Shown in pieces: positions 1-64,000 of a stretch of 64,000 bases of DNA; positions within the stretch are counted from its first letter, which is position 1; each line of letters begins with the position of its first letter. Source of the stretch: Clavaria fumosa. Its lineage: Eukaryota; Basidiomycota; Agaricomycetes; Agaricales; Clavariaceae. Made by a program: the position numbers and the translations under genes. The notes beneath the pieces were generated by a model. It saw only the letters and a program-made list of their open reading frames with translations, made no database searches and had not been told where the DNA came from. Where the stretch lies: positions 2,046,001-2,110,000 of the forward strand of contig OX637800.1 of NCBI GenBank assembly GCA_951802425.1, given 5' to 3'.

Positions 1-1913
1 TCTGTCTGAGGCTCTTCAGGCTGTGGACCCACAACTTCTCATGGTCCTTGAGAATCTCGTGCAGTCAAAGATGGCTGAGACTGAGCAAGCATATCGCCAG
101 GAAATTCAGGCTCGTGACGAGGCCTGGCAGAGGTGTGAACAAGAGGTGCAGGCTCGAGAGGCCGCTTTGCAAGTCAAGCTCTGTGAGTTAACAGATGAAC
201 TTGCGGCTGCTAAAACACGATTGGGGTGCGTTTCAATATTCCACATCTGGGAGCATTTAACCTGACTATCATTAGGACCACAATGACAGATGATTCACCT
301 ATGGTGGACACACCTCTCCGTCATTCTGAGTTGCCAGAAATCCCTGTGCAAAACACAAGACGTTGTAATCTTCGCCAACATGTGCCAGTACCCAACTTAG
401 CCCCTTCGCAGAACCTTCGCTCGAAGCGCCCTGCTGCGGCAGCATTTTTGCCTGACAATCCCCTGGTGCCCAGGCAGAGAAGCAAAACTGTCCCGAAAAA
501 CTTGCTATCATCCATGATACCCAAGAAAGACAGGCCTACCACGAAGCCTGCAAGCCAATTACATTGCCTCTTGCCTTCGGAGTTACCGGGTGACATTGGA
601 GGGCTTCAGGTGCGTTATCATCCACTCACTCATCAAAAAATACTCACAAACCCATGTATTGATAGAAAGCTATGAACCTTCATGTCTGGATTCTTTGGGG
701 CTTACTCGATCCAAAGCAGATCCATCAGAATCCGCCTAACCAAATCCTCGCAGCCTTTTCTGCCCGCTTCTCAACAGAAGCCTCTCTGTTTGAATGTCGG
801 GAAGGGCCATTGCTCATTGCACCATCCCTTGTTCAAATCAGCTCATCTGTATCTATTACAGACCACGGACAGATAGCTGCCCATGTACTAAAGGTGGAGG
901 AGCACATGCTCGAGTATATACAAGGGTGCCTTGCAAGATTCGGCTTCTTGACTTGGTGCCCAGACCTTCGCCAAACACCATATGCATTGTGTAATGTGGC
1001 CTGCCGAGTTATCACGATTGATACGTTCAAGCAAGCCCTGGTTTCGCATGCCTATGCTCACCTGAAACCGAATGCCATGTATGTGAGGAACATGGGCTTG
1101 TTGATCCAGCTATATGATCATGTCGTACATTATTACATGTATTCGCAGTACAGGAAGGACGGCCAAAACCCTGGAAGTGTCATGGCCATGGACAAAGCAA
1201 GTCCTCAATATCATGCACGCACATGAGTAAGTTCTTCAACTATTGATGCATCATTACTGATACAACATTTAATTTCAGCTTGCTAATGCTCGTCTCATGT
1301 TTCTGAAAGAGAACAACTATCCACAACGTTACCATGACCTCATCAATGTTAAAGCAACATCGGATGATAAGCCAGATCCATCGGATCACACTGTCAAAGG
1401 CTTGAAGGTTTACCACATCAAGAAACGTCCGGAGCGTTCAGTAGTGGCTGAAACCTGGATTCGGCTGCTTGACAAGAAGAGGAAAGAGAATGCACATCAC
1501 AACCCATCGAAAAGATGGCGTGAACGTCTGCGCATCACGCCTGAAAACCAGAAAGACACCGAATTCATAGCACTTCTGCAAGGAATGCCAATTAATTATT
1601 TTAGCCCAGAATTCTACAACTGCCTGCAACCCCGCTTACGATATCACATTACAACAGGGAAGATCTCTCTCCTGCTCGACATGAATAACTCCTTCACTGG
1701 CAATCCAGATGAAAAACTCAGTGACAAGCAGTTCATGGAGAAATTTGCCGAACCTGTCTGGCTAAGTATGCTCTGGTGGATGTGGGTGAGCTAGATGATG
1801 AGGAAGATCTTTGGCTTGCTGATGAAGGGCCGGTTGATTGTGATGGTGAGGACTGGTTGGATGAGGACCTGGCTAGCAGGCGTCAAGAGCTTGTGGCACA
1901 TCTCTCTTCTTAA
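1..1913 (+). pseudogene. Broken hypothetical gene, intron-containing, 5' end outside window
   Basis: The reading frame is open from the window edge, so the start is missing. The first part (to 225) is Glu/Gln/Ala-rich and probably coiled-coil. Introns are inferred at 226-275 (50 bp, CTGAC branch-like site), 610-665 (56 bp) and 1227-1278 (52 bp); all are GT-AG. The exon 1 to 2 join keeps the frame. Three lesions mark it as dead. The frame seems to shift near 740, because a better-looking protein frame after 665 stops early and the main frame takes over. A TGA sits at 1224-1226 just before intron 3. One base is lost near 1758, after which the protein continues in another frame to TAA at 1911-1913 with an acidic tail. 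The middle part resembles a hypothetical protein seen repeatedly in Agaricomycetes (recalled, not searched). I recognise no named domain and assign no function. Element A1 inserted just downstream. Confidence 0.7.
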
Positions 1914-1927
1914 AGTTGATAAACTAA

Positions 1928-2245
1928 TGTTAATAGAATCTGGTTGTCGGTGTGCTGATCGGTGAGGATCCTATTGAAGGATGACAACGGTGATGATGAG
2001 TGAAGTCGAGTTGGTAGCGGCAGTGGTAAACCGGGGCACAAAACTGGATAACCAGATGGGTATCTACTACATCTGGTGAGCTACTTATATACTACTGCAG
2101 TCATGTGATAGCTATTAATAACTACCAATGGCGTTAGTACCTCTACATAATCACATGACATTCTTACTAAGGGGCCCGGTCTGATGACTAAAGTGAAATG
2201 AATAAGCGCTTATCTGATCGATGGCTGAGATAGCCAATTCCAACA
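1928..2245 (-). repeat. LTR-A, 3' LTR of A1
   Basis: 318 bp, TG...CA ends, nearly identical to 2979-3296. It abuts the purine tract of the element, which makes it the 3' LTR. Confidence 0.92.
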
Positions 2246-2276
2246 CTCCCCCGTAATCGAATCCATCGATCAGTCT

Positions 2277-2753
2277 TCAGGCGGGAGCGGTGGCAACAGC
2301 GGGCGTGCGGGCACGGCGGCAGTCTCGATTGGATTGCGCAATCTGGCGGCGCAATTCGGTGGCCTCGGCGGCGATGGTTGTGGAGGCGGCATAGAGTGGT
2401 GGCGGCGGATAATAGTAGGGAGCTGGTCCAAGCGGCGGCAGGAAGTAAGGGGCAGCAGGGGGTGGCGCCTCGAAGGGGCGCTGAGCCCGTCGCTTCTTGT
2501 TCTGTGCGATGCGGCGTCGGACGGCGGAGGGGTCGGCGGTGCGGCAATCGGGTGCCGTATGACCACAAGCGTGGCACTTCTCACACTTGGTGTATCGACC
2601 GGGTGTGGGGGTGCCTCGGGTTGCTCGACCTGTAGAGGGAGTGGCGACACTGGCATGGGTGGCAGCAACAGTGGTCTCGGTGTCGACGAGGCGGGTGCGG
2701 GTGTCAGACATATTCAAATCAAGTTCGTCGAGGAGGGAGTTGACATCGTCCAC
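2277..2753 (-). CDS. Gag-like zinc-knuckle protein of element A1
   Basis: 158 aa, the main open frame of A1. The only recognisable motif is a retroviral-type CCHC knuckle (CEKCHACGHTAPDC, spacing C-X2-C-X4-H-X4-C) about 60 residues from the N-terminus. The region after it is Pro/Tyr-rich and basic. The N-terminus (MDDVNSLLDELDLN) is matched by the partial copy at 13980-14231. The likely role is nucleic-acid binding or packaging of the element RNA. It is far shorter than a normal Gag, and no capsid-like region is recognisable. It may be a retained Gag fragment rather than an independently acting protein. Confidence 0.6.
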   Translation of the reverse strand: MDDVNSLLDELDLNMSDTRTRLVDTETTVAATHASVATPSTGRATRGTPTPGRYTKCEKCHACGHTAPDCRTADPSAVRRRIAQNKKRRAQRPFEAPPPAAPYFLPPLGPAPYYYPPPPLYAASTTIAAEATELRRQIAQSNRDCRRARTPAVATAPA

Positions 2754-2978
2754 GCATCACTCAAGGAGAGCAAGTCGCTCGAGTACTGATGTGAATAAAG
2801 AGTTGACTGATGCGCACCATACTGTGATCAGCGAGATAACCCAGCCAATAATGGCGGAGGGAGCGCTGGCGGGGCGTTGCGACAGTAGTTGGTCCACGTC
2901 TTGTGGCCCGCTTCGGGTCGTGCCGGTCGATGAGGACAAAGACATTATCGAGGAGGCGCACAGGTGTTTATCTGGTTA

Positions 2979-3296
2979 TGTTAATAGAATCTGGTTGTCG
3001 GTGTGCTGATCGGTGAGGATCCTATTGAAGGATGACAACGGTGACGATGAGCGAAGTCGAGTCGGTAGCGGCAGTGGTAAACCGGGGCACAAAACTGGAT
3101 AACCAGATGGGTATCTACTACATCTGGTGAGCTACTTATATACTACTGCAGTCATGTGATAGCTATTAATAACTACCAATGGCGTTAGTACCTCTACATA
3201 ATCACATGACGTTCTTACTAAGGGGCCCAGTCTGATGACTAAAGTGAAATGAATAAGCGCTTATCTGATCGATGGCTGAGATAGCCAATTCCAACA
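2979..3296 (-). repeat. LTR-A, 5' LTR of A1
   Basis: 318 bp direct copy of 1928-2245, with TG...CA ends. The interior following it on the minus strand begins TAACCAGATA; I could not match this to a tRNA primer. Confidence 0.9.
3135..3142 (-). promoter_or_regulatory. TATA-like box in LTR-A
   Basis: TATATAAG on the minus strand inside the 5' LTR of A1. The same box is kept in the other LTR-A copies (for example at 2084-2091 and near 10020), in the orientation expected to drive the element. Confidence 0.5.
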
Positions 3297-3367
3297 ACTA
3301 ATGGGTCTGTACAGATCTCATGACACTGAGTAGATATTGATTGTGTGTGAGTAGTATAGTAGTCACA

Positions 3368-6099
3368 CTACTCTCGGTTACAGTGTAAACTGTCTATTAG
3401 AATGGTTGTTTCTGCTTTAATGCCAAATGTACCAGGTGGTTGTTTATAGTAGGCAACATGACCTATTATCTGCTCTGGCTCCACAATAAGTTGTTTGTAG
3501 GACTCTGATTGTTGGGTATAAATGACAGCACTCAGAAACCCAGGTCTTGATGGATAAGGGCTCCTCTGTTCATCATCCACTGAAAGGAGTTGGTAGGGAG
3601 AGACAATGATGAAACAATGTGATTTTCCCATCACCACCTGTGTCCACATTGACACAATGAATCCTGCATTGATAGTGCCATCTTTTGATTTGTAGCTGAC
3701 AGAACTGTTGCCAGGGTGCATGGAGAATGTTGAATAATCATGTCCCTTGTGCTTTAAGTGATGCAGAGAGACTGCCATGTGGGGCAAGACATAGGCATCC
3801 ATTGGGTGAGGCAAATTTTTGAAATGACACAGAGGAGGTAGTGTGAGCACATTCATGTGTGCTAGAATCAAGTCATACACCTCAATGGAGAGGTTCTTGC
3901 CTTGACTATTGTGTTGTGCCTCAGCAAGAGGAGACATTGTTGCAGGTCCATCCAAGTCAATGCAAGTTTGTGGGACAAGTACTTGCAAAGCTTTGCTCAG
4001 TGGGTTTCCCAAAGTCATGCAGTCTTGGATGCATGCTGTCAAACGGCCACAGCGGCAAATTTGACGCAGCATTGTGAAGTCCAGCCCCAGATGTGCCCAT
4101 TAGTCTTGATCTTCTGCAAAGTCCCATTATGTTGTTCATATGCAAATTCACTGATCTTGATTAAGGGACCCCAGAATTTCATCAAATCAGCATTGTGCAT
4201 AGCATAGTGGTGATTTGGTCGAGTGTTCACATGTGGGAAAAGAAGTTTTGAGGACATGCAGTACTTGATGTAGTGATAAAGGTATTTATCTGCTGATGCA
4301 GATGACACAGAGTAGGAGCAGACTAAGTTTGTGCAGGTCACTAGGTCATGGAAGTTATCCAATAGTGCTGCATTGTCTCTGTTGGTTGATGAAAGCCACA
4401 TCTCAGGAAGAACCAGAGGGAGAAAGATGGTGAACAGAGTCAGCCAGTGATCAGCTTTCAGCTTTCCATGTGATTTCTCACCCAGATTTGCTGGTGGACG
4501 CTCTATCCAACTTGGTATTACCACATTAGAAAGGCATGCATGAATCTTTGCCATTGCCATGGCATCAAAGATACACTTGGTTTTCTGAGCTTCTTCACTA
4601 GTGTATTCATCATCTGAATCTGACTCATTGTCAGGCATGAAGTCTACATCACCAGGGGTGTCACTGCTACCACCATCTGATACTAGAAGAGATGCCTCAG
4701 AGTGAAGACACTTCAAATGTGATGGTGTGTCCTTGTATTGCTGACTTTCAGCTTGTAGAGCATTGAGCTCATCATCAAGCATGTCAACATCAAGGTCAAG
4801 GTTGTTGGTAAGTGAAGGAGGTGGAACATCAAGATTTTCCTCTTGGATCTCTGAGTCATCAGTTGATGATATCCCAATCCCCCATTTTTTTCGTGCATGA
4901 TGCTGAAGTATACCCTCAATCCAATTGTGCATCACACCCAGAACAGTATGGCAGACAGGGTCACAATAGAGCAGGCGATGAAGTGATGACCAGCGCACTC
5001 CATGCTTGGAAAATAGTTCATTGCATTGTTTTTTTGTCACTGATTGCCGCCATTGTTCAGCAGCTGCTCGGACCTCAACTCCTACATGCATCTTCCATGA
5101 ACTGATGTCAAGATTGTCTATATCTGCCAGGCGGAGCTTGCAGAATGAGCAGAAATGATGTGATCTTATCCCTGCAAAGCCAAGAGCCTTGCGGATGGCT
5201 AACAGATCACCAATAGCTGGAAGCACAGCAGCACGCCTCCATATTCCATCTGGGTGATGATGTGTTCGGATCATTTTTCCATGCCACATAGCATCAAGGC
5301 GGTCAACAATGGGGTCAGAAACAGCATTGATTGTGGTAACATTTGGTTCCTTTGGCCCAGGTGTAATGCCAGCAAAGAATGTATTTTCAATGAGGTGCTG
5401 AAGTTCATATGGTAGATTGAGACAAAACAACATAATTGCTCCACATGAAACAGATTTCCCAGCAATCTTATTTGTCAGGGGATTGAACCAGTCAATGTAA
5501 TAACTAAATGTCAGATTGCCAGGTGTTGTGGTGAATGCTCCAAGACTATGCCATGCAGGGCTGTCCCAGATGCAGTGCATAACATCAGATGATGGATGAT
5601 GAATATATGATTTGTCAATGAGTTCTTCAATGCCAGGGCGAGACAGGAAGAACTCAAGCCATGACTCAAAGTCCTGTGTGCTATAGAGACATTGAGGGAC
5701 AATGCATGGACCTCCCCTTGTTGACCTAGTCACCCAAAGAGTTCCACCACAAGGCTTGCTTCTAGGTGACTCACGACGAAGGCAAACCTCAGGAAGAGAA
5801 TTGAGGGCATATTTTGCATAACATTTGGGACAGCAGATTGAGCGGATAATTTTTGGCTCAATAGAAAGGGCAGCCATGGCAGTGCACACATCATGTGGTA
5901 AGGTTAACTTGAGATCAGAGCTGGTCTGAGACTTGGACACAAAAACAGGTTCAGCTCCGAGTTGAGTGATCAGGTGTCCAAGGTCAATGGCCATAAGAAC
6001 AATGATTTCCAGAAATTTCATCACTTGAGTGGTCATGCCTCGACTAAGGCCGCATACAAGATGCAGCCAAGCTGCAAGCATGCATGCCAGAGTGAACAA
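3368..6099 (-). pseudogene. Tnp2-like transposase (CACTA-type) remnant
   Basis: A long minus frame (6099 to 4039, 686 aa) continues in a second frame (4072 to 3368, 234 aa). The shift falls in a G run near 4085; restoring one G joins the two. The N-terminal part has a CPKC cysteine pair near residue 90. Around residue 360 lies RWSSLHRLLYCDP, followed by a VMHNWIEGILQHH segment, the pattern I associate with the Tnp2/transposase_21 family of cut-and-paste elements in Agaricomycetes. An acidic linker follows (about residues 430-520). The C-terminal part matches the usual tail of these proteins by recall only. I could not define terminal inverted repeats. A1 inserted just left of it. Confidence 0.7.
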
Positions 6100-6863
6100 A
6101 GATTTTTTTTGAACTGTTGAGACCTTGCAGGGGCTTAGTGATCACACAAGGGTCACAGAGGAGTGTACACACTCAATTCAGAATCAACCATGCCCTGGCA
6201 GTCAACCCCACTCCCTTGACGATGCAACCCAATGCCCCCAGCAACTGCGGGTGGCAGATCCTCGATACGTTCTATCTGGGAATGAGCAGGGGGGATCTGT
6301 TGGTCATTATCTTAAAAATGTAGTTAGATTCATACTGGTGTTGGTGTGTCAGATACTGAGCTCTTACCCTTCTTGCAGTGTTGAGTGCGAGTTGATGGTG
6401 CATTAAGGCAGCCTGGTTGCTCAGTGCCATGTTCAAGGTGTGATAACAGACTCACATGCACAACTTCTACAATGCAAGAAATACTAATTTGCAGAGTTGG
6501 TCACAGTGTGACTGTCACACCCGGGATCCCTGGCACAGCCACAAAATGATATAATCACAAGGTGTGATAACAGACTCACATGCACAACTTCTACATTGCA
6601 AGAATATTTGAACAATACCAATACATTCTCCTTTAGAACACATATTCAAAGTGGATTTGAATACTCTTCAGAAAGGATATTAAGGCCCATCCTTTTCCAA
6701 AGAATATCCTGAATCAGTTGACACACCACCTTTCACCCTAGCTTGTGATGGTTCCATTGGATATTTGAAGGTTGCATTTGCTCCAAAGATTGGCTGCATC
6801 CATACACATCCTATGTCATGTGCCAATTATCATGCGTGACATGTGTGATTTGTCAGAGCCGGT
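6100..6863. other. Non-coding stretch with a 47 bp direct repeat
   Basis: No convincing gene. The only structure seen is the direct repeat at 6434-6480 and 6558-6604, plus a short CACAGTG/CACTGTG-type palindromic stretch near 6500. It may hold the lost end of the neighbouring DNA transposons, but I see no matching terminal repeats. Confidence 0.5.
6434..6604 (+). repeat. 47 bp direct repeat, two copies 124 bp apart
   Basis: 6434-6480 and 6558-6604 share CAAGGTGTGATAACAGACTC and the following 27 bp with one visible mismatch. Function unknown. Confidence 0.8.
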
Positions 6864-8083
6864 TCAAGCTCCACTACAGCTTCTTGCTCGCACACGATCA
6901 AGCTCCAACATCAAGCTCTCAGGGAGCACCTGATGGCTCTGATATTTCCTAGCTGCCCATGCTGCCCATTTCCCATCTAGTCCCAACCTATATGCATCAA
7001 CAAACCTTCGAGAGCACTGTGCATACCTAGTGCAAAGTGAGTTCAAGTCTTGTGATGAAGAATCAAACTGACCTTCGCATTGTGATCAAAGGGATTGATT
7101 CAAGTGCTGAAAGCAAGTTTTTCTTGAGTTCATTTTCGTCTTTTGAAAGTGGGTACTGCCTATAGATTCTCTTTGCAAATCCCCAACACTGCTCAATGAA
7201 ATTCAGCTTGCAGTGAAATTTTGGGAGGAAGAGTATCTGGAACCCCTTCTTTGCACAAGCCTCTTCAAGTAGTGACTTCACCATCACAAAATCAGGCTGG
7301 TTGAACAATACCCGACGCATGCAGCAGTCTGTCTGTCCAGGTTTGCACTTGAATCCTTCGCACTCAGCTTTGAGCTTTGATTCAGCAAATAGACCACATT
7401 CCTCCAATATAACCAACATTCCTTTGAAAATCCCAGCTTGCGGGTGGCCTTCTGGAAAGTAAAGTGGCTGTGGCTCGCCGTTCGGCAGGCGCGCATCAGT
7501 CATGCACTGAAAAACCTTCTTCGGCTTCCCATCCTGACTGTAAATGACATTTCCTGCTGCATCCCGCTCTGTAACACTGACACCCCAGTTTTTTCCTTCA
7601 GCAGGAGTGAATTTTGGCATTTTTCGAGCACTCAGGGCATCATCGGCAAGTTTTGTGTGTGTTGTGGCATTATCAAAGACGAAAACATGATCTTCATCAG
7701 GGAAGTGCTTCCAAATGATATCCATTGCATTATCAGCTTGATTGATAATATCTTCACTGTCGAAGTAGCCATCCTGATTTTTTCCAGGCTTGAAAAGAAC
7801 TCAAGCATCTTCTCTCCCATCAGGTGAACAGAGCCACCCATAATCCACAGAGACAAAATCAGCAACCATAAGTGAGGCTCCTTCTCCTTTGTTGTATGGA
7901 ACAGCATTTTCTGATTTATGGACCCACTGCAATTTGCAACGGTCATTTGCATAGAAAACAGACTCGTCATGATGCCAGATGACCACTCTTCTGCCTGGTA
8001 CCAAAGGTTCCTCCTCAACTTCCAGGTTTTCCTTGTCCCAGGCTTGCATCCAATCCTCAAGCTCTATCCATGCAGGGACAAAT

Positions 8084-8403
8084 TGTTATTAGAATCTGGT
8101 TGTCAGTGTGCTGATTGGTGAGGATCCTATTGAAGAACAACAACGGTGACGATGAGTGAAGTCGAGTCGGTAGCAGTAGTAGTAGTCCAGGGCACAAAAC
8201 TGGATAACCAGATGGGTATCTACTACATCTGGTGAGCTACTTATATACTACTGCAGTCATGTGATAGCTAATAATAACTACCAATGGCATTAGTACCTCA
8301 AAGTGATCACATGACTGTATTACTAAAGGGGCCCGGACTGATGACTGAAGAGAATTGACTAAACACTTATCTGATCGATGGGTGAGATAACCCAATTCCA
8401 ACA
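8084..8403 (-). repeat. Solo LTR-A inserted in the DDE transposase
   Basis: 320 bp, TG...CA ends, flanked by a perfect CAAAT duplication (8079-8083 and 8404-8408). This is a classic LTR-LTR recombination product. Confidence 0.93.
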
Positions 8404-8569
8404 CAAATGTTGATCTGTGGTATGTCACAATATCCTCCCTCTCATGACCATCAACATATTGCCCTTTAGGTGTCTTGCTCCATCGGTATCCAAGTCGGTG
8501 CATCCACCGTTGTGCCGTTGCAAGTGATATTCCTTTGGTCTGCCCATAATGGCCTTCACCTCTTCATGG

Positions 8570-8874
8570 TGTTGAGGAGACCAGAACAGATGAGAAGGGC
8601 TACTGAAGCCTATCTGGATTCCTAGAGTCCAGTACAAGTCACTGTATTAGTAGTAGTACATAGGTAAATGAAGTACATGAGGGGACACTCACCTAGAGTC
8701 CAGTACAAGTCACTGAGGGACTGAAACTGGACTCTGTGGCGAAGTATCCATGCTTACATAAGCAACAACAGTTACATAATGCCTCAGGATGAAAGGAAAG
8801 AGTCCTGGGCAACAATTACACAGCTTAAGAAGGTGAAACTAATGTGAAGGAAGGATGGGCTATCACATTTAACA
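8570..8874 (-). repeat. LTR-B, 3' LTR of Copia B
   Basis: 305 bp; differs from 11511-11813 by a 2 bp indel and very few substitutions. It contains two copies of a 21-22 bp AGAGTCCAGTACAAGTCACT repeat. Confidence 0.9.
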
Positions 8875-8887
8875 CTCCCCCTTGATC

Positions 8888-11100
8888 TCACATCTCTTCC
8901 TGAAGTCCCATGAGGTGCCTGCACACTTCAACCTGTGTCCTAGGCAATCCTTTAGTCAGAATATCTGCAGGCATCTCTGTAGTAGGTATGTATGAGAGTG
9001 AAACCAATCCAGCCTCTACTTTCTCCTGGAGCCAATAAAATCTCAGATCCAGGTGCTTCATGCGACCATGGTGCTCAGGGTTCTTTGCAACATTCATGGC
9101 AGATTGGTTGTCAACTCTCAGCTTGGATGGCAAACTGGGAGTGTACCCAAATTCACTAAGAATATTCTGCATCCATATCATCTCCTTTCCAGCTTCAACT
9201 GCAGCAATATACTCTGCCTCTGTGGTGGACAAGGCCACAATTGGCTGCAATTTGCTCCTCCAGCTCACAGCACCAGTCCCAACTTTAATCAAATACCCAC
9301 TGGTAGACTTTCCAGACTGCTTGCATCCTCCAAAGTCAGCATCAGAAAATGATGTGAACAGTTCACCAGAGGATGAAGGTCCATAAGTCAACTTCACATC
9401 CACAGTCCCCTTTATGTATCTCATTAGGTGTTTAACTGCTTTCCAGTGTGCAAGACCAGGATTAGATGAAAATCTTGCAAGGACACCACATGCATATGCA
9501 ATGTCTGGTCTGGTGGACACAGCCAAGTACATCAAAGCACCAACTGCATTCAGATATGGGATTTCCTTCATGGCAGCTATCTCTTCAGGTGTACTGGCAC
9601 CCATGCCCTTTTCCAATCGCAATCCAGGGTCAATGGGTGTGGAAACAGGACAACAGTCAGACATCTTGAATCTTTCCAGCACATCTAGGATGTACTGCTT
9701 TTGGGACAGTGAAATTGAGTGATTTGCATAATCTCTCTTAATTTCTATCCCCAACAGATAAGTGGTGGGACCCAAATTCCTCAGATCAAATTGTTTCCCT
9801 AACTCCTGAATGCATGAATTGATGGATGACTGAGATTTTGATGCAAATGTAATGTCATCCACCCAGTGTTGGAATTGGCTATCTCAGCCATCGATCAGAT
9901 AAGCGCTTATTCATTTCACTTTAGTCATCAGACCGGGCCCCTTAGTAAGAATGTCATGTGATTATGTAGAGGTACTAACGCCATTGGTAGTTATTAATAG
10001 CTATCACATGACTGCAGTAGTATATAAGTAGCTCACCAGATGTAGTAGATACCCATCTGGTTATCCAGTTTTGTGCCCTGGTTTACCACTGCCGCTACCG
10101 ACTCGACTTCGCTCATCGTCACCATTGTTGTCCTTCAATAGGATCCTCACCGATCAGCACACCGACAACCAGATTCTATTAACACCCAGACAGGCACAAA
10201 AATGCGAACATCATCCTTTACAAAGACATAGATGCCATGGTCTGACTCTGATCTCTTAAAGCCCATTTTTGAGAATACAGCATGAAGAGTCTTATTCCAG
10301 ACTCTTGAAGCTTGCTTCAGGCCATAGAGAGAGTGATGCAGTCTGCACACATAGCCAGGTTGAACAAATCCCTGAGGTTGCTCCATATAGATTTCCTCAT
10401 CCAACTTTCCATTCACAAAAGCATGAGAAATGTCCACAGTGTGTAAGTGCATATCCTCAATTGCTGCCAGTGCCAAGATGAGTCTGATAGCAGGAGCATG
10501 ACTGGTAGGAGCAAAAACTTCAGTGTAATCCAGTCCAGGTCGCTGGCTATATCCCTTGGCTACAAAGCGAGCCTTATATCTTTCAATGCTTCCATCTGCC
10601 TTCCTCTTAACCTTAAACACCCATCCAGATCCAATGGCCTTCCTTCCAGGAGGCAACTTCACCAATTCCCAAGTACCATTCTCTAAATGCATTTGGTACT
10701 CTTCCTCACATGCCTTCTGCCAAAGATGAGCATCAGGACATTTCATTGCCTGTGCATAATTGTGTGGGTCTGCTCCAGAGGCCAAACTAGCAATCTCCTC
10801 CTCATCATCATTCTCCCTTAGGTTCAGTTCATCTCCTGAAGGTAAAGTCTCTTCATCAGCCATGAGTTCAAGTGAAGGTCTAACCTTCCACCATTCACCA
10901 GGAGGCCTCCTGAGACAAGGCTCTCTTCTCAGAGCAAGTGGTGGACTGGGAGGGTGAACCTCAGGAACTGGAGACTCCTCTCTCACTTCAGGGATTGCCA
11001 TAGGATTACCATGTGCATCCAAATCATCCTCATCCATCACTTGGATATATTCAGAGACTGGTCTAGGAATCTGGTGTCCTGGTAGAAACACTAAGGGGGA
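8888..11100 (-). pseudogene. Copia B pol remnant: reverse transcriptase and RNase H
   Basis: Read from about 11100 down to 8888. It holds the end of the integrase linker (PVSEYIQV), the RT start (GSGWVFKVKRKADGS), VDISHAFVNGKLDEE, YGLKQASR and the catalytic VDD motif. Then follow the RNase H motifs FSDADFGG, ALSTTEAEY and HLDLRF, and the usual C-terminus. The frame is continuous except for the solo LTR-A at 9867-10184, inserted between VPVW and VDDITF. Removing it with one CCCAG copy restores the frame exactly. Upstream of about 11100 the sequence is non-coding leader, so gag, protease and integrase were deleted. The element cannot move by itself. It is the same family as the fragments at 14805-15815 and 21869-23645. 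Confidence 0.88.
9867..10184 (+). repeat. Solo LTR-A nested in Copia B
   Basis: 318 bp, orientation opposite to the other LTR-A copies. Perfect CCCAG duplication at 9862-9866 and 10185-10189. It splits the RT just before its catalytic VDD motif. Confidence 0.94.
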
Positions 11101-11498
11101 CTGAGACCTCAGAAGATGAAAGGTATCCCAGCAACGGTTCCTGAGATATGGGCAAAGTTGTGATAGGGTCCCAGAAGCGAAATAGGCAGGGAGTGAGAAC
11201 TTGGGAACGAGTCGATGGATCGGTCTGAAACCTTGAACAATGGTGGATGGGGTCGACGCGAGGTGTCCCACAAGGTTTGGGAGGAATCCGTCAACAGGAT
11301 GTTGAGATATGGGGAATGGTGAAAATAGGAGGTGAGTGTCTCAGATGGGGCAGGCGCACTGCGAGCCAATCCACGAAGCTAGCGACCTAAAACTCCGTAT
11401 CCTGGGGTAATCGAAGGCGTAGAATCCGATGGTCCAAACCGTGAAGCAATCAGATAGGTAGATCTCGAGATATCGTCGATTTGAGCACTCAGAGGCCA

Positions 11499-11510
11499 GG
11501 TCTCATAATC
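11499..11510 (-). other. Primer-binding site of Copia B (half-tRNA-Met type)
   Basis: On the minus strand GATTATGAGACC follows the 5' LTR directly. Its complement GGTCTCATAATC matches the anticodon arm of an elongator tRNA-Met (CAT anticodon) rather than a tRNA 3' end. Copia D has the same 12-mer at 21573-21584. Confidence 0.65.
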
Positions 11511-11813
11511 TGTTGAGGAGACCAGAACAGATGAGAAGCTACTGAAGCCTATCTGGATTCCTAGAGTCCAGTACAAGTCACTGTATTAGTAGTAGTACAT
11601 AGGTAAATGAAGTACATGAGGGGACACTCACCTAGAGTCCAGTACAAGTCACTGAGGGACTGAAACTGGACTCTGTGGCAAAGTATCCATGCTTACATAA
11701 GCAACAACAGTTACATAATGCCTCAGGATGAAAGGAAAGAGTCCTGGGCAACAATTACACAGCTTAAGAAGGTGAAACTAATGTGAAGGAAGGATGGGCT
11801 ATCACATTTAACA
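11511..11813 (-). repeat. LTR-B, 5' LTR of Copia B
   Basis: 303 bp direct copy of 8570-8874, next to the primer-binding site. Confidence 0.9.
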
Positions 11814-12075
11814 CACGGTTCATGAAATCAACAATATCCATGGCACAGACATACTTCCCAATCTCTTGGAGGTAGGTGAGGACATCCTGCTGAAGGTCTT
11901 CATCCTCAATGATGGATTCATTCCAGGTTCCATAGATGTTGCATGGTAAGTTCTCCCGATCTCAGATAAACACCTTTGTCCATCGATGCAGTTGCCAAGC
12001 TGCCCACTTTCCAGTAGTACAAAGCTTTGTTCCAACATCACAGATTCGAATGGCATCATCAGGCAATTCATTCTT

Positions 12076-13817
12076 TGAGGCCTGACAGCTTCACTGTGGC
12101 AGAGTTGGATGATGAATTGCAGGCCATGGCGATGATTTGAGCTCTCCCAGCCAAGTACCAGGCTTTTCGCTCATCCCTCATGCTCCTGGACAAGATTGAT
12201 AAGAGGACACTCCAGGAGGCCTTCAAAAACGAGAAGATTCAGTGCCAGCAAGCAGAGAATACTTCCTCTGCTTCCCCAGCTCGTGCCCTGGCTGCATCCA
12301 CCTCTGGGGCAAAGCAGAATACCCCCAGACCTTGCACCTTGTATAATTGTGATTTTGGTGGAAGAGTTGGACACACCATGGATAGGTGCAAGCAGTTTGC
12401 TGCTGCTCAAAGGGAGGCAAGATGGAGAGCCCAAGGACAGGGGATGGGTGGCAGGTCTGGGAAGTCTGCAGAGCAAGCTGCTCCAGCTCAGGAATTTGCA
12501 GGGAATGCAAGTCTTTGCTCCCCTAACTCTTTGGCAAAGACTGACATGGAATGGACTGCAGACTCAGGTGCCTCAGCTCACATGACTCCAAATAGTAATT
12601 ATCTCCATGAATATTCGCCCTATTGTGTTCGTATTCGTTTGGCTGATGGAAATGTGGTCTATTCAAAGGGAGTAGGTGTGGTGCACTTTATACCTGATGT
12701 AGGAGGCAATGATGCGAAGATTGTCACATTTACTCATGTCCTGCATGTTCCAGACCTTGACAGCAGCCTCCTGTCTATCCTATACCTCACCTGCCACTGC
12801 CACTATGTTGTGTCCATTGATTCTTTGTTCCTGTACTTTGGGCAGAATGGCCAAGTCAAATTTACTGCTTCTATCCACCCTAACAACAATGCATCTCTGA
12901 ATGGCAGAACACAAGCAGTGAGAGAGCAAGCCTGTTTGTCAGCTACACCTCCCATGGATTATGCTCTGTGGCATCGTCGTTTGGCCCATCAGAACATGGA
13001 TGGAGTAATGAGAATGGTCAGGGAGTCTCTTGTCACTGGACTTAGGTTGCAGTCCAAGTCTTTGTCAACTGGGTTTTGTGAGCCATGCCTAGCTGGAAAG
13101 ATGCATGCCAATCCATTCCCTCTGTCTCAGCACAGAGCAACTGGGCTGTTGGAACTGGTGCATTCTGATGTCCATGGTCCATTACATGTTAGGACACACT
13201 CTGGATATCGCTATTGGGTAACATTTATTGATGATGCATCAAGGTTCTGGGTGGTTTACTTGCTAAAGGCAAAGAGTGAAGTGTTTACTGCATACAAGCA
13301 ATTTCAAGCTTATGCAGAGAGATATTTGGGATGCAAGGTGAAGACCATTAGAGATGACAAAGGGGGGGAGTACATGTCCAATGCCTTCCTGCATGACACT
13401 TTGGCTGAAGGTGTGCAGAGACAGCACACAACCAGGAATCGTCCCCAGCAGAATGGAGTGGCAGAGCGAGCCAATTGCACCATCCAGGATGGAATAACTG
13501 CCCTGTTGCAGGAATCTGGGTTACCTGTACAATTCTGGGGAGAGGCACTTGCAGCCTTTGTGCATGTAAGGAATAGATGTGCCACTTCAACTCTGAATGG
13601 TACAACACCATACACTCTGTGGCACAAGAAGAAACCAGATGTGTCCCATTTGAGAGTTTGGGGTTGCCAGGCATATGTGCATGTGCAGAAGGACAAGAGA
13701 CCACTTCTTGGTTCACACATGGAGAAATGTGTCTTCATTGGATATCCAGAGGGTTACAAGGGTTGGAGGTTCTATAACCCTACAACTAAGCAGACTGTGA
13801 TCAGTGAGAGGGCTGAG
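12076..13817 (+). pseudogene. Copia E (family C) gag-protease-integrase remnant
   Basis: The frame starts inside gag (LRPDSF) at a junction with the DDE transposase. It carries a TGA at 12138-12140 where the related Copia D protein has Arg (IRALP), then runs open to 13856. It includes a CDFGGRVGHTMDRC region with altered knuckle spacing and the protease motif ADSGASAHMT. Integrase follows, with HRRLAHQ and CEPCLAG for zinc binding, HSDVHGP for the first Asp, RDDKGGEY for the second Asp, and NRPQQNGVAERAN for the catalytic Glu. It ends at SERAE and then switches to LTR sequence: RT, RNase H and part of the 3' LTR are lost. GAGT is shared by both sides of the junction. The last 60 or so bases of pol equal 21870-21934 of another copy. 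Confidence 0.88.
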
Positions 13818-13979
13818 TCCAGTTTCACTCCCTCAGTGACTTGTACTGGACTCTAGGTGAGTATCCCCTCATGTACTTCTTATCTCTTTACTTCTGCTAA
13901 TCTAGTGACTTGTACTGGACTCTAGTCTTCCAGTAAGGCTCTAAGCCCTGTCCTCTTGTCTACTCAGGTCTGCTTGACA
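13818..13979 (+). repeat. Truncated LTR-C, 3' end of Copia E
   Basis: Matches the terminal half of the complete LTR-C at 23659-23978, ending GCTTGACA. Its first half was lost in the same deletion that removed the RT. Confidence 0.85.
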
Positions 13980-14487
13980 GGTATTGAGTTCATTGAGTAG
14001 GGCATTGGTGTTGTCCATACACTGCTCAAGCTGAGCAAGGTGCTCGAGTACCGATGCGAACAAAGAGTTTACTGATGTGCGCCATGTGGTGATCAGCTGA
14101 ATGACCCAGGCGATGATGGCAGAGGGGGTGCTGGTCAGGCGCGTGGAAAGTAGGTTGTCCAGTTCTTGTGGCTGGCTTCAGGTTGTGTCAGTCGAGGACA
14201 TTATTGAGGAGGCGCACAGGTTGGTATCTGGTTATGTTATTAGAATCTGGTTGTCGGTGTGCTGATTGGTGAGGATCCTATCGAAGGATGACAACAGTGA
14301 CAATGAGCAAAGTCAAGTTGGTAGTGGTAGTGGTAGTCTGGGGCACAAAACTGGATAACCAGATGGGTATCTACTACATCTGGTGAGCTACTTATATACT
14401 ACTGCAGTCATGTGATAGCTAATAATAACTACCAATGGCATTAGTTCCTCAAAGTGATCACATGATTGTATTACTAAGGGGCCCAGA
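13980..14487 (-). mobile_element. Partial second A element (A2)
   Basis: 13980-14231 matches the gag start side of A1 (2740-2978), and 14235-14487 is the first 253 bp of LTR-A. Both ends are cut by Copia family C sequence (Copia E on the left, Copia C on the right). The rest is not in the window. Confidence 0.8.
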
Positions 14488-14791
14488 TGTCAAGCAGACC
14501 TGAGTAGACAAGAGGACAGGGCTCCTAGAGCCTTACTGGAAGACTAGAGTCCAGTACAAGTCACTAGATTAGCAGAAGTAAAGAGATAAGAAGTACATGA
14601 GGGGATACTCACCTAGAGTCCAGTACAAGTCACTGAGGGACTGAAACTGGACTCTGAGGCGAAGTATCCATGCTTACATAAGCAACAACAGTTACATAAT
14701 ACCTCAGGATGAAAGGAAAGAGTCCTGGGCAACAACTACACAACTTATGAAGATATAACTTTGAAGGAAGGATGGGCTATCACATTCAACA
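14488..14791 (-). repeat. LTR-C, 3' LTR of left Copia C copy
   Basis: 304 bp starting TGTCAAGCAG. Reverse complement of the LTR at 23659-23978 and a relative of LTR-B. Confidence 0.88.
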
Positions 14792-14804
14792 CTCCCCCTT
14801 GATC

Positions 14805-15815
14805 TCACATCTCTTCCTGAAGTCCCATGAGGTGCCTACACATTTCCACCTGTGCCCTAGGCAACCCTTTAGTAAGAATATCTGCAGGCATCCCTGCAGT
14901 AGGTATATATGAGAGTGAAATCAATCCAGCTTCCACTTTCTCCCTGAGCCAATGAAATCTCAAATCCAGGTGCTTCATGTGACCATGGTGCTCAGGATTC
15001 TTTGCCACATTCATGGCAGACTGATTGTCAACTCTCAACTTGGATGGCAAGTTGGGTTTATACCCAAATTCACTAAGAATGTTGTGCATCCATATCATCT
15101 CTTTTCCTGCCTCAACTGCAGCAATGTATTCAGCCTCTGTGGTAGACAAAGCCACAATTGGCTGCAATTTGCTTCTCCAGCTTACAGCACCAGTCCCAAC
15201 TTTAATCAAGTACCCACTGGTAGACTTGCCAGACTGTTTGCACCCTCCAAAATCCGCATCAGAAAATGATGTGAACAGTTCACCAGAGGATGAAGGTCCA
15301 TAAGTCAACTTCACATCCACAGTCCCCTTTACATATCTCATCAGATGTTTCACTGCCTTCCAATGTGGAGGACCAGGATTAGATAAAAACCTTGCAAGGA
15401 CACCACATGCATATGCAATGTCTGGTCTGGTGGACACAGCCAAGTACATCAAAGCACCAACTGCACTCAAATATGGGATTTCCTTCATGGTAGCTATCTC
15501 CTCAGGAGTACTGGCACCCATGTCCTTTTCCAATCGCAATCCAGGGTCCATGGGAGTGGAGACAGGGTGACAATCAGACATCTTGTACCTCTCCAACACA
15601 TCTAGGATGTACTGCTTCTGGGACAGTGAGATTGTGTGATTTCCATGATCCCTCTTGATCTCTATGCCCAGCAGATAAGTGGTGGGACCCAAATTCATGA
15701 GATCAAACTGTTTTCCCAACTCCTGAATGCATGAATTGATGGATGACTGAGATTTTGATGCAAATGTAATGTCATCCACCCAGACTGGCACAAAAATGCG
15801 AACATCATCCTTCAC
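14805..15815 (-). pseudogene. Copia C RT (C-terminal part) and RNase H
   Basis: 336 aa open frame. It keeps the catalytic VPVWVDDITF motif, the LGIEIKRD and VSTPMDPG segments, and the RNase H blocks FSDADFGG, STTEAEYIAA and LDLRFHW. The N-terminal RT, integrase, protease and gag are absent because the fragment ends at the Copia D LTR. It is very close to the products at 8888-9862 and 22660-23645. It could be translated but has no complete enzyme. Confidence 0.85.
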
Positions 15816-15856
15816 AAAGACATAGATGCCATGGTCTGACTCTGATCACTTAAATC

Positions 15857-16076
15857 TGAGAAGACCAGATAGGCCAAAACCTCAAGATGGTGCCCAGGGA
15901 GGGTCACCAGAAGCTAACAAAGTGTTAGCTGGGCCAGAGGCACTCAGTAAGAGATAACTCTACTGATTGCCTCTGACACAGGTCTTCAGCCGCTTTTTGG
16001 CCAAATAGAGGTAAACAATGTCCAGAATAGGTATCTATTATGTAAACAGAGTTCCTCATCATCACAGAACTCAACA
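15857..16076 (-). repeat. LTR-D, 3' LTR of Copia D
   Basis: 220 bp, TG...CA. It lacks a roughly 60 bp segment present in the 5' LTR. Confidence 0.87.
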
Positions 16077-16100
16077 CACCCCCTTGATGAGGCAACTCTC

Positions 16101-19100
16101 TCATCTTTTCAATCCAAGCATCTCCAGCATCTCCATGACCTTGACTCTGCCAAGAGCCTTGGTCAAGATGTCTGCTGCCATAGCTGCAGTCCCAACATGT
16201 TTCAGAGATATGGCTCCCTTATCAACCTCATCTCTGAGCCAATAAAAGCGCAAATCCAGGTGCTTCATCCTGCCATGATGTTCAGGATTCTTAGCAACAG
16301 CAAGGGCAGATGCACTATCAAGCAACAGGGTGGATGAGCCTGAGACAGAGTATCCCATCTCCTGGAAAAGGTTGTGCAACCAGAGGATCTCTTGACCAGC
16401 AGATGTGGCAGCAACATATTCTGCCTCTGTGGTAGAGAGTGCAACAATCCCCTGTAGTCTGCTGGACCAGCTGATAGCTCCAGTGCCCATCTTCACCACA
16501 TAGCCCCCAGTAGACCTGCCATTGTCAGAATTGCCTGCATGGTCTGCATCACTGAATGTAGTGAACAGCTCAGGGGAACTAGGATCTGGTGCATAGGTAA
16601 GCTTCAGATCCATAGTCCCTTTCAGGTAGCGAAACAGGTGCTTCACTGCCTTCCAATGAGCCAGACCAGGGTTCTTACTAAATCTTGCAAGAACACCCAC
16701 TGCATAGGCAATATCTGGACGAGTGGCAACAGCCAGGTACATGAGGGAGCCCACAGCCTGGAGGTATGGCACAGAGCACATCTCTTCAGTCTCCTCAGGT
16801 GTGGTGGGTGACATAGAGGCACTAAGCTTGGTCCCAGGGTCTAGGGGAGTTGACACAGGTGTGCACTCAGAAAGTCCAAAGCGTTCAAGCAGGGTATGAA
16901 TGTATTGGGTTTGGGAGAGTGTAATGGAGTGCTTGGGGCGGTTTCTGGATATTTCCACACCCAGCAGCCATGAGATAGGTCCTAGATCTCGAAGCTTGAA
17001 GTGCTTCCTAAGACCAGACTTAATTTCCTCAATGGCCTCCATAGACTTAGCAGCAATGGTCATGTCATCTATAAAGACTGGGACAATGACCCTTGCATCT
17101 CCCTGCTGGTACACCCAGATGCTGTGCTCACAAGTGATCCTCTTGAAGCCCATGCTTTCAAGGACCTGATTGAGCTTCTGGTGCCAGCATCTCCCAGCCT
17201 GCTTTAAGCCATAGATAGACTTCTTGAGATGCCACACCCAGTCTTTGCCCTTCTCCACAAAGCCCTCTGGCTGATGCATGAAGACATCCTCCTTGAGATC
17301 TCCATTCAAGAATGCAGAGGAGATATCAACTCTCTCAAGGTGGAGGTCCTCAAAAGCAGCCAGTGCCAGAATGGCTCTGTGAGCAGCCCATTTGGGAGTG
17401 GGAGCAAAGGTTTCAGTGAAATCGAAGCCTGGGCATTGAGAGAAGCCCTTGGCAACTACACGACCTTTGTAGTGCTCCACAGACCCATCTGCATTCCTCT
17501 TGACCTTGAACACCCATCAGCTGCCTATAGCTTTTTGCCCTGGGGGCAGCTTAACAAGCTCAAAGGTCCCATTGTCCACCAAGGCCTGGATTTCATCCAC
17601 AGCAGCCTTGTGCCACAGATTTCTCTCCTCTGCAGTTCTCTGCATAGCCTCATGGTAAGAACCAGGCTCTCCATCATGTGAAGCAGTTTTGAATGCATGC
17701 TCAACAGACTGGAGTGCAAACTCCCAAGCCTGATCCATGGTAAGGAAATCATGTGTTTGATCATGCATAAGATACTGGAGACCAGTCATGACCAAATCAG
17801 CATGCTCCTGTTCAGAGACCATGGGAGCAGTGAGTGAGCAGAAGCTCATTATCACTGCTAGCAGGAGAAGGAGAAGGTAGCTGAGGAGGAGGAGTGGGAG
17901 ACTTCTGATGACCATGGAGGACATTCTCATTGAGGGAGCCCTTAGGACGAGCCATTCTGGGTGGATTCAAGCGTCTTGAGGGTGCAGGAGCTAGGGCAGG
18001 AGCTGGCTCAGTAGGCACAGTAGCAGAACCATCATCTTGAGCAGCCATGGGCACTGGTGGAGGTGGTACATCATAGTCCTGCTCATCCTCATCACCCCCT
18101 TGATGGAGCACCACCAGACTCAGGAGAGGGTGGGCCAACCACAGGAGGGAGGGAATCAGAGGCAAGCTGAATAGGACCAGAGTAAGTGCCAGGGAAACAT
18201 CGTTCATCAAAGGCTGCATGGCTACTGATGATAATCTGCTTGCTGACAGGATCCCAGAACTTCCATGCTTTGACACCTTCAGGGTAGCCAACAAAGATGC
18301 ATTTCTTGGAGTGAGGTTGCAAAGCTTTCCTCTTTTCTTTGTGCACCAGCACATAGGCCAGGCAACCAAAGATTCTGAAATGCAAGATGTCTGGCTTCTT
18401 CCCTGTCCAAATATGATAAGGGGTGTCCCCCTGAAGGGCAGCAGATGGAGTCCTGTTCCTGGTGTGCACATAGGCTGCAACAGCAAGGGGCCAGAAAGAG
18501 GGAGGGAGTTTGGCCTGAACCAGGAGTGCAGTGGTGGAGGCAGCAATGTCTCTATTTGACCACTCTGCAACTCCATTCTGGTGAGGCTCATTAGGCTCAG
18601 TGTGCTGACACACAATACCATGGTCTGCACAAAACTCATTGAACTCCTTGGAGATATACTCCCCTCCTTTGTCATCCCTGGACATCTTGATGTGGCAATC
18701 AAGCTGGTTCTCCACCAATGCCTTGTACTGCTTGAAGGCATTGAGAGCCTCACTTTTGTGCCTCAGGAAAGCAACAATCAGGTATCTGGACTTGTCATCA
18801 ATGAAGGTCTGCCAATAGCGATACCCCTCCCTGCTAGCTACAGGAAGAGGGCCCTTCACATCAGAGTGAACAAGTCCAAGAAGCCTGGACTGCCTGGATG
18901 TGGCAGTCTTGGGAATGTCATGACAATGTTGCTTCCCAAGGATGCAAGGCTCACAGATTGGGTCAGGGGCACTCTGAGAGTGGATAGTCATCCCTGAGAC
19001 AATCTTGTGGAGGTGCATAAGCTTGAGGTCAGCAATGTTAAGATGAGAACATCGCTGATGCCACAGAGAGAGGTCCATGGGACAGGTGCTGGCAGCCTTG

Positions 19101-20431
19101 GCACTTTCTGCTTGGTTGGGCACTATGGCATGACCATCAAGGTACCCAACATTATGCATGTTGACTGTGGCTGTAAAAGCCATCTGACCACCATGAAAGA
19201 AAGAGACTAGATTTTTCTCTATGGACACAGAGTATCCCTTTGATCTAGTAAGGTGGAACAGAGACAGCAAATTGCTGCCCAAGTCTGGTACATGCAAACA
19301 ATCATGGAACACAACAGGGCACATCTTTATCCCATTCACAACAGGCTGGAATTCAACTGATCCCAAGCCTGCAGAGTAGACAATAGAGTGGTCAGCAAGT
19401 TGAATTGCAACCACATGTGGGATGTATGAACGAAACCAATGATGATGGGGGGTCATGTGTGATGTGGCACCTGTGTCAGTATTCCATTGATTGCAAGCAG
19501 GAGATTTCAGCCAAAGAGCATGATTAGAGGAAGTGAGAGCACTTGCATGGCCAGCAAACTCAACACAGGCAAAATTGCCTTGTTGTACAGGAGTGTCCTG
19601 AGTTGCTTCTCTGGCAATTTGATGCCTGGGTCTGTCCTTCTTGCCCTTTTTCCTCCTCTCTGCAACCTCCTGTTTGGCCTGCACAGAAGCAGATTGCTTT
19701 CTGAAGCAGTTGTCCTCAGCATGGCCAGGAATGCCACAGAAGAGGCAGGACAGGTGGGAAGCTGGCTTCTGCAAAGCAGAGGCGGGCATGGCAAGGCCAG
19801 GATTGGCAAGGCCACGGGCAAGACGTTGGCTCTCTTCATTCTGAAAGGCAGACTGGAGCTTGGCAAGGTCCAGGGAGTCAATAAGGAGCAAGGATGATGC
19901 AAAGTTGTTGTACTCTGCAGGCAAAGCTCTGATGAGAGTCATACAGAGCAGCTCCTGGTCCAAGTCTGCAAGGGTGAATGTGGAAGGTCTAAGTGCCTTA
20001 ACATCCTGGAGTGCCTTATCTGCCCTAGCCATGAGAGAAGGTAAACTCTCATTCTCTTCTTTTCTGATGTTGAAGAGGGCATCATAGGCATTGAAACGGG
20101 CTCCAGGACGTTTTTGGGGGTGCACAGACTCTAGCTTTTTCCACATGGCAACAGGGTCACCCTTGAGATCCTTAACATGGACCTTCTGACTATCCTCTAA
20201 ACCGAGCCAGATCTCCCCAGAAGCCCTAGCAGACTTCCTTCTCCAATCACTCAGCTCCTTCTTCTCCTCTAAAGAGGGTGTGGTAGGGTCCACAAGGCTT
20301 GGTTGCACACAAGAGCCATCCACATACTCCCACAGTTCCTTGGTGCTGAGATAGGCTTCCATATTGTCAGCCCATTGTCCCCAGTTGGTGTTGTTAAGAC
20401 AGGGGAAGGTGTTTTTGTTGTCAGAAGACAT
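16101..20431 (-). pseudogene. Copia D gag-pol polyprotein, frame-broken
   Basis: The likely start is the Met at 20431 (MSSDNKNTFPCLN); the longer frame to 20503 lacks Copia character. Domains in order: gag with the CCHC knuckle CLFCGIPGHAEDNC; protease TDTGATSHMT; integrase with WHQRCSH, CEPCILG, HSDVKGP, RDDKGGEY and NGVAEWSN; RT with VDISSAFLNG, YGLKQAG and FIDDMTI; RNase H with FSDADHAG and STTEAEYVAA; end at 16101. Three lesions: an extra G in a G run near 18100; a CACT tandem duplication near 17830 that shifts the frame; and a TGA at 17517-17519 inside KAIGS-WVFK where Arg is usual. All core catalytic motifs are otherwise kept, so it died fairly recently compared with its neighbours. Confidence 0.88.
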
Positions 20432-21584
20432 GATGGTTGTGATAGATGGTGGTAGGAAATGAAAAATGGGTGAAAAAGGCGAAATATGTGGGTATGGGAG
20501 CACGTGGACAGGTTCCTGGTACTACAAGGTCGAACGTCAGGCCTGGTTTCTAATCAAACACCAGTCCACTCTCAGATTGACGAAATCGGTGTTAGCAGTG
20601 GTAGTTGATAGTGGAGCAACTTCCAAATGGAAGGGGAGGCAACTGTAAACCCGCCAGCCCAATCTCCCTACACACTGCGTACAGAGAGAGGTGCAAAGGC
20701 AACCGGGGTAACACTCAAAATGAGGCCCGGGGAGGTAGCACTTCACTGTACATCACCTTGTTCTAGTTGCTCTTCAGTAGACCAATGTCCAACTGTACTA
20801 ACAGTTAAACCCAACAGAAGATGACGGAAGGACGAATTGGGTGTTACCCAGAAGCAGAGTTGAAAGACCAGCAGAGAGAGGCGGTCGATGGGGTGAATTT
20901 TGCGCATGCGATACAGATTGTCTTCACCGTCCAGGTACCAGGAAGGTAGACCAGAAATTCGGTCGATGAGGCGATTCTTGCGCACACGATAGCGGTCGAA
21001 GGGGATGCGATAACCTTATAAAAAGGTGTGGGGTGGTAGAACAGCTTCTTGCGAAGAGAATGAGCCCTAGGCGAGCTAATGGCGATGGGAAATGAGCAAG
21101 ATATGCTCAAAATACTGAGGGGTCCAAAATAGAGGTTGGAAAGTCGAAAAAAGCGAATAACTCCGGAACGGTAGGTCGGATGAATTCAGGGATAATATGA
21201 GCTGAAGGAGCTCGTCGAGGCGCACCAGATTGCTGCGGGAAGCGTCCACAGCAGCGCAGTGGATAGTGGGATATAAGGGATTCTGTCGAAATCGCGAAAA
21301 TCGATGTAAAGCGCGAACGGCTGGTCGGATCGAGATGTCGAAGGGAGCGGAATTGTTCTCCCAGACAAGGCGAGTGCGGCGAATACAAATGGTAGTGGGG
21401 TTTACTTCGTAGAAGTCGGGATATCACACCAAAAGGTACCCCTACACCGAAAAGTGGTTGATCCAAGTGATCTAAAGTGATCCAGGATGTCCAGGTGGGT
21501 GAATATGGGGTTTTTGAGGGTGCAGAACCGATTGGTGAGGTCAGATAATCGATCAGAGTGGCCTAGAAGCCGGGTCTCATAATC
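20432..21584 (-). other. 5' leader of Copia D
   Basis: About 1.15 kb between the 5' LTR and gag. Richer in CpG than the coding part; no convincing frame. A packaging or dimerisation region is expected here in general, but nothing specific is visible. Confidence 0.6.
21573..21584 (-). other. Primer-binding site of Copia D (half-tRNA-Met type)
   Basis: GATTATGAGACC on the minus strand, directly after the 5' LTR. Its complement equals the anticodon arm of elongator tRNA-Met, as in Copia B. Confidence 0.65.
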
Positions 21585-21868
21585 TGAAAAGGCCAGATAG
21601 GCCAAAACCTCAAGATGGTGCCCAGGGAGGGTCACCAGAAGCTAACAAAGTGTTAGCTGGGCCAGAGGCACTCAGTAAGAGATGTATTCAAGGCATAGGA
21701 ATGTACAAAACATGACATACCTGGGCCAGAGGCACTCAGTAAGAGATAACTCTACTGATTGCCTCTGACACAGGTCTTCTGCCGCTTTTTGGCCAAATAG
21801 AGGTAAACAATGTCCAGAATAGGTATCTATTATGTAAACAGAGTTCCTCATCATCACAGAACTCAACA
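21585..21868 (-). repeat. LTR-D, 5' LTR of Copia D
   Basis: 284 bp. Contains the block GGCCAGAGGCACTCAGTAAG twice, separated by about 40 bp not present in the 3' LTR. Confidence 0.87.
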
Positions 21869-23645
21869 TTACAAGGGTTGGAGGTTCTATAACCCTACAA
21901 CTAAGCAGACTGTGATCAGTGAGAGGGCTGAGTTTGATGAACATTACTTTCCTCACAAGAGACAACACCAGCAGCACAGTTTGCCAAGAGTAACAAACAC
22001 TCCAATCCCTGAACCAGTCTCTGAATATATCCAAGTGATAGCTGAGGAAAACTCACTTTCAGGAGATGAGCTGAACCTAAGGGAGAATGATGATGAAGAG
22101 GAAGTGGTTGAATCTGCTGGTCTAGCTTCTGGAGCAGACCCACACAACTATTCACAGGCAATGAAATGTCCTGATGCTTATCTTTGGAAGAAGGCATGTG
22201 AGGAAGAATACCAAATGCATTTAGAGAATGGTACTTGGGAATTGGTGAAGTTGCCTCCTGGAAGGAAGGCCATTGGATCAGGATGGGTGTTTAAGGTGAA
22301 GAGGAAGGCAGATGAGAGTGTTGAAAGATACAAGGCTCGCTTTGTGGCCAAGGGATATAGCCAGAGACCTGGACTGGATTACACAGAGGTTTTTGCTCCC
22401 ACCAGTTGAGCTCCTGCTATCAGGCTTATCTTGGCAATGGCAGCAATTGAGGACATGCATTTGCATACTGTGGACATATCCCATGCTTTTGTGCAACCTG
22501 GGTATGTGGGCAGACTGAATCGCTCCCTCTATGGTCTGAAGCAAGCTTCAAGAGTCTGGAATAAGACTCTTCACGCTGTATTTTCAAAGATGGGATTTAA
22601 GCGATCAGAGTCAGACCATGGCATCTATGTCTTTGTGAAGGATGATGTTCGCATTTTTGTGCCAGTCTGGGTGGATAACATTACATTTGCATCAAAATCT
22701 CAGTCATCCATCAATTCATGCATTCAGGAGTTGGGGAAACAGTTTGATCTCAGGAATTTGGGTCCCACCACTTATCTGCTGGGCATAGAGATCAAGAGGG
22801 ATTGTGGAAATCACACAATCTCACTGTCCCAGAAGCAGTACATCCTAGATGTGTTGGAGAGGTACAAGATGTCTGATTGTCACCCTGTCTCCACTCCCAT
22901 GGACCCTGGATTGCGATTGGAAAAGGACATGGGTGCCAGTACTCCTGAGGAGATAGCTGCCATGAAGGGAATCCCATATTTGAGTGCAGTTGGTGCTTTG
23001 ATGTACTTGGCTGTGTCCACCAGACCAGACATTGCATATGCATGTGGTGTCCTTGCAAGGTTTTTATCTAATCCTGGTCCTGCACATTGGAAGGCAGTGA
23101 AACATCTGATGAGATATGTAAAGGGGACTGTGGATGTGAAGTTGACTTATGGACCTTCATCCTCTGGTGAACTGTTCACATCATTTTCTGATGCGGATTT
23201 TGGAGGGTGCAAACAGTCTGGCAAGTCTACCAGTGGGTACTTGATTAAAGTTGGGACTGGTGCTGTAAGCTGGGGAAGCAAATTGCAGCCAATTGTGGCT
23301 TTATCTACCACAGAGGCTGAATATATTGCTGCAGTTGAGGCAGGAAAGGAGATGATATGGATGCACAACATTCTTAGTGAATTTGGGTATAAACCCAGCT
23401 TGCCATCCAAGTTGAGAGTTGACAATCAGTCTGCCATGAATGTGGCAAAGAATCCTGAGCACCATGGTCGCATGAAGCACCTGGATTTGAGATTTCATTG
23501 GCTCAGGGAGAAAGTGGAAGCTGGATTGATTTCACTCTCATATATACCTACTGCAGAGATGCCTGCAGATATTCTTACTAAAGGGTTGCCTAGGGCACAG
23601 GTGGAAATGTGTAGGCACCTCATGGGACTTCAGGAAGAGATGTGA
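21869..23645 (+). pseudogene. Copia C, right partial copy: integrase end, RT, RNase H
   Basis: Begins in the integrase C-terminus (KGWRFYNPTT) where the Copia D LTR ends. TGA at 22407-22409 follows FAPTS. Next come a 51 bp in-frame deletion (SHAFV joined to QPGYVG, removing the segment NGKLDEE to GF) and the catalytic RT motif changed to VDN. The RNase H blocks FSDADFGG and STTEAEY remain. The RT would lack both a structural segment and a catalytic Asp. The opposite-strand fragment at 14805-15815 keeps VDD. Confidence 0.86.
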
Positions 23646-23658
23646 GATCAAGGGGGAG

Positions 23659-23978
23659 TGTTTAATGTGATAGCCCATCCTTCCTTCAAAGTTATATCTT
23701 CATAAGTTGTGTAGTTGTTGCCCAGGACTCTTTCCTTTCATCCTGAGGTATTATGTAACTGTTGTTGCTTATGTAAGCATGGATACTTCGCCTCAGAGTC
23801 CAGTTTCAGTCCCTCAGTGACTTGTACTGGACTCTAGGTGAGTATCCCCTCATGTACTTCTTATCTCTTTACTTCTGCTAATCTAGTGACTTGTACTGGA
23901 CTCTAGGACTCTAGGACTCTAGTCTTCCAGTAAGGCTCTAGGAGCCCTGTCCTCTTGTCTACTCAGGTCTGCTTGACA
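23659..23978 (+). repeat. LTR-C, 3' LTR of right Copia C copy
   Basis: 320 bp, preceded by the purine tract AGGGGGAG. Contains a short GGACTCTA triplication near 23900. Flanking 5-mer on the right is AGCAA; its partner is not visible. Confidence 0.88.
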
Positions 23979-24900
23979 AGCAATAGCTATGGGATGGTTG
24001 ACCCACCACTAGGAGGAGCTGCAACTTGATCCATTGCTAGAAGTAGCTGCATCTGGGTTAACCCCTCCCTGCTAGCAGTAGCAACCAACCACAACCAGAA
24101 ATTACTGCATACTGAGAATAGCTACATCTGGGTTGATCTACTGCTGGGAGTAGCTGCATCTGGGTTGATCCAGTGCTAGCAGTAGTTGCAAAAGGGTTAA
24201 CTCATCCTTCTAACAATAGCTGCATCATGGTTGACCAGCTGCAATAGGGTTAACTCATCCCCACCAGCAATAGCATCAAGGGCGATACACTACTAGGAAT
24301 AGCTACAACTGGGTAAACTCATCCCTCTGAGAAATAGGTGCATCATGATTGACCCACTATTGGGAATGGCTGCAGCATGGTTGATCCATTACCAGGTGGA
24401 GTTGTAATGTGGTTGAGGATTCACTGCATCTGGATTCTCTCTCTGAAGCATGGTTGATCCACTGCCATGAATAGCTGCCATGGGGTAAACTCACCCCTGC
24501 CAACAATTGCTGCAGCATGGTTGACCTACTCATAGGAGTAGCTGCAATCAGGTTAATCCATTACTAGGAGGAGCTCCAACTGAGTTAACCCATTACTGGG
24601 GGCAGCTGCAACTGGCTTATCCACTGACAAGAATAGCTGCCATTACTTGAATTAGCTGCAACTAGGTTCATCCACTTCCAGGACTAGCTGTGTCAGGGGT
24701 TAACTCATCCCTGCTAGCAATTGCTGCAAAATGGTTGATCCACTACTAGGCTAAGCTGTACAAGGGTTTATCCACTACCAAGAGTAGCTGTGATGTGGGT
24801 AACTCACCCCTGCTAGCAATTGCTGCAGCATGGTTGACCTATGCAGGAGTAGCTGCATCTGGTTTGACACATCTCATACAGAGGTTTCCCTGATGATGAT
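23979..24900. repeat. Degenerate minisatellite-like tandem repeat
   Basis: About 20 imperfect repetitions of a 35-60 bp theme (AGTAGCTGCATCTGGGTTGA then CCACTACTAGGA variants, with some diverged or truncated). No open frame. Sits between Copia C and the truncated Gypsy L, and may mark the breakpoint that removed the rest of L. Confidence 0.7.
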
Positions 24901-24939
24901 GTTCTCATTCCTCATTGCTAAGGGGGACGTAGGGCAGAT

Positions 24940-26540
24940 TCGGATTCAGATTCAGCTGGCAAGGTGGATTGGTGGGTCATGGTGAAGTCGTGGGATTCCC
25001 TGCAGCTGGTTGGGGTGTCGTAGGATTATTGCCAGCAGTGGGATAAGGTCGCGACATCGTTTGGTAGTTGCGATTTCCACCTTGTTGAGCAGGGAGACAG
25101 GGAGCAGGAGGGTTAGTGCAGAATTGAGTTCAGCAGGTCTCACTCTCATACTCCCAGTGCCTCTGGTCAATCTGCATCGCCAAATTGCGAAGTTCCTGAT
25201 ATGTCGTAGGTTGCGGAATGACTTTCATGGCCTCTTTAATGCGTGTGGACATCGAGTGGTAGAGTTCGGATTGTAGGGCAGCTGAGTTCCAGTTGGATTC
25301 GAAGGCAAAGGATTCAAAACGGATGATGTGGTTGGAGAATTGTTCGTTTCCGCCCATCTGCAACATGCGAAGGTTCTGGTCTGCTTCAATTTGCGTGTTC
25401 ACTACTCCAAACATTCCTCCCCAGGAGTGTAGGGCCGGATGGTTGGGATTGAACTGGAGGAGTGAGGTGTAGTGGCTCTGCGCAGTGTCCATAAGGTAAG
25501 AGGCTGCGAAAGTAACCTTCTCGTGGTCACCCTGGAAGGTTACAGGCTTCGCAAAAAACGTCATCAAGCATTCCATGATGAAAGGCTTCCACTTGCATCG
25601 ATCACAACCATTGAATGGCTTGGGGCACCTGGTATCGAGCAAAGGCATCTCGGTTCGATGGTCCTTCGGAGGGAGGGGCCTGGTAATAGTAGTGGTGATG
25701 GTGGGTACCAGGGGCTTTGTCTCGAAGTGCGGCGGCGACATGCGGAGGCATAGGGGGGACCAGAGGGACTTGCGGGGCTTCAGCCTGAGACAGGAGGTGA
25801 GATACTGGTTGTGTCTCCATTGGAGGTACTGGTTGTGCTTCCAGTTGTGGGATGCAGAAGGGCTCGACCGGAATCTCAAGGTGGAGGGCAGGTTGAAGCG
25901 TTGCTTCGGTCCCTATAGGGTTGCGAGGGAGCGCCCTGCTCAGAGTAGTGGCTGGCTGTGTCCATGTAGGCCAACTGCTGCGAGGGGCAGTGTACCTAGG
26001 GATCCTGGAGACAATGGCGGGTTGCTCGTCAGGTGCAGCAGGGTTGGCGAAGTTCTGCAGGGATTGTGCCACGACTTGGAAAAGTGGGGCCATGTCTCGG
26101 GGTCCTCTTGTGGGCTGGGCAACTCTCGGAGGTCGCAAGGGAGTATCCAGGTCAGGGGGAGACAGGGCTCCTCAGTCAGTAGTGCCTGGATACTGGCGTT
26201 GACTCTCGTAGAGTCGGTTCTGCGGGTTAGCTTGGAATCCATCTGTCAATTGTACCAATGTTTTGTAGAGATTCGTCGTCTCAATGAGATACACTAGTTC
26301 TTCATCGAGAGTTCCAGTTTCGTATTGGCGGCGAGTATTGTTAAGGATTTGGTAGGTGCGGTGGCGAGGGCGGTCAAAGCGTGGGTAGCCAAGCTGCTCC
26401 ACAAGGGTCTCGGCTTCTTTGTGCAGGGACGAGGCATGACTAGGTGCAATTTGGGCGGGTTCTTCAGGCTGTGATTGAACGATGGATGCGGGTCGCTCTT
26501 GAACGGTGGTGGGCGGCTCGCCAGAAGTCTCCAAAACCAT
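24940..26540 (-). pseudogene. Gypsy element L gag remnant
   Basis: Frame from 26540: an N-terminal domain to 26175, TGA at 26172-26174, then the same frame to 25602 (Pro/Gln-rich linker). A frame switch near 25630 leads to a Gag core down to 25130 (VTFAASYLMDTAQSHY, ELRNLAMQIDQRHWEYE), typical of Agaricomycete Ty3/Gypsy Gag. It ends by frameshift near 25130 and fades at about 24940. Pol is missing. The leader 26541-26672 links it to LTR K2, which I take as its 5' LTR. Confidence 0.72.
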
Positions 26541-26874
26541 TGGAGTGATCGCGCAGCTACCTGTTCATGTCTGGAAGTGGTGAGTGGTTGGTTGGGGAGG
26601 AGTGTGACTGGAAGACATAATAGGATGTTGTCCAGGTGTTGAGTGGTGAGGCAAGGGGGAGACTTGATATTATGTTAGGGCCTGTCCCTTCTCAATAATA
26701 ATGCCAGAGATCAACTTGTTGGTGACCAATCCTGGAAACTCGCTAAGACCAATCAACTGTTGAGCACAGTCGAGAATGCTCGGTCCCGGAAGGTTGCAAA
26801 GACATTAGGAAAGTCGTGGAGTTGGTAGATGAAGCATAAAGAAGAAAATTGACGAGGAGGGGAAGATAGGTAAC

Positions 26875-27599
26875 TGTCAAGGTCCTAACAAGGTTAGTGG
26901 CGAAGGGATTAGCAGAGCGGAGCAGAGATGTTCTATCAGAGTCTGGTCAGAGTCCGATATCAGAGAAACGAAGAAGTAAACAAGAAGAAGAGACTTATGG
27001 GACTGTGGCCTCAATGTATGTGTTGTGCCACCACATATATACTTGTCCCTATTTATCAAACAAGAACAATACCTAAGAGAGGATCAGAACACAAGTCAAA
27101 ACTCTGAAGTTGATCAGAGTCCACCGGAGTTGGTCAGAGTTGGTTGGATGATGTGGAGAACGTCGAGGACAATGAGGACGAAAGCTCAGAGATGTTTTTA
27201 GGATCAAGAGACATTAATATTCAAACTGAGGAGCAGGGAGATACAGGTGGAAACTTATACTGCAAGGACAGAGTATAGGAGTAATGTGAAACAATGTACA
27301 TATCAAATTACTAGGAGAGTTTCACCACATGTGCCTGTGCAATTTTCATGGAACAAAGAAACAACAACAAAAAAGAGACTCCCATGGGTCAAGGGTATCC
27401 TCTCAATGGTAAACAGAATGAGGGGATGGAGGGAGAAGGTTCTGGAATGAAGTCCGAACGGTCCGAAGGCTGGTGGAGTAAAGTCCAATGAAGGTGTGGA
27501 GCGGAGCGCACAGAGTTATGGCGGAGTGGATCGGAGTTGGTATGGAGCTCAGAGTCCAGAGTGGGGATTGTGCTTATGCAAGCGGATGGGGTCGTAACA
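26875..27599 (-). repeat. LTR-J, 3' LTR of element H
   Basis: 725 bp, TGTCAAGG...CGTAACA. Shares a conserved core (GGCCTCAA, GTGCCACCAC and the following TATA-like stretch) with LTR-I. Contains CGGAGT/CAGAGT motifs about 10 bp apart near 27115-27145. Confidence 0.87.
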
Positions 27600-27614
27600 G
27601 TATCCCCCTCTTAG
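27600..27614 (-). other. Polypurine tract of element H
   Basis: TAAGAGGGGGATAC on the minus strand, directly before the 3' LTR. The core AAGAGGGGGATAC is identical to that of element I at 59599-59611. Confidence 0.8.
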
Positions 27615-28612
27615 GGTTGAACCCGTGAGACCCTGTGGCCAAAGTCTGCGTGAACACATGGCTCCCATAACAAGTTAGCACCAGAGTTTCGCGGCGCTTC
27701 GATTGGAGTCCAAATTTTTTTTTGGGGGTTAAAACAATTGTGTATGTCGCACTCCGCTTTTCTCTTCCTTAACTCATCACTTTCACCACTCGCCCCTAAC
27801 ACAGGCAATTCCTCTCAAAAAAACTCATAATGTCCAACATGCAATCGATGCCCAGAGCCAGGCCCAGTCGCCCCTCCCGCCCTCGCCCACGACCCATTGT
27901 TGCCATCCCCACACAACCTCGCGCAGTGGACGAGGACCCCAAGATTGTGGTGTAGTAGGCTGTACAGGTGTTGGCTGCAAATAGATGTTCGCGGCTGGGT
28001 TCTTCAGGGGGTCTTGTTACAGGATGGAAACACTAAACAGAACCTTGGAGGATGTAGAGGTTGAGTGCAAAAGGTTCAGAGAATGAAAATATATGTTGTC
28101 CAGAGTATCCGGTAGAGTCCGATGTTCAGATCGAAGGTTCGAGGGGCCGGCGATAATGAAGGCCAGCAGATCAATAGGTACGACGAAGGGTGAGCTTGCT
28201 AAAGATCACAGCACGATGTGGGCATTCAAAAGCTGGATTTCCATAGAGTCCAGTGCATACTTATGTACAATTTTCTAAGTACAGCAAATCTGATCCTATG
28301 GAAATCTCCAGAAGCTACAGAAGGCAATGCGGTATTGTGTACAAGGTCATATAAGGGCTGTAATTTATAAGTGAGTCATGCGGTTCAGAGGGATGAAATT
28401 TTCAGGACCCATTCATTTTTCCCATACCCAAGCCGACTCTACCAACATCTACGGCCCTCCCAACGACCCTCTACCACCTCGCGAGCCCCTCTACATGCTT
28501 CCGAAACCCGCTGCCCCCTTCCGGAAGCCTGCCCAACTGTTCCCGCGCTCACACGACACTCGCGACCACCATGCTGTACTCACGATGCTTCCTACTACTT
28601 CACCCTACACGC

Positions 28613-29530
28613 TGTAGTGGGTATTACGGTTCTTGCTGCAACTGCTTGATTACAGTCAAGTCCTTCAGGGGTTCCTGTAAGGCGTTAGAGATTCACCAAA
28701 CACCCTTGAGGATGTGGAGTATGAATTCAAAATATGTGAGAAATAGAAATATACGGTGTCCGGGATATTCTGCTATGTGTCCGATAAAATCCGATAAGGA
28801 TGGTGCGATAAGACGAAGGGCCGGCAACGACGGAGGCCAGCGGATCGAAGGTTGCGACGACGGGTGAGCTTAGGTGAGGTTTCTAACAGAGAGAAGGGGT
28901 TCAGAAAGCTGTATTTCAGAGAGGTCCGGAGTGTACTTAAGTACAGTTCTGTAAGTACAGCAAATTGGAATGTACGGAAATGTCCGGAAAACACATGGAA
29001 CAGCGCCATGTCGCGTGAAGGGTTACATGAAGGAGTTATATCACAAGGGAAATGAGTAGCTCGGAGGAATGAAATGTCCGATAACTAGCAAATGTCCGGA
29101 CCGCTCATAAACTGAAGGAAAGTGGGGCTGGTACAGCAAAGGGGTACTAAGAACAATGGACAAGGTACTGCAAAGGGTTTGAAACGTTTAAACGATTGAA
29201 TGGTTGAAAGGGATCATAATATGAAATTTACAGCATGGTATATGAAATAAAGGAATGGGAATGGAATAGTGTGTATGTCGAGCGCTGACCGTGCTGGAGA
29301 GGTGAAATAGAGAGGCGTGGGCGGTGTGTGAGAGCGGTGGGCTGTGATCGTCACGGGGGATTGAAGACCGAAGTGTCCGACATCGGACATGTATCGGATA
29401 CTATCGGTCGTTATCGGACGGTGTCGGATCGTTATCGGTTCGTATCGCACGTAATTTCTTTGGATCGCAAAACATCCGGATAGTCGGTATCTGTCATGTT
29501 TCCGTGTTTAGATCGCATATGGTCCTTACA
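28613..29530 (-). repeat. LTR-G, 3' LTR of G1
   Basis: 918 bp; I see one base different from the other LTR of G1 (near 29404). Next to the purine-rich end of the interior (rc of 29531-29538). Confidence 0.94.
29368..29438 (-). promoter_or_regulatory. Phased CCGAY array in LTR-G
   Basis: Same motif series as described at 40503-40573, here in the 3' LTR of G1 with one substitution in a spacer. Confidence 0.6.
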
Positions 29531-29687
29531 TTCTCCCGGGGGCTGAAAATGCAACCGCCCTCGGTTGCAACCAAACAAGGCCAAATAACGGTTTGTTGAT
29601 CGTGAAGTACGCGTCGTGTGGGTGCACATAGGTCCCAACACACCCTTGTGTTTTCTCCAGCGACAGCAACACGTCAACTCTCCGACA

Positions 29688-31239
29688 ATGGAAAACTTCG
29701 ATTCTTCAATCTTTCGAAACGCAGTCCAGGCGATGACCGAGGCGCAGGCCATGGCGCCGGGCGAGGAGTTGCCGGATCGGGGGCAGGATGGAGAGTGCGC
29801 GGAGTGGGTGGGGACGTATGCGGGTGACGCGGTGCGTGAACGAGAATCTTTCGTACTTTTTTTGTATCGCACTGACAACGTTTTTAGGACGATTTTCTTG
29901 CCGGATATGTGGCAGCGATCGACGACGACGTGGAGGTGGACGAGGGACTCGTCCGGGTCGCGCGAAGGCTCAAGAAGTGGCGGAAGCTCCGCGGGGACGA
30001 GTGGTCCGCTGAGCGGACGAGAAGGCGGGAGGAGGTCGAGGCCGAGAAACAGCGCACGAGCGAGGAGAGGGCGGCTACTGAGCGGGCCGCAGCAGAGGCG
30101 GAGGCGGAGGAGAGGCGGGCGGAGGCGGCGAGGGCTGCCGAGAAGAGGGCGCGCCTTGCCCGGGCGCGCTTAATTGTCGTAAGTGACAGCGACGACGAGG
30201 GCGAGGCGGCGGCGGCGGCAACAACGACGACGACGGGAGCGGCGGAGTCCGGTGCAGTGGCGGTAACAACGACGACGATATCACCGGACGCCGGAGAGCT
30301 GCGTGTGGACGAGGTGGCGGCAGGGGAGGATCCGGACGGTCATCGGACCGTGTGGGGAACCGACGGGGTGACGCCCGTCGGTGTTATCGAGGCGGCGGCG
30401 GTGAGTGCGGTGGCCGGGGGAGGCGAGCAGTCGGTGGAGGAGCCGATGTTCGTGCACCGGGACGGTGCGCGGATGATGGCGACTCCGGTGTGGGTGGAGA
30501 TCGCGAGGCGGAAGGCAGCGGAGCGAGGGCGAGGGAGGAGAGGCGGGGCGAAGAGCGACATAGAGTCCCGGGCTGCGCGGCAGCCTGGAGATAAGGTGAG
30601 TGGTTAATTAAGATATGTGAGGCTTTTTCGACGTCTGATATAATGATTAGGAGCACGTTCCGGGGTGCAAGGAGTGCACCCGGAAGTGGCGGGCGTGCTA
30701 CGGAGTGGAGGGGATAGCGTGCCGGTGGTGCCGGACGTATAAGGTATCGTGCAGTCTGTCGGCTGTGCGAGGTAAGTGGTATTCTTTTTATTTTTCATGA
30801 TGAGACAAATGATAGGTGTGTTTCAGGAGCGAAAACAGAGAGAGCGGCGGTGTCCGGAACGGAAGGTATGTCGAGAAGGTATCGGGTCCGCATTTGCTAA
30901 CGTATCGGAACAGGTCCGGAGGCGGCGGGAGCGAGCGGAAGTAAGAGGCCGAGGCGAGGTGCGACGCGGGTACCGGTTCGCGAGGAGACGACGCCGGAGG
31001 AGGAGGACGAGATTGAGGAGGATACCAGTGTGGAGCTGGTGGAGGAGCCGCCGGCAAAGAAGAAGAAGGCGGAGGAGGGACCAAGTCGGAAGGGTAAGGA
31101 GCGGGAGGTGGCGCGAGGGGTGTCCGGGAGGGAGGCGCTCGATAGGGCGCTGGAGATGATGGAGAGGGGGGCGGACCAGGTGAAGGCCGGAGCGGAGCTG
31201 CTCCGGATGCTCCTCCTTGGCGAGTCGTCCTCTAAGTAA
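29688..31239 (+). CDS. Antisense spliced Zn2Cys6-like gene of G1 (five exons, 445 aa)
   Basis: Encoded opposite to gag-pol, starting 157 bp inside the 3' LTR. Exons: 29688-29831, 29888-30595, 30651-30771, 30827-30865, 30914-31239. Introns of 56, 55, 55 and 48 bp are all GT-AG, and the total of 1338 bp closes in frame. Exon 1 is a short acidic N-terminus. Exon 2 has a basic patch (RRLKKWRKLR), a long Glu/Arg/Ala probable coiled coil, then an acidic SDSDDEGE stretch. Exon 3 has cysteine codons at 30666, 30675, 30696, 30720, 30729 and 30750, giving C-X2-C-X6-C-X7-C-X2-C-X6-C, as in fungal Zn2Cys6 clusters. Exon 5 has acidic and KKKK stretches and a C-terminal amphipathic-looking helix. Probably a nuclear DNA-binding protein; target unknown. 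Relative to the canonical cluster, the first loop has few lysines. Same gene in G2 at 47687-49237, older counterpart in H. Confidence 0.82.
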
Positions 31240-31469
31240 ATATTTTGTTTTTGTTTTTATATATGTTTTTCTTTTTCTATTTGGTATGGTATGTCGTGTG
31301 GGATAAGTGAGGAATGTGAGAATGTGAGAAAATGGTTGAAAGAACGTCGGGTATAAAGTTTGGACTTGTCCGAAATTTCGATTTTATTTTTTTTTTTTAT
31401 TTTTTTTTTTTGAAGGTGTGAATCAATGTGAAGTATAGAAAAATGAAGGATATGATGGAGAAAAAATAC
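31240..31469. other. Convergent 3' region of G1
   Basis: AT-rich stretch between the stop of the antisense gene and the stop of pol, with long T runs near 31386-31413. Likely holds the polyadenylation signals of the antisense transcript; no specific signal identified. Confidence 0.5.
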
Positions 31470-34400
31470 TTAATGGCGAGGCCGAAGGTTCCGGGTTGCT
31501 CCGGAACGTTGCGGACGAGTTTCTGCAGTGTCGTCGTCGGTGGTTTCATTATCGGATTCATCGGATAGGTCAGCCGCTTGGTTTTGCTCATCTTCTCTGT
31601 CGATAGAGTTGGGTGACGCCTCGTGTATTTGATAGGGAGAGATGTCCTCGTTTATCTCCGTCGTTTGGTCGATGATAGAAGTGACCGGAATCGATGTTTG
31701 CGACCTCGGATAGTAGGGAATGATGCGGAAAGCTGCGTAGTGGATTTTGGAAACGGCGCCGTCGAGTTCCGAGAGAATATAGGCGCCATATTGTGTTCGG
31801 CGAACGACGATCATCGGTCCGAAGAATCGCGGTTTTGTTTTTCGATTTAATTCCATTTCAACGGCCGAATTGCGGATCAATACCAACGATCCGGGTTGGA
31901 AGTCGTAGTCGATAATAGACTTCCGGTGTGCGTCGATGAACTGCTTGACGGATTGTTTGCGGGCAGCGAGCACTTTATCGGCGATTGTTGCTAGATCTTC
32001 TTCTCGTTTTTGCAGTTGGCGGGCACGAAGGGCTATCAGTTCCGGAGTGGTCATCGGGGCGTCGGCGGTCGGAATTAAATATGTTGCTTCGGATATGTCG
32101 AAGGGGAAAAGCGGTTCGACGCCATGTGCGATGTAAAATGGGGAGTGGCCGGTGGACCGTTGGATCGTGGTTCGTTCTGCCCAAATGACTGAGGGTAAAA
32201 CGTCCGGCCATTTCGATTCGTCTCCATCTGCTGCTTTGATTAACGACTCACGGACCGATCGATGGGCACGTTCGATGACGCCGTTAGCGCGGGAGTTGTA
32301 TCCGGATATACGGATGTGATGGATTCCGTACCGTTTCTTAAGGAAATCGAGGGCTTTGATAAATGGGGCTCCGTTATCCGTGATAATCTCTTCTACTGCT
32401 CCCCATCGGCATAGTATATCTTCGAATATGAAGGTTCCGAGAAGTCGGGCGGTCTCGTTTCGTAGCGGTCTTGCTTCCGGATATGCGGATAACGAGCATC
32501 GGGCGTGGACGAGAAGTCGGAAACCGCGGGCTCTTGGTAGGAACATAGTATCAATGTGCGCTCGACGGAAAAGACCGGCCGGTGTAGCGACCGTCGGTGG
32601 AATGAAGATCTTCCGGATTTGCCGAGTTTGGCATTGGTGACAAGTTTTGACAAACCATTTTACGTCTTGATCCAGCACCGGCCACCAGAACCGATTTAGA
32701 ATACGTGTCCGGATAACGTAAACGCCTTTGTGGCCGAGTGAATCGTGTGCCTCTGTGATAATTGCGAGACGTTTGTGGTCCGGAGGTACTACTTGGTGGT
32801 ATCCGTTAGGTCGGCGACGCCATAATTTGTCATCTAGGATGAAGAACTCGGATGCGGAGCGGACCAGTCGTCGGAACTGGTTTGCGTCAATGCCGGAGGG
32901 ACGGATCGGGTTTCGAAGGAAAGATTCAATTTTGCGAATCTGTTCTTCTCTTTTGTTTGCTGCATCGGATCGGGGTATAAGGACGGCGGAAGATTCGTTC
33001 AGGGTCGGTGATTCCTCGGGTGGTACCGTCGAATTGAGTAGCGTCGATCCTGTGTAAACTTTGAAGCGAGTATGGGTGATGCCGGCGAGTCGTGTCTCGG
33101 ATGTGTAGGAAGCGTCCGGTGCTCGATTCATGTGTTCCATGGCGAATACGTAGCTCCGATCGATCCATTCTTCGTGATCTTCAGACTCGGTATCTTCTTC
33201 ACCATCTGCGGCACGTCGGCGTGATAGTCCGTCGGCTCCGGTGTGCTTATCTGCGGGAATATGAACAAGATCGAAATCGAAGAGTAGTATACCGGCAATC
33301 CATCGATTCATGGCAGCGTTGGGTTGAATGTCCGGATTGTTTAGCATACCCTTAATGAACTTCGCGTCCATTTCGACAGTAAATTTCGGAAGGCCTATAA
33401 GGTAAATCCGGTACGACCGAAGTGCGCGGAAGAGTCCGTATAATTCGATTTTTGCTTGTGAGTATCGGGCCTCGCGTTCGTTCCAGGTAATGGAGCCAAA
33501 GCGGGAGGGATATCGTATTCCATCTTCTCCAATTTGGAAGAGTGCGAAACCAACGGCGATATTTGATGAGTCGACGGCGAGGATTACGGGTTGTCCGGAG
33601 CGGTAGTCGATTGGTCGGATGGCGGATGAGTTCAGAATCGCGTGTTTGAGTCGGTCCATCGAGTTTTGTTCTTCTTTTTCGAATCTGAATGGCACGTCCT
33701 TGCGAGTTAGACTGACAAGAGGTCGGGCAAGTACGGCGTAGTTTTTAATGAATATCCGGAGTAGTCCGCAAACCCCTAAAAATGATCGGACATCGGTCAG
33801 GGTTTTGCAAGGAGGCCAGTCCCGGATACGCTGAACGTTGGAGGCATCCGGAACTCGTCCTTCGTATGTGCACGTATGTCCGGTAACGACTGCTTCGGGA
33901 ACGCAAATTGTCGTTTTCTTGCCGTTAAAGGTTCCTCCGACTTTCTTGATTCGTTGGAGCACCCGGTTGACGTTATTTAAATGCTCCCAAACAAATCGTC
34001 GTATTTGCGGATTCTCAGGGATCGTCTCGTAGGTGCCGTCCGGAAGCTCGTATCGGGTTTCCGGGCCCTTGATCGCTACATCGTCTACGAATGGGATGGT
34101 TACGTGCGGAATTTCATCTTGTAGAACATGCGTGACGTCTCCATGCATAATCTGCGTCGCGTTGGTGTATCCCATGGGGACGCAGGTGAGCCGTTTTGCT
34201 CCGAGAGGGGTTTGAAACGTGGTGAGGTCTCGGCTTCGTTCGTCCAGAGACCGCTGATCGAAGGAGACGAAAAGGTCGAGTGATCCGTAACATCCGCGTC
34301 CGGCGAATGATTCCGCAAAAACCTCCATTATCGGGGGGACCGCGGAATCGCCGATAGTGATTTTGTTAAGCGGCTGGAGGTTGTGCACGAGTCGGAGAGA

Positions 34401-35207
34401 CTTTCCGTCTTTCTTTAACACGCAAAACCACTGGGACCGATAAGAAGAGTTGGATTCTTCATAAACGCCGGCTGCGATCTTTTCCCGGATTACTTTGAGA
34501 ACTTCGTCGTAAATACCGGGGGGAATCGGTATATTTTTGAAGATCCAAGGGATATGTTCGACTGTCGGGATAATAATCGGATCGAAGTATTTTGCGTCGA
34601 ATCGTCCTTTTTCGGTCTCTTTCCAAGCGAAGGCGTCTTCCTGGGCTTTAATAAGATGGTGAACGAGTTTTTCTTCCTCCGGCCATAAGAATCCGGTGGG
34701 GTTGGCGTTGTGCGTGTCTTTCCGGTTTTGAGTGTATCGAAGACCGGGGGTGAAATCGGGGGGATGGGTCGGAAGAGTTGGCATATCGGCTAGGGGGTCC
34801 GGGTGTCGGCGTCGGACAATCCGGAATTCTTTGGGTACTGTCGCTTTGATCGGATTGACGCGATTCGCGACTTTCTTATATTTCTTTCCCAAGTAAACTG
34901 GAAGAACGGCGTCCGTAGACAGGGAGTTTATTTCGGGGGTTTTGTTGTACAAGGGGGTTGCAACATTTGGACGCGACGGTTCACGTCCGATAGCGACTGG
35001 GGAATCAGCGGAATCGAGAGAAACGTCCGAGATACTGATACAGGGGAAGGGGTCGAGAGAGACTGGGTTTATAAGGGAAAACGATAAGGGAACGTGAACG
35101 GAAGTAGGAAAAATGGCTGGAGTCTCGTATCTGGGTATAGCTTCCGTGTCCGCATTGATCGGAGGTAAGTCCGTTGGTTTGCGGACATTCGAGGCTCCAG
35201 CTCTCAA
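31470..35207 (-). CDS. Pol of G1: RT, RNase H, integrase
   Basis: 1245 aa open frame in the -1 frame relative to gag. Order: spacer; RT (VLKKDGKSLRLVHNLQPLN near residue 260, FVDD near 372); RNase H (AVDSSN near 545, then QAKIELYG, MDAKF); integrase with HDSLGHKGVY and CHQC zinc-binding residues (about 820-865), AHIDTM (first Asp), TDNGAPF (second Asp) and GVIERAHRS (Glu). No chromodomain is visible at the C-terminus, which is acidic and ends in a basic patch. All catalytic residues appear intact, so the protein may be active. Differs from G2 by a few residues, for example G here against S in HDSLxHKG. Confidence 0.93.
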   Translation of the reverse strand: MRAGASNVRKPTDLPPINADTEAIPRYETPAIFPTSVHVPLSFSLINPVSLDPFPCISISDVSLDSADSPVAIGREPSRPNVATPLYNKTPEINSLSTDAVLPVYLGKKYKKVANRVNPIKATVPKEFRIVRRRHPDPLADMPTLPTHPPDFTPGLRYTQNRKDTHNANPTGFLWPEEEKLVHHLIKAQEDAFAWKETEKGRFDAKYFDPIIIPTVEHIPWIFKNIPIPPGIYDEVLKVIREKIAAGVYEESNSSYRSQWFCVLKKDGKSLRLVHNLQPLNKITIGDSAVPPIMEVFAESFAGRGCYGSLDLFVSFDQRSLDERSRDLTTFQTPLGAKRLTCVPMGYTNATQIMHGDVTHVLQDEIPHVTIPFVDDVAIKGPETRYELPDGTYETIPENPQIRRFVWEHLNNVNRVLQRIKKVGGTFNGKKTTICVPEAVVTGHTCTYEGRVPDASNVQRIRDWPPCKTLTDVRSFLGVCGLLRIFIKNYAVLARPLVSLTRKDVPFRFEKEEQNSMDRLKHAILNSSAIRPIDYRSGQPVILAVDSSNIAVGFALFQIGEDGIRYPSRFGSITWNEREARYSQAKIELYGLFRALRSYRIYLIGLPKFTVEMDAKFIKGMLNNPDIQPNAAMNRWIAGILLFDFDLVHIPADKHTGADGLSRRRAADGEEDTESEDHEEWIDRSYVFAMEHMNRAPDASYTSETRLAGITHTRFKVYTGSTLLNSTVPPEESPTLNESSAVLIPRSDAANKREEQIRKIESFLRNPIRPSGIDANQFRRLVRSASEFFILDDKLWRRRPNGYHQVVPPDHKRLAIITEAHDSLGHKGVYVIRTRILNRFWWPVLDQDVKWFVKTCHQCQTRQIRKIFIPPTVATPAGLFRRAHIDTMFLPRARGFRLLVHARCSLSAYPEARPLRNETARLLGTFIFEDILCRWGAVEEIITDNGAPFIKALDFLKKRYGIHHIRISGYNSRANGVIERAHRSVRESLIKAADGDESKWPDVLPSVIWAERTTIQRSTGHSPFYIAHGVEPLFPFDISEATYLIPTADAPMTTPELIALRARQLQKREEDLATIADKVLAARKQSVKQFIDAHRKSIIDYDFQPGSLVLIRNSAVEMELNRKTKPRFFGPMIVVRRTQYGAYILSELDGAVSKIHYAAFRIIPYYPRSQTSIPVTSIIDQTTEINEDISPYQIHEASPNSIDREDEQNQAADLSDESDNETTDDDTAETRPQRSGATRNLRPRH

Positions 35208-37201
35208 AAATCCGGATGCGGTTTCTTGTTCTTCAAGGATTTGCGGATCGGGATTCGCTCCTTCGTTGGCACTATGATTCTTTCTCCGGTGTTTGGATCG
35301 TTGAGAATAAGGTCCTGGGCCCCGTGGGGATGGTCAATCGTTTGGGAACCGGTTAACATGAAAAACGGTCGTCCGACAAGAACCTCGCAGGGCAACGTGT
35401 CTGCTACTTGCATTTGAACATGGAATGTGCACGGACCGATCTGTAGGGGGAAATTCTTGATGAGTCCGAGGGTCGGAGCGATGGTGCCATGAGAGGATTC
35501 CATGTGAATAACGTTCTCGGAGTGTAGTGGGTTGCCGAGTTTCTCCCAAACGTCTCTTCGCATTGCCACGATTGAGCTGCCTTGGTCGAGCAGGCACTCC
35601 GCGGCGATCCGGTTGTCCAATATCCCTTCTACGATGCGGAGCGGAGCAGCGTCGACGGCGACAACAAGATCGGAGGTGTCCGGGACCGTAATGTTTGTAT
35701 AGAGCGTATCCTGTACGACGGACGCGGTGACCGGAACGCGACGAGCGGTAACCACATCCTTCATCTTTTTGCGGATGTCTCCGGAAATGGCGAGTAGTTC
35801 GCGAGGTGTGACGCGGACTGGCATGTCGAGTGCGCGATCGAATACTTGTTGAACGGTTACCGGATTTTCGATCGGAGCTTGGTAATGGTACTGGACGTCG
35901 GGTCGTTCGATTTTCTCCGGCTTTGATGGACGAGTGACCTGAGGCGGCGTAATAACAACGGCGGGTGGGGGCGGTAACCTAGATGGCTGAGGATCGGTAT
36001 TCCTGGGTGTGGGTGCTTTCCTTTTGCCCTTGTCTACTTTCTTCGCGACATCGTTTGCAAAGGTGCAGACCATGTTTTCCAACACGGTATTCTCGTCATC
36101 TTCCTCGTCCGAATCGTCTTCCATGTCCGGGGGGTGAGCGGATTGTCCGATCGGCTGTGCTTCAAATACCGCGGTTGTCGCCGGTTGCGTGTTCTGGGAT
36201 TGGTATGTAGCGTAGTACTTGTTGAAGCGCTCGGATAGGTTGTTCCCTGAGATAGTGCCTGGCAAATATCGTCCGGAGGGGAGACAAATCCTGCCTTCTG
36301 TGTTCCGTATACATTTGCCGGACTTAATGTATTCGAGGGCCTTCGGACAGGCACTAACAAAATGACCTATTTCCGAACAGAAATTACACGTCCGGCCTGC
36401 GGGAGAGTTCGTTGTCCGGGGAGCGGAGTGTCTTGCCGGTTCGAGAGATTGGGCTGTCAAAATCGATTCCAGGCGAGCCATTGTGGAAGCGAATGTTGCC
36501 CATGCTGCGGACATATCAAATTCTTCCTTCTTGACTACCGGTTTCGTTTCTCTCCCGGGGGCTGAAGATGCGAGACGGACGGGTCCGGAAAGTTGATCGG
36601 TTGTCGCAGAGTGGGGGGACGTCGAGGAGAGAAGAAATTCAGCTGCACCATGTACTTCATTCATGGGGTAAGGATCCTCCGGATGGTGGTTTGGTAGTAT
36701 GATAGCGAGTCGGCTTTCGATCCGACGCCTTGTATGATCCCCAAATCCGAGGATGTAAAGTCGGTTCCTGTCATTTGTGGACATACGCTGTGATGTGATC
36801 AAGTGCGAGGTGATCCGGAGAAAGTCCCGATAGTATTCTCCGTGTTCTGCGCGCGTGTAAACTCCCTTTTGGGCCGAGTCCGATATGAAACGGTCCAGGT
36901 CGGCGACGGAAAATAAGCGACCTCCATCAGATCCTGGATAAAGTCGTCGGACGGCCGCTTTGAAGGTATCCCACGTCCATACCGGGTCCGGGTCAGGTGA
37001 AAGAGTCTCCCAGAGGAGACACGTATCGGTGTCGAGATAGTGCTTGGCGTACCGAATTAAATCGGGTTCTGGAACGTCCGGGTTGACGCCGGTGAGCACG
37101 ATGTCGATGTCCTCGAAGTACCGGTTGAGGTGTGTCGGTACTCCGTCAAAGGCAGGGGCCCCGTGGGCGCCACGGAGCGGATATCTCGGTTGGTTGGCCA
37201 T
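35204..37201 (-). CDS. Gag-protease of G1
   Basis: 665 aa. The Gag part has a CCHC knuckle CNFCSEIGHFVSAC near residue 272. An acidic linker and a Pro-rich part follow. The C-terminal third is a retropepsin-like domain with LLDQGSSIVAM near residue 539 and VLVGRPFF near 608. The active-site triad reads D-Q-G instead of the usual D-T/S-G. The stop overlaps the pol frame by a few bases with GGATTTT just before it (rc of 35207-35213), a candidate -1 frameshift site. Identical in layout to the G2 product at 41718-43715. Confidence 0.93.
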   Translation of the reverse strand: MANQPRYPLRGAHGAPAFDGVPTHLNRYFEDIDIVLTGVNPDVPEPDLIRYAKHYLDTDTCLLWETLSPDPDPVWTWDTFKAAVRRLYPGSDGGRLFSVADLDRFISDSAQKGVYTRAEHGEYYRDFLRITSHLITSQRMSTNDRNRLYILGFGDHTRRRIESRLAIILPNHHPEDPYPMNEVHGAAEFLLSSTSPHSATTDQLSGPVRLASSAPGRETKPVVKKEEFDMSAAWATFASTMARLESILTAQSLEPARHSAPRTTNSPAGRTCNFCSEIGHFVSACPKALEYIKSGKCIRNTEGRICLPSGRYLPGTISGNNLSERFNKYYATYQSQNTQPATTAVFEAQPIGQSAHPPDMEDDSDEEDDENTVLENMVCTFANDVAKKVDKGKRKAPTPRNTDPQPSRLPPPPAVVITPPQVTRPSKPEKIERPDVQYHYQAPIENPVTVQQVFDRALDMPVRVTPRELLAISGDIRKKMKDVVTARRVPVTASVVQDTLYTNITVPDTSDLVVAVDAAPLRIVEGILDNRIAAECLLDQGSSIVAMRRDVWEKLGNPLHSENVIHMESSHGTIAPTLGLIKNFPLQIGPCTFHVQMQVADTLPCEVLVGRPFFMLTGSQTIDHPHGAQDLILNDPNTGERIIVPTKERIPIRKSLKNKKPHPDF

Positions 37202-37569
37202 TTGTATTGGTGCGTGGGGCGGTGAGTGAACTTCGTCTGGTGAATTCTGAGGTGTTTCGGGCGGGAAATGAAGGATGTCTGGTTCAAGGGGAAGTGGTGT
37301 AAGCGGTGAGTGTGGTTGTTCGAAGGTCTGTGGTAGTGAGGGATCCGGAGTGGTGAAACTCGTGTGGGAGTAGACAATGGATGAGATACTGGGAATGTCC
37401 GATGGAAGAAGGTGGGAAGTTTCAATTACTTCTCCGGGGGGTTCGGAGGGCGGTGGTTCTGTGATCGGATTCGGGTTTCGACTTCTCAGGCGTTCGGAGC
37501 GTCGAGGCTGAGGAGCGGATGAGCCTCTGGGAATCCTTGAGGGTGGTAGTGAAGACGTCTTGTTGAACC

Positions 37570-37586
37570 CCTCGCGGTGGGCTCCA
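37570..37586 (-). other. Primer-binding site of G1
   Basis: TGGAGCCCACCGCGAGG on the minus strand, 4 bp after the 5' LTR. It starts TGG as expected for pairing with a tRNA 3' CCA end; the tRNA is not identified with certainty. Confidence 0.75.
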
Positions 37587-37590
37587 GAAT

Positions 37591-38508
37591 TGTAGTGGGT
37601 ATTACGGTTCTTGCTGCAACTGCTTGATTACAGTCAAGTCCTTCAGGGGTTCCTGTAAGGCGTTAGAGATTCACCAAACACCCTTGAGGATGTGGAGTAT
37701 GAATTCAAAATATGTGAGAAATAGAAATATACGGTGTCCGGGATATTCTGCTATGTGTCCGATAAAATCCGATAAGGATGGTGCGATAAGACGAAGGGCC
37801 GGCAACGACGGAGGCCAGCGGATCGAAGGTTGCGACGACGGGTGAGCTTAGGTGAGGTTTCTAACAGAGAGAAGGGGTTCAGAAAGCTGTATTTCAGAGA
37901 GGTCCGGAGTGTACTTAAGTACAGTTCTGTAAGTACAGCAAATTGGAATGTACGGAAATGTCCGGAAAACACATGGAACAGCGCCATGTCGCGTGAAGGG
38001 TTACATGAAGGAGTTATATCACAAGGGAAATGAGTAGCTCGGAGGAATGAAATGTCCGATAACTAGCAAATGTCCGGACCGCTCATAAACTGAAGGAAAG
38101 TGGGGCTGGTACAGCAAAGGGGTACTAAGAACAATGGACAAGGTACTGCAAAGGGTTTGAAACGTTTAAACGATTGAATGGTTGAAAGGGATCATAATAT
38201 GAAATTTACAGCATGGTATATGAAATAAAGGAATGGGAATGGAATAGTGTGTATGTCGAGCGCTGACCGTGCTGGAGAGGTGAAATAGAGAGGCGTGGGC
38301 GGTGTGTGAGAGCGGTGGGCTGTGATCGTCACGGGGGATTGAAGACCGAAGTGTCCGACATCGGACATGTATCGGATACTATCGGTGGTTATCGGACGGT
38401 GTCGGATCGTTATCGGTTCGTATCGCACGTAATTTCTTTGGATCGCAAAACATCCGGATAGTCGGTATCTGTCATGTTTCCGTGTTTAGATCGCATATGG
38501 TCCTTACA
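37591..38508 (-). repeat. LTR-G, 5' LTR of G1
   Basis: 918 bp. Carries the phased CCGAY array at 38346-38416. Confidence 0.94.
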
Positions 38509-40410
38509 ACGCATACTTGGCCCGGACCCACCAATCCTACGCGCGACACACCGATACGCATCTACTTCTACCAGCACATGACTTGCCACGCAGCACCCCC
38601 GGCGCTACCACTACCAGCGCCAATACGTTACCAGCGTTACAACCGTTACTTGCATTACCAGCATTACCCACGTGACTACCTGCCCATAGGTCATCTGCGT
38701 CACTAGCGTCACTCACGTGATCGCTCTTATGATCTCGCGACCTTAACACTCAAATGCGCCACCAATGATCAGCTGTATGTACACTTCAAATATGTGTCCC
38801 TTCTTCCCCTCAGTCATCTATAATTACGTTACTTAAGATCCGAGAATCCCTCTGTAGTAATAGCGATGTATATACTTATTTAACTAGGTTACGACCCGTG
38901 ACAGGTCATCTTCGCGACCTTACTTATGCATACCTAACCCCTCGCAACCTTAGTAGAACACACGCCTAGTCACTTTACGACTAAACATACCCTGTACTAC
39001 TATAGTCTTGTCGCCTGGCGACCTCTGTACTTTCCTTTTTTTGTTATACTCTCTGTACATATGTATATAAAGTCTCGCATGTACTTATGGTACTCTAGAC
39101 TTGATATTGACACACATTGGTTTAAGCTTGAGGCTAGTACGCCCTTTGAGCTTGGAACCACCGTGATTGATAGGTCTTGTCTCTCTTGGTGACCACAAGA
39201 TCACCAAGACACACTCTACTCTGTTCTAACTCGCCCTCTGCACTCGTACAACTCACGCGATCTAAGTATTCTCTATTATTCATCTTGGTACTGATCTTGG
39301 AACCCTACAGGTTCACCCATCGGTTGGCAAAGTCATCGCCTTCACTGACACATTTCTCAACACCGTCACAACCACCGCGACCCTTCCAACATTCTCTATT
39401 TCTTTCGCCTCATCTTTTTCCTTCTCTACGTTTCGTCGGTCGACCTCGCGACCTTCTCAGCGTCACCCATTTCCCCCCTCCTTGTCAATTTCCTCCTTTA
39501 CGCTTCGTCTACCAACTTCGCGACCTTCCCAATGACATCTTCCTCCTTTATACTTGTCTTTCTTCATTCTTACATCTTCTCAGACATCTTCGCGACCTTC
39601 TAGGACCGAGCATTCTCGACTGTGCTCAACAGTTAATTGGTCTTAGCGAGTTTCCAGCATAGGTCACCAACAAGTCGATCTCCGGCACTACTATCGAGAC
39701 AGGACAGGCCCTAACAGAAATGTCCAATAACTAGCATATGTCTGGACTGCTCATAAAATGAAGGAAAGTGTGGCTGGTACAGCAAAGGGGTATTAGGAAC
39801 AATGGGCAAAGCACTGCAAAGGGTTTGAAACATTTAAATGATCGGATGGTTGAAAGGGATCACAATATGAAATTTACAGCATGGTATATGAAATAAAGGA
39901 AGGGTAATGGAATAGTGAGTATGTCGAGTGCTGACCATGCTGGAGTGATGAAATAGAGAGGTGTGGGCGGTGTGTATGACCTGTGGGCTGTGATCATCAC
40001 GGGGGACTGGAGACCGGAGAGTCCGATATCGGATGTTTATTGGATGTCCTGGACGTTATCGGATAGTATCGGATCGTTATTGGTCACTGTTGCCTTTAAT
40101 GCCAAAATATCCGGATAGTCGGTATCTGTAATGTTTCCTTGTCTAAACTGCATATCATCCTTACAGCAGCCCTCACAAAGAAAATCAATGCATTGAGGGA
40201 GAAAAAGGTGAGGGAGGAGGAGGAGCAACAGAGGCGGGAGGAGGAAGAGCAGAAAGCGAGGGAGGCAGCGGATAGGGTGCGGCGGGAGGAGCTGGAGAGG
40301 GCGAGGGCAGTGGAGGCGAAGCGAAGGGTGGCGGAGGTGGCGCAGGAGCAAGGGGTGGGGAGGAAGTGGTCTCCAACACCGGAGATGGAGGCGGATTGTG
40401 CGGAGTGCGC

Positions 40411-41328
40411 TGTAAGGACCATATGCGATCTAAACACGGAAACATGACAGATACCGACTATCCGGATGTTTTGCGATCCAAAGAAATTACGTGCGATACG
40501 AACCGATAACGATCCGACACCGTCCGATAACCACCGATAGTATCCGATACATGTCCGATGTCGGACACTTCGGTCTTCAATCCCCCGTGACGATCACAGC
40601 CCACCGCTCTCACACACCGCCCACGCCTCTCTATTTCACCTCTCCAGCACGGTCAGCGCTCGACATACACACTATTCCATTCCCATTCCTTTATTTCATA
40701 TACCATGCTGTAAATTTCATATTATGATCCCTTTCAACCATTCAATCGTTTAAACGTTTCAAACCCTTTGCAGTACCATGTCCATTGTTCTTAGTACCCC
40801 TTTGCTGTACCAGCCCCACTTTCCTTCAGTTTATGAGCGGTCCGGACATTTGCTAGTTATCGGACATTTCATTCCTCCGAGCTACTCATTTCCCTTGTGA
40901 TATAACTCCTTCATGTAACCCTTCACGCGACATGGCGCTGTTCCATGTGTTTTCCGGACATTTCCGTACATTCCAATTTGCTGTACTTACAGAACTGTAC
41001 TTAAGTACACTCCGGACCTCTCTGAAATACAGCTTTCTGAACCCCTTCTCTCTGTTAGAAACCTCACCTAAGCTCACCCGTCGTCGCAACCTTCGATCCG
41101 CTGGCCTCCGTCGTTGCCGGCCCTTCGTCTTATCGCACCATCCTTATCGGATTTTATCGGACACATAGCAGAATATCCCGGACACCGTATATTTCTATTT
41201 CTCACATATTTTGAATTCATACTCCACATCCTCAAGGGTGTTTGGTGAATCTCTAACGCCTTACAGGAACCCCTGAAGGACCTGACTGTAATCAAGCAGT
41301 TGCAGCAAGAACCGTAATACCCACTACA
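40411..41328 (+). repeat. LTR-G, 5' LTR of G2
   Basis: 918 bp, TGTAAGG...ACTACA. One visible difference from 49395-50312 (C at 40998 against G in the other copy). Confidence 0.94.
40503..40573 (+). promoter_or_regulatory. Helically phased CCGAY array in LTR-G
   Basis: CCG triplets begin at 40503, 40514, 40524, 40534, 40544 and 40555, each as CCGAT or CCGAC, so spacing is 10-11 bp. Two reversed CGG triplets follow at 40562 and 40571. The array lies about 90 bp inside the LTR, in the expected U3 promoter zone. It is present in all four LTR-G copies, and the phasing is still visible in the old copy G' (near 40020-40090), where some CCGAT have become CCAAT. Possible binding array for the Zn2Cys6-like protein of the element. 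Confidence 0.6.
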
Positions 41329-41332
41329 ATTC

Positions 41333-41349
41333 TGGAGCCCACCGCGAGG
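41333..41349 (+). other. Primer-binding site of G2
   Basis: TGGAGCCCACCGCGAGG, 4 bp after the 5' LTR, identical to G1. Confidence 0.75.
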
Positions 41350-41717
41350 GGTTCAACAAGACGTCTTCACTACCACCCTCAAGGATTCCCAGAGGCTCAT
41401 CCGCTCCTCAGCCTCGACGCTCCGAACGCCTGAGAAGTCGAAACCCGAATCCGATCACAGAACCACCGCCCTCCGAACCCCCCGGAGAAGTAATTGAAAC
41501 TTCCCACCTTCTTCCATCGGACATTCCCAGTATCTCATCCATTGTCTACTCCCACACGAGTTTCACCACTCCGGATCCCTCACTACCACAGACCTTCGAA
41601 CAACCACACTCACCGCTTACACCACTTCCCCTTGAACCAGACATCCTTCATTTCCCGCCCGAAACACCTCAGAATTCACCAGACGAAGTTCACTCACCGC
41701 CCCACGCACCAATACAA

Positions 41718-43715
41718 ATGGCCAACCAACCGAGATATCCGCTCCGTGGCGCCCACGGGGCCCCTGCCTTTGACGGAGTACCGACACACCTCAACCGGTA
41801 CTTCGAGGACATCGACATCGTGCTCACCGGCGTCAACCCGGACGTTCCAGAACCCGATTTAATTCGGTACGCCAAGCACTATCTCGACACCGATACGTGT
41901 CTCCTCTGGGAGACTCTTTCACCTGACCCGGACCCGGTATGGACGTGGGATACCTTCAAAGCGGCCGTCCGACGACTTTATCCAGGATCTGATGGAGGTC
42001 GCTTATTTTCCGTCGCCGACCTGGACCGTTTCATATCGGACTCGGCCCAAAAGGGAGTTTACACGCGCGCAGAACACGGAGAATACTATCGGGACTTTCT
42101 CCGGATCACCTCGCACTTGATCACATCACAGCGTATGTCCACAAATGACAGGAACCGACTTTACATCCTCGGATTTGGGGATCATACAAGGCGTCGGATC
42201 GAAAGCCGACTCGCTATCATACTACCAAACCACCATCCGGAGGATCCTTACCCCATGAATGAAGTACATGGTGCAGCTGAATTTCTTCTCTCCTCGACGT
42301 CCCCCCACTCTGCGACAACCGATCAACTTTCCGGACCCGTCCGTCTCGCATCTTCAGCCCCCGGGAGAGAAACGAAACCGGTAGTCAAGAAGGAAGAATT
42401 TGATATGTCCGCAGCCTGGGCAACATTCGCTTCCACAATGGCTCGCCTGGAATCGATTTTGACAGCCCAATCTCTCGAACCGGCAAGACACTCCGCTCCC
42501 CGGACAACGAACTCTCCCGCAGGCCGGACGTGTAATTTCTGTTCGGAAATAGGTCATTTTGTTAGTGCCTGTCCGAAGGCCCTCGAATACATTAAGTCCG
42601 GCAAATGTATACGGAACACAGAAGGCAGGATTTGTCTCCCCTCCGGACGATATTTGCCAGGCACTATCTCAGGGAACAACCTATCCGAGCGCTTCGACAA
42701 GTACTACGCTACATACCAATCCCAGAACACGCAACTGGCGACAACCGCGGTATTTGAAGCACAGCCGATCGGACAATCCGCTCACCCCCCGGACATGGAA
42801 GACGATTCGGACGAGGAAGATGACGAGAATACCGTGTTGGAAAACATGGTCCGCACCTTTGCAAACGATGTCGCGAAGAAAGTAGACAAGGGCAAAAGGA
42901 AAGCACCCACACCCAGGAATACCGATCCTCAGCCATCTAGGTTACCGCCCCCACCCGCCGTTGTTATTACGCCGCCTCAGGTCACTCGTCCATCAAAGCC
43001 GGAGAAAATCGAACGACCCGACGTCCAGTACCATTACCAAGCTCCGATCGAAAATCCGGTAACCGTTCAACAAGTATTCGATCGCGCACTCGACATGCCA
43101 GTCCGCGTCACACCTCGCGAACTACTCGCCATTTCCGGAGACATCCGCAAAAAGATGAAGGATGTGGTTACCGCTCGTCGCGTTCCGGTCACCGCGTCCG
43201 TCGTACAGGATACGCTCTATACAAACATTACGGTCCCGGACACCTCCGATCTTGTTGTCGCCGTCGACGCTGCTCCGCTCCGCATCGTAGAAGGGATATT
43301 GGACAACCGGATCGCCGCGGAGTGCCTGCTCGACCAAGGCAGCTCAATCGTGGCAATGCGAAGAGACGTTTGGGAGAAACTCGGCAACCCACTACACTCC
43401 GAGAACGTTATTCACATGGAATCCTCTCATGGCACCATCGCTCCGACCCTCGGACTCATCAAGAATTTCCCCCTACAGATCGGTCCGTGCACATTCCATG
43501 TTCAAATGCAAGTAGCAGACACGTTGCCCTGCGAGGTTCTTGTCGGACGACCGTTTTTCATGTTAACCGGTTCCCAAACGATTGACCATCCCCACGGGGC
43601 CCAGGACCTTATTCTCAACGATCCAAACACCGGAGAAAGAATCATAGTGCCAACGAAGGAGCGAATCCCGATCCGCAAATCCTTGAAGAACAAGAAACCG
43701 CATCCGGATTTTTGA
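41718..43715 (+). CDS. Gag-protease of G2
   Basis: 665 aa, same domains as G1: CCHC knuckle near residue 272, protease with DQGSS near 539 and VLVGRPFF near 608. Visible residue differences from G1 include D for N in LSERFxKYY, L for P in NTQxATTA and R for C in MVxTFAND. It would form the particle core and process the polyproteins. Translation of pol probably depends on a -1 shift at 43706-43712. Confidence 0.94.
   Translation: MANQPRYPLRGAHGAPAFDGVPTHLNRYFEDIDIVLTGVNPDVPEPDLIRYAKHYLDTDTCLLWETLSPDPDPVWTWDTFKAAVRRLYPGSDGGRLFSVADLDRFISDSAQKGVYTRAEHGEYYRDFLRITSHLITSQRMSTNDRNRLYILGFGDHTRRRIESRLAIILPNHHPEDPYPMNEVHGAAEFLLSSTSPHSATTDQLSGPVRLASSAPGRETKPVVKKEEFDMSAAWATFASTMARLESILTAQSLEPARHSAPRTTNSPAGRTCNFCSEIGHFVSACPKALEYIKSGKCIRNTEGRICLPSGRYLPGTISGNNLSERFDKYYATYQSQNTQLATTAVFEAQPIGQSAHPPDMEDDSDEEDDENTVLENMVRTFANDVAKKVDKGKRKAPTPRNTDPQPSRLPPPPAVVITPPQVTRPSKPEKIERPDVQYHYQAPIENPVTVQQVFDRALDMPVRVTPRELLAISGDIRKKMKDVVTARRVPVTASVVQDTLYTNITVPDTSDLVVAVDAAPLRIVEGILDNRIAAECLLDQGSSIVAMRRDVWEKLGNPLHSENVIHMESSHGTIAPTLGLIKNFPLQIGPCTFHVQMQVADTLPCEVLVGRPFFMLTGSQTIDHPHGAQDLILNDPNTGERIIVPTKERIPIRKSLKNKKPHPDF
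43706..43712 (+). other. Candidate -1 frameshift heptamer GGATTTT
   Basis: In gag phase the site reads G-GAT-TTT-TGA; slipping back one base gives GGA-TTT-TTG and enters pol directly. GGAUUUU is, as I recall, a slip site used by a plant RNA virus (red clover necrotic mosaic virus). The downstream stimulatory structure was not analysed. Confidence 0.5.
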
Positions 43716-46700
43716 GAGCTGGAGCCTCGAATGTCCGCAAACCAACGGACTTACCTCCGATCAATGCGGACACGGAAGCTATACCCAGATACGAGACTCC
43801 AGCCATTTTTCCTACTTCCGTTCACGTTCCCTTATCGTTTTCCCTTATAAACCCAGTCTCTCTCGACCCCTTCCCCTGTATCAGTATCTCGGACGTTTCT
43901 CTCGATTCCGCTGATTCCCCAGTCGCTATCGGACGTGAACCGTCGCGTCCAAATGTTGCAACCCCCTTGTACAACAAAACCCCCGAAATAAATTCCCTGT
44001 CTACGGACGCCGTTCTTCCAGTTTACTTGGGAAAGAAATATAAGAAAGTCGCGAATCGCGTCAATCCGATCAAAGCGACAGTACCCAAAGAATTCCGGAT
44101 TGTCCGACGCCGACACCCGGACCCCCTAGCCGATATGCCAACTCTTCCGACCCATCCCCCCGATTTCACCCCCGGTCTTCGATACACTCAAAACCGGAAA
44201 GACACGCACAACGCCAACCCCACCGGATTCTTATGGCCGGAGGAAGAAAAACTCGTTCACCATCTTATTAAAGCCCAGGAAGACGCCTTCGCTTGGAAAG
44301 AGACCGAAAAAGGACGATTCGACGCAAAATACTTCGATCCGATTATTATCCCGACAGTCAAACATATCCCTTGGATCTTCAAAAATATACCGATTCCCCC
44401 CGGTATTTACGACGAAGTTCTCAAAGTAATCCGGGAAAAGATCGCAGCCGGCGTTTATGAAGAATCCAACTCTTCTTATCGGTCCCAGTGGTTTTGCGTG
44501 TTAAAGAAAGACGGAAAGTCTCTCCGACTCGTGCACAACCTCCAGCCGCTTAACAAAATCACTATCGGCGATTCCGCGGTCCCCCCGATAATGGAGGTTT
44601 TTGCGGAATCATTCGCCGGACGCGGATGTTACGGATCACTCGACCTTTTCGTCTCCTTCGATCAGCGGTCTCTGGACGAACGAAGCCGAGACCTCACCAC
44701 GTTTCAAACCCCTCTCGGAGCAAAACGGCTCACCTGCGTCCCCATGGGATACACCAACGCGACGCAGATTATGCATGGAGACGTCACGCATGTTCTACAA
44801 GATGAAATTCCGCACGTAACCATCCCATTCGTAGACGATGTAGCGATCAAGGGCCCGGAAACCCGATACGAGCTTCCGGACGGCACCTACGAGACGATCC
44901 CTGAGAATCCGCAAATACGACGATTTGTATGGGAGCATTTAAATAACGTCAACCGGGTGCTCCAACGAATCAAGAAAGTCGGAGGAACCTTTAACGGCAA
45001 GAAAACGACAATTTGCGTTCCCGAAGCAGTCGTTACCGGACATACGTGCACATACGAAGGACGAGTTCCGGATGCCTCCAACGTTCAGCGTATCCGGGAC
45101 TGGCCTCCTTGCAAAACCCTGACCGATGTCCGATCATTTTTAGGGGTTTGCGGACTACTCCGGATATTCATTAAAAACTACGCCGTACTTGCCCGACCTC
45201 TTGTCAGTCTAACTCGCAAGGACGTGCCATTCAGATTCGAAAAAGAAGAACAAAACTCGATGGACCGACTCAAACACGCGATTCTGAACTCATCCGCCAT
45301 CCGACCAATCGACTACCGCTCCGGACAACCCGTAATCCTCGCCGTCGACTCATCAAATATCGCCGTTGGTTTCGCACTCTTCCAAATTGGAGAAGATGGA
45401 ATACGATATCCCTCCCGCTTTGGCTCCATTACCTGGAACGAACGCGAGGCCCGATACTCACAAGCAAAAATCGAATTATACGGACTCTTCCGCGCACTTC
45501 GGTCGTACCGGATTTACCTTATAGGCCTTCCGAAATTTACTGTCGAAATGGACGCGAAGTTCATTAAGGGTATGCTAAACAATCCGGACATTCAACCCAA
45601 CGCTGCCATGAATCGATGGATTGCCGGTATACTACTCTTCGATTTCGATCTTGTTCATATCCCCGCAGATAAGCACACCGGAGCCGACGGACTATCACGC
45701 CGACGTGCCGCAGATGGTGAAGAAGATACCGAGTCTGAAGATCACGAAGAATGGATCGATCGGAGCTACGTATTCGCCATGGAACACATGAATCGAGCAC
45801 CGGACGCTTCCTACACATCCGAGACACGACTCGCCGGCATCACCCATACTCGCTTCAAAGTTTACACAGGATCGACGCTACTCAATTCGACGGTACCACC
45901 CGAGGAATCACCGACCCCGAACGAATCTTCCGCCGTCCTTATACCCCGATCCGATGCAGCAAACAAAAGAGAAGAACAGATTCGCAAAATTGAATCTTTC
46001 CTTCGAAACCCGATCCGTCCCTCCGGCATTGACGCAAACCAGTTCCGACGACTGGTCCGCTCCGCATCCGAGTTCTTCATCCTAGATGACAAATTATGGC
46101 GACGCCGACCTAACGGATACCACCAAGTAGTACCTCCGGACCACAAACGTCTCGCAATTATCACAGAGGCACACGATTCACTCAGCCACAAAGGCGTTTA
46201 CGTTATCCGGACACGTATTCTAAATCGGTTCTGGTGGCCGGTGCTGGATCAAGACGTAAAATGGTTTGTCAAAACTTGTCACCAATGCCAAACTCGGCAA
46301 ATCCGGAAGATCTTCATTCCACCGACGGTCGCTACACCGGCCGGTCTTTTCCGTCGAGCGCACATTGATACTATGTTCCTACCAAGAGCCCGCGGTTTCC
46401 GACTTCTCGTCCACGCCCGATGCTCGTTATCCGCATATCCGGAAGCAAGACCGCTACGAAACGAGACCGCCCGACTTCTCGGAACCTTCATATTCGAAGA
46501 TATACTATGCCGATGGGGAGCAGTAGAAGAGATTATCACGGATAACGGAGCCCCATTTATCAAAGCCCTCGATTTCCTTAAGAAACGGTACGGAATCCAT
46601 CACATCCGTATATCCGGATACAACTCCCGCGCTAACGGCGTCATCGAACGTGCCCATCGATCGGTCCGTGAGTCGTTAATCAAAGCAGCAGATGGAGACG

Positions 46701-47449
46701 AATCGAAATGGCCGGACGTTTTACCCTCAGTCATTTGGGCAGAACGAACCACGATCCAACGGTCCACCGGCCACTCCCCATTTTACATCGCACATGGCGT
46801 CGAACCGCTTTTCCCCTTCGACATATCCGAAGCAACATATTTAATTCCGACCGCCGACGCCCCGATGACCACTCCGGAACTGATAGCCCTTCGTGCCCGC
46901 CAACTGCAAAAACGAGAAGAAGATCTAGCAACAATCGCCGATAAAGTGCTCGCTGCCCGCAAACAATCCGTCAAGCAGTTCATCGACGCACACCGGAAGT
47001 CTATTATCGACTACGACTTCCAACCCGGATCGTTGGTATTGATCCGCAATTCGGCCGTTGAAATGGAATTAAATCGAAAAACAAAACCGCGATTCTTCGG
47101 ACCGATGATCGTCGTTCGCCGAACACAATATGGCGCCTATATTCTCTCGGAACTCGACGGCGCCGTTTCCAAAATCCACTACGCAGCTTTCCGCATCATT
47201 CCCTACTATCCGAGGTCGCAAACATCGATTCCGGTCACTTCTATCATCGACCAAACGACGGAGATAAACGAGGACATCTCTCCCTATCAAATACACGAGG
47301 CGTCACCCAACTCTATCGACAGAGAAGATGAGCAAAACCAAGCGGCTGACCTATCCGATGAATCCGATAATGAAACCACCGACGACGACACTGCAGAAAC
47401 TCGTCCGCAACGCTCCGGAGCAACCCGGAACCTTCGGCCTCGCCATTAA
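43712..47449 (+). CDS. Pol of G2: RT, RNase H, integrase
   Basis: 1245 aa, colinear with the G1 product. RT catalytic FVDD near residue 372, RNase H about 540-660, integrase zinc region about 820-865 and DDE core about 884-980 are all intact. The listed start is TTG, so translation almost surely comes from frameshifting out of gag rather than a separate start. Residue differences from G1 include K for E in PTVxHIP, S for G in HDSLxHKG and P for L in ESPTxNES. The S sits beside the integrase zinc-binding His and could matter. Confidence 0.94.
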   Translation: MRAGASNVRKPTDLPPINADTEAIPRYETPAIFPTSVHVPLSFSLINPVSLDPFPCISISDVSLDSADSPVAIGREPSRPNVATPLYNKTPEINSLSTDAVLPVYLGKKYKKVANRVNPIKATVPKEFRIVRRRHPDPLADMPTLPTHPPDFTPGLRYTQNRKDTHNANPTGFLWPEEEKLVHHLIKAQEDAFAWKETEKGRFDAKYFDPIIIPTVKHIPWIFKNIPIPPGIYDEVLKVIREKIAAGVYEESNSSYRSQWFCVLKKDGKSLRLVHNLQPLNKITIGDSAVPPIMEVFAESFAGRGCYGSLDLFVSFDQRSLDERSRDLTTFQTPLGAKRLTCVPMGYTNATQIMHGDVTHVLQDEIPHVTIPFVDDVAIKGPETRYELPDGTYETIPENPQIRRFVWEHLNNVNRVLQRIKKVGGTFNGKKTTICVPEAVVTGHTCTYEGRVPDASNVQRIRDWPPCKTLTDVRSFLGVCGLLRIFIKNYAVLARPLVSLTRKDVPFRFEKEEQNSMDRLKHAILNSSAIRPIDYRSGQPVILAVDSSNIAVGFALFQIGEDGIRYPSRFGSITWNEREARYSQAKIELYGLFRALRSYRIYLIGLPKFTVEMDAKFIKGMLNNPDIQPNAAMNRWIAGILLFDFDLVHIPADKHTGADGLSRRRAADGEEDTESEDHEEWIDRSYVFAMEHMNRAPDASYTSETRLAGITHTRFKVYTGSTLLNSTVPPEESPTPNESSAVLIPRSDAANKREEQIRKIESFLRNPIRPSGIDANQFRRLVRSASEFFILDDKLWRRRPNGYHQVVPPDHKRLAIITEAHDSLSHKGVYVIRTRILNRFWWPVLDQDVKWFVKTCHQCQTRQIRKIFIPPTVATPAGLFRRAHIDTMFLPRARGFRLLVHARCSLSAYPEARPLRNETARLLGTFIFEDILCRWGAVEEIITDNGAPFIKALDFLKKRYGIHHIRISGYNSRANGVIERAHRSVRESLIKAADGDESKWPDVLPSVIWAERTTIQRSTGHSPFYIAHGVEPLFPFDISEATYLIPTADAPMTTPELIALRARQLQKREEDLATIADKVLAARKQSVKQFIDAHRKSIIDYDFQPGSLVLIRNSAVEMELNRKTKPRFFGPMIVVRRTQYGAYILSELDGAVSKIHYAAFRIIPYYPRSQTSIPVTSIIDQTTEINEDISPYQIHEASPNSIDREDEQNQAADLSDESDNETTDDDTAETRPQRSGATRNLRPRH

Positions 47450-47506
47450 GTATTTTTTCTCCATCATATCCTTCATTTTTCTATACTTCACATTGATTCA
47501 CACCTT

Positions 47507-47546
<40 letters not shown>

Positions 47547-47686
47547 GAAATTTCGGACAAGTCCAAACTTTATACCCGACGTTCTTTCAACCATTTTCTC
47601 ACATTCTCACATTCCTCACTTATCCCACACGACATACCATACCAAATAGAAAAAGAAAAACATATATAAAAACAAAAACAAAATAT
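47450..47686. other. Convergent 3' region of G2 with a 37-base A run
   Basis: Between the stops of pol and the antisense gene. Contains an uninterrupted A run at 47508-47544, which in G1 is interrupted and shorter. Confidence 0.6.
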
Positions 47687-49237
47687 TTACTTAGAGAACG
47701 ACTCGCCAAGGAGGAGCATCCGGAGCAGCTCCGCTCCGGCCTTCACCTGGTCCGCCCCCCTCTCCATCATCTCCAGCGCCCTATCGAGCGCCTCCCTCCC
47801 GGACACCCCTCGCGCCACCTCCCGCTCCTTACCCTTCCGACTTGGTCCCGCCTCCGCCTTCTTCTTCTTTGCCGGCGGCTCCTCCACCAGCTCCACACTG
47901 GTATCCTCCTCAATCTCGTCCTCCTCCTCCGGCGTCGTCTCCTCGCGAACCGGTACCCGCGTCGCACCTCGCCTCGGCCTCTTACTTCCGCTCGCTCCCG
48001 CCGCCTTCGGACCTGTTCCGATACGTTAGCAAATGCGGACCCGATACCTTCTCGACATACCTTCCGTTCCGGACACCGCCGCTCTCTCTGTTTTCGCTCC
48101 TGAAACACACCTATCATTTGTCTCATCATGAAAAATAAAAAGAATACCACTTACCTCGCACAGCCGACAGACTGCACGATACCTTATACGTCCGGCACCA
48201 CCGGCACGCTATCCCCTCCACTCCGTAGCACGCCCGCCACTTCCGGGTGCACTCCTTGCACCCCGGAACGTGCTCCTAATCATTATATCAGACGTCGAAA
48301 AAGCCTCACATATCTTAATTAACCACTCACCTTATCTCCAGGCTGCCGCGCAGCCCGGGACTCTATGTCGCTCTTCGCCCCGCCTCTCCTCCCTCGCCCT
48401 CGCTCCGCTGCCTTCCGCCTCGCGATCTCCACCCACACCGGAGTCGCCATCATCCGCGCACCGTCCTGGTGCACGAACATCGGCTCCTCCACCGACTGCT
48501 CGCCTCCCCCGGCCACCGCACTCACCGCCGCCGCCTCGATAACACCGACGGGCGTCACCCCGTCGGTTCCCCACACGGTCCGATGACCGTCCGGATCCTC
48601 CCCTGCCGCCACCTCGTCCACACGCAGCTCTCCGGCGTCCGGTGATATCGTCGTCGTTGTTACCGCCGCTGCACCGGACTCCGCCGCTCCCGTCGTCGTC
48701 GTTGTTGCCGCCGCCGCCGCCTCGCCCTCGTCGTCGCTGTCACTTACGACAATTAAGCGCGCCCGGGCAAGGCGCGCCCTCTTCTCGGCAGCCCTCGCCG
48801 CCTCCGCCCGCCTCTCCTCCGCCTCCGCCTCTGCTGCGGCCCGCTCAGTAGCCGCCCTCTCCTCGCTCGTGCGCTGTTTCTCGGCCTCGACCTCCTCCCG
48901 CCTTCTCGTCCGCTCAGCGGACCACTCGTCCCCGCGGAGCTTCCGCCACTTCTTGAGCCTTCGCGCGACCCGGACGAGTCCCTCGTCCACCTCCACGTCG
49001 TCGTCGATCGCTGCCACATATCCGGCAAGAAAATCGTCCTAAAAACGTTGTCAGTGCGATACAAAAAAGTACGAAAGATTCTCGTTCACGCACCGCGTCA
49101 CCCGCATACGTCCCCACCCACTCCGCGCACTCTCCATCCTGCCCCCGATCCGGCAACTCCTCGCCCGGCGCCATGGCCTGCGCCTCGGTCATCGCCTGGA
49201 CTGCGTTTCGAAAGATTGAAGAATCGAAGTTTTCCAT
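47687..49237 (-). CDS. Antisense spliced Zn2Cys6-like gene of G2
   Basis: Mirror of the G1 gene: start ATG at 49237-49235, stop at 47689-47687, same five-exon plan and the same six-cysteine cluster. The gene is one base shorter than in G1; that base lies in an intron T run, so the coding frame is unaffected. Residue changes include A for V, Q for R in FVHxDGA, A for E in KAExGPS, and F for S near the C-terminus. Preservation of all introns and of the frame in both copies argues that the gene is functional. Domain description and caveats as for 29688-31239. Confidence 0.82.
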
Positions 49238-49394
49238 TGTCGGAGAGTTGACGTGTTGCTGTCGCTGGAGAAAACACAAGGGTGTGTTTGGACCTATGTG
49301 CACCCACACGACGCGTACTTCACGATCAACAAACCGTTATTTGGCCTTGTTTGGTTGCAACCGAGGGCGGTTGCATTTTCAGCCCCCGGGAGAA

Positions 49395-50312
49395 TGTAAG
49401 GACCATATGCGATCTAAACACGGAAACATGACAGATACCGACTATCCGGATGTTTTGCGATCCAAAGAAATTACGTGCGATACGAACCGATAACGATCCG
49501 ACACCGTCCGATAACCACCGATAGTATCCGATACATGTCCGATGTCGGACACTTCGGTCTTCAATCCCCCGTGACGATCACAGCCCACCGCTCTCACACA
49601 CCGCCCACGCCTCTCTATTTCACCTCTCCAGCACGGTCAGCGCTCGACATACACACTATTCCATTCCCATTCCTTTATTTCATATACCATGCTGTAAATT
49701 TCATATTATGATCCCTTTCAACCATTCAATCGTTTAAACGTTTCAAACCCTTTGCAGTACCATGTCCATTGTTCTTAGTACCCCTTTGCTGTACCAGCCC
49801 CACTTTCCTTCAGTTTATGAGCGGTCCGGACATTTGCTAGTTATCGGACATTTCATTCCTCCGAGCTACTCATTTCCCTTGTGATATAACTCCTTCATGT
49901 AACCCTTCACGCGACATGGCGCTGTTCCATGTGTTTTCCGGACATTTCCGTACATTCCAATTTGCTGTACTTACAGAAGTGTACTTAAGTACACTCCGGA
50001 CCTCTCTGAAATACAGCTTTCTGAACCCCTTCTCTCTGTTAGAAACCTCACCTAAGCTCACCCGTCGTCGCAACCTTCGATCCGCTGGCCTCCGTCGTTG
50101 CCGGCCCTTCGTCTTATCGCACCATCCTTATCGGATTTTATCGGACACATAGCAGAATATCCCGGACACCGTATATTTCTATTTCTCACATATTTTGAAT
50201 TCATACTCCACATCCTCAAGGGTGTTTGGTGAATCTCTAACGCCTTACAGGAACCCCTGAAGGACCTGACTGTAATCAAGCAGTTGCAGCAAGAACCGTA
50301 ATACCCACTACA
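49395..50312 (+). repeat. LTR-G, 3' LTR of G2
   Basis: 918 bp; phased CCGAY array at 49487-49557. Confidence 0.94.
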
Positions 50313-50920
50313 GCGCGCGATGCCATAGGTTGGGGGTGGCCTGTGTGTGGCCGAGTGGGGGGTGGGGGACGGCCTGCAATGCCTGTGTGGGGGCGAAGCA
50401 GAAGTGCAGAGGTGGGGAGGCGGAGAGGCCAGAGCGGAAAAAGGTGAAGGGGACACAGACCAAGCGGTCCATGGAGTCGGAGGAGGATAGGGCGGAGATG
50501 TGGGTGCCGCAGGGTTGGCGGACAGAGGAGGAGGTCTTAAATTTGATGCAGGCCACGCATAGCATGGTCCTGAGGGGGGTGGTTGCGATAGAGGAGTGGA
50601 GGACAGAGGCCGCGGCGGAGGATTGGAAGATCCTCTGCGGGATTTTGGAGAAGTGGGGGAGGAGGATAGAGGTGGCGGAGAAGGCGGAGGCAGCAGAGGA
50701 GGTGAGGAAGAAGAAGGCGGAGGCTTTGAGGGCAGAGGCGGAGGACATGGTGGTGGAGGTGACAGAGAAGGAGAAGGAAAAGGCGAAGGAAGAGGCGGAG
50801 GCAGAGAAAGAGGTGGAGGAAGAGGCGGAGGCGGAGGTGGGAGAAGCGGTAGCAGAGTCCGGGCTTAAGGAGCCCGAAGGAGTTTTACAGGCATCGCCTG
50901 GCTCGCCCCCCTCCGCCTAA

Positions 50921-51346
50921 AAAAAATAAAAATATATATCTACATTTTATTTATTGTTTCTTTTTATTGTTTTCTTTTTATAATTTTTATTGTTTTTTAT
51001 CTTTGAACTTGAGTGAAAAGTAAGTGGAGTGAAAATAAAATAAAGTAAGACAAGACGGAGAAGGCGAAGAGAGATTCGGAGTTGGACTTGGGAGAAAATA
51101 AAAAGTTCGGAGTTTTTGGAGAAAAGGAATAAGAAGAAAGGAAGTTCTTAGAGTTTTCAGAGTTTTCAGAGAAAGGAACAGAGAGAGAGACAGAGAGACA
51201 GAGAGACAGAGAGACAGAAATATGGATTTATTTTTTTTTGGTTTCAGAGAAGACAGAGAAAGGAGACAGAGTAGTATAGAATGGAAAATGTACGTAAGTA
51301 GGAGCATAAGAGAAATTTCGGGGTATTGGAGTGAACGGAGAAAGGT
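50921..51346. other. Convergent 3' region of element H with GACA/GA microsatellite
   Basis: AT-rich sequence between the end of the antisense gene and the end of pol, with an AGAGAGACAG simple repeat at about 51180-51220. No gene. Confidence 0.6.
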
Positions 51347-54300
51347 CTAGAGGGTATTGAGAGGTCCAGGCTTGTTCGGATAAGCTTGGTGGAAATCCGA
51401 AACGGCCTCGGAGGCATGAACAAGTTCCGTAGCGGGGAGCCAGGATGTTTCCTCATTGGTTCCTTCGTATCCGGACCACTGCACCAGGTATAGGAGTTTG
51501 CAGGTGCAGTGCTTGTCGATCTTGGAGTCAAGCACTTCGGAGATTTCGTGCTCTAAGTCTCCGTCGATCTCTACTGGAGGAGGCGGGGAGATGGTACGAT
51601 TTGGAATTGTATTCAGAGTGACTGGCTCCAGCATGGAAATGTGGAAGACAGGGTGGATGGCTCGCATGGCCTCGGGGAGTCGGAGTACGAAGGAGTGCAA
51701 ACTGGCCTCTCCGACAATTTTGAAAGGTCCAAGGAACTTGTCGGAGAGTTTTTTGGAGGGTCTGGTCATACGGAAAAACTTCGCCTTAACATAGACTCAG
51801 TTTCCGACCTTAAACTCCAGTGCTGGAGTCCGACGGTTGTCCACCGGACCCTGATAGCAACTCTGCACTTCAGCAATTTGGTTATGGAGTTCTTGGTGCA
51901 GTTGATCCAAGTCTACAGCAAGCTCTCGGGCACGGACCAAAGTTACTTCACATTCAGGGAATACCGAGATATTCGGGTGATAGCCCTTGTTCGCAAAGAA
52001 TGGAGAAACCCCAGTGGTGGCGCTTGGGGCATTGTTGTAGGCAAACTCGGCCAGGGGCAGGAGCTGCGACCAGTTGTCCTGCTGGTAATTGCAGTAACAA
52101 CGGAGGTACTGTTCCAACATCTGGTTAGTCCGCTCCATCTGTCCATTGCCCTCTGGATGATATCTGGAGGTGAAGTGTAAAGTCATGTCCAGGACTTTAC
52201 CCAATGAGCAAAAAAAACGGGAAACAAACTTGGAGCCACGATCAGAGGTGACATGCGACGGAACTCCATGTTTCGAGAAGACGTGGAATATGAATAGACG
52301 AGCCAACTCCATGGAGTTCACTTTGTTGGTCGTCGGGATGAAGATCCCCTGCTTCATAAACCTATCAACAACCACCAATATTGCGGTAAAACCGGAGCTC
52401 ATGATCGTCAATCACAAACGACGTGTGGAGTGCAGGTACATAAAGCGACGAAGCTCGGAGAGACAATATCAATTGTTCACTGGAGAACATCAGTCAGAGG
52501 TTTTGCGGATTGACGCGGGCATAGTTGCTATCCCCCTCTTTGGGATAGACATCCCAACGTCTAGTCAACGCATCGGGTTTCATTCCGAGGTGCCTGGGGT
52601 GGAATCGGATCATGAAATTGAACTGGGAAAGGAACTCCGACCACCTGGCTTGATGCCGGGTGAGCAGGCAGACTGTGGAGAAGTACTCGAGGTTCTTGTG
52701 GTCGGTAACAATGTTGACCAGAATTTCAGAACCTTCAAGATAGTGCCTCCAAGCGGTCAACGCCTCAAATATAGTGAGGAGTTCCTTATTGTGGGTGTCA
52801 TAGTTCAGTTCAGAGATGCCTAGGGTGCGGGAATGAAAAGCGATAGGATGGACTTCACTGTCAGAGGCGACTGTAGAGAGTATTGTGGTGACAGCGTAGT
52901 CCAAGGCGTCCATTTTGACTATCAGCGGAGCTCCAGGAATGAAGTGCGAGAGGATCAGAGCCGTGGAGAATGCGGTTTTCAGATAGTCAAACATGGACTG
53001 GCAATCGTCAGACCAATGCCACTTGATGTTTTTATGTGTCAAGTGGTTCATCAGAGCAACAATCTCGGAATAGCCATGGACGAAGCGGTGGTAGAAATTG
53101 GCGAACCCGAGAAAGGACTGGACATCCTTGACCTTCCGCGGAGTCAGCCAATCCTGTATAGTTTTCACTTTAGCCATGTCCATAGAAAGTCCGGATGGAG
53201 ATAAAACAAATCCAAGATACTCCACAGTTTCAGTGTGAAATTCACACTTAGCCAGGTTCAGGAAGAGACTGTGCTTCCGGAGCCTTCGGAGTACCTCTCG
53301 GATGTGCTCAACGTGTTGTTTTGGATCCTCGGAGTAAATGAGGATGTCGTCGAGGTAGACGACCATGAACGTGTCGAGAAGGTCGGAGAATATGTCATTC
53401 ATAAAGTGCTGGAATGTGGTGGGCGCGTTTGTGAGCCCGAAAGGCATCACACACCATTCAAAGGATCCATATCAGGTGTGGAATGCGGTCTTCCATTTGT
53501 CACCCTCAGCGATATGGACCAGGTGATACGTGTGTCAGAGGTCGAGTTTTGTATAGATTTGGGCTTTTCCTGGAACATCGAGAAGATCTTTAGTCAGCAG
53601 AAGTGGATAATGGTCTTTTTTGGTCAATTTATTGAGACCATGGAAATCAACGCATAATCAGAGCATTCTGTTCTTCTTCCGGACAAAGAGCACAGGTGCT
53701 CTGTACAGAGAATGGCTCAGACAGATAAATCCAATGTGGAGGTGTTCATCCAGAAACTCACGGAGTTCGCTGAGTTCGGACTGTGACAGAGAATAGACCG
53801 CACCTGGCGGAGGGGATTGGCCATCCAGCAGGTTGATTTTTAGATCATACAGTCGATGCGGAGCAAGGGTGTCTGCCTTCTTTTTACTGAAGACATCTGG
53901 AAAGTCCCTGTACTCCTCCGGAATGGAGAGGAGATCCTGGGGGGTGGTGTTGGGAACATTGAACGAAGCAGAGGCTGTGCGCGTGGACTTGCTCGACAAC
54001 GTCATGCCAAAGACTTGGGACCTGCGAAGTCCACAAGCCATGGCGAATGCAGCAGCATTCACAAAGGAAACCTTGGGTGTCTCCTGGAGAGACGGAGTAG
54101 ACGGAAAGGTCAGAGACGGAGTCAAAGACGGAGACAGAAGCAGAGATGGAGACAGAGTCCGGGCTTGGTTCGGAGTTGCTGCAGACGACATTTGAACCGG
54201 AGCGCATGGAGCAGAGACAGACAGAGGGACAGAATGGAGAGTGCTGGCCGGTGCACCCTCCAGATCAGATTTCGGAGTTTTTTCCTCATTCATAGATGGT

Positions 54301-54731
54301 CTGGGCTTTATCTGGCCAGTAGTCCAGTCAACCAGCGGGTTGTTTTAGAACAGCCAATTCATTCCCAAGATCACATCACTAGAGGGATCAAGATCGGTAA
54401 CTACACACAAGACATCAGTCGGATCCATGGCGGAGAGCCAAATGGATAACCAGACCGCTTCAGTAACCCATACGGAGGTGGTCCCGTTAATAAAAACAAC
54501 CTCCTGAGGGGTCACCAGAGTTTTCAGAAGACAGAAACAAGAAGCAAATTTGGCATCAATGAAACAAAATTCAGCACCAGAGTCCATCATTGCTTTGAAC
54601 GGAGAAGAAATAGAAGGAGAGGAGGCAAGAAGGGAAAGAGAATGATGAAAGGAAAGGGTATCGAGTATAGGTTTAGTACGATCGGAGTCGGAGCAGCCGG
54701 GGAGTTGTACTGTGCTCTCTGGGCTGCTCAA
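51347..54731 (-). pseudogene. Protease-RT-RNase H-integrase-chromodomain of element H
   Basis: Protease MMDSGAEFCFID is followed by an in-frame TAA at 54345. RT has stops at 53658, 53535 and 53472 in one otherwise open frame; the last two fall in LDL-HTYHL and FHT-YGSFEW, where Arg is the family norm. The catalytic YLDDILIYS is kept. RNase H runs to about 52494. The integrase zinc-binding region is deleted (about 52412-52493 holds only scraps). The core has VVVDRF, TSDRGSKF and YHPEGNGQMERT, with a TGA at 51797. A chromodomain closes the protein (EVLDSKIDKH, YLVQWSGY, ETSWLPATEL). Chromodomains guide integration to heterochromatin marks in related chromoviruses. Dead, but once a complete chromovirus. 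Confidence 0.9.
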
Positions 54732-54769
54732 TCTTTTTTTGGCATGTAGTCATCTCCATTGGAGGTGAT

Positions 54770-55903
54770 TCATGCAGCGCTGGCACTGGCCCGTGAGGTC
54801 CACTTACAACACTTGTTGGCTTTGTGGCCTGCTATTCCACAGAATAGGCACAGATTATTATTGAAACGCCATTGGCGTTCCTCTGGAGTCAGTTTTCCAT
54901 CCTGACCCAGATGAGCCTTCTTTGTGTCGCTGGGGCTACTGGAGTTAGTGGAGCCCTCAGCAGCCTTTGGAATGGAGTTTCCAGAAGTCAAACCGGAGTT
55001 CACCGGATGCTTTTCCGATGGTTTCTCGGGCTTGTTATTAGCGCCGGAAGTGTTCAGGGACTTGGAATTATCCGAAGTCTCCTTTTTGATGGTGTTGTTA
55101 GGCATCGGAGCCTTAACAGAGTCCCAAGAGATCTCCTGCTGCCGAGCCCAATAACGACCATCGATCGCACTGGCTTGCTCGTGGAGTCCGCGGAGCATGT
55201 CTGTACGGTTAATGCAGGCCAGTTCGTCCTTGATGCGGCTGGCAAGTCCTTTGTAGAACTGCCGCTGCAATGCATACTCATCCCAATGGACAATGGACAT
55301 GAATCTGTTGAACGAAATGGTTTATTTCGTCAACTTCTGGTCCTCGCGCATCCGGAGGCATTTGAGTTCGAGCTCCACCTCGCAGATCACGTTGTAAGGA
55401 CCAAAGTTCTCTGTAAGTTGAGCAATGAACATCTTATAGTTCGAAAGGACTGGATGGCCTTCGCCATCCAGGATCATCAGTTCGAACCATTCCAGGGCAA
55501 AGCCCCGGAGAAAGGAAAGGACATAGTGTACCTTATGAGAATTGGATTTGAACGCTCTAGGGCAATCAAGGAAGTTCAATTGGCATTGGACCAAGAAGCT
55601 TTTCAACTTCTTAGCGTCTGAGCCATCAAAGGTATCAGGGTCTCATGGTTTAACCATCTCCAGGCGCTTGTTGGCATCAATGATCTTCTGAAGGAGATGC
55701 GCCGGAGTTAGTTCGCGTTCGGCTTGAGGTGTCGGAGGTTCATTTAGCTTGTCGTCATCGTCAGTGACTGAGGGATCTGACTCTTCGTCGTGGTCCGGAG
55801 GTCCAGACACACTTGGAGTCAGAGTATTGTTGGCCAGTTCTGGAATGTCGATGTCATTGGCAACAGGAGGTGGAAGTCGAGCACCAGAACGTGTAGTAGG
55901 CAT
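54770..55903 (-). pseudogene. Gag of element H
   Basis: Start MPTTRSGARL at 55903. A single frame runs to 54770 with only two stops: TGA at 55643-55645 (VKP-DPDTFDG) and TAA at 55322-55324 (KLTK-TISFNRF). Core Gag blocks VLSFLRGFALEWFE and HEQASAIDGRYW are typical of Ty3/Gypsy Gag; the CCHC knuckle CLFCGIAGHKANKC is near the C-terminus. Both stops fit C-to-T changes of CGA and CAA. There are no indels, so decay here is by point mutation alone. Confidence 0.88.
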
Positions 55904-55967
55904 TGTTAAGTTTGTATATACGAGGTTTGAAGTTTGAATATACTGTCAAGGTCCTAACAAGGTTAGC

Positions 55968-56811
55968 TGTCACGGTCCTATCCAGTCACCTAATCACCTC
56001 CGAAACACCTCCGAAACACCTCCGAAGCACCTCTGAAGCATCTCCGGCATCTCCGACACAGTTCCGCCCAAACTCCGCTCCGCTCCATCTCCGCTCCGGC
56101 TCCAACTCCGAAGCTCTGGTCCGGACTTTCATCGGACTTCGATATTGGTCCTTCGGACCAAATGGACTTTGTTTCTAGCATGTTCCTTGGTGCTAGTCCA
56201 TGGTTAGTAACCATTGGGATGATGCCCACTACCCATGGGAACTTATTCTTTGCCTTACATGTATCATCTATGCCTTTCTCACTCCTCAGGTGAAATTATT
56301 GTAGATATTTGATATATTCATGTTTCACAGTCTGCCCTATGCCCTACCCTAGTAGCATATAAACCCCCATGTATCTCCATGATCCTCAGTTCGAATATTA
56401 ACGTTATTTCTGGTCCTTGTCACTTGGTCTGTGCGTTAAGGGACTTCGTCCTCACTGTTCTTGACAGTCCCGACGAGTTCCGCAAAACTCCGGCGGACTC
56501 CGACGGACTCCGGGCAATTTCCCTTCGGACTTCATCCTTCCTTGTCCTGGAAAGCAAAGTACCAGCAAGGTTAAATTGGGACACGTATACACATGGTGGC
56601 ACAACCCATAAGTTGAGGCCATAGTCCCAACCCTTTGACCACCTTCTAGTCCTTCTAGCTTTTGTGTAGAGGAGAACTCCTTATGCAACTCCGATCCGGA
56701 CTCCGACCGGACCCCGCTCCGCTCCGGCTTCGCCTTTGCCACCCTCCTTTTTGGTCTCCTCTACACTACCCCTCCTACTCCTGCTTTGAAGCAAAGAATC
56801 AGATCTTAACA
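55968..56811 (+). repeat. LTR-I, 5' LTR
   Basis: 844 bp, TGTCACGG...ATCTTAACA. Its first 150 bp carry CCG triplets at about 11 bp spacing. Confidence 0.92.
56000..56110 (+). promoter_or_regulatory. CCG series with 11 bp spacing in LTR-I
   Basis: CCG begins at 56000, 56011, 56022, (CTG at 56033), 56044, 56053, 56064, 56075, 56080, 56091, 56096 and 56108. Most steps are 11 bp. Comparable in kind, not in sequence, to the array in LTR-G. Confidence 0.5.
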
Positions 56812-59611
56812 GTATATTCGAACTAACAACCTCGTGTATACAACTGGTCCTTTGCTTGCCCTTTGTGCTGCTGCTTGCCTTGCTCCTTGCTGCAAAAGCC
56901 AAAGGTCCGATCCGAACCTCCGATCCGCACCTCCGATCCAAAACTCCGCTCCGAAACTCCGGTCCGTTCGAGCGCACTTCGTGTGCATTTGCTCTGGACC
57001 TGGATTTGCCACAAGCCATCTGTCCACGGCGATACAACTAGGACATTTTCCTAACCTCTGATCCGAAACTCTGATCCATAACTCCGATCCGCACCTCCGA
57101 TACACACCTCCGATCCGCATCTCCGATCCAAAACTCCGCTCCAAAACTCCGGTCCGTTCGAGCGCACTTCGTGTGCATTTGCTCCGGACCTGGATTTGCC
57201 ACAAGCCGTCTGTCCACGGCGATACAACTAGGACATTTTCCTAACCTCCGATCCGAAACTCTGATCCATAACTCCGATCTGCACCTCCGATCCACACCTC
57301 CGATCTGCACCTCCGATCCACACCTCCGATCTGCACCTCCGATCCGAAACTCCGCTCCGAAACTCCGGTCCATTCAAGCACACTTTGTGTGCATTTGCTC
57401 CGGACCTGGATTTGCCACAAGCCGTCTGTCCACGGCGATACAACTAGGACATTTTCCAAAGCCCAGCCAACAATTCCCAGCGCTCCTTAGCTCATCTCCT
57501 TCATGTTGGGAGAATTGAGGCAGGAAAACACCGAATGCTGGACTTCTGAACTCTGGCCCCCTGTTCCTGGGTTCTCCCTGGCTCGCCTCCTTCATATCCC
57601 ATGTTGCGAGGCTCTGAGACGGGAAACTCCGAACTCCGGATATCCGGACTCCGTCTCCGGCCACTCCGAGATGGGGAATGCTGGATATCCAGTCTCTGGC
57701 TCTTGTTTGTGCTTTCCTTGTGCTCGTTTCCTTCGTGGATTACCATGTTGTGAAACTCCGAGACAGGAAATGCCAAACTCCAAGCCCCAGACTCCCAAAG
57801 CTCCGAACCTCCGAACTCCAGAACTCTGATATTGCTCTATTTTGAGCTTTCCTTGCGCTCGTTTCCTGCATGGATTACCATGTTGTGAAACTCCGAGACG
57901 GGAAATGCTGAACTCCGAGCTCCAGACCCCCAAAACTCCGAACCTCCGAACTCCGGAACTCCGATATTGCTCCTTTTTGAGCTGTCCTTGTGCTCGTTTC
58001 CTTTGTGGATTACCACATTGCGAAACTCCGAGACGGGAAATGCCAAATGCCGAGCACCAAAGTTCCAAACTGCAGACCTCCGAACTCCGGACTGTCAAAC
58101 TCCGGACCTCCGAAATCCGGAACTCTGAACTCCGGACACTTTGTCTTGCTTCATGGCCCACTGTCTTGTCTTGACATGGCCCTCTGAACTCTGATCTTGA
58201 CCCCTTGTGTGACTTGGTCCTTTGGACACCTGGCTGTACCATATACAATCTGCTGATTGTCCAGTGTACAAGCCTAACAATTCGAGGACTCCCGCACTTG
58301 CGGATATCTGACTCCGAAACTCCGATCTGACTCCGGCCCGATCCGGGCACGGACTCCGATGGGCGCTTGGCTAGCGCATACTCCGGACCTACTCCGGAAC
58401 TCCGACTCCGGGACTCCGATTCTATCCTTGCTGCAGCGAGTCCGAATCTGGACCCGATTCTGGATGCTGCCCACTGTGGTTGCATCACCAGTTCTCAGGA
58501 TTGCTATCTTGTGAACACATCTGTCCACTCCAGACCACTCCGCACTCGCATTCTCGGACTCCGCATCTCCAAAACTCCGAAATTCCGCCCTCCTCCGATA
58601 CTCCGAAAACTCCGAAATTCCAAAATTATGTTCCTTTGCTACATTGTTATGCTTCCTATGTCCCTATGTTTCCTGTTTACTCCAATCCTCACAATCCCAA
58701 AACTCCAAAACTCTGCTTTTTTCTGATTCTTTAATACTCTGATACTCTGACTTCCCTTGACTTTACAAAAAACTCCGAAATCTTGTCCATACAATGTTGC
58801 CTTTTGTACAACTCCAACACTCCTTGTTTCCGTTTTTGTTCTACTCTTCTGTCTACTCTAGCCCACTTCTTCACAATCCCTCAGTAAAACTTGGGAAATT
58901 TTTTCTTAAGATAAAAAATTTTTGTAGGAGGGGGGGGTGAGTGAACTTACAATAGGTCCTCACAGCCTCCCAGCATCTCCGACCTTTTCTGCCCCCTCCT
59001 CCACACTCTGCTACCTCCGCACCTCCGCTCCGCACCTCCGCACCTCCACTCTGCACCTCCGCACCTCCACTCCGCTACTCCGCTGCTCTGACTCCAACTC
59101 TGCTACCTCTGCACCTCTCCTCCGAGACTCTGACTCCATTTCCACACCTCTGCACCTCTGCTCCAAACATCCAAAACTCCGATTCCCTTACCTCTGCTCC
59201 AACTCCGATTCCGCACCTCCGCACCTCCGCTCCAACCCCGATTCCACACCTCTGCACTCCACTCCAAAACTCCAAAATTCAATTCTGCACCTCCACTCAT
59301 CTCTGATTCCTCCCTCCACACTTCTACTCCTCTGTACCTCCACTCTGAATCTCCAAAACTCCAACTCCCTCACCTCCACACCTCTGCTCAAAAACTCCGA
59401 AGCTCCCAAACTCCGATTCTCTCAGCTCCACACCTCTGCTTCACATCTCCGACACCCTCTGACCCATCCGCACCATCTCCGACCTGCTCCAGACCTCCGA
59501 CTCCAACTCCAGCCCCAGTTCCACCCACCTCCAACTCCAACTCTCTCCAACCCACACAGTGAAATACTGTCACTTAAGGGTCTCGAGGGCTCGACCCTAA
59601 GAGGGGGATAC
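56812..59611 (+). repeat. Interior of element I: CCG-rich tandem repeats
   Basis: Three tandem units of about 205 bp (about 56880-57460, core CCACGGCGATACAACTAGGA); then about 135 bp units (about 57700-58060, core GGATTACCA to GAAACTCCGAGAC); then CACCTCCG-type short repeats (about 58980-59560). The long plus-strand frame at 58937-59926 merely translates these repeats. No coding domain seen. Purine tract AAGAGGGGGATAC at 59599-59611. Confidence 0.8.
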
Positions 59612-60445
59612 TGTCACGGCCCTATCCAGTTACCCAGCCACCTCCGAAACACCTGCAATTACCTCCAATACATCTCCGATGTATCTCCGCTCCAACTCCA
59701 CCTTCTCCGCTCCAATTCTGCTCTGTCTCCGCTCCGGGGTCCGAAACTCCGGTCCGGACTTTCGTCGGACTTCGATATTGGTCCTTCGGACCAAATGGAC
59801 TTTGTTTCTAGCATGTTCCTTGGTGCTAGTCCATGGTTAGTAACCATTGGGACGATGCCCACTACCCATGGGAACTTATTCTTTGCCTTACATGTATCAT
59901 CTATGCCTTTCTCACTCCTCAGGTGAAATTATTGTAGATATTTGATATATTCATGTTTCACAGTCTGCCCTATGCCCTACCCTAGTAGCATATAAGCCCC
60001 CATGTATCTCCATGATCCTCAGTTCGAATATTAATGTTATTTCTGGTCCTTGCCACTTGGTCTGTGTGTTAAGGGACTTCGTCCTCACTGTTCTCAACAG
60101 TCCCGACGAGTTCCGCAAAACTCCGGCGGACTCCGACGGACTCTGGGCGATTTCCCTTCGGACTTCATCCTTCCTTGTCCTGGAAAGCAAAGTACCAGCA
60201 AGGTTAAATTGGGACACGTATACACGTGGTGGCACAACCCATAAGTTGAGGCCATAGTCCCACCCCCTTTGACCTCCCTCTAGTCCTTCTAGCTTTTGTG
60301 TAGAGGAGAACTCCTTACGCAACTCCGATCCGGACTCCGACCAGACCCCGCTCCGCTCTGGCTTCGCCTTTGCCACCCTCCTTTTTGGTCTCCTCTACAC
60401 TACCCCTCCTACTCCTGCTTTGAAGCAAAGAATCAGATCTTAACA
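59612..60445 (+). repeat. LTR-I, 3' LTR
   Basis: 834 bp; differs from the 5' LTR mainly in the first 150 bp, where several CCG motifs are lost or changed. Confidence 0.92.
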
Positions 60446-61865
60446 TTAGCGGTGAAGGGATTAGCAGAGTGAAGTGGAGATGTTCTATCAGAGTCCGGTC
60501 GGAGTCCGATATCAGAGAAACAAAGAAGTAAACAAGAAGAAGAGACTTATGGGACTGCGGCCTCAACGTATGTGTTGTGCCACCACGTATATACTTGTCC
60601 CTATTTATCAAACAAGAACAATACCTAAGAGAGGATCAGAACACAAGTCAAAACTCCGAAGTTGATCAGAGTCTGCCAGAGTTGGTCAGAGTTGGTCAGA
60701 TGACGTGGAGAACATCGAGGACAATGAGGACAAAAGCTCAGAGATGTTTTTAGGATCAAGAGACATTAATATTCAAACTGAGGAGCAGGGAGATACAGGT
60801 GGAAACTTATACTGCAAGGACAGAGTATAGGAGTAATGTGAAACAATGTACATATCAAATTACTAGGAGAGTTTCACCACATGTGCCTGTGCAATTTTCA
60901 TGGAACAAAGAAACAACAACAAAAAAGCGACTCCCATGGGTCAAGGGTATCCTCTCAATGGTAAACAGAACGAGGGGATGGAGGGAGAAGGTTCTGGAAT
61001 GAAGTCCGAACAGTCCAAAGGCTGGCAGAGTAAAGTCTGATGAAGGTGCAGAGCGGAGCGCACAGAGTTACAGTGGAGCGGATCAGAGTTGGTATGGAGG
61101 AGTGGGGATCGTGCTTATGCAAGCGGATGGGGTCGTAACAGTAATGCTGAGAAAGTCACGAAGCTAACCAACGAAGTGTAAGAGGGAAAAAGACAAAGTG
61201 GGAGAAACAGATAATGTTGAGAAGGTCATGAGGTTGACCGACAAAGCGTAAAGACAGAAATAGACAGGGTGGGAGAAATAGATGACGCTGAGAAGGTCGC
61301 AAGGTTGACCGACGAAGCGTAAGAAAGGAAAAGATGAGGTGGAGGAAAAAAGACGATGTTGGGAGGGTCGCGGGTAGTTGTGATGGGTTTAGGAAGTGTG
61401 TCGGTGAAGGCAATGACTTTGCCAACCAACAGGAGAACCTGTATGGTTCGAAGATCAGTACCAAGACAAAATGAAGAGAATACTTAGGCATGCGAGTTTA
61501 TACAAGCACAGAGAAAGTCAGAGTGAAGCAGGAGTGTCTTGGCAATCTTGAGGTCACCAAGTGAGACAAGATCTATCAATCGCAATGGTTCCAAGCTCAA
61601 AGGGTGTTGTGGCCTCAAGCTTAAACCAAAAGTGCGTCAATATCAAGTCTACAGTACGAGAAGTACATGTGAGACTTATATACATGCGTATAGAGAGTAT
61701 AACAAAAAAGGGGAAGTACAGAGGTTGCCAGGTGACGAGACTATAGTAGTACGGGGTATAACTAGTCATGGAGTGACCGTGCGCGTGCTCTACTAAGGTC
61801 GCAAGGGGTAGGGAAAGCATAGGTAAGGTCGCGAAGATGACCTGTCACGAGTCGCAACCTAGTTA

Positions 61866-62606
61866 TTGTGTTTTGCATGTGACCTTGCCAAACACAAAAC
61901 ATGCATTATTGAAAATGTAAAAATTAAATCTCTCATTTCTCACCCAATTCTGCACAGAATGGCCTCAAATTTTAAACATGATATCTTTGATATATTAACT
62001 TGGTGTTAGTGGCATCACAAAGCCCTTAATCCTTCAATATAAAATTGTCCATTTTGACCTAAAATTAGTGGTTTTCAGTGTTGAACAGTACTGGTGGGTG
62101 CAATACTTCATAAAATGTGCTAGAAATGTGCATGCACCTCCGCAGATATGTGGTCTAGGTGCTCCCAAGGTTTCATCAAGTTCCATGAAGAACTACAGGT
62201 TCAGGAGCCAACTGACTGTTGTTGTGTCACACTGTGACCATTGTGACACTATCACAATTGGCTGGCTCCTGAACCTGTAGTTCTTCATGAAACTTGATGA
62301 AACCTTGGGAGCACCTAGGCCACATATCTGTGGAGATGCATGCACATTTTCAGCACATTTTATGAAGTATTGCACCCACTAGTACTGTTCAACACTGAAA
62401 ACCACTAATTTTAGGTCAAAATGGTCAATTTTATATTGAAGGATTAGGGCTTTGTGATGCCACTAACACCAGGTTAATATATCAAAGATATCACGTTTAA
62501 AATTTGAGGCCATTCTGTGCAGAATTGGGTGAGAAATGAGAGATTTAATTTTTACATTTTCAATAATGCATGTTTTGTGTTTGGCAAGGTCACATGCAAA
62601 ACACAA
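61866..62606. mobile_element. Foldback element (MITE-like), 741 bp, TA duplication
   Basis: Two inverted arms of roughly 350 bp, with ends TTGTGTTTTGCATGTG and its complement, around a short imperfect centre near 62236. TA at 61864-61865 and 62607-62608; the K1 copy shows the empty site with a single TA. AT-rich and non-coding, so a non-autonomous DNA transposon, possibly of Tc1/mariner type by its TA target. Confidence 0.9.
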
Positions 62607-63150
62607 TAAATAAGTATATACATAACTATAACTACAGGGGGATCCTTGGATCATGAACTACGTAGTTATAGTCAACTGAGAAGAAGAAAGGGAATATAAT
62701 TTGAAAGGTATACGCATCTGACCATTGGTGGTGTGTTTGAGCATTAAGGTCGCGAGGTCATAGGAATGGTCATGTGGGTGATGCTAGTGATGCAGGTGAC
62801 CTTGAGCAGGAAGTCATGTGGGTAACACTAATAACGTGGGTAACAGCTGTAATGCTGGTAGTGGTAGTGCTGGGGTGCCATGCGGCAAGTCACGTGCTGG
62901 TGGAAGTAGATGCGTATCAGTGTGTCATGTGTAGGATTGGTGGGTCCAGGCGAAGTATGCACGTAGGGTGAAGTAGTAGGAAGCGTTGTGAGTGTCATGT
63001 GAGCACAGGGGAGGTTGGAGAGGCTTTTGGAAGGAGACAGCAGGTCCCGGAAGTGTGTAGAGGGACTTGCGAGGTTGTAGAGGGTCGTCGGGAAGCTCAT
63101 GGATGTTGGTGGAGTCGGCTTGGGCAAGGAAAAATGAATGGATCCTGACA

Positions 63151-63518
63151 AAAATGTCCGGCCATTTTGATTCATCTCCATCTGCTGCTTTGATTAACAA
63201 CTCACAGACCAACCGGTGGGCACATTCAATGACGCCATTAGCACGGGAATTATATCCGGAGATACAGATGTGACAGATTCTGTACCATTTCTTGAGGAAA
63301 TCAAGGGCCTTGATAAATGGGGTACCATTATCAGTAATGATCTCTTCTACTGCTCCCCATCGGCACAGTATATCTTCAAATATGAAGGTTCCAAGAAGTT
63401 GGGTGGTCTCGTTTCATAGCAGTCTCACTTCCAGATATGCGGATAATGAACATCGGGCATGGACAAGAAGTCGGAAACTGCGAGCTCTGGGTAGGAACAT
63501 GGTATCTATGTGTGCTCG
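63151..63518 (-). pseudogene. Old G-type integrase fragment (G'')
   Basis: Homologous to 32194-32560 of G1 pol (integrase core, minus strand) with many CG-to-TG/CA changes and an in-frame stop. Cut on the left by LTR K2 and on the right by LTR-I. It is the oldest layer at this end. Confidence 0.82.
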
Positions 63519-64000
63519 TGTTAAGATCTGATTCTTTGCTTCAAAGCAGGAGTAGGGAGGGGTAGTGTAGAGGAGACCAAAAAGGAGGGTGGCAAAGGCG
63601 AAGCTGGAGCGGAGCGGAGTCCGGTCGGAGTCCGGATCGGAGTTGCGTAAGGAGTTCTCCTCTACACAAAAGCTGAAGGACTAGAAGGAGGTCAAAGGGT
63701 TGGGACTATGGCCTCAACTTATGGGTTGTGCCACCACGTGTATACGTGTCCCAATTTAACCTTGCTGGTACTTTGCTTTCCAGGACAAGGAAGGATGAAG
63801 TCCGAAGGGAAATTGCCCGGAGTCCGTCGGAGTCCGCCGGAGTTTTGCAGAACTCGTCGGGACTGTCGAGAACAGTGAGGACGAAATCCCTTAACGCACA
63901 GACCAAGTGACAAGGACCAGAAATAACGTTAATATTCGAACTGAGGATCATGGAGATACATGGGGGTTTATATGCTACTAGGGTAGGGCATAGGGCAGAC
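63519..64000 (-). repeat. LTR-I, partial, runs off the window
   Basis: Reverse complement of LTR-I starting TGTTAAGATCTG. Continues past the window, so whether it belongs to a full element is unknown. Confidence 0.88.

Follow-up and report, generated by a model that had tools for sequence, protein, structure and literature searches.

An antisense gene in two young Gypsy elements

The window, i.e., the whole 64,000-nucleotide stretch of Clavaria fumosa DNA analyzed here, includes two full Gypsy elements in opposite orientations (copies A and B), which are 99.65% identical. Both are bounded by 918-bp LTRs ending in TG...CA and 99.89% identical within each element, and the 4-bp target site duplications differ between the two insertions (ACGC for copy A, GCGC for copy B). 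Together with gag, protease, and the RT–RNase H–integrase order of pol, these features are those of a Ty3/Gypsy element. For copy A, the RNase H and integrase zinc-binding domains scored above their Pfam cut-offs, and the reverse transcriptase match (RVT_1) reached 28 bits vs a cut-off of 29.6, with the protease, zinc knuckle, and integrase core also below theirs. No chromodomain match was detected in pol at E-values up to 10, and the element was thus not classified as a chromovirus. The open reading frames (ORFs) of gag-protease and pol share four bases, ...GATTTTTGAGAGC... (window 35190-35240), and since the listed pol ORF starts with TTG, frameshifting or re-initiation is likely.

28613-38508, minus strand: copy A, full young Gypsy element carrying the antisense gene between pol and the 3′ LTR
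28613-29530, minus strand: 3′ LTR of copy A
31470-35207, minus strand: pol ORF of copy A, 1245 aa, with RT, RNase H, and integrase
35204-37201, minus strand: gag-protease ORF of copy A, 665 aa, with zinc knuckle and aspartyl protease matches
37591-38508, minus strand: 5′ LTR of copy A
40411-50312, plus strand: copy B, full Gypsy element
40411-41328 and 49395-50312, plus strand: LTRs of copy B

Between pol and the 3′ LTR, on the strand opposite to gag-pol, the sequence-only reading had proposed a gene of five exons and four GT-AG introns (48-56 bp) closing a 1338-nt frame, with a cysteine spacing of C-X2-C-X6-C-X7-C-X2-C-X6-C in its third exon. Both the gene model and the spacing were reproduced exactly in copy A, and copy B carries the same five-exon model, with a single indel relative to copy A (one base within intron 1). 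The predicted product comprises 445 aa followed by a stop codon. In copy A, 157 bp separate the gene start from the 3′ LTR, and 230 bp lie between its stop and that of pol, the gene and pol being convergent. A search of the same genome for this gene returned at least 170 matches, from which 30 loci (L009-L038) were used and 40 more were fetched. The resulting alignment of 72 rows represents 70 distinct copies (L012 and L022 duplicate the two window copies) and underlies the splice-site counts given below.

29688-29831, plus strand: exon 1, with the ATG and a conserved N-terminal MENFD...
29832-29887, plus strand: intron 1, 56 bp, GTGCGT...TTTTAG; GT and AG present in all 72 rows, length 51-60 bp
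29888-30595, plus strand: exon 2, conserved N-terminal part, an E/A/R-rich stretch that looks coiled-coil-like by eye, and a variable middle
30596-30650, plus strand: intron 2, 55 bp, GTGAGT...GATTAG; GT and AG present in all 72 rows
30651-30771, plus strand: exon 3, zinc-cluster-like module
30666-30752, plus strand: the six-cysteine motif, aa 290-318
30772-30826, plus strand: intron 3, 55 bp, GTAAGT...TTTCAG; GT kept in 71 and AG in 71 of 72 rows
30827-30865, plus strand: exon 4, 39 nt
30866-30913, plus strand: intron 4, 48 bp, GTATGT...GAACAG; GT kept in 71 and AG in 69 of 72 rows
30914-31239, plus strand: exon 5, basic KRPRR (aa 348-352), acidic EEEDEIEED, basic PPAKKKK (aa 383-389), a C-terminal stretch that looks helix-like by eye, and TAA
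47687-49237, minus strand: antisense gene of copy B

Some alternative splice sites also leave the frame open (443-446 aa), so that the exact exon junctions are predictions. Open frames taken alone are weak evidence here, since open runs of 136-213 codons also occur on the sense strand of the gene region.

Conservation, linkage, and selection across the genome

All four GT and all four AG dinucleotides were kept in 69 of the 72 rows (exceptions: L060, L070, and L077). Across the 42 diverged copies (L010, L011, and L039-L078), the eight splice dinucleotides were 93-100% conserved, vs a mean of 59% for other GT (n = 94) and 61% for other AG (n = 145) in the region. Because 14% of these other GT and 21% of these other AG are also ≥95% conserved, splice-site conservation is not decisive on its own. 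What is decisive for reading the predicted frame as a real gene is the combination of frame-keeping indels and codon-position pattern: among the indels of the 42 diverged copies, multiples of three accounted for 247 of 274 in exons compared to 62 of 262 in introns, and divergence from the window copy was 14.2, 16.3, and 32.8% at codon positions 1, 2, and 3, respectively, vs 31.2% in introns. When exon boundaries were projected from the window copy, exon 1 was 144 nt long in all 72 rows, exon 3 was 121 nt in 70, and exon 4 kept its length in 71. Introns ranged from 47 to 61 bp, except for intron 4 in four copies with gaps or an insertion (24, 38, 40, and 776 bp), the longest of these (L076) probably reflecting an insertion. 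Broken genes were common among the diverged copies: only 14 of the 42 reached at least 400 codons before a stop, including two without an ATG (L040 and L056), and one further copy (L045) had no stop in the piece read.

The gene belongs to the element, as the sequence-only reading had claimed in placing it inside a young Gypsy retrotransposon. Among the 70 loci, which were picked through the gene itself, an LTR match preceded the gene in 68 (at a distance of 146-173 bp in 65 of them and of 249, 812, and 842 bp in the other three), and antisense pol was found downstream in 68, with the C-terminal end of pol in 66. The exceptions were L060 and L070, without LTR match, L017 and L051, without pol match, and L020 and L060, which matched the start of pol only. 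The same five-exon model was recovered across subfamilies with LTR differences of up to 44-45%, and a half-motif of the zinc module yielded 136 genome matches vs 0 for the reversed control. Separately, LTR and pol distances were found to be shuffled between subfamilies: L039, L042, and L049 have LTRs 6-11% but pol 24-25% distant from the window copy, while L046 and L048 represent the reverse case (LTR 19%, pol 9-10%), a pattern that would point to recombination between elements. L017, whose exon 5 is also heavily different, is probably a chimera.

Selection was evaluated with dN/dS among copies, as the sequence-only reading had suggested. For copies reaching 400 or more codons before a stop, pairwise dN/dS ranged from 0.22 to 0.36 (22 pairs printed), and a maximum-likelihood codon model estimated omega at 0.234 (14 genes, 454 codons, L047 dropped; lnL −8908.9 vs −9227.9 with omega fixed at 1 on the same tree). 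Both tests excluded copies with early stops; the codon-position and indel counts include them. At the end of pol adjoining the gene, dN/dS was 0.09-0.32 (12 pairs), vs 0.22-0.30 for the antisense gene in the same pairs, i.e., the antisense gene is, by this estimate, constrained, mostly slightly less than pol. Purifying selection was thus found between subfamilies but was not visible among 25 very young copies, which carried 22 nonsynonymous and 13 synonymous variants vs 23.1 and 10.7 expected (count omitting L025 and the chimeric L017). The lack of signal in this young burst is as expected for copies so recent, and indicates that the constraint acted between subfamilies, via copies that left descendants. 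Overall, by all sequence evidence, this is a real, constrained, and spliced element gene, and we regard its existence, splicing pattern, and selection, taken jointly, as nearly certain.

A zinc-cluster-like module and a phased array in U3

The six cysteines of exon 3 were invariant in 28 aligned exon copies (the window copy and 27 of 30 distinct peptides); among the three peptides outside this alignment, L009 and L026 keep all six and L021 has Cys3 changed. Zn(2)-Cys(6) modules follow the pattern C-X2-C-X6-C-X5-12-C-X2-C-X6-8-C and are usually N-terminal. This spacing was found in all 15 aligned genes, and the stricter PROSITE pattern in 11 of the 15, the window copy being among those that fail it. 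Zn_clus (PF00172) was the commonest Pfam match of the exon, with 25 of the 28 copies matching at a best E-value of 0.0049, and zinc_ribbon_6 matched 11 of the 28 with a slightly better best E-value (0.0028). Among whole proteins, three of seven matched Zn_clus (best E-value 0.1). Since the window exon itself scored 11.2 bits (E-value 0.41), below the curated cut-off of 21 bits, it was not filed as a PF00172 member and is named “zinc-cluster-like” only. The module resembles fungal Zn(2)-Cys(6) proteins in its six-cysteine spacing, in the basic residues between Cys2 and Cys3, and in a weak profile match over most of its length, but it differs in the sub-threshold score of the window copy, in its internal position, and in a Trp of the window copy where many relatives have Arg. 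The Zn2Cys6 assignment of the sequence-only reading therefore agrees with the spacing and with the profile matches of most copies, but not with the profile score of the window copy, and a binuclear cluster is plausible.

Structure prediction, another check put forward by that reading, returned low-confidence models of the module (AlphaFold pLDDT 55.7 from the single sequence and 54.4 with 28 sequences). When searched with Foldseek against 350,542 PDB chains at E-values up to 10, the model gave a single match, to HAP1-PC7 on its DNA site (1qp9; E-value 8.3, probability 0.06). HAP1 is a zinc-cluster protein, and this match is suggestive, not significant. An hhalign comparison to three host Zn_clus segments gave a local E-value of 0.00024 (probability 44%) and a global E-value of 0.004 (probability 3.5%), values not used as proof because they come from a single comparison to a tiny template. 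When PDB sequences were searched, the alignment of whole proteins (7 of the 15 aligned genes) returned nothing, and the exon alignment returned only zygote arrest protein 1 (E-value 0.4) and two MS2 coat chains, which were taken as chance matches. Taken together, we consider a zinc-cluster-like fold likely, and a DNA-binding role of the module would be plausible. The two basic runs KRPRR and PPAKKKK, with the acidic run between them, are nuclear-signal-like.

Upstream of the gene, the 125 bp that separate the 3′ LTR from position 29655 are conserved (10% diverged vs 31% for introns), and the 32 bp immediately preceding the ATG (29656-29687) are 37% diverged. The conserved stretch probably combines the polypurine tract (PPT) with an antisense promoter and 5′ UTR. 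Within the LTR itself, the head of U3 includes a phased array of CCGA motifs, which is present in all four LTRs of the two copies and lies 250-311 bp upstream of the antisense ATG in the 3′ LTR of copy A.

29531-29655, plus strand: conserved non-coding stretch from the 3′ LTR towards the gene
29377-29438, minus strand: phased CCGA array with inverted TCGG, 3′ LTR of copy A, U3 head, LTR positions 93-154
38355-38416, minus strand: same array, 5′ LTR of copy A
40503-40564 and 49487-49548, plus strand: same arrays, copy B

CCGA occurs with a phase of 10-11 bp at LTR positions 93, 104, 114, 124, 134, and 145, and an inverted TCGG comes next, at 151. Eight CCGA/TCGG were counted in 110 bp, vs a mean of 2.9 and a maximum of 7 in 2000 first-order Markov sequences. 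Of 158 pairs of neighboring CCGA in 39 LTRs, 116 were spaced by 10 or 11 bp and 28 of the remaining 42 by 20-22 bp, i.e., two units; this set is without L064, L070, and L075, for which the LTR start was not recognized, and L077, which has lost the array. The commonest state of the array has one unit fewer than the window copy. Conservation across these 39 LTRs was 88% for array cores, 79% for spacers, and 88% for the rest of the U3 head, so that the cores stand out from the spacers only, which speaks against the array as a selected target. Two copies at 37-38% local divergence (L071 and L072) still have CCGA at five and four of the six cores, respectively, five other copies checked at 23-29% divergence have kept three or four, and the array is weak or lost in L070, L075, and L077. 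Across subfamilies, the phase of the array is mostly retained.

CGG triplets or half-sites are the sequences usually bound by fungal zinc-cluster proteins, and the array consists of sites of this kind. In a Mantel comparison of 33 rows (window, L010, L011, and 30 of L039-L078), gene distance correlated with LTR distance at r = 0.68 and with pol distance at 0.63, which indicates no strong coupling between gene and LTR, the LTR apparently fitting only slightly better than pol. A palindrome upstream of the gene (GCAACCG-CCCT-CGGTTGC) was considered as a second target and rejected, being intact in only 8 of 43 copies (WA, L049, L052, L057, L059, L064, L066, and L070). An array-like match at window position 56000 lies in a repeat-rich region and was judged unrelated from translations. 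A sigma-70 promoter scan, a model unsuited to fungi, found nothing.

Genome-wide, 420 matches were counted for one strict form of the array vs 68 for the reversed control. The matches listed (C1, C2, and the start of C3) included the array type of the window, some simple repeats, and a second type. The latter is a different phased array (CCGACCAACTCCGAC type) in an apparent second LTR family, where arrays are often paired 7-9 kb apart like LTRs.

C1:713542 and C1:720991: pair of second-family arrays
C2:665017 and C2:673762: pair of second-family arrays
C2:1239149 and C2:1248297: pair of second-family arrays

The zinc half-motif, which would miss a divergent gene, was found within 5.7 kb of none of the 21 second-type arrays listed on C1 and C2, nor enclosed by their pairs. 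At C1:505246, a further array variant lies 1.7 kb from the half-motif.

Candidate role of the gene and its alternatives

The location of the gene between pol and the 3′ LTR, antisense to gag-pol, is the aORF-3R position. The antisense gene of the fungal element Boty is reportedly brtn (Zhao 2011). Antisense accessory genes at this position are described for plant elements and for Boty, and their function is stated to be unknown (PMC7264820). Plant aORF-3R genes (Grande gene23, RIRE2, Retand, and PvRetro13) occur in most copies of their families, with nuclear or DNA-binding products suggested, and Grande gene23 has its own promoter (PMC7264820, PMC11963269). Their products differ, however, carrying TRP28, SMC, or no known domain; TRP28, found in the Retand ORFs, is a possible DNA-binding domain, and the words “zinc” and “intron” are absent from the main text of that source (PMC11963269). 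Likewise, the accessible part of PMC7264820 describes no phased LTR array for these elements, whereas one is present here. Boty/BcGypsy1 of Botrytis cinerea, likewise a Gypsy element of a fungus, has an extra antisense gene as well (PMC8365987), but a Boty-like gag-pol has a chromodomain (PMC4227169). The sequence-only reading knew of no described fungal LTR element with such a spliced antisense gene. Given Boty, this does not hold for an antisense gene as such, while a search of titles and abstract beginnings, which is not proof of absence from print, found no fungal retrotransposon with an antisense zinc-cluster gene. The arrangement itself is known, and the new features, as far as this search tells, are the zinc-cluster-like module, the phased LTR array, and the conservation of four introns.

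When an element replicates via an RNA copy, introns that have the orientation of this RNA are lost, and a gene with introns would best be carried by the other strand. Here, the reverse-transcribed genomic RNA is antisense to the gene and would never show its introns as such, which presumably allows them to persist. The element thus illustrates a simple route for an RNA-copied element to keep introns, i.e., placing the gene on the other strand. If transcribed and spliced as predicted, the gene would yield a protein combining the zinc-cluster-like module with a coiled-coil-like stretch and nuclear-signal-like basic runs. This protein would most likely enter the nucleus and bind the helically phased CCGA/TCGG array in U3. 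Since the array lies both in the 5′ LTR, i.e., the sense promoter, and just upstream of the antisense start in the 3′ LTR, we propose that the protein regulates transcription of gag-pol and of itself. For the sign of this putative control, the acidic segment would slightly favor activation, and a parallel with HBZ of HTLV-1 would favor repression. HBZ serves as a working analogy: it is likewise an antisense gene expressed from the 3′ LTR, with a spliced major form, whose product is a regulator acting on the LTR (PMC3185765). Unlike the C. fumosa gene, HBZ belongs to a retrovirus, encodes a bZIP protein, and inhibits LTR activation through CREB and p300/CBP (same source), and no homology is claimed.

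Such an HBZ-like arrangement, in which the element encodes a regulator of its own LTRs acting through the U3 array, is the reading to which we lean, tentatively and without calling it probable. From the proposal that the element encodes its own transcription regulator, the selected and, by its sequence, spliced element gene is retained, and the regulatory role is a conjecture strengthened by the phased array. A more ambitious version appears rather unlikely as a whole: a sequence-specific zinc-cluster factor of the element lineage’s own, bearing introns by virtue of its antisense position, would form with a matching CGG array in U3 a feedback circuit at both LTRs, convergent with HBZ of HTLV, which the second family would exploit in trans. 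This antisense accessory gene brings together a DNA-binding-like module, protein-level selection, conserved introns, and a candidate target in its own promoter, which makes its role directly testable.

The same coding and constraint evidence would equally fit a nuclear accessory protein of the replication cycle, involved in pre-integration complex import, integration-site choice, or RNA handling, whose module binds RNA, DNA, or a partner without CGG specificity. The score of the window module below the Zn_clus cut-off is consistent with this alternative, and similar roles have been suggested for plant antisense ORF proteins (PMC7264820), yet it leaves the phased CGG-type array beside the gene unexplained, and we consider it possible but doubtful. 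The array could also be the target of a host zinc-cluster factor, with the protein of the element doing other work, e.g., counteracting silencing. The host genome (48.76 Mb, 17 contigs) has at least 16 Zn_clus matches, all above the Pfam cut-off, the coupling between gene and LTR is not strong, and the second LTR family, with a similar array and no half-motif nearby on C1 and C2, suggests that such arrays may serve a host factor. However, this second family may equally exploit the element’s protein in trans, or could carry a divergent gene missed by the half-motif, and we regard a host-factor target as improbable. Even less likely is that the antisense transcript matters instead of the protein, through antisense or double-stranded RNA control: the convergence of gene and pol, with 230 bp between their stops, would suit such control, which is discussed for elements of this kind (PMC7264820), but it is the encoded protein that is under selection, as seen in omega (0.234), in the frame-keeping indels, and in the invariant cysteines. 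Finally, the sense-strand open runs of 136-213 codons might speak for a chance ORF or for a host gene captured recently. This reading is already refuted by the selection on the protein and by a five-exon model common to subfamilies with LTRs up to 44-45% apart, and its probability is negligible.

The window also includes other repeats. A solo-LTR-like piece, which matches part of the Gypsy LTR at ~83% identity, lies between copies A and B (39717-40165). A nest of Copia-type elements and fragments, with RVT_2, copia gag, and integrase matches, occupies 10147-23645, and a large near-perfect palindrome is found at 61857-62615, where a 760-bp stretch is ~94% identical to its own reverse complement.
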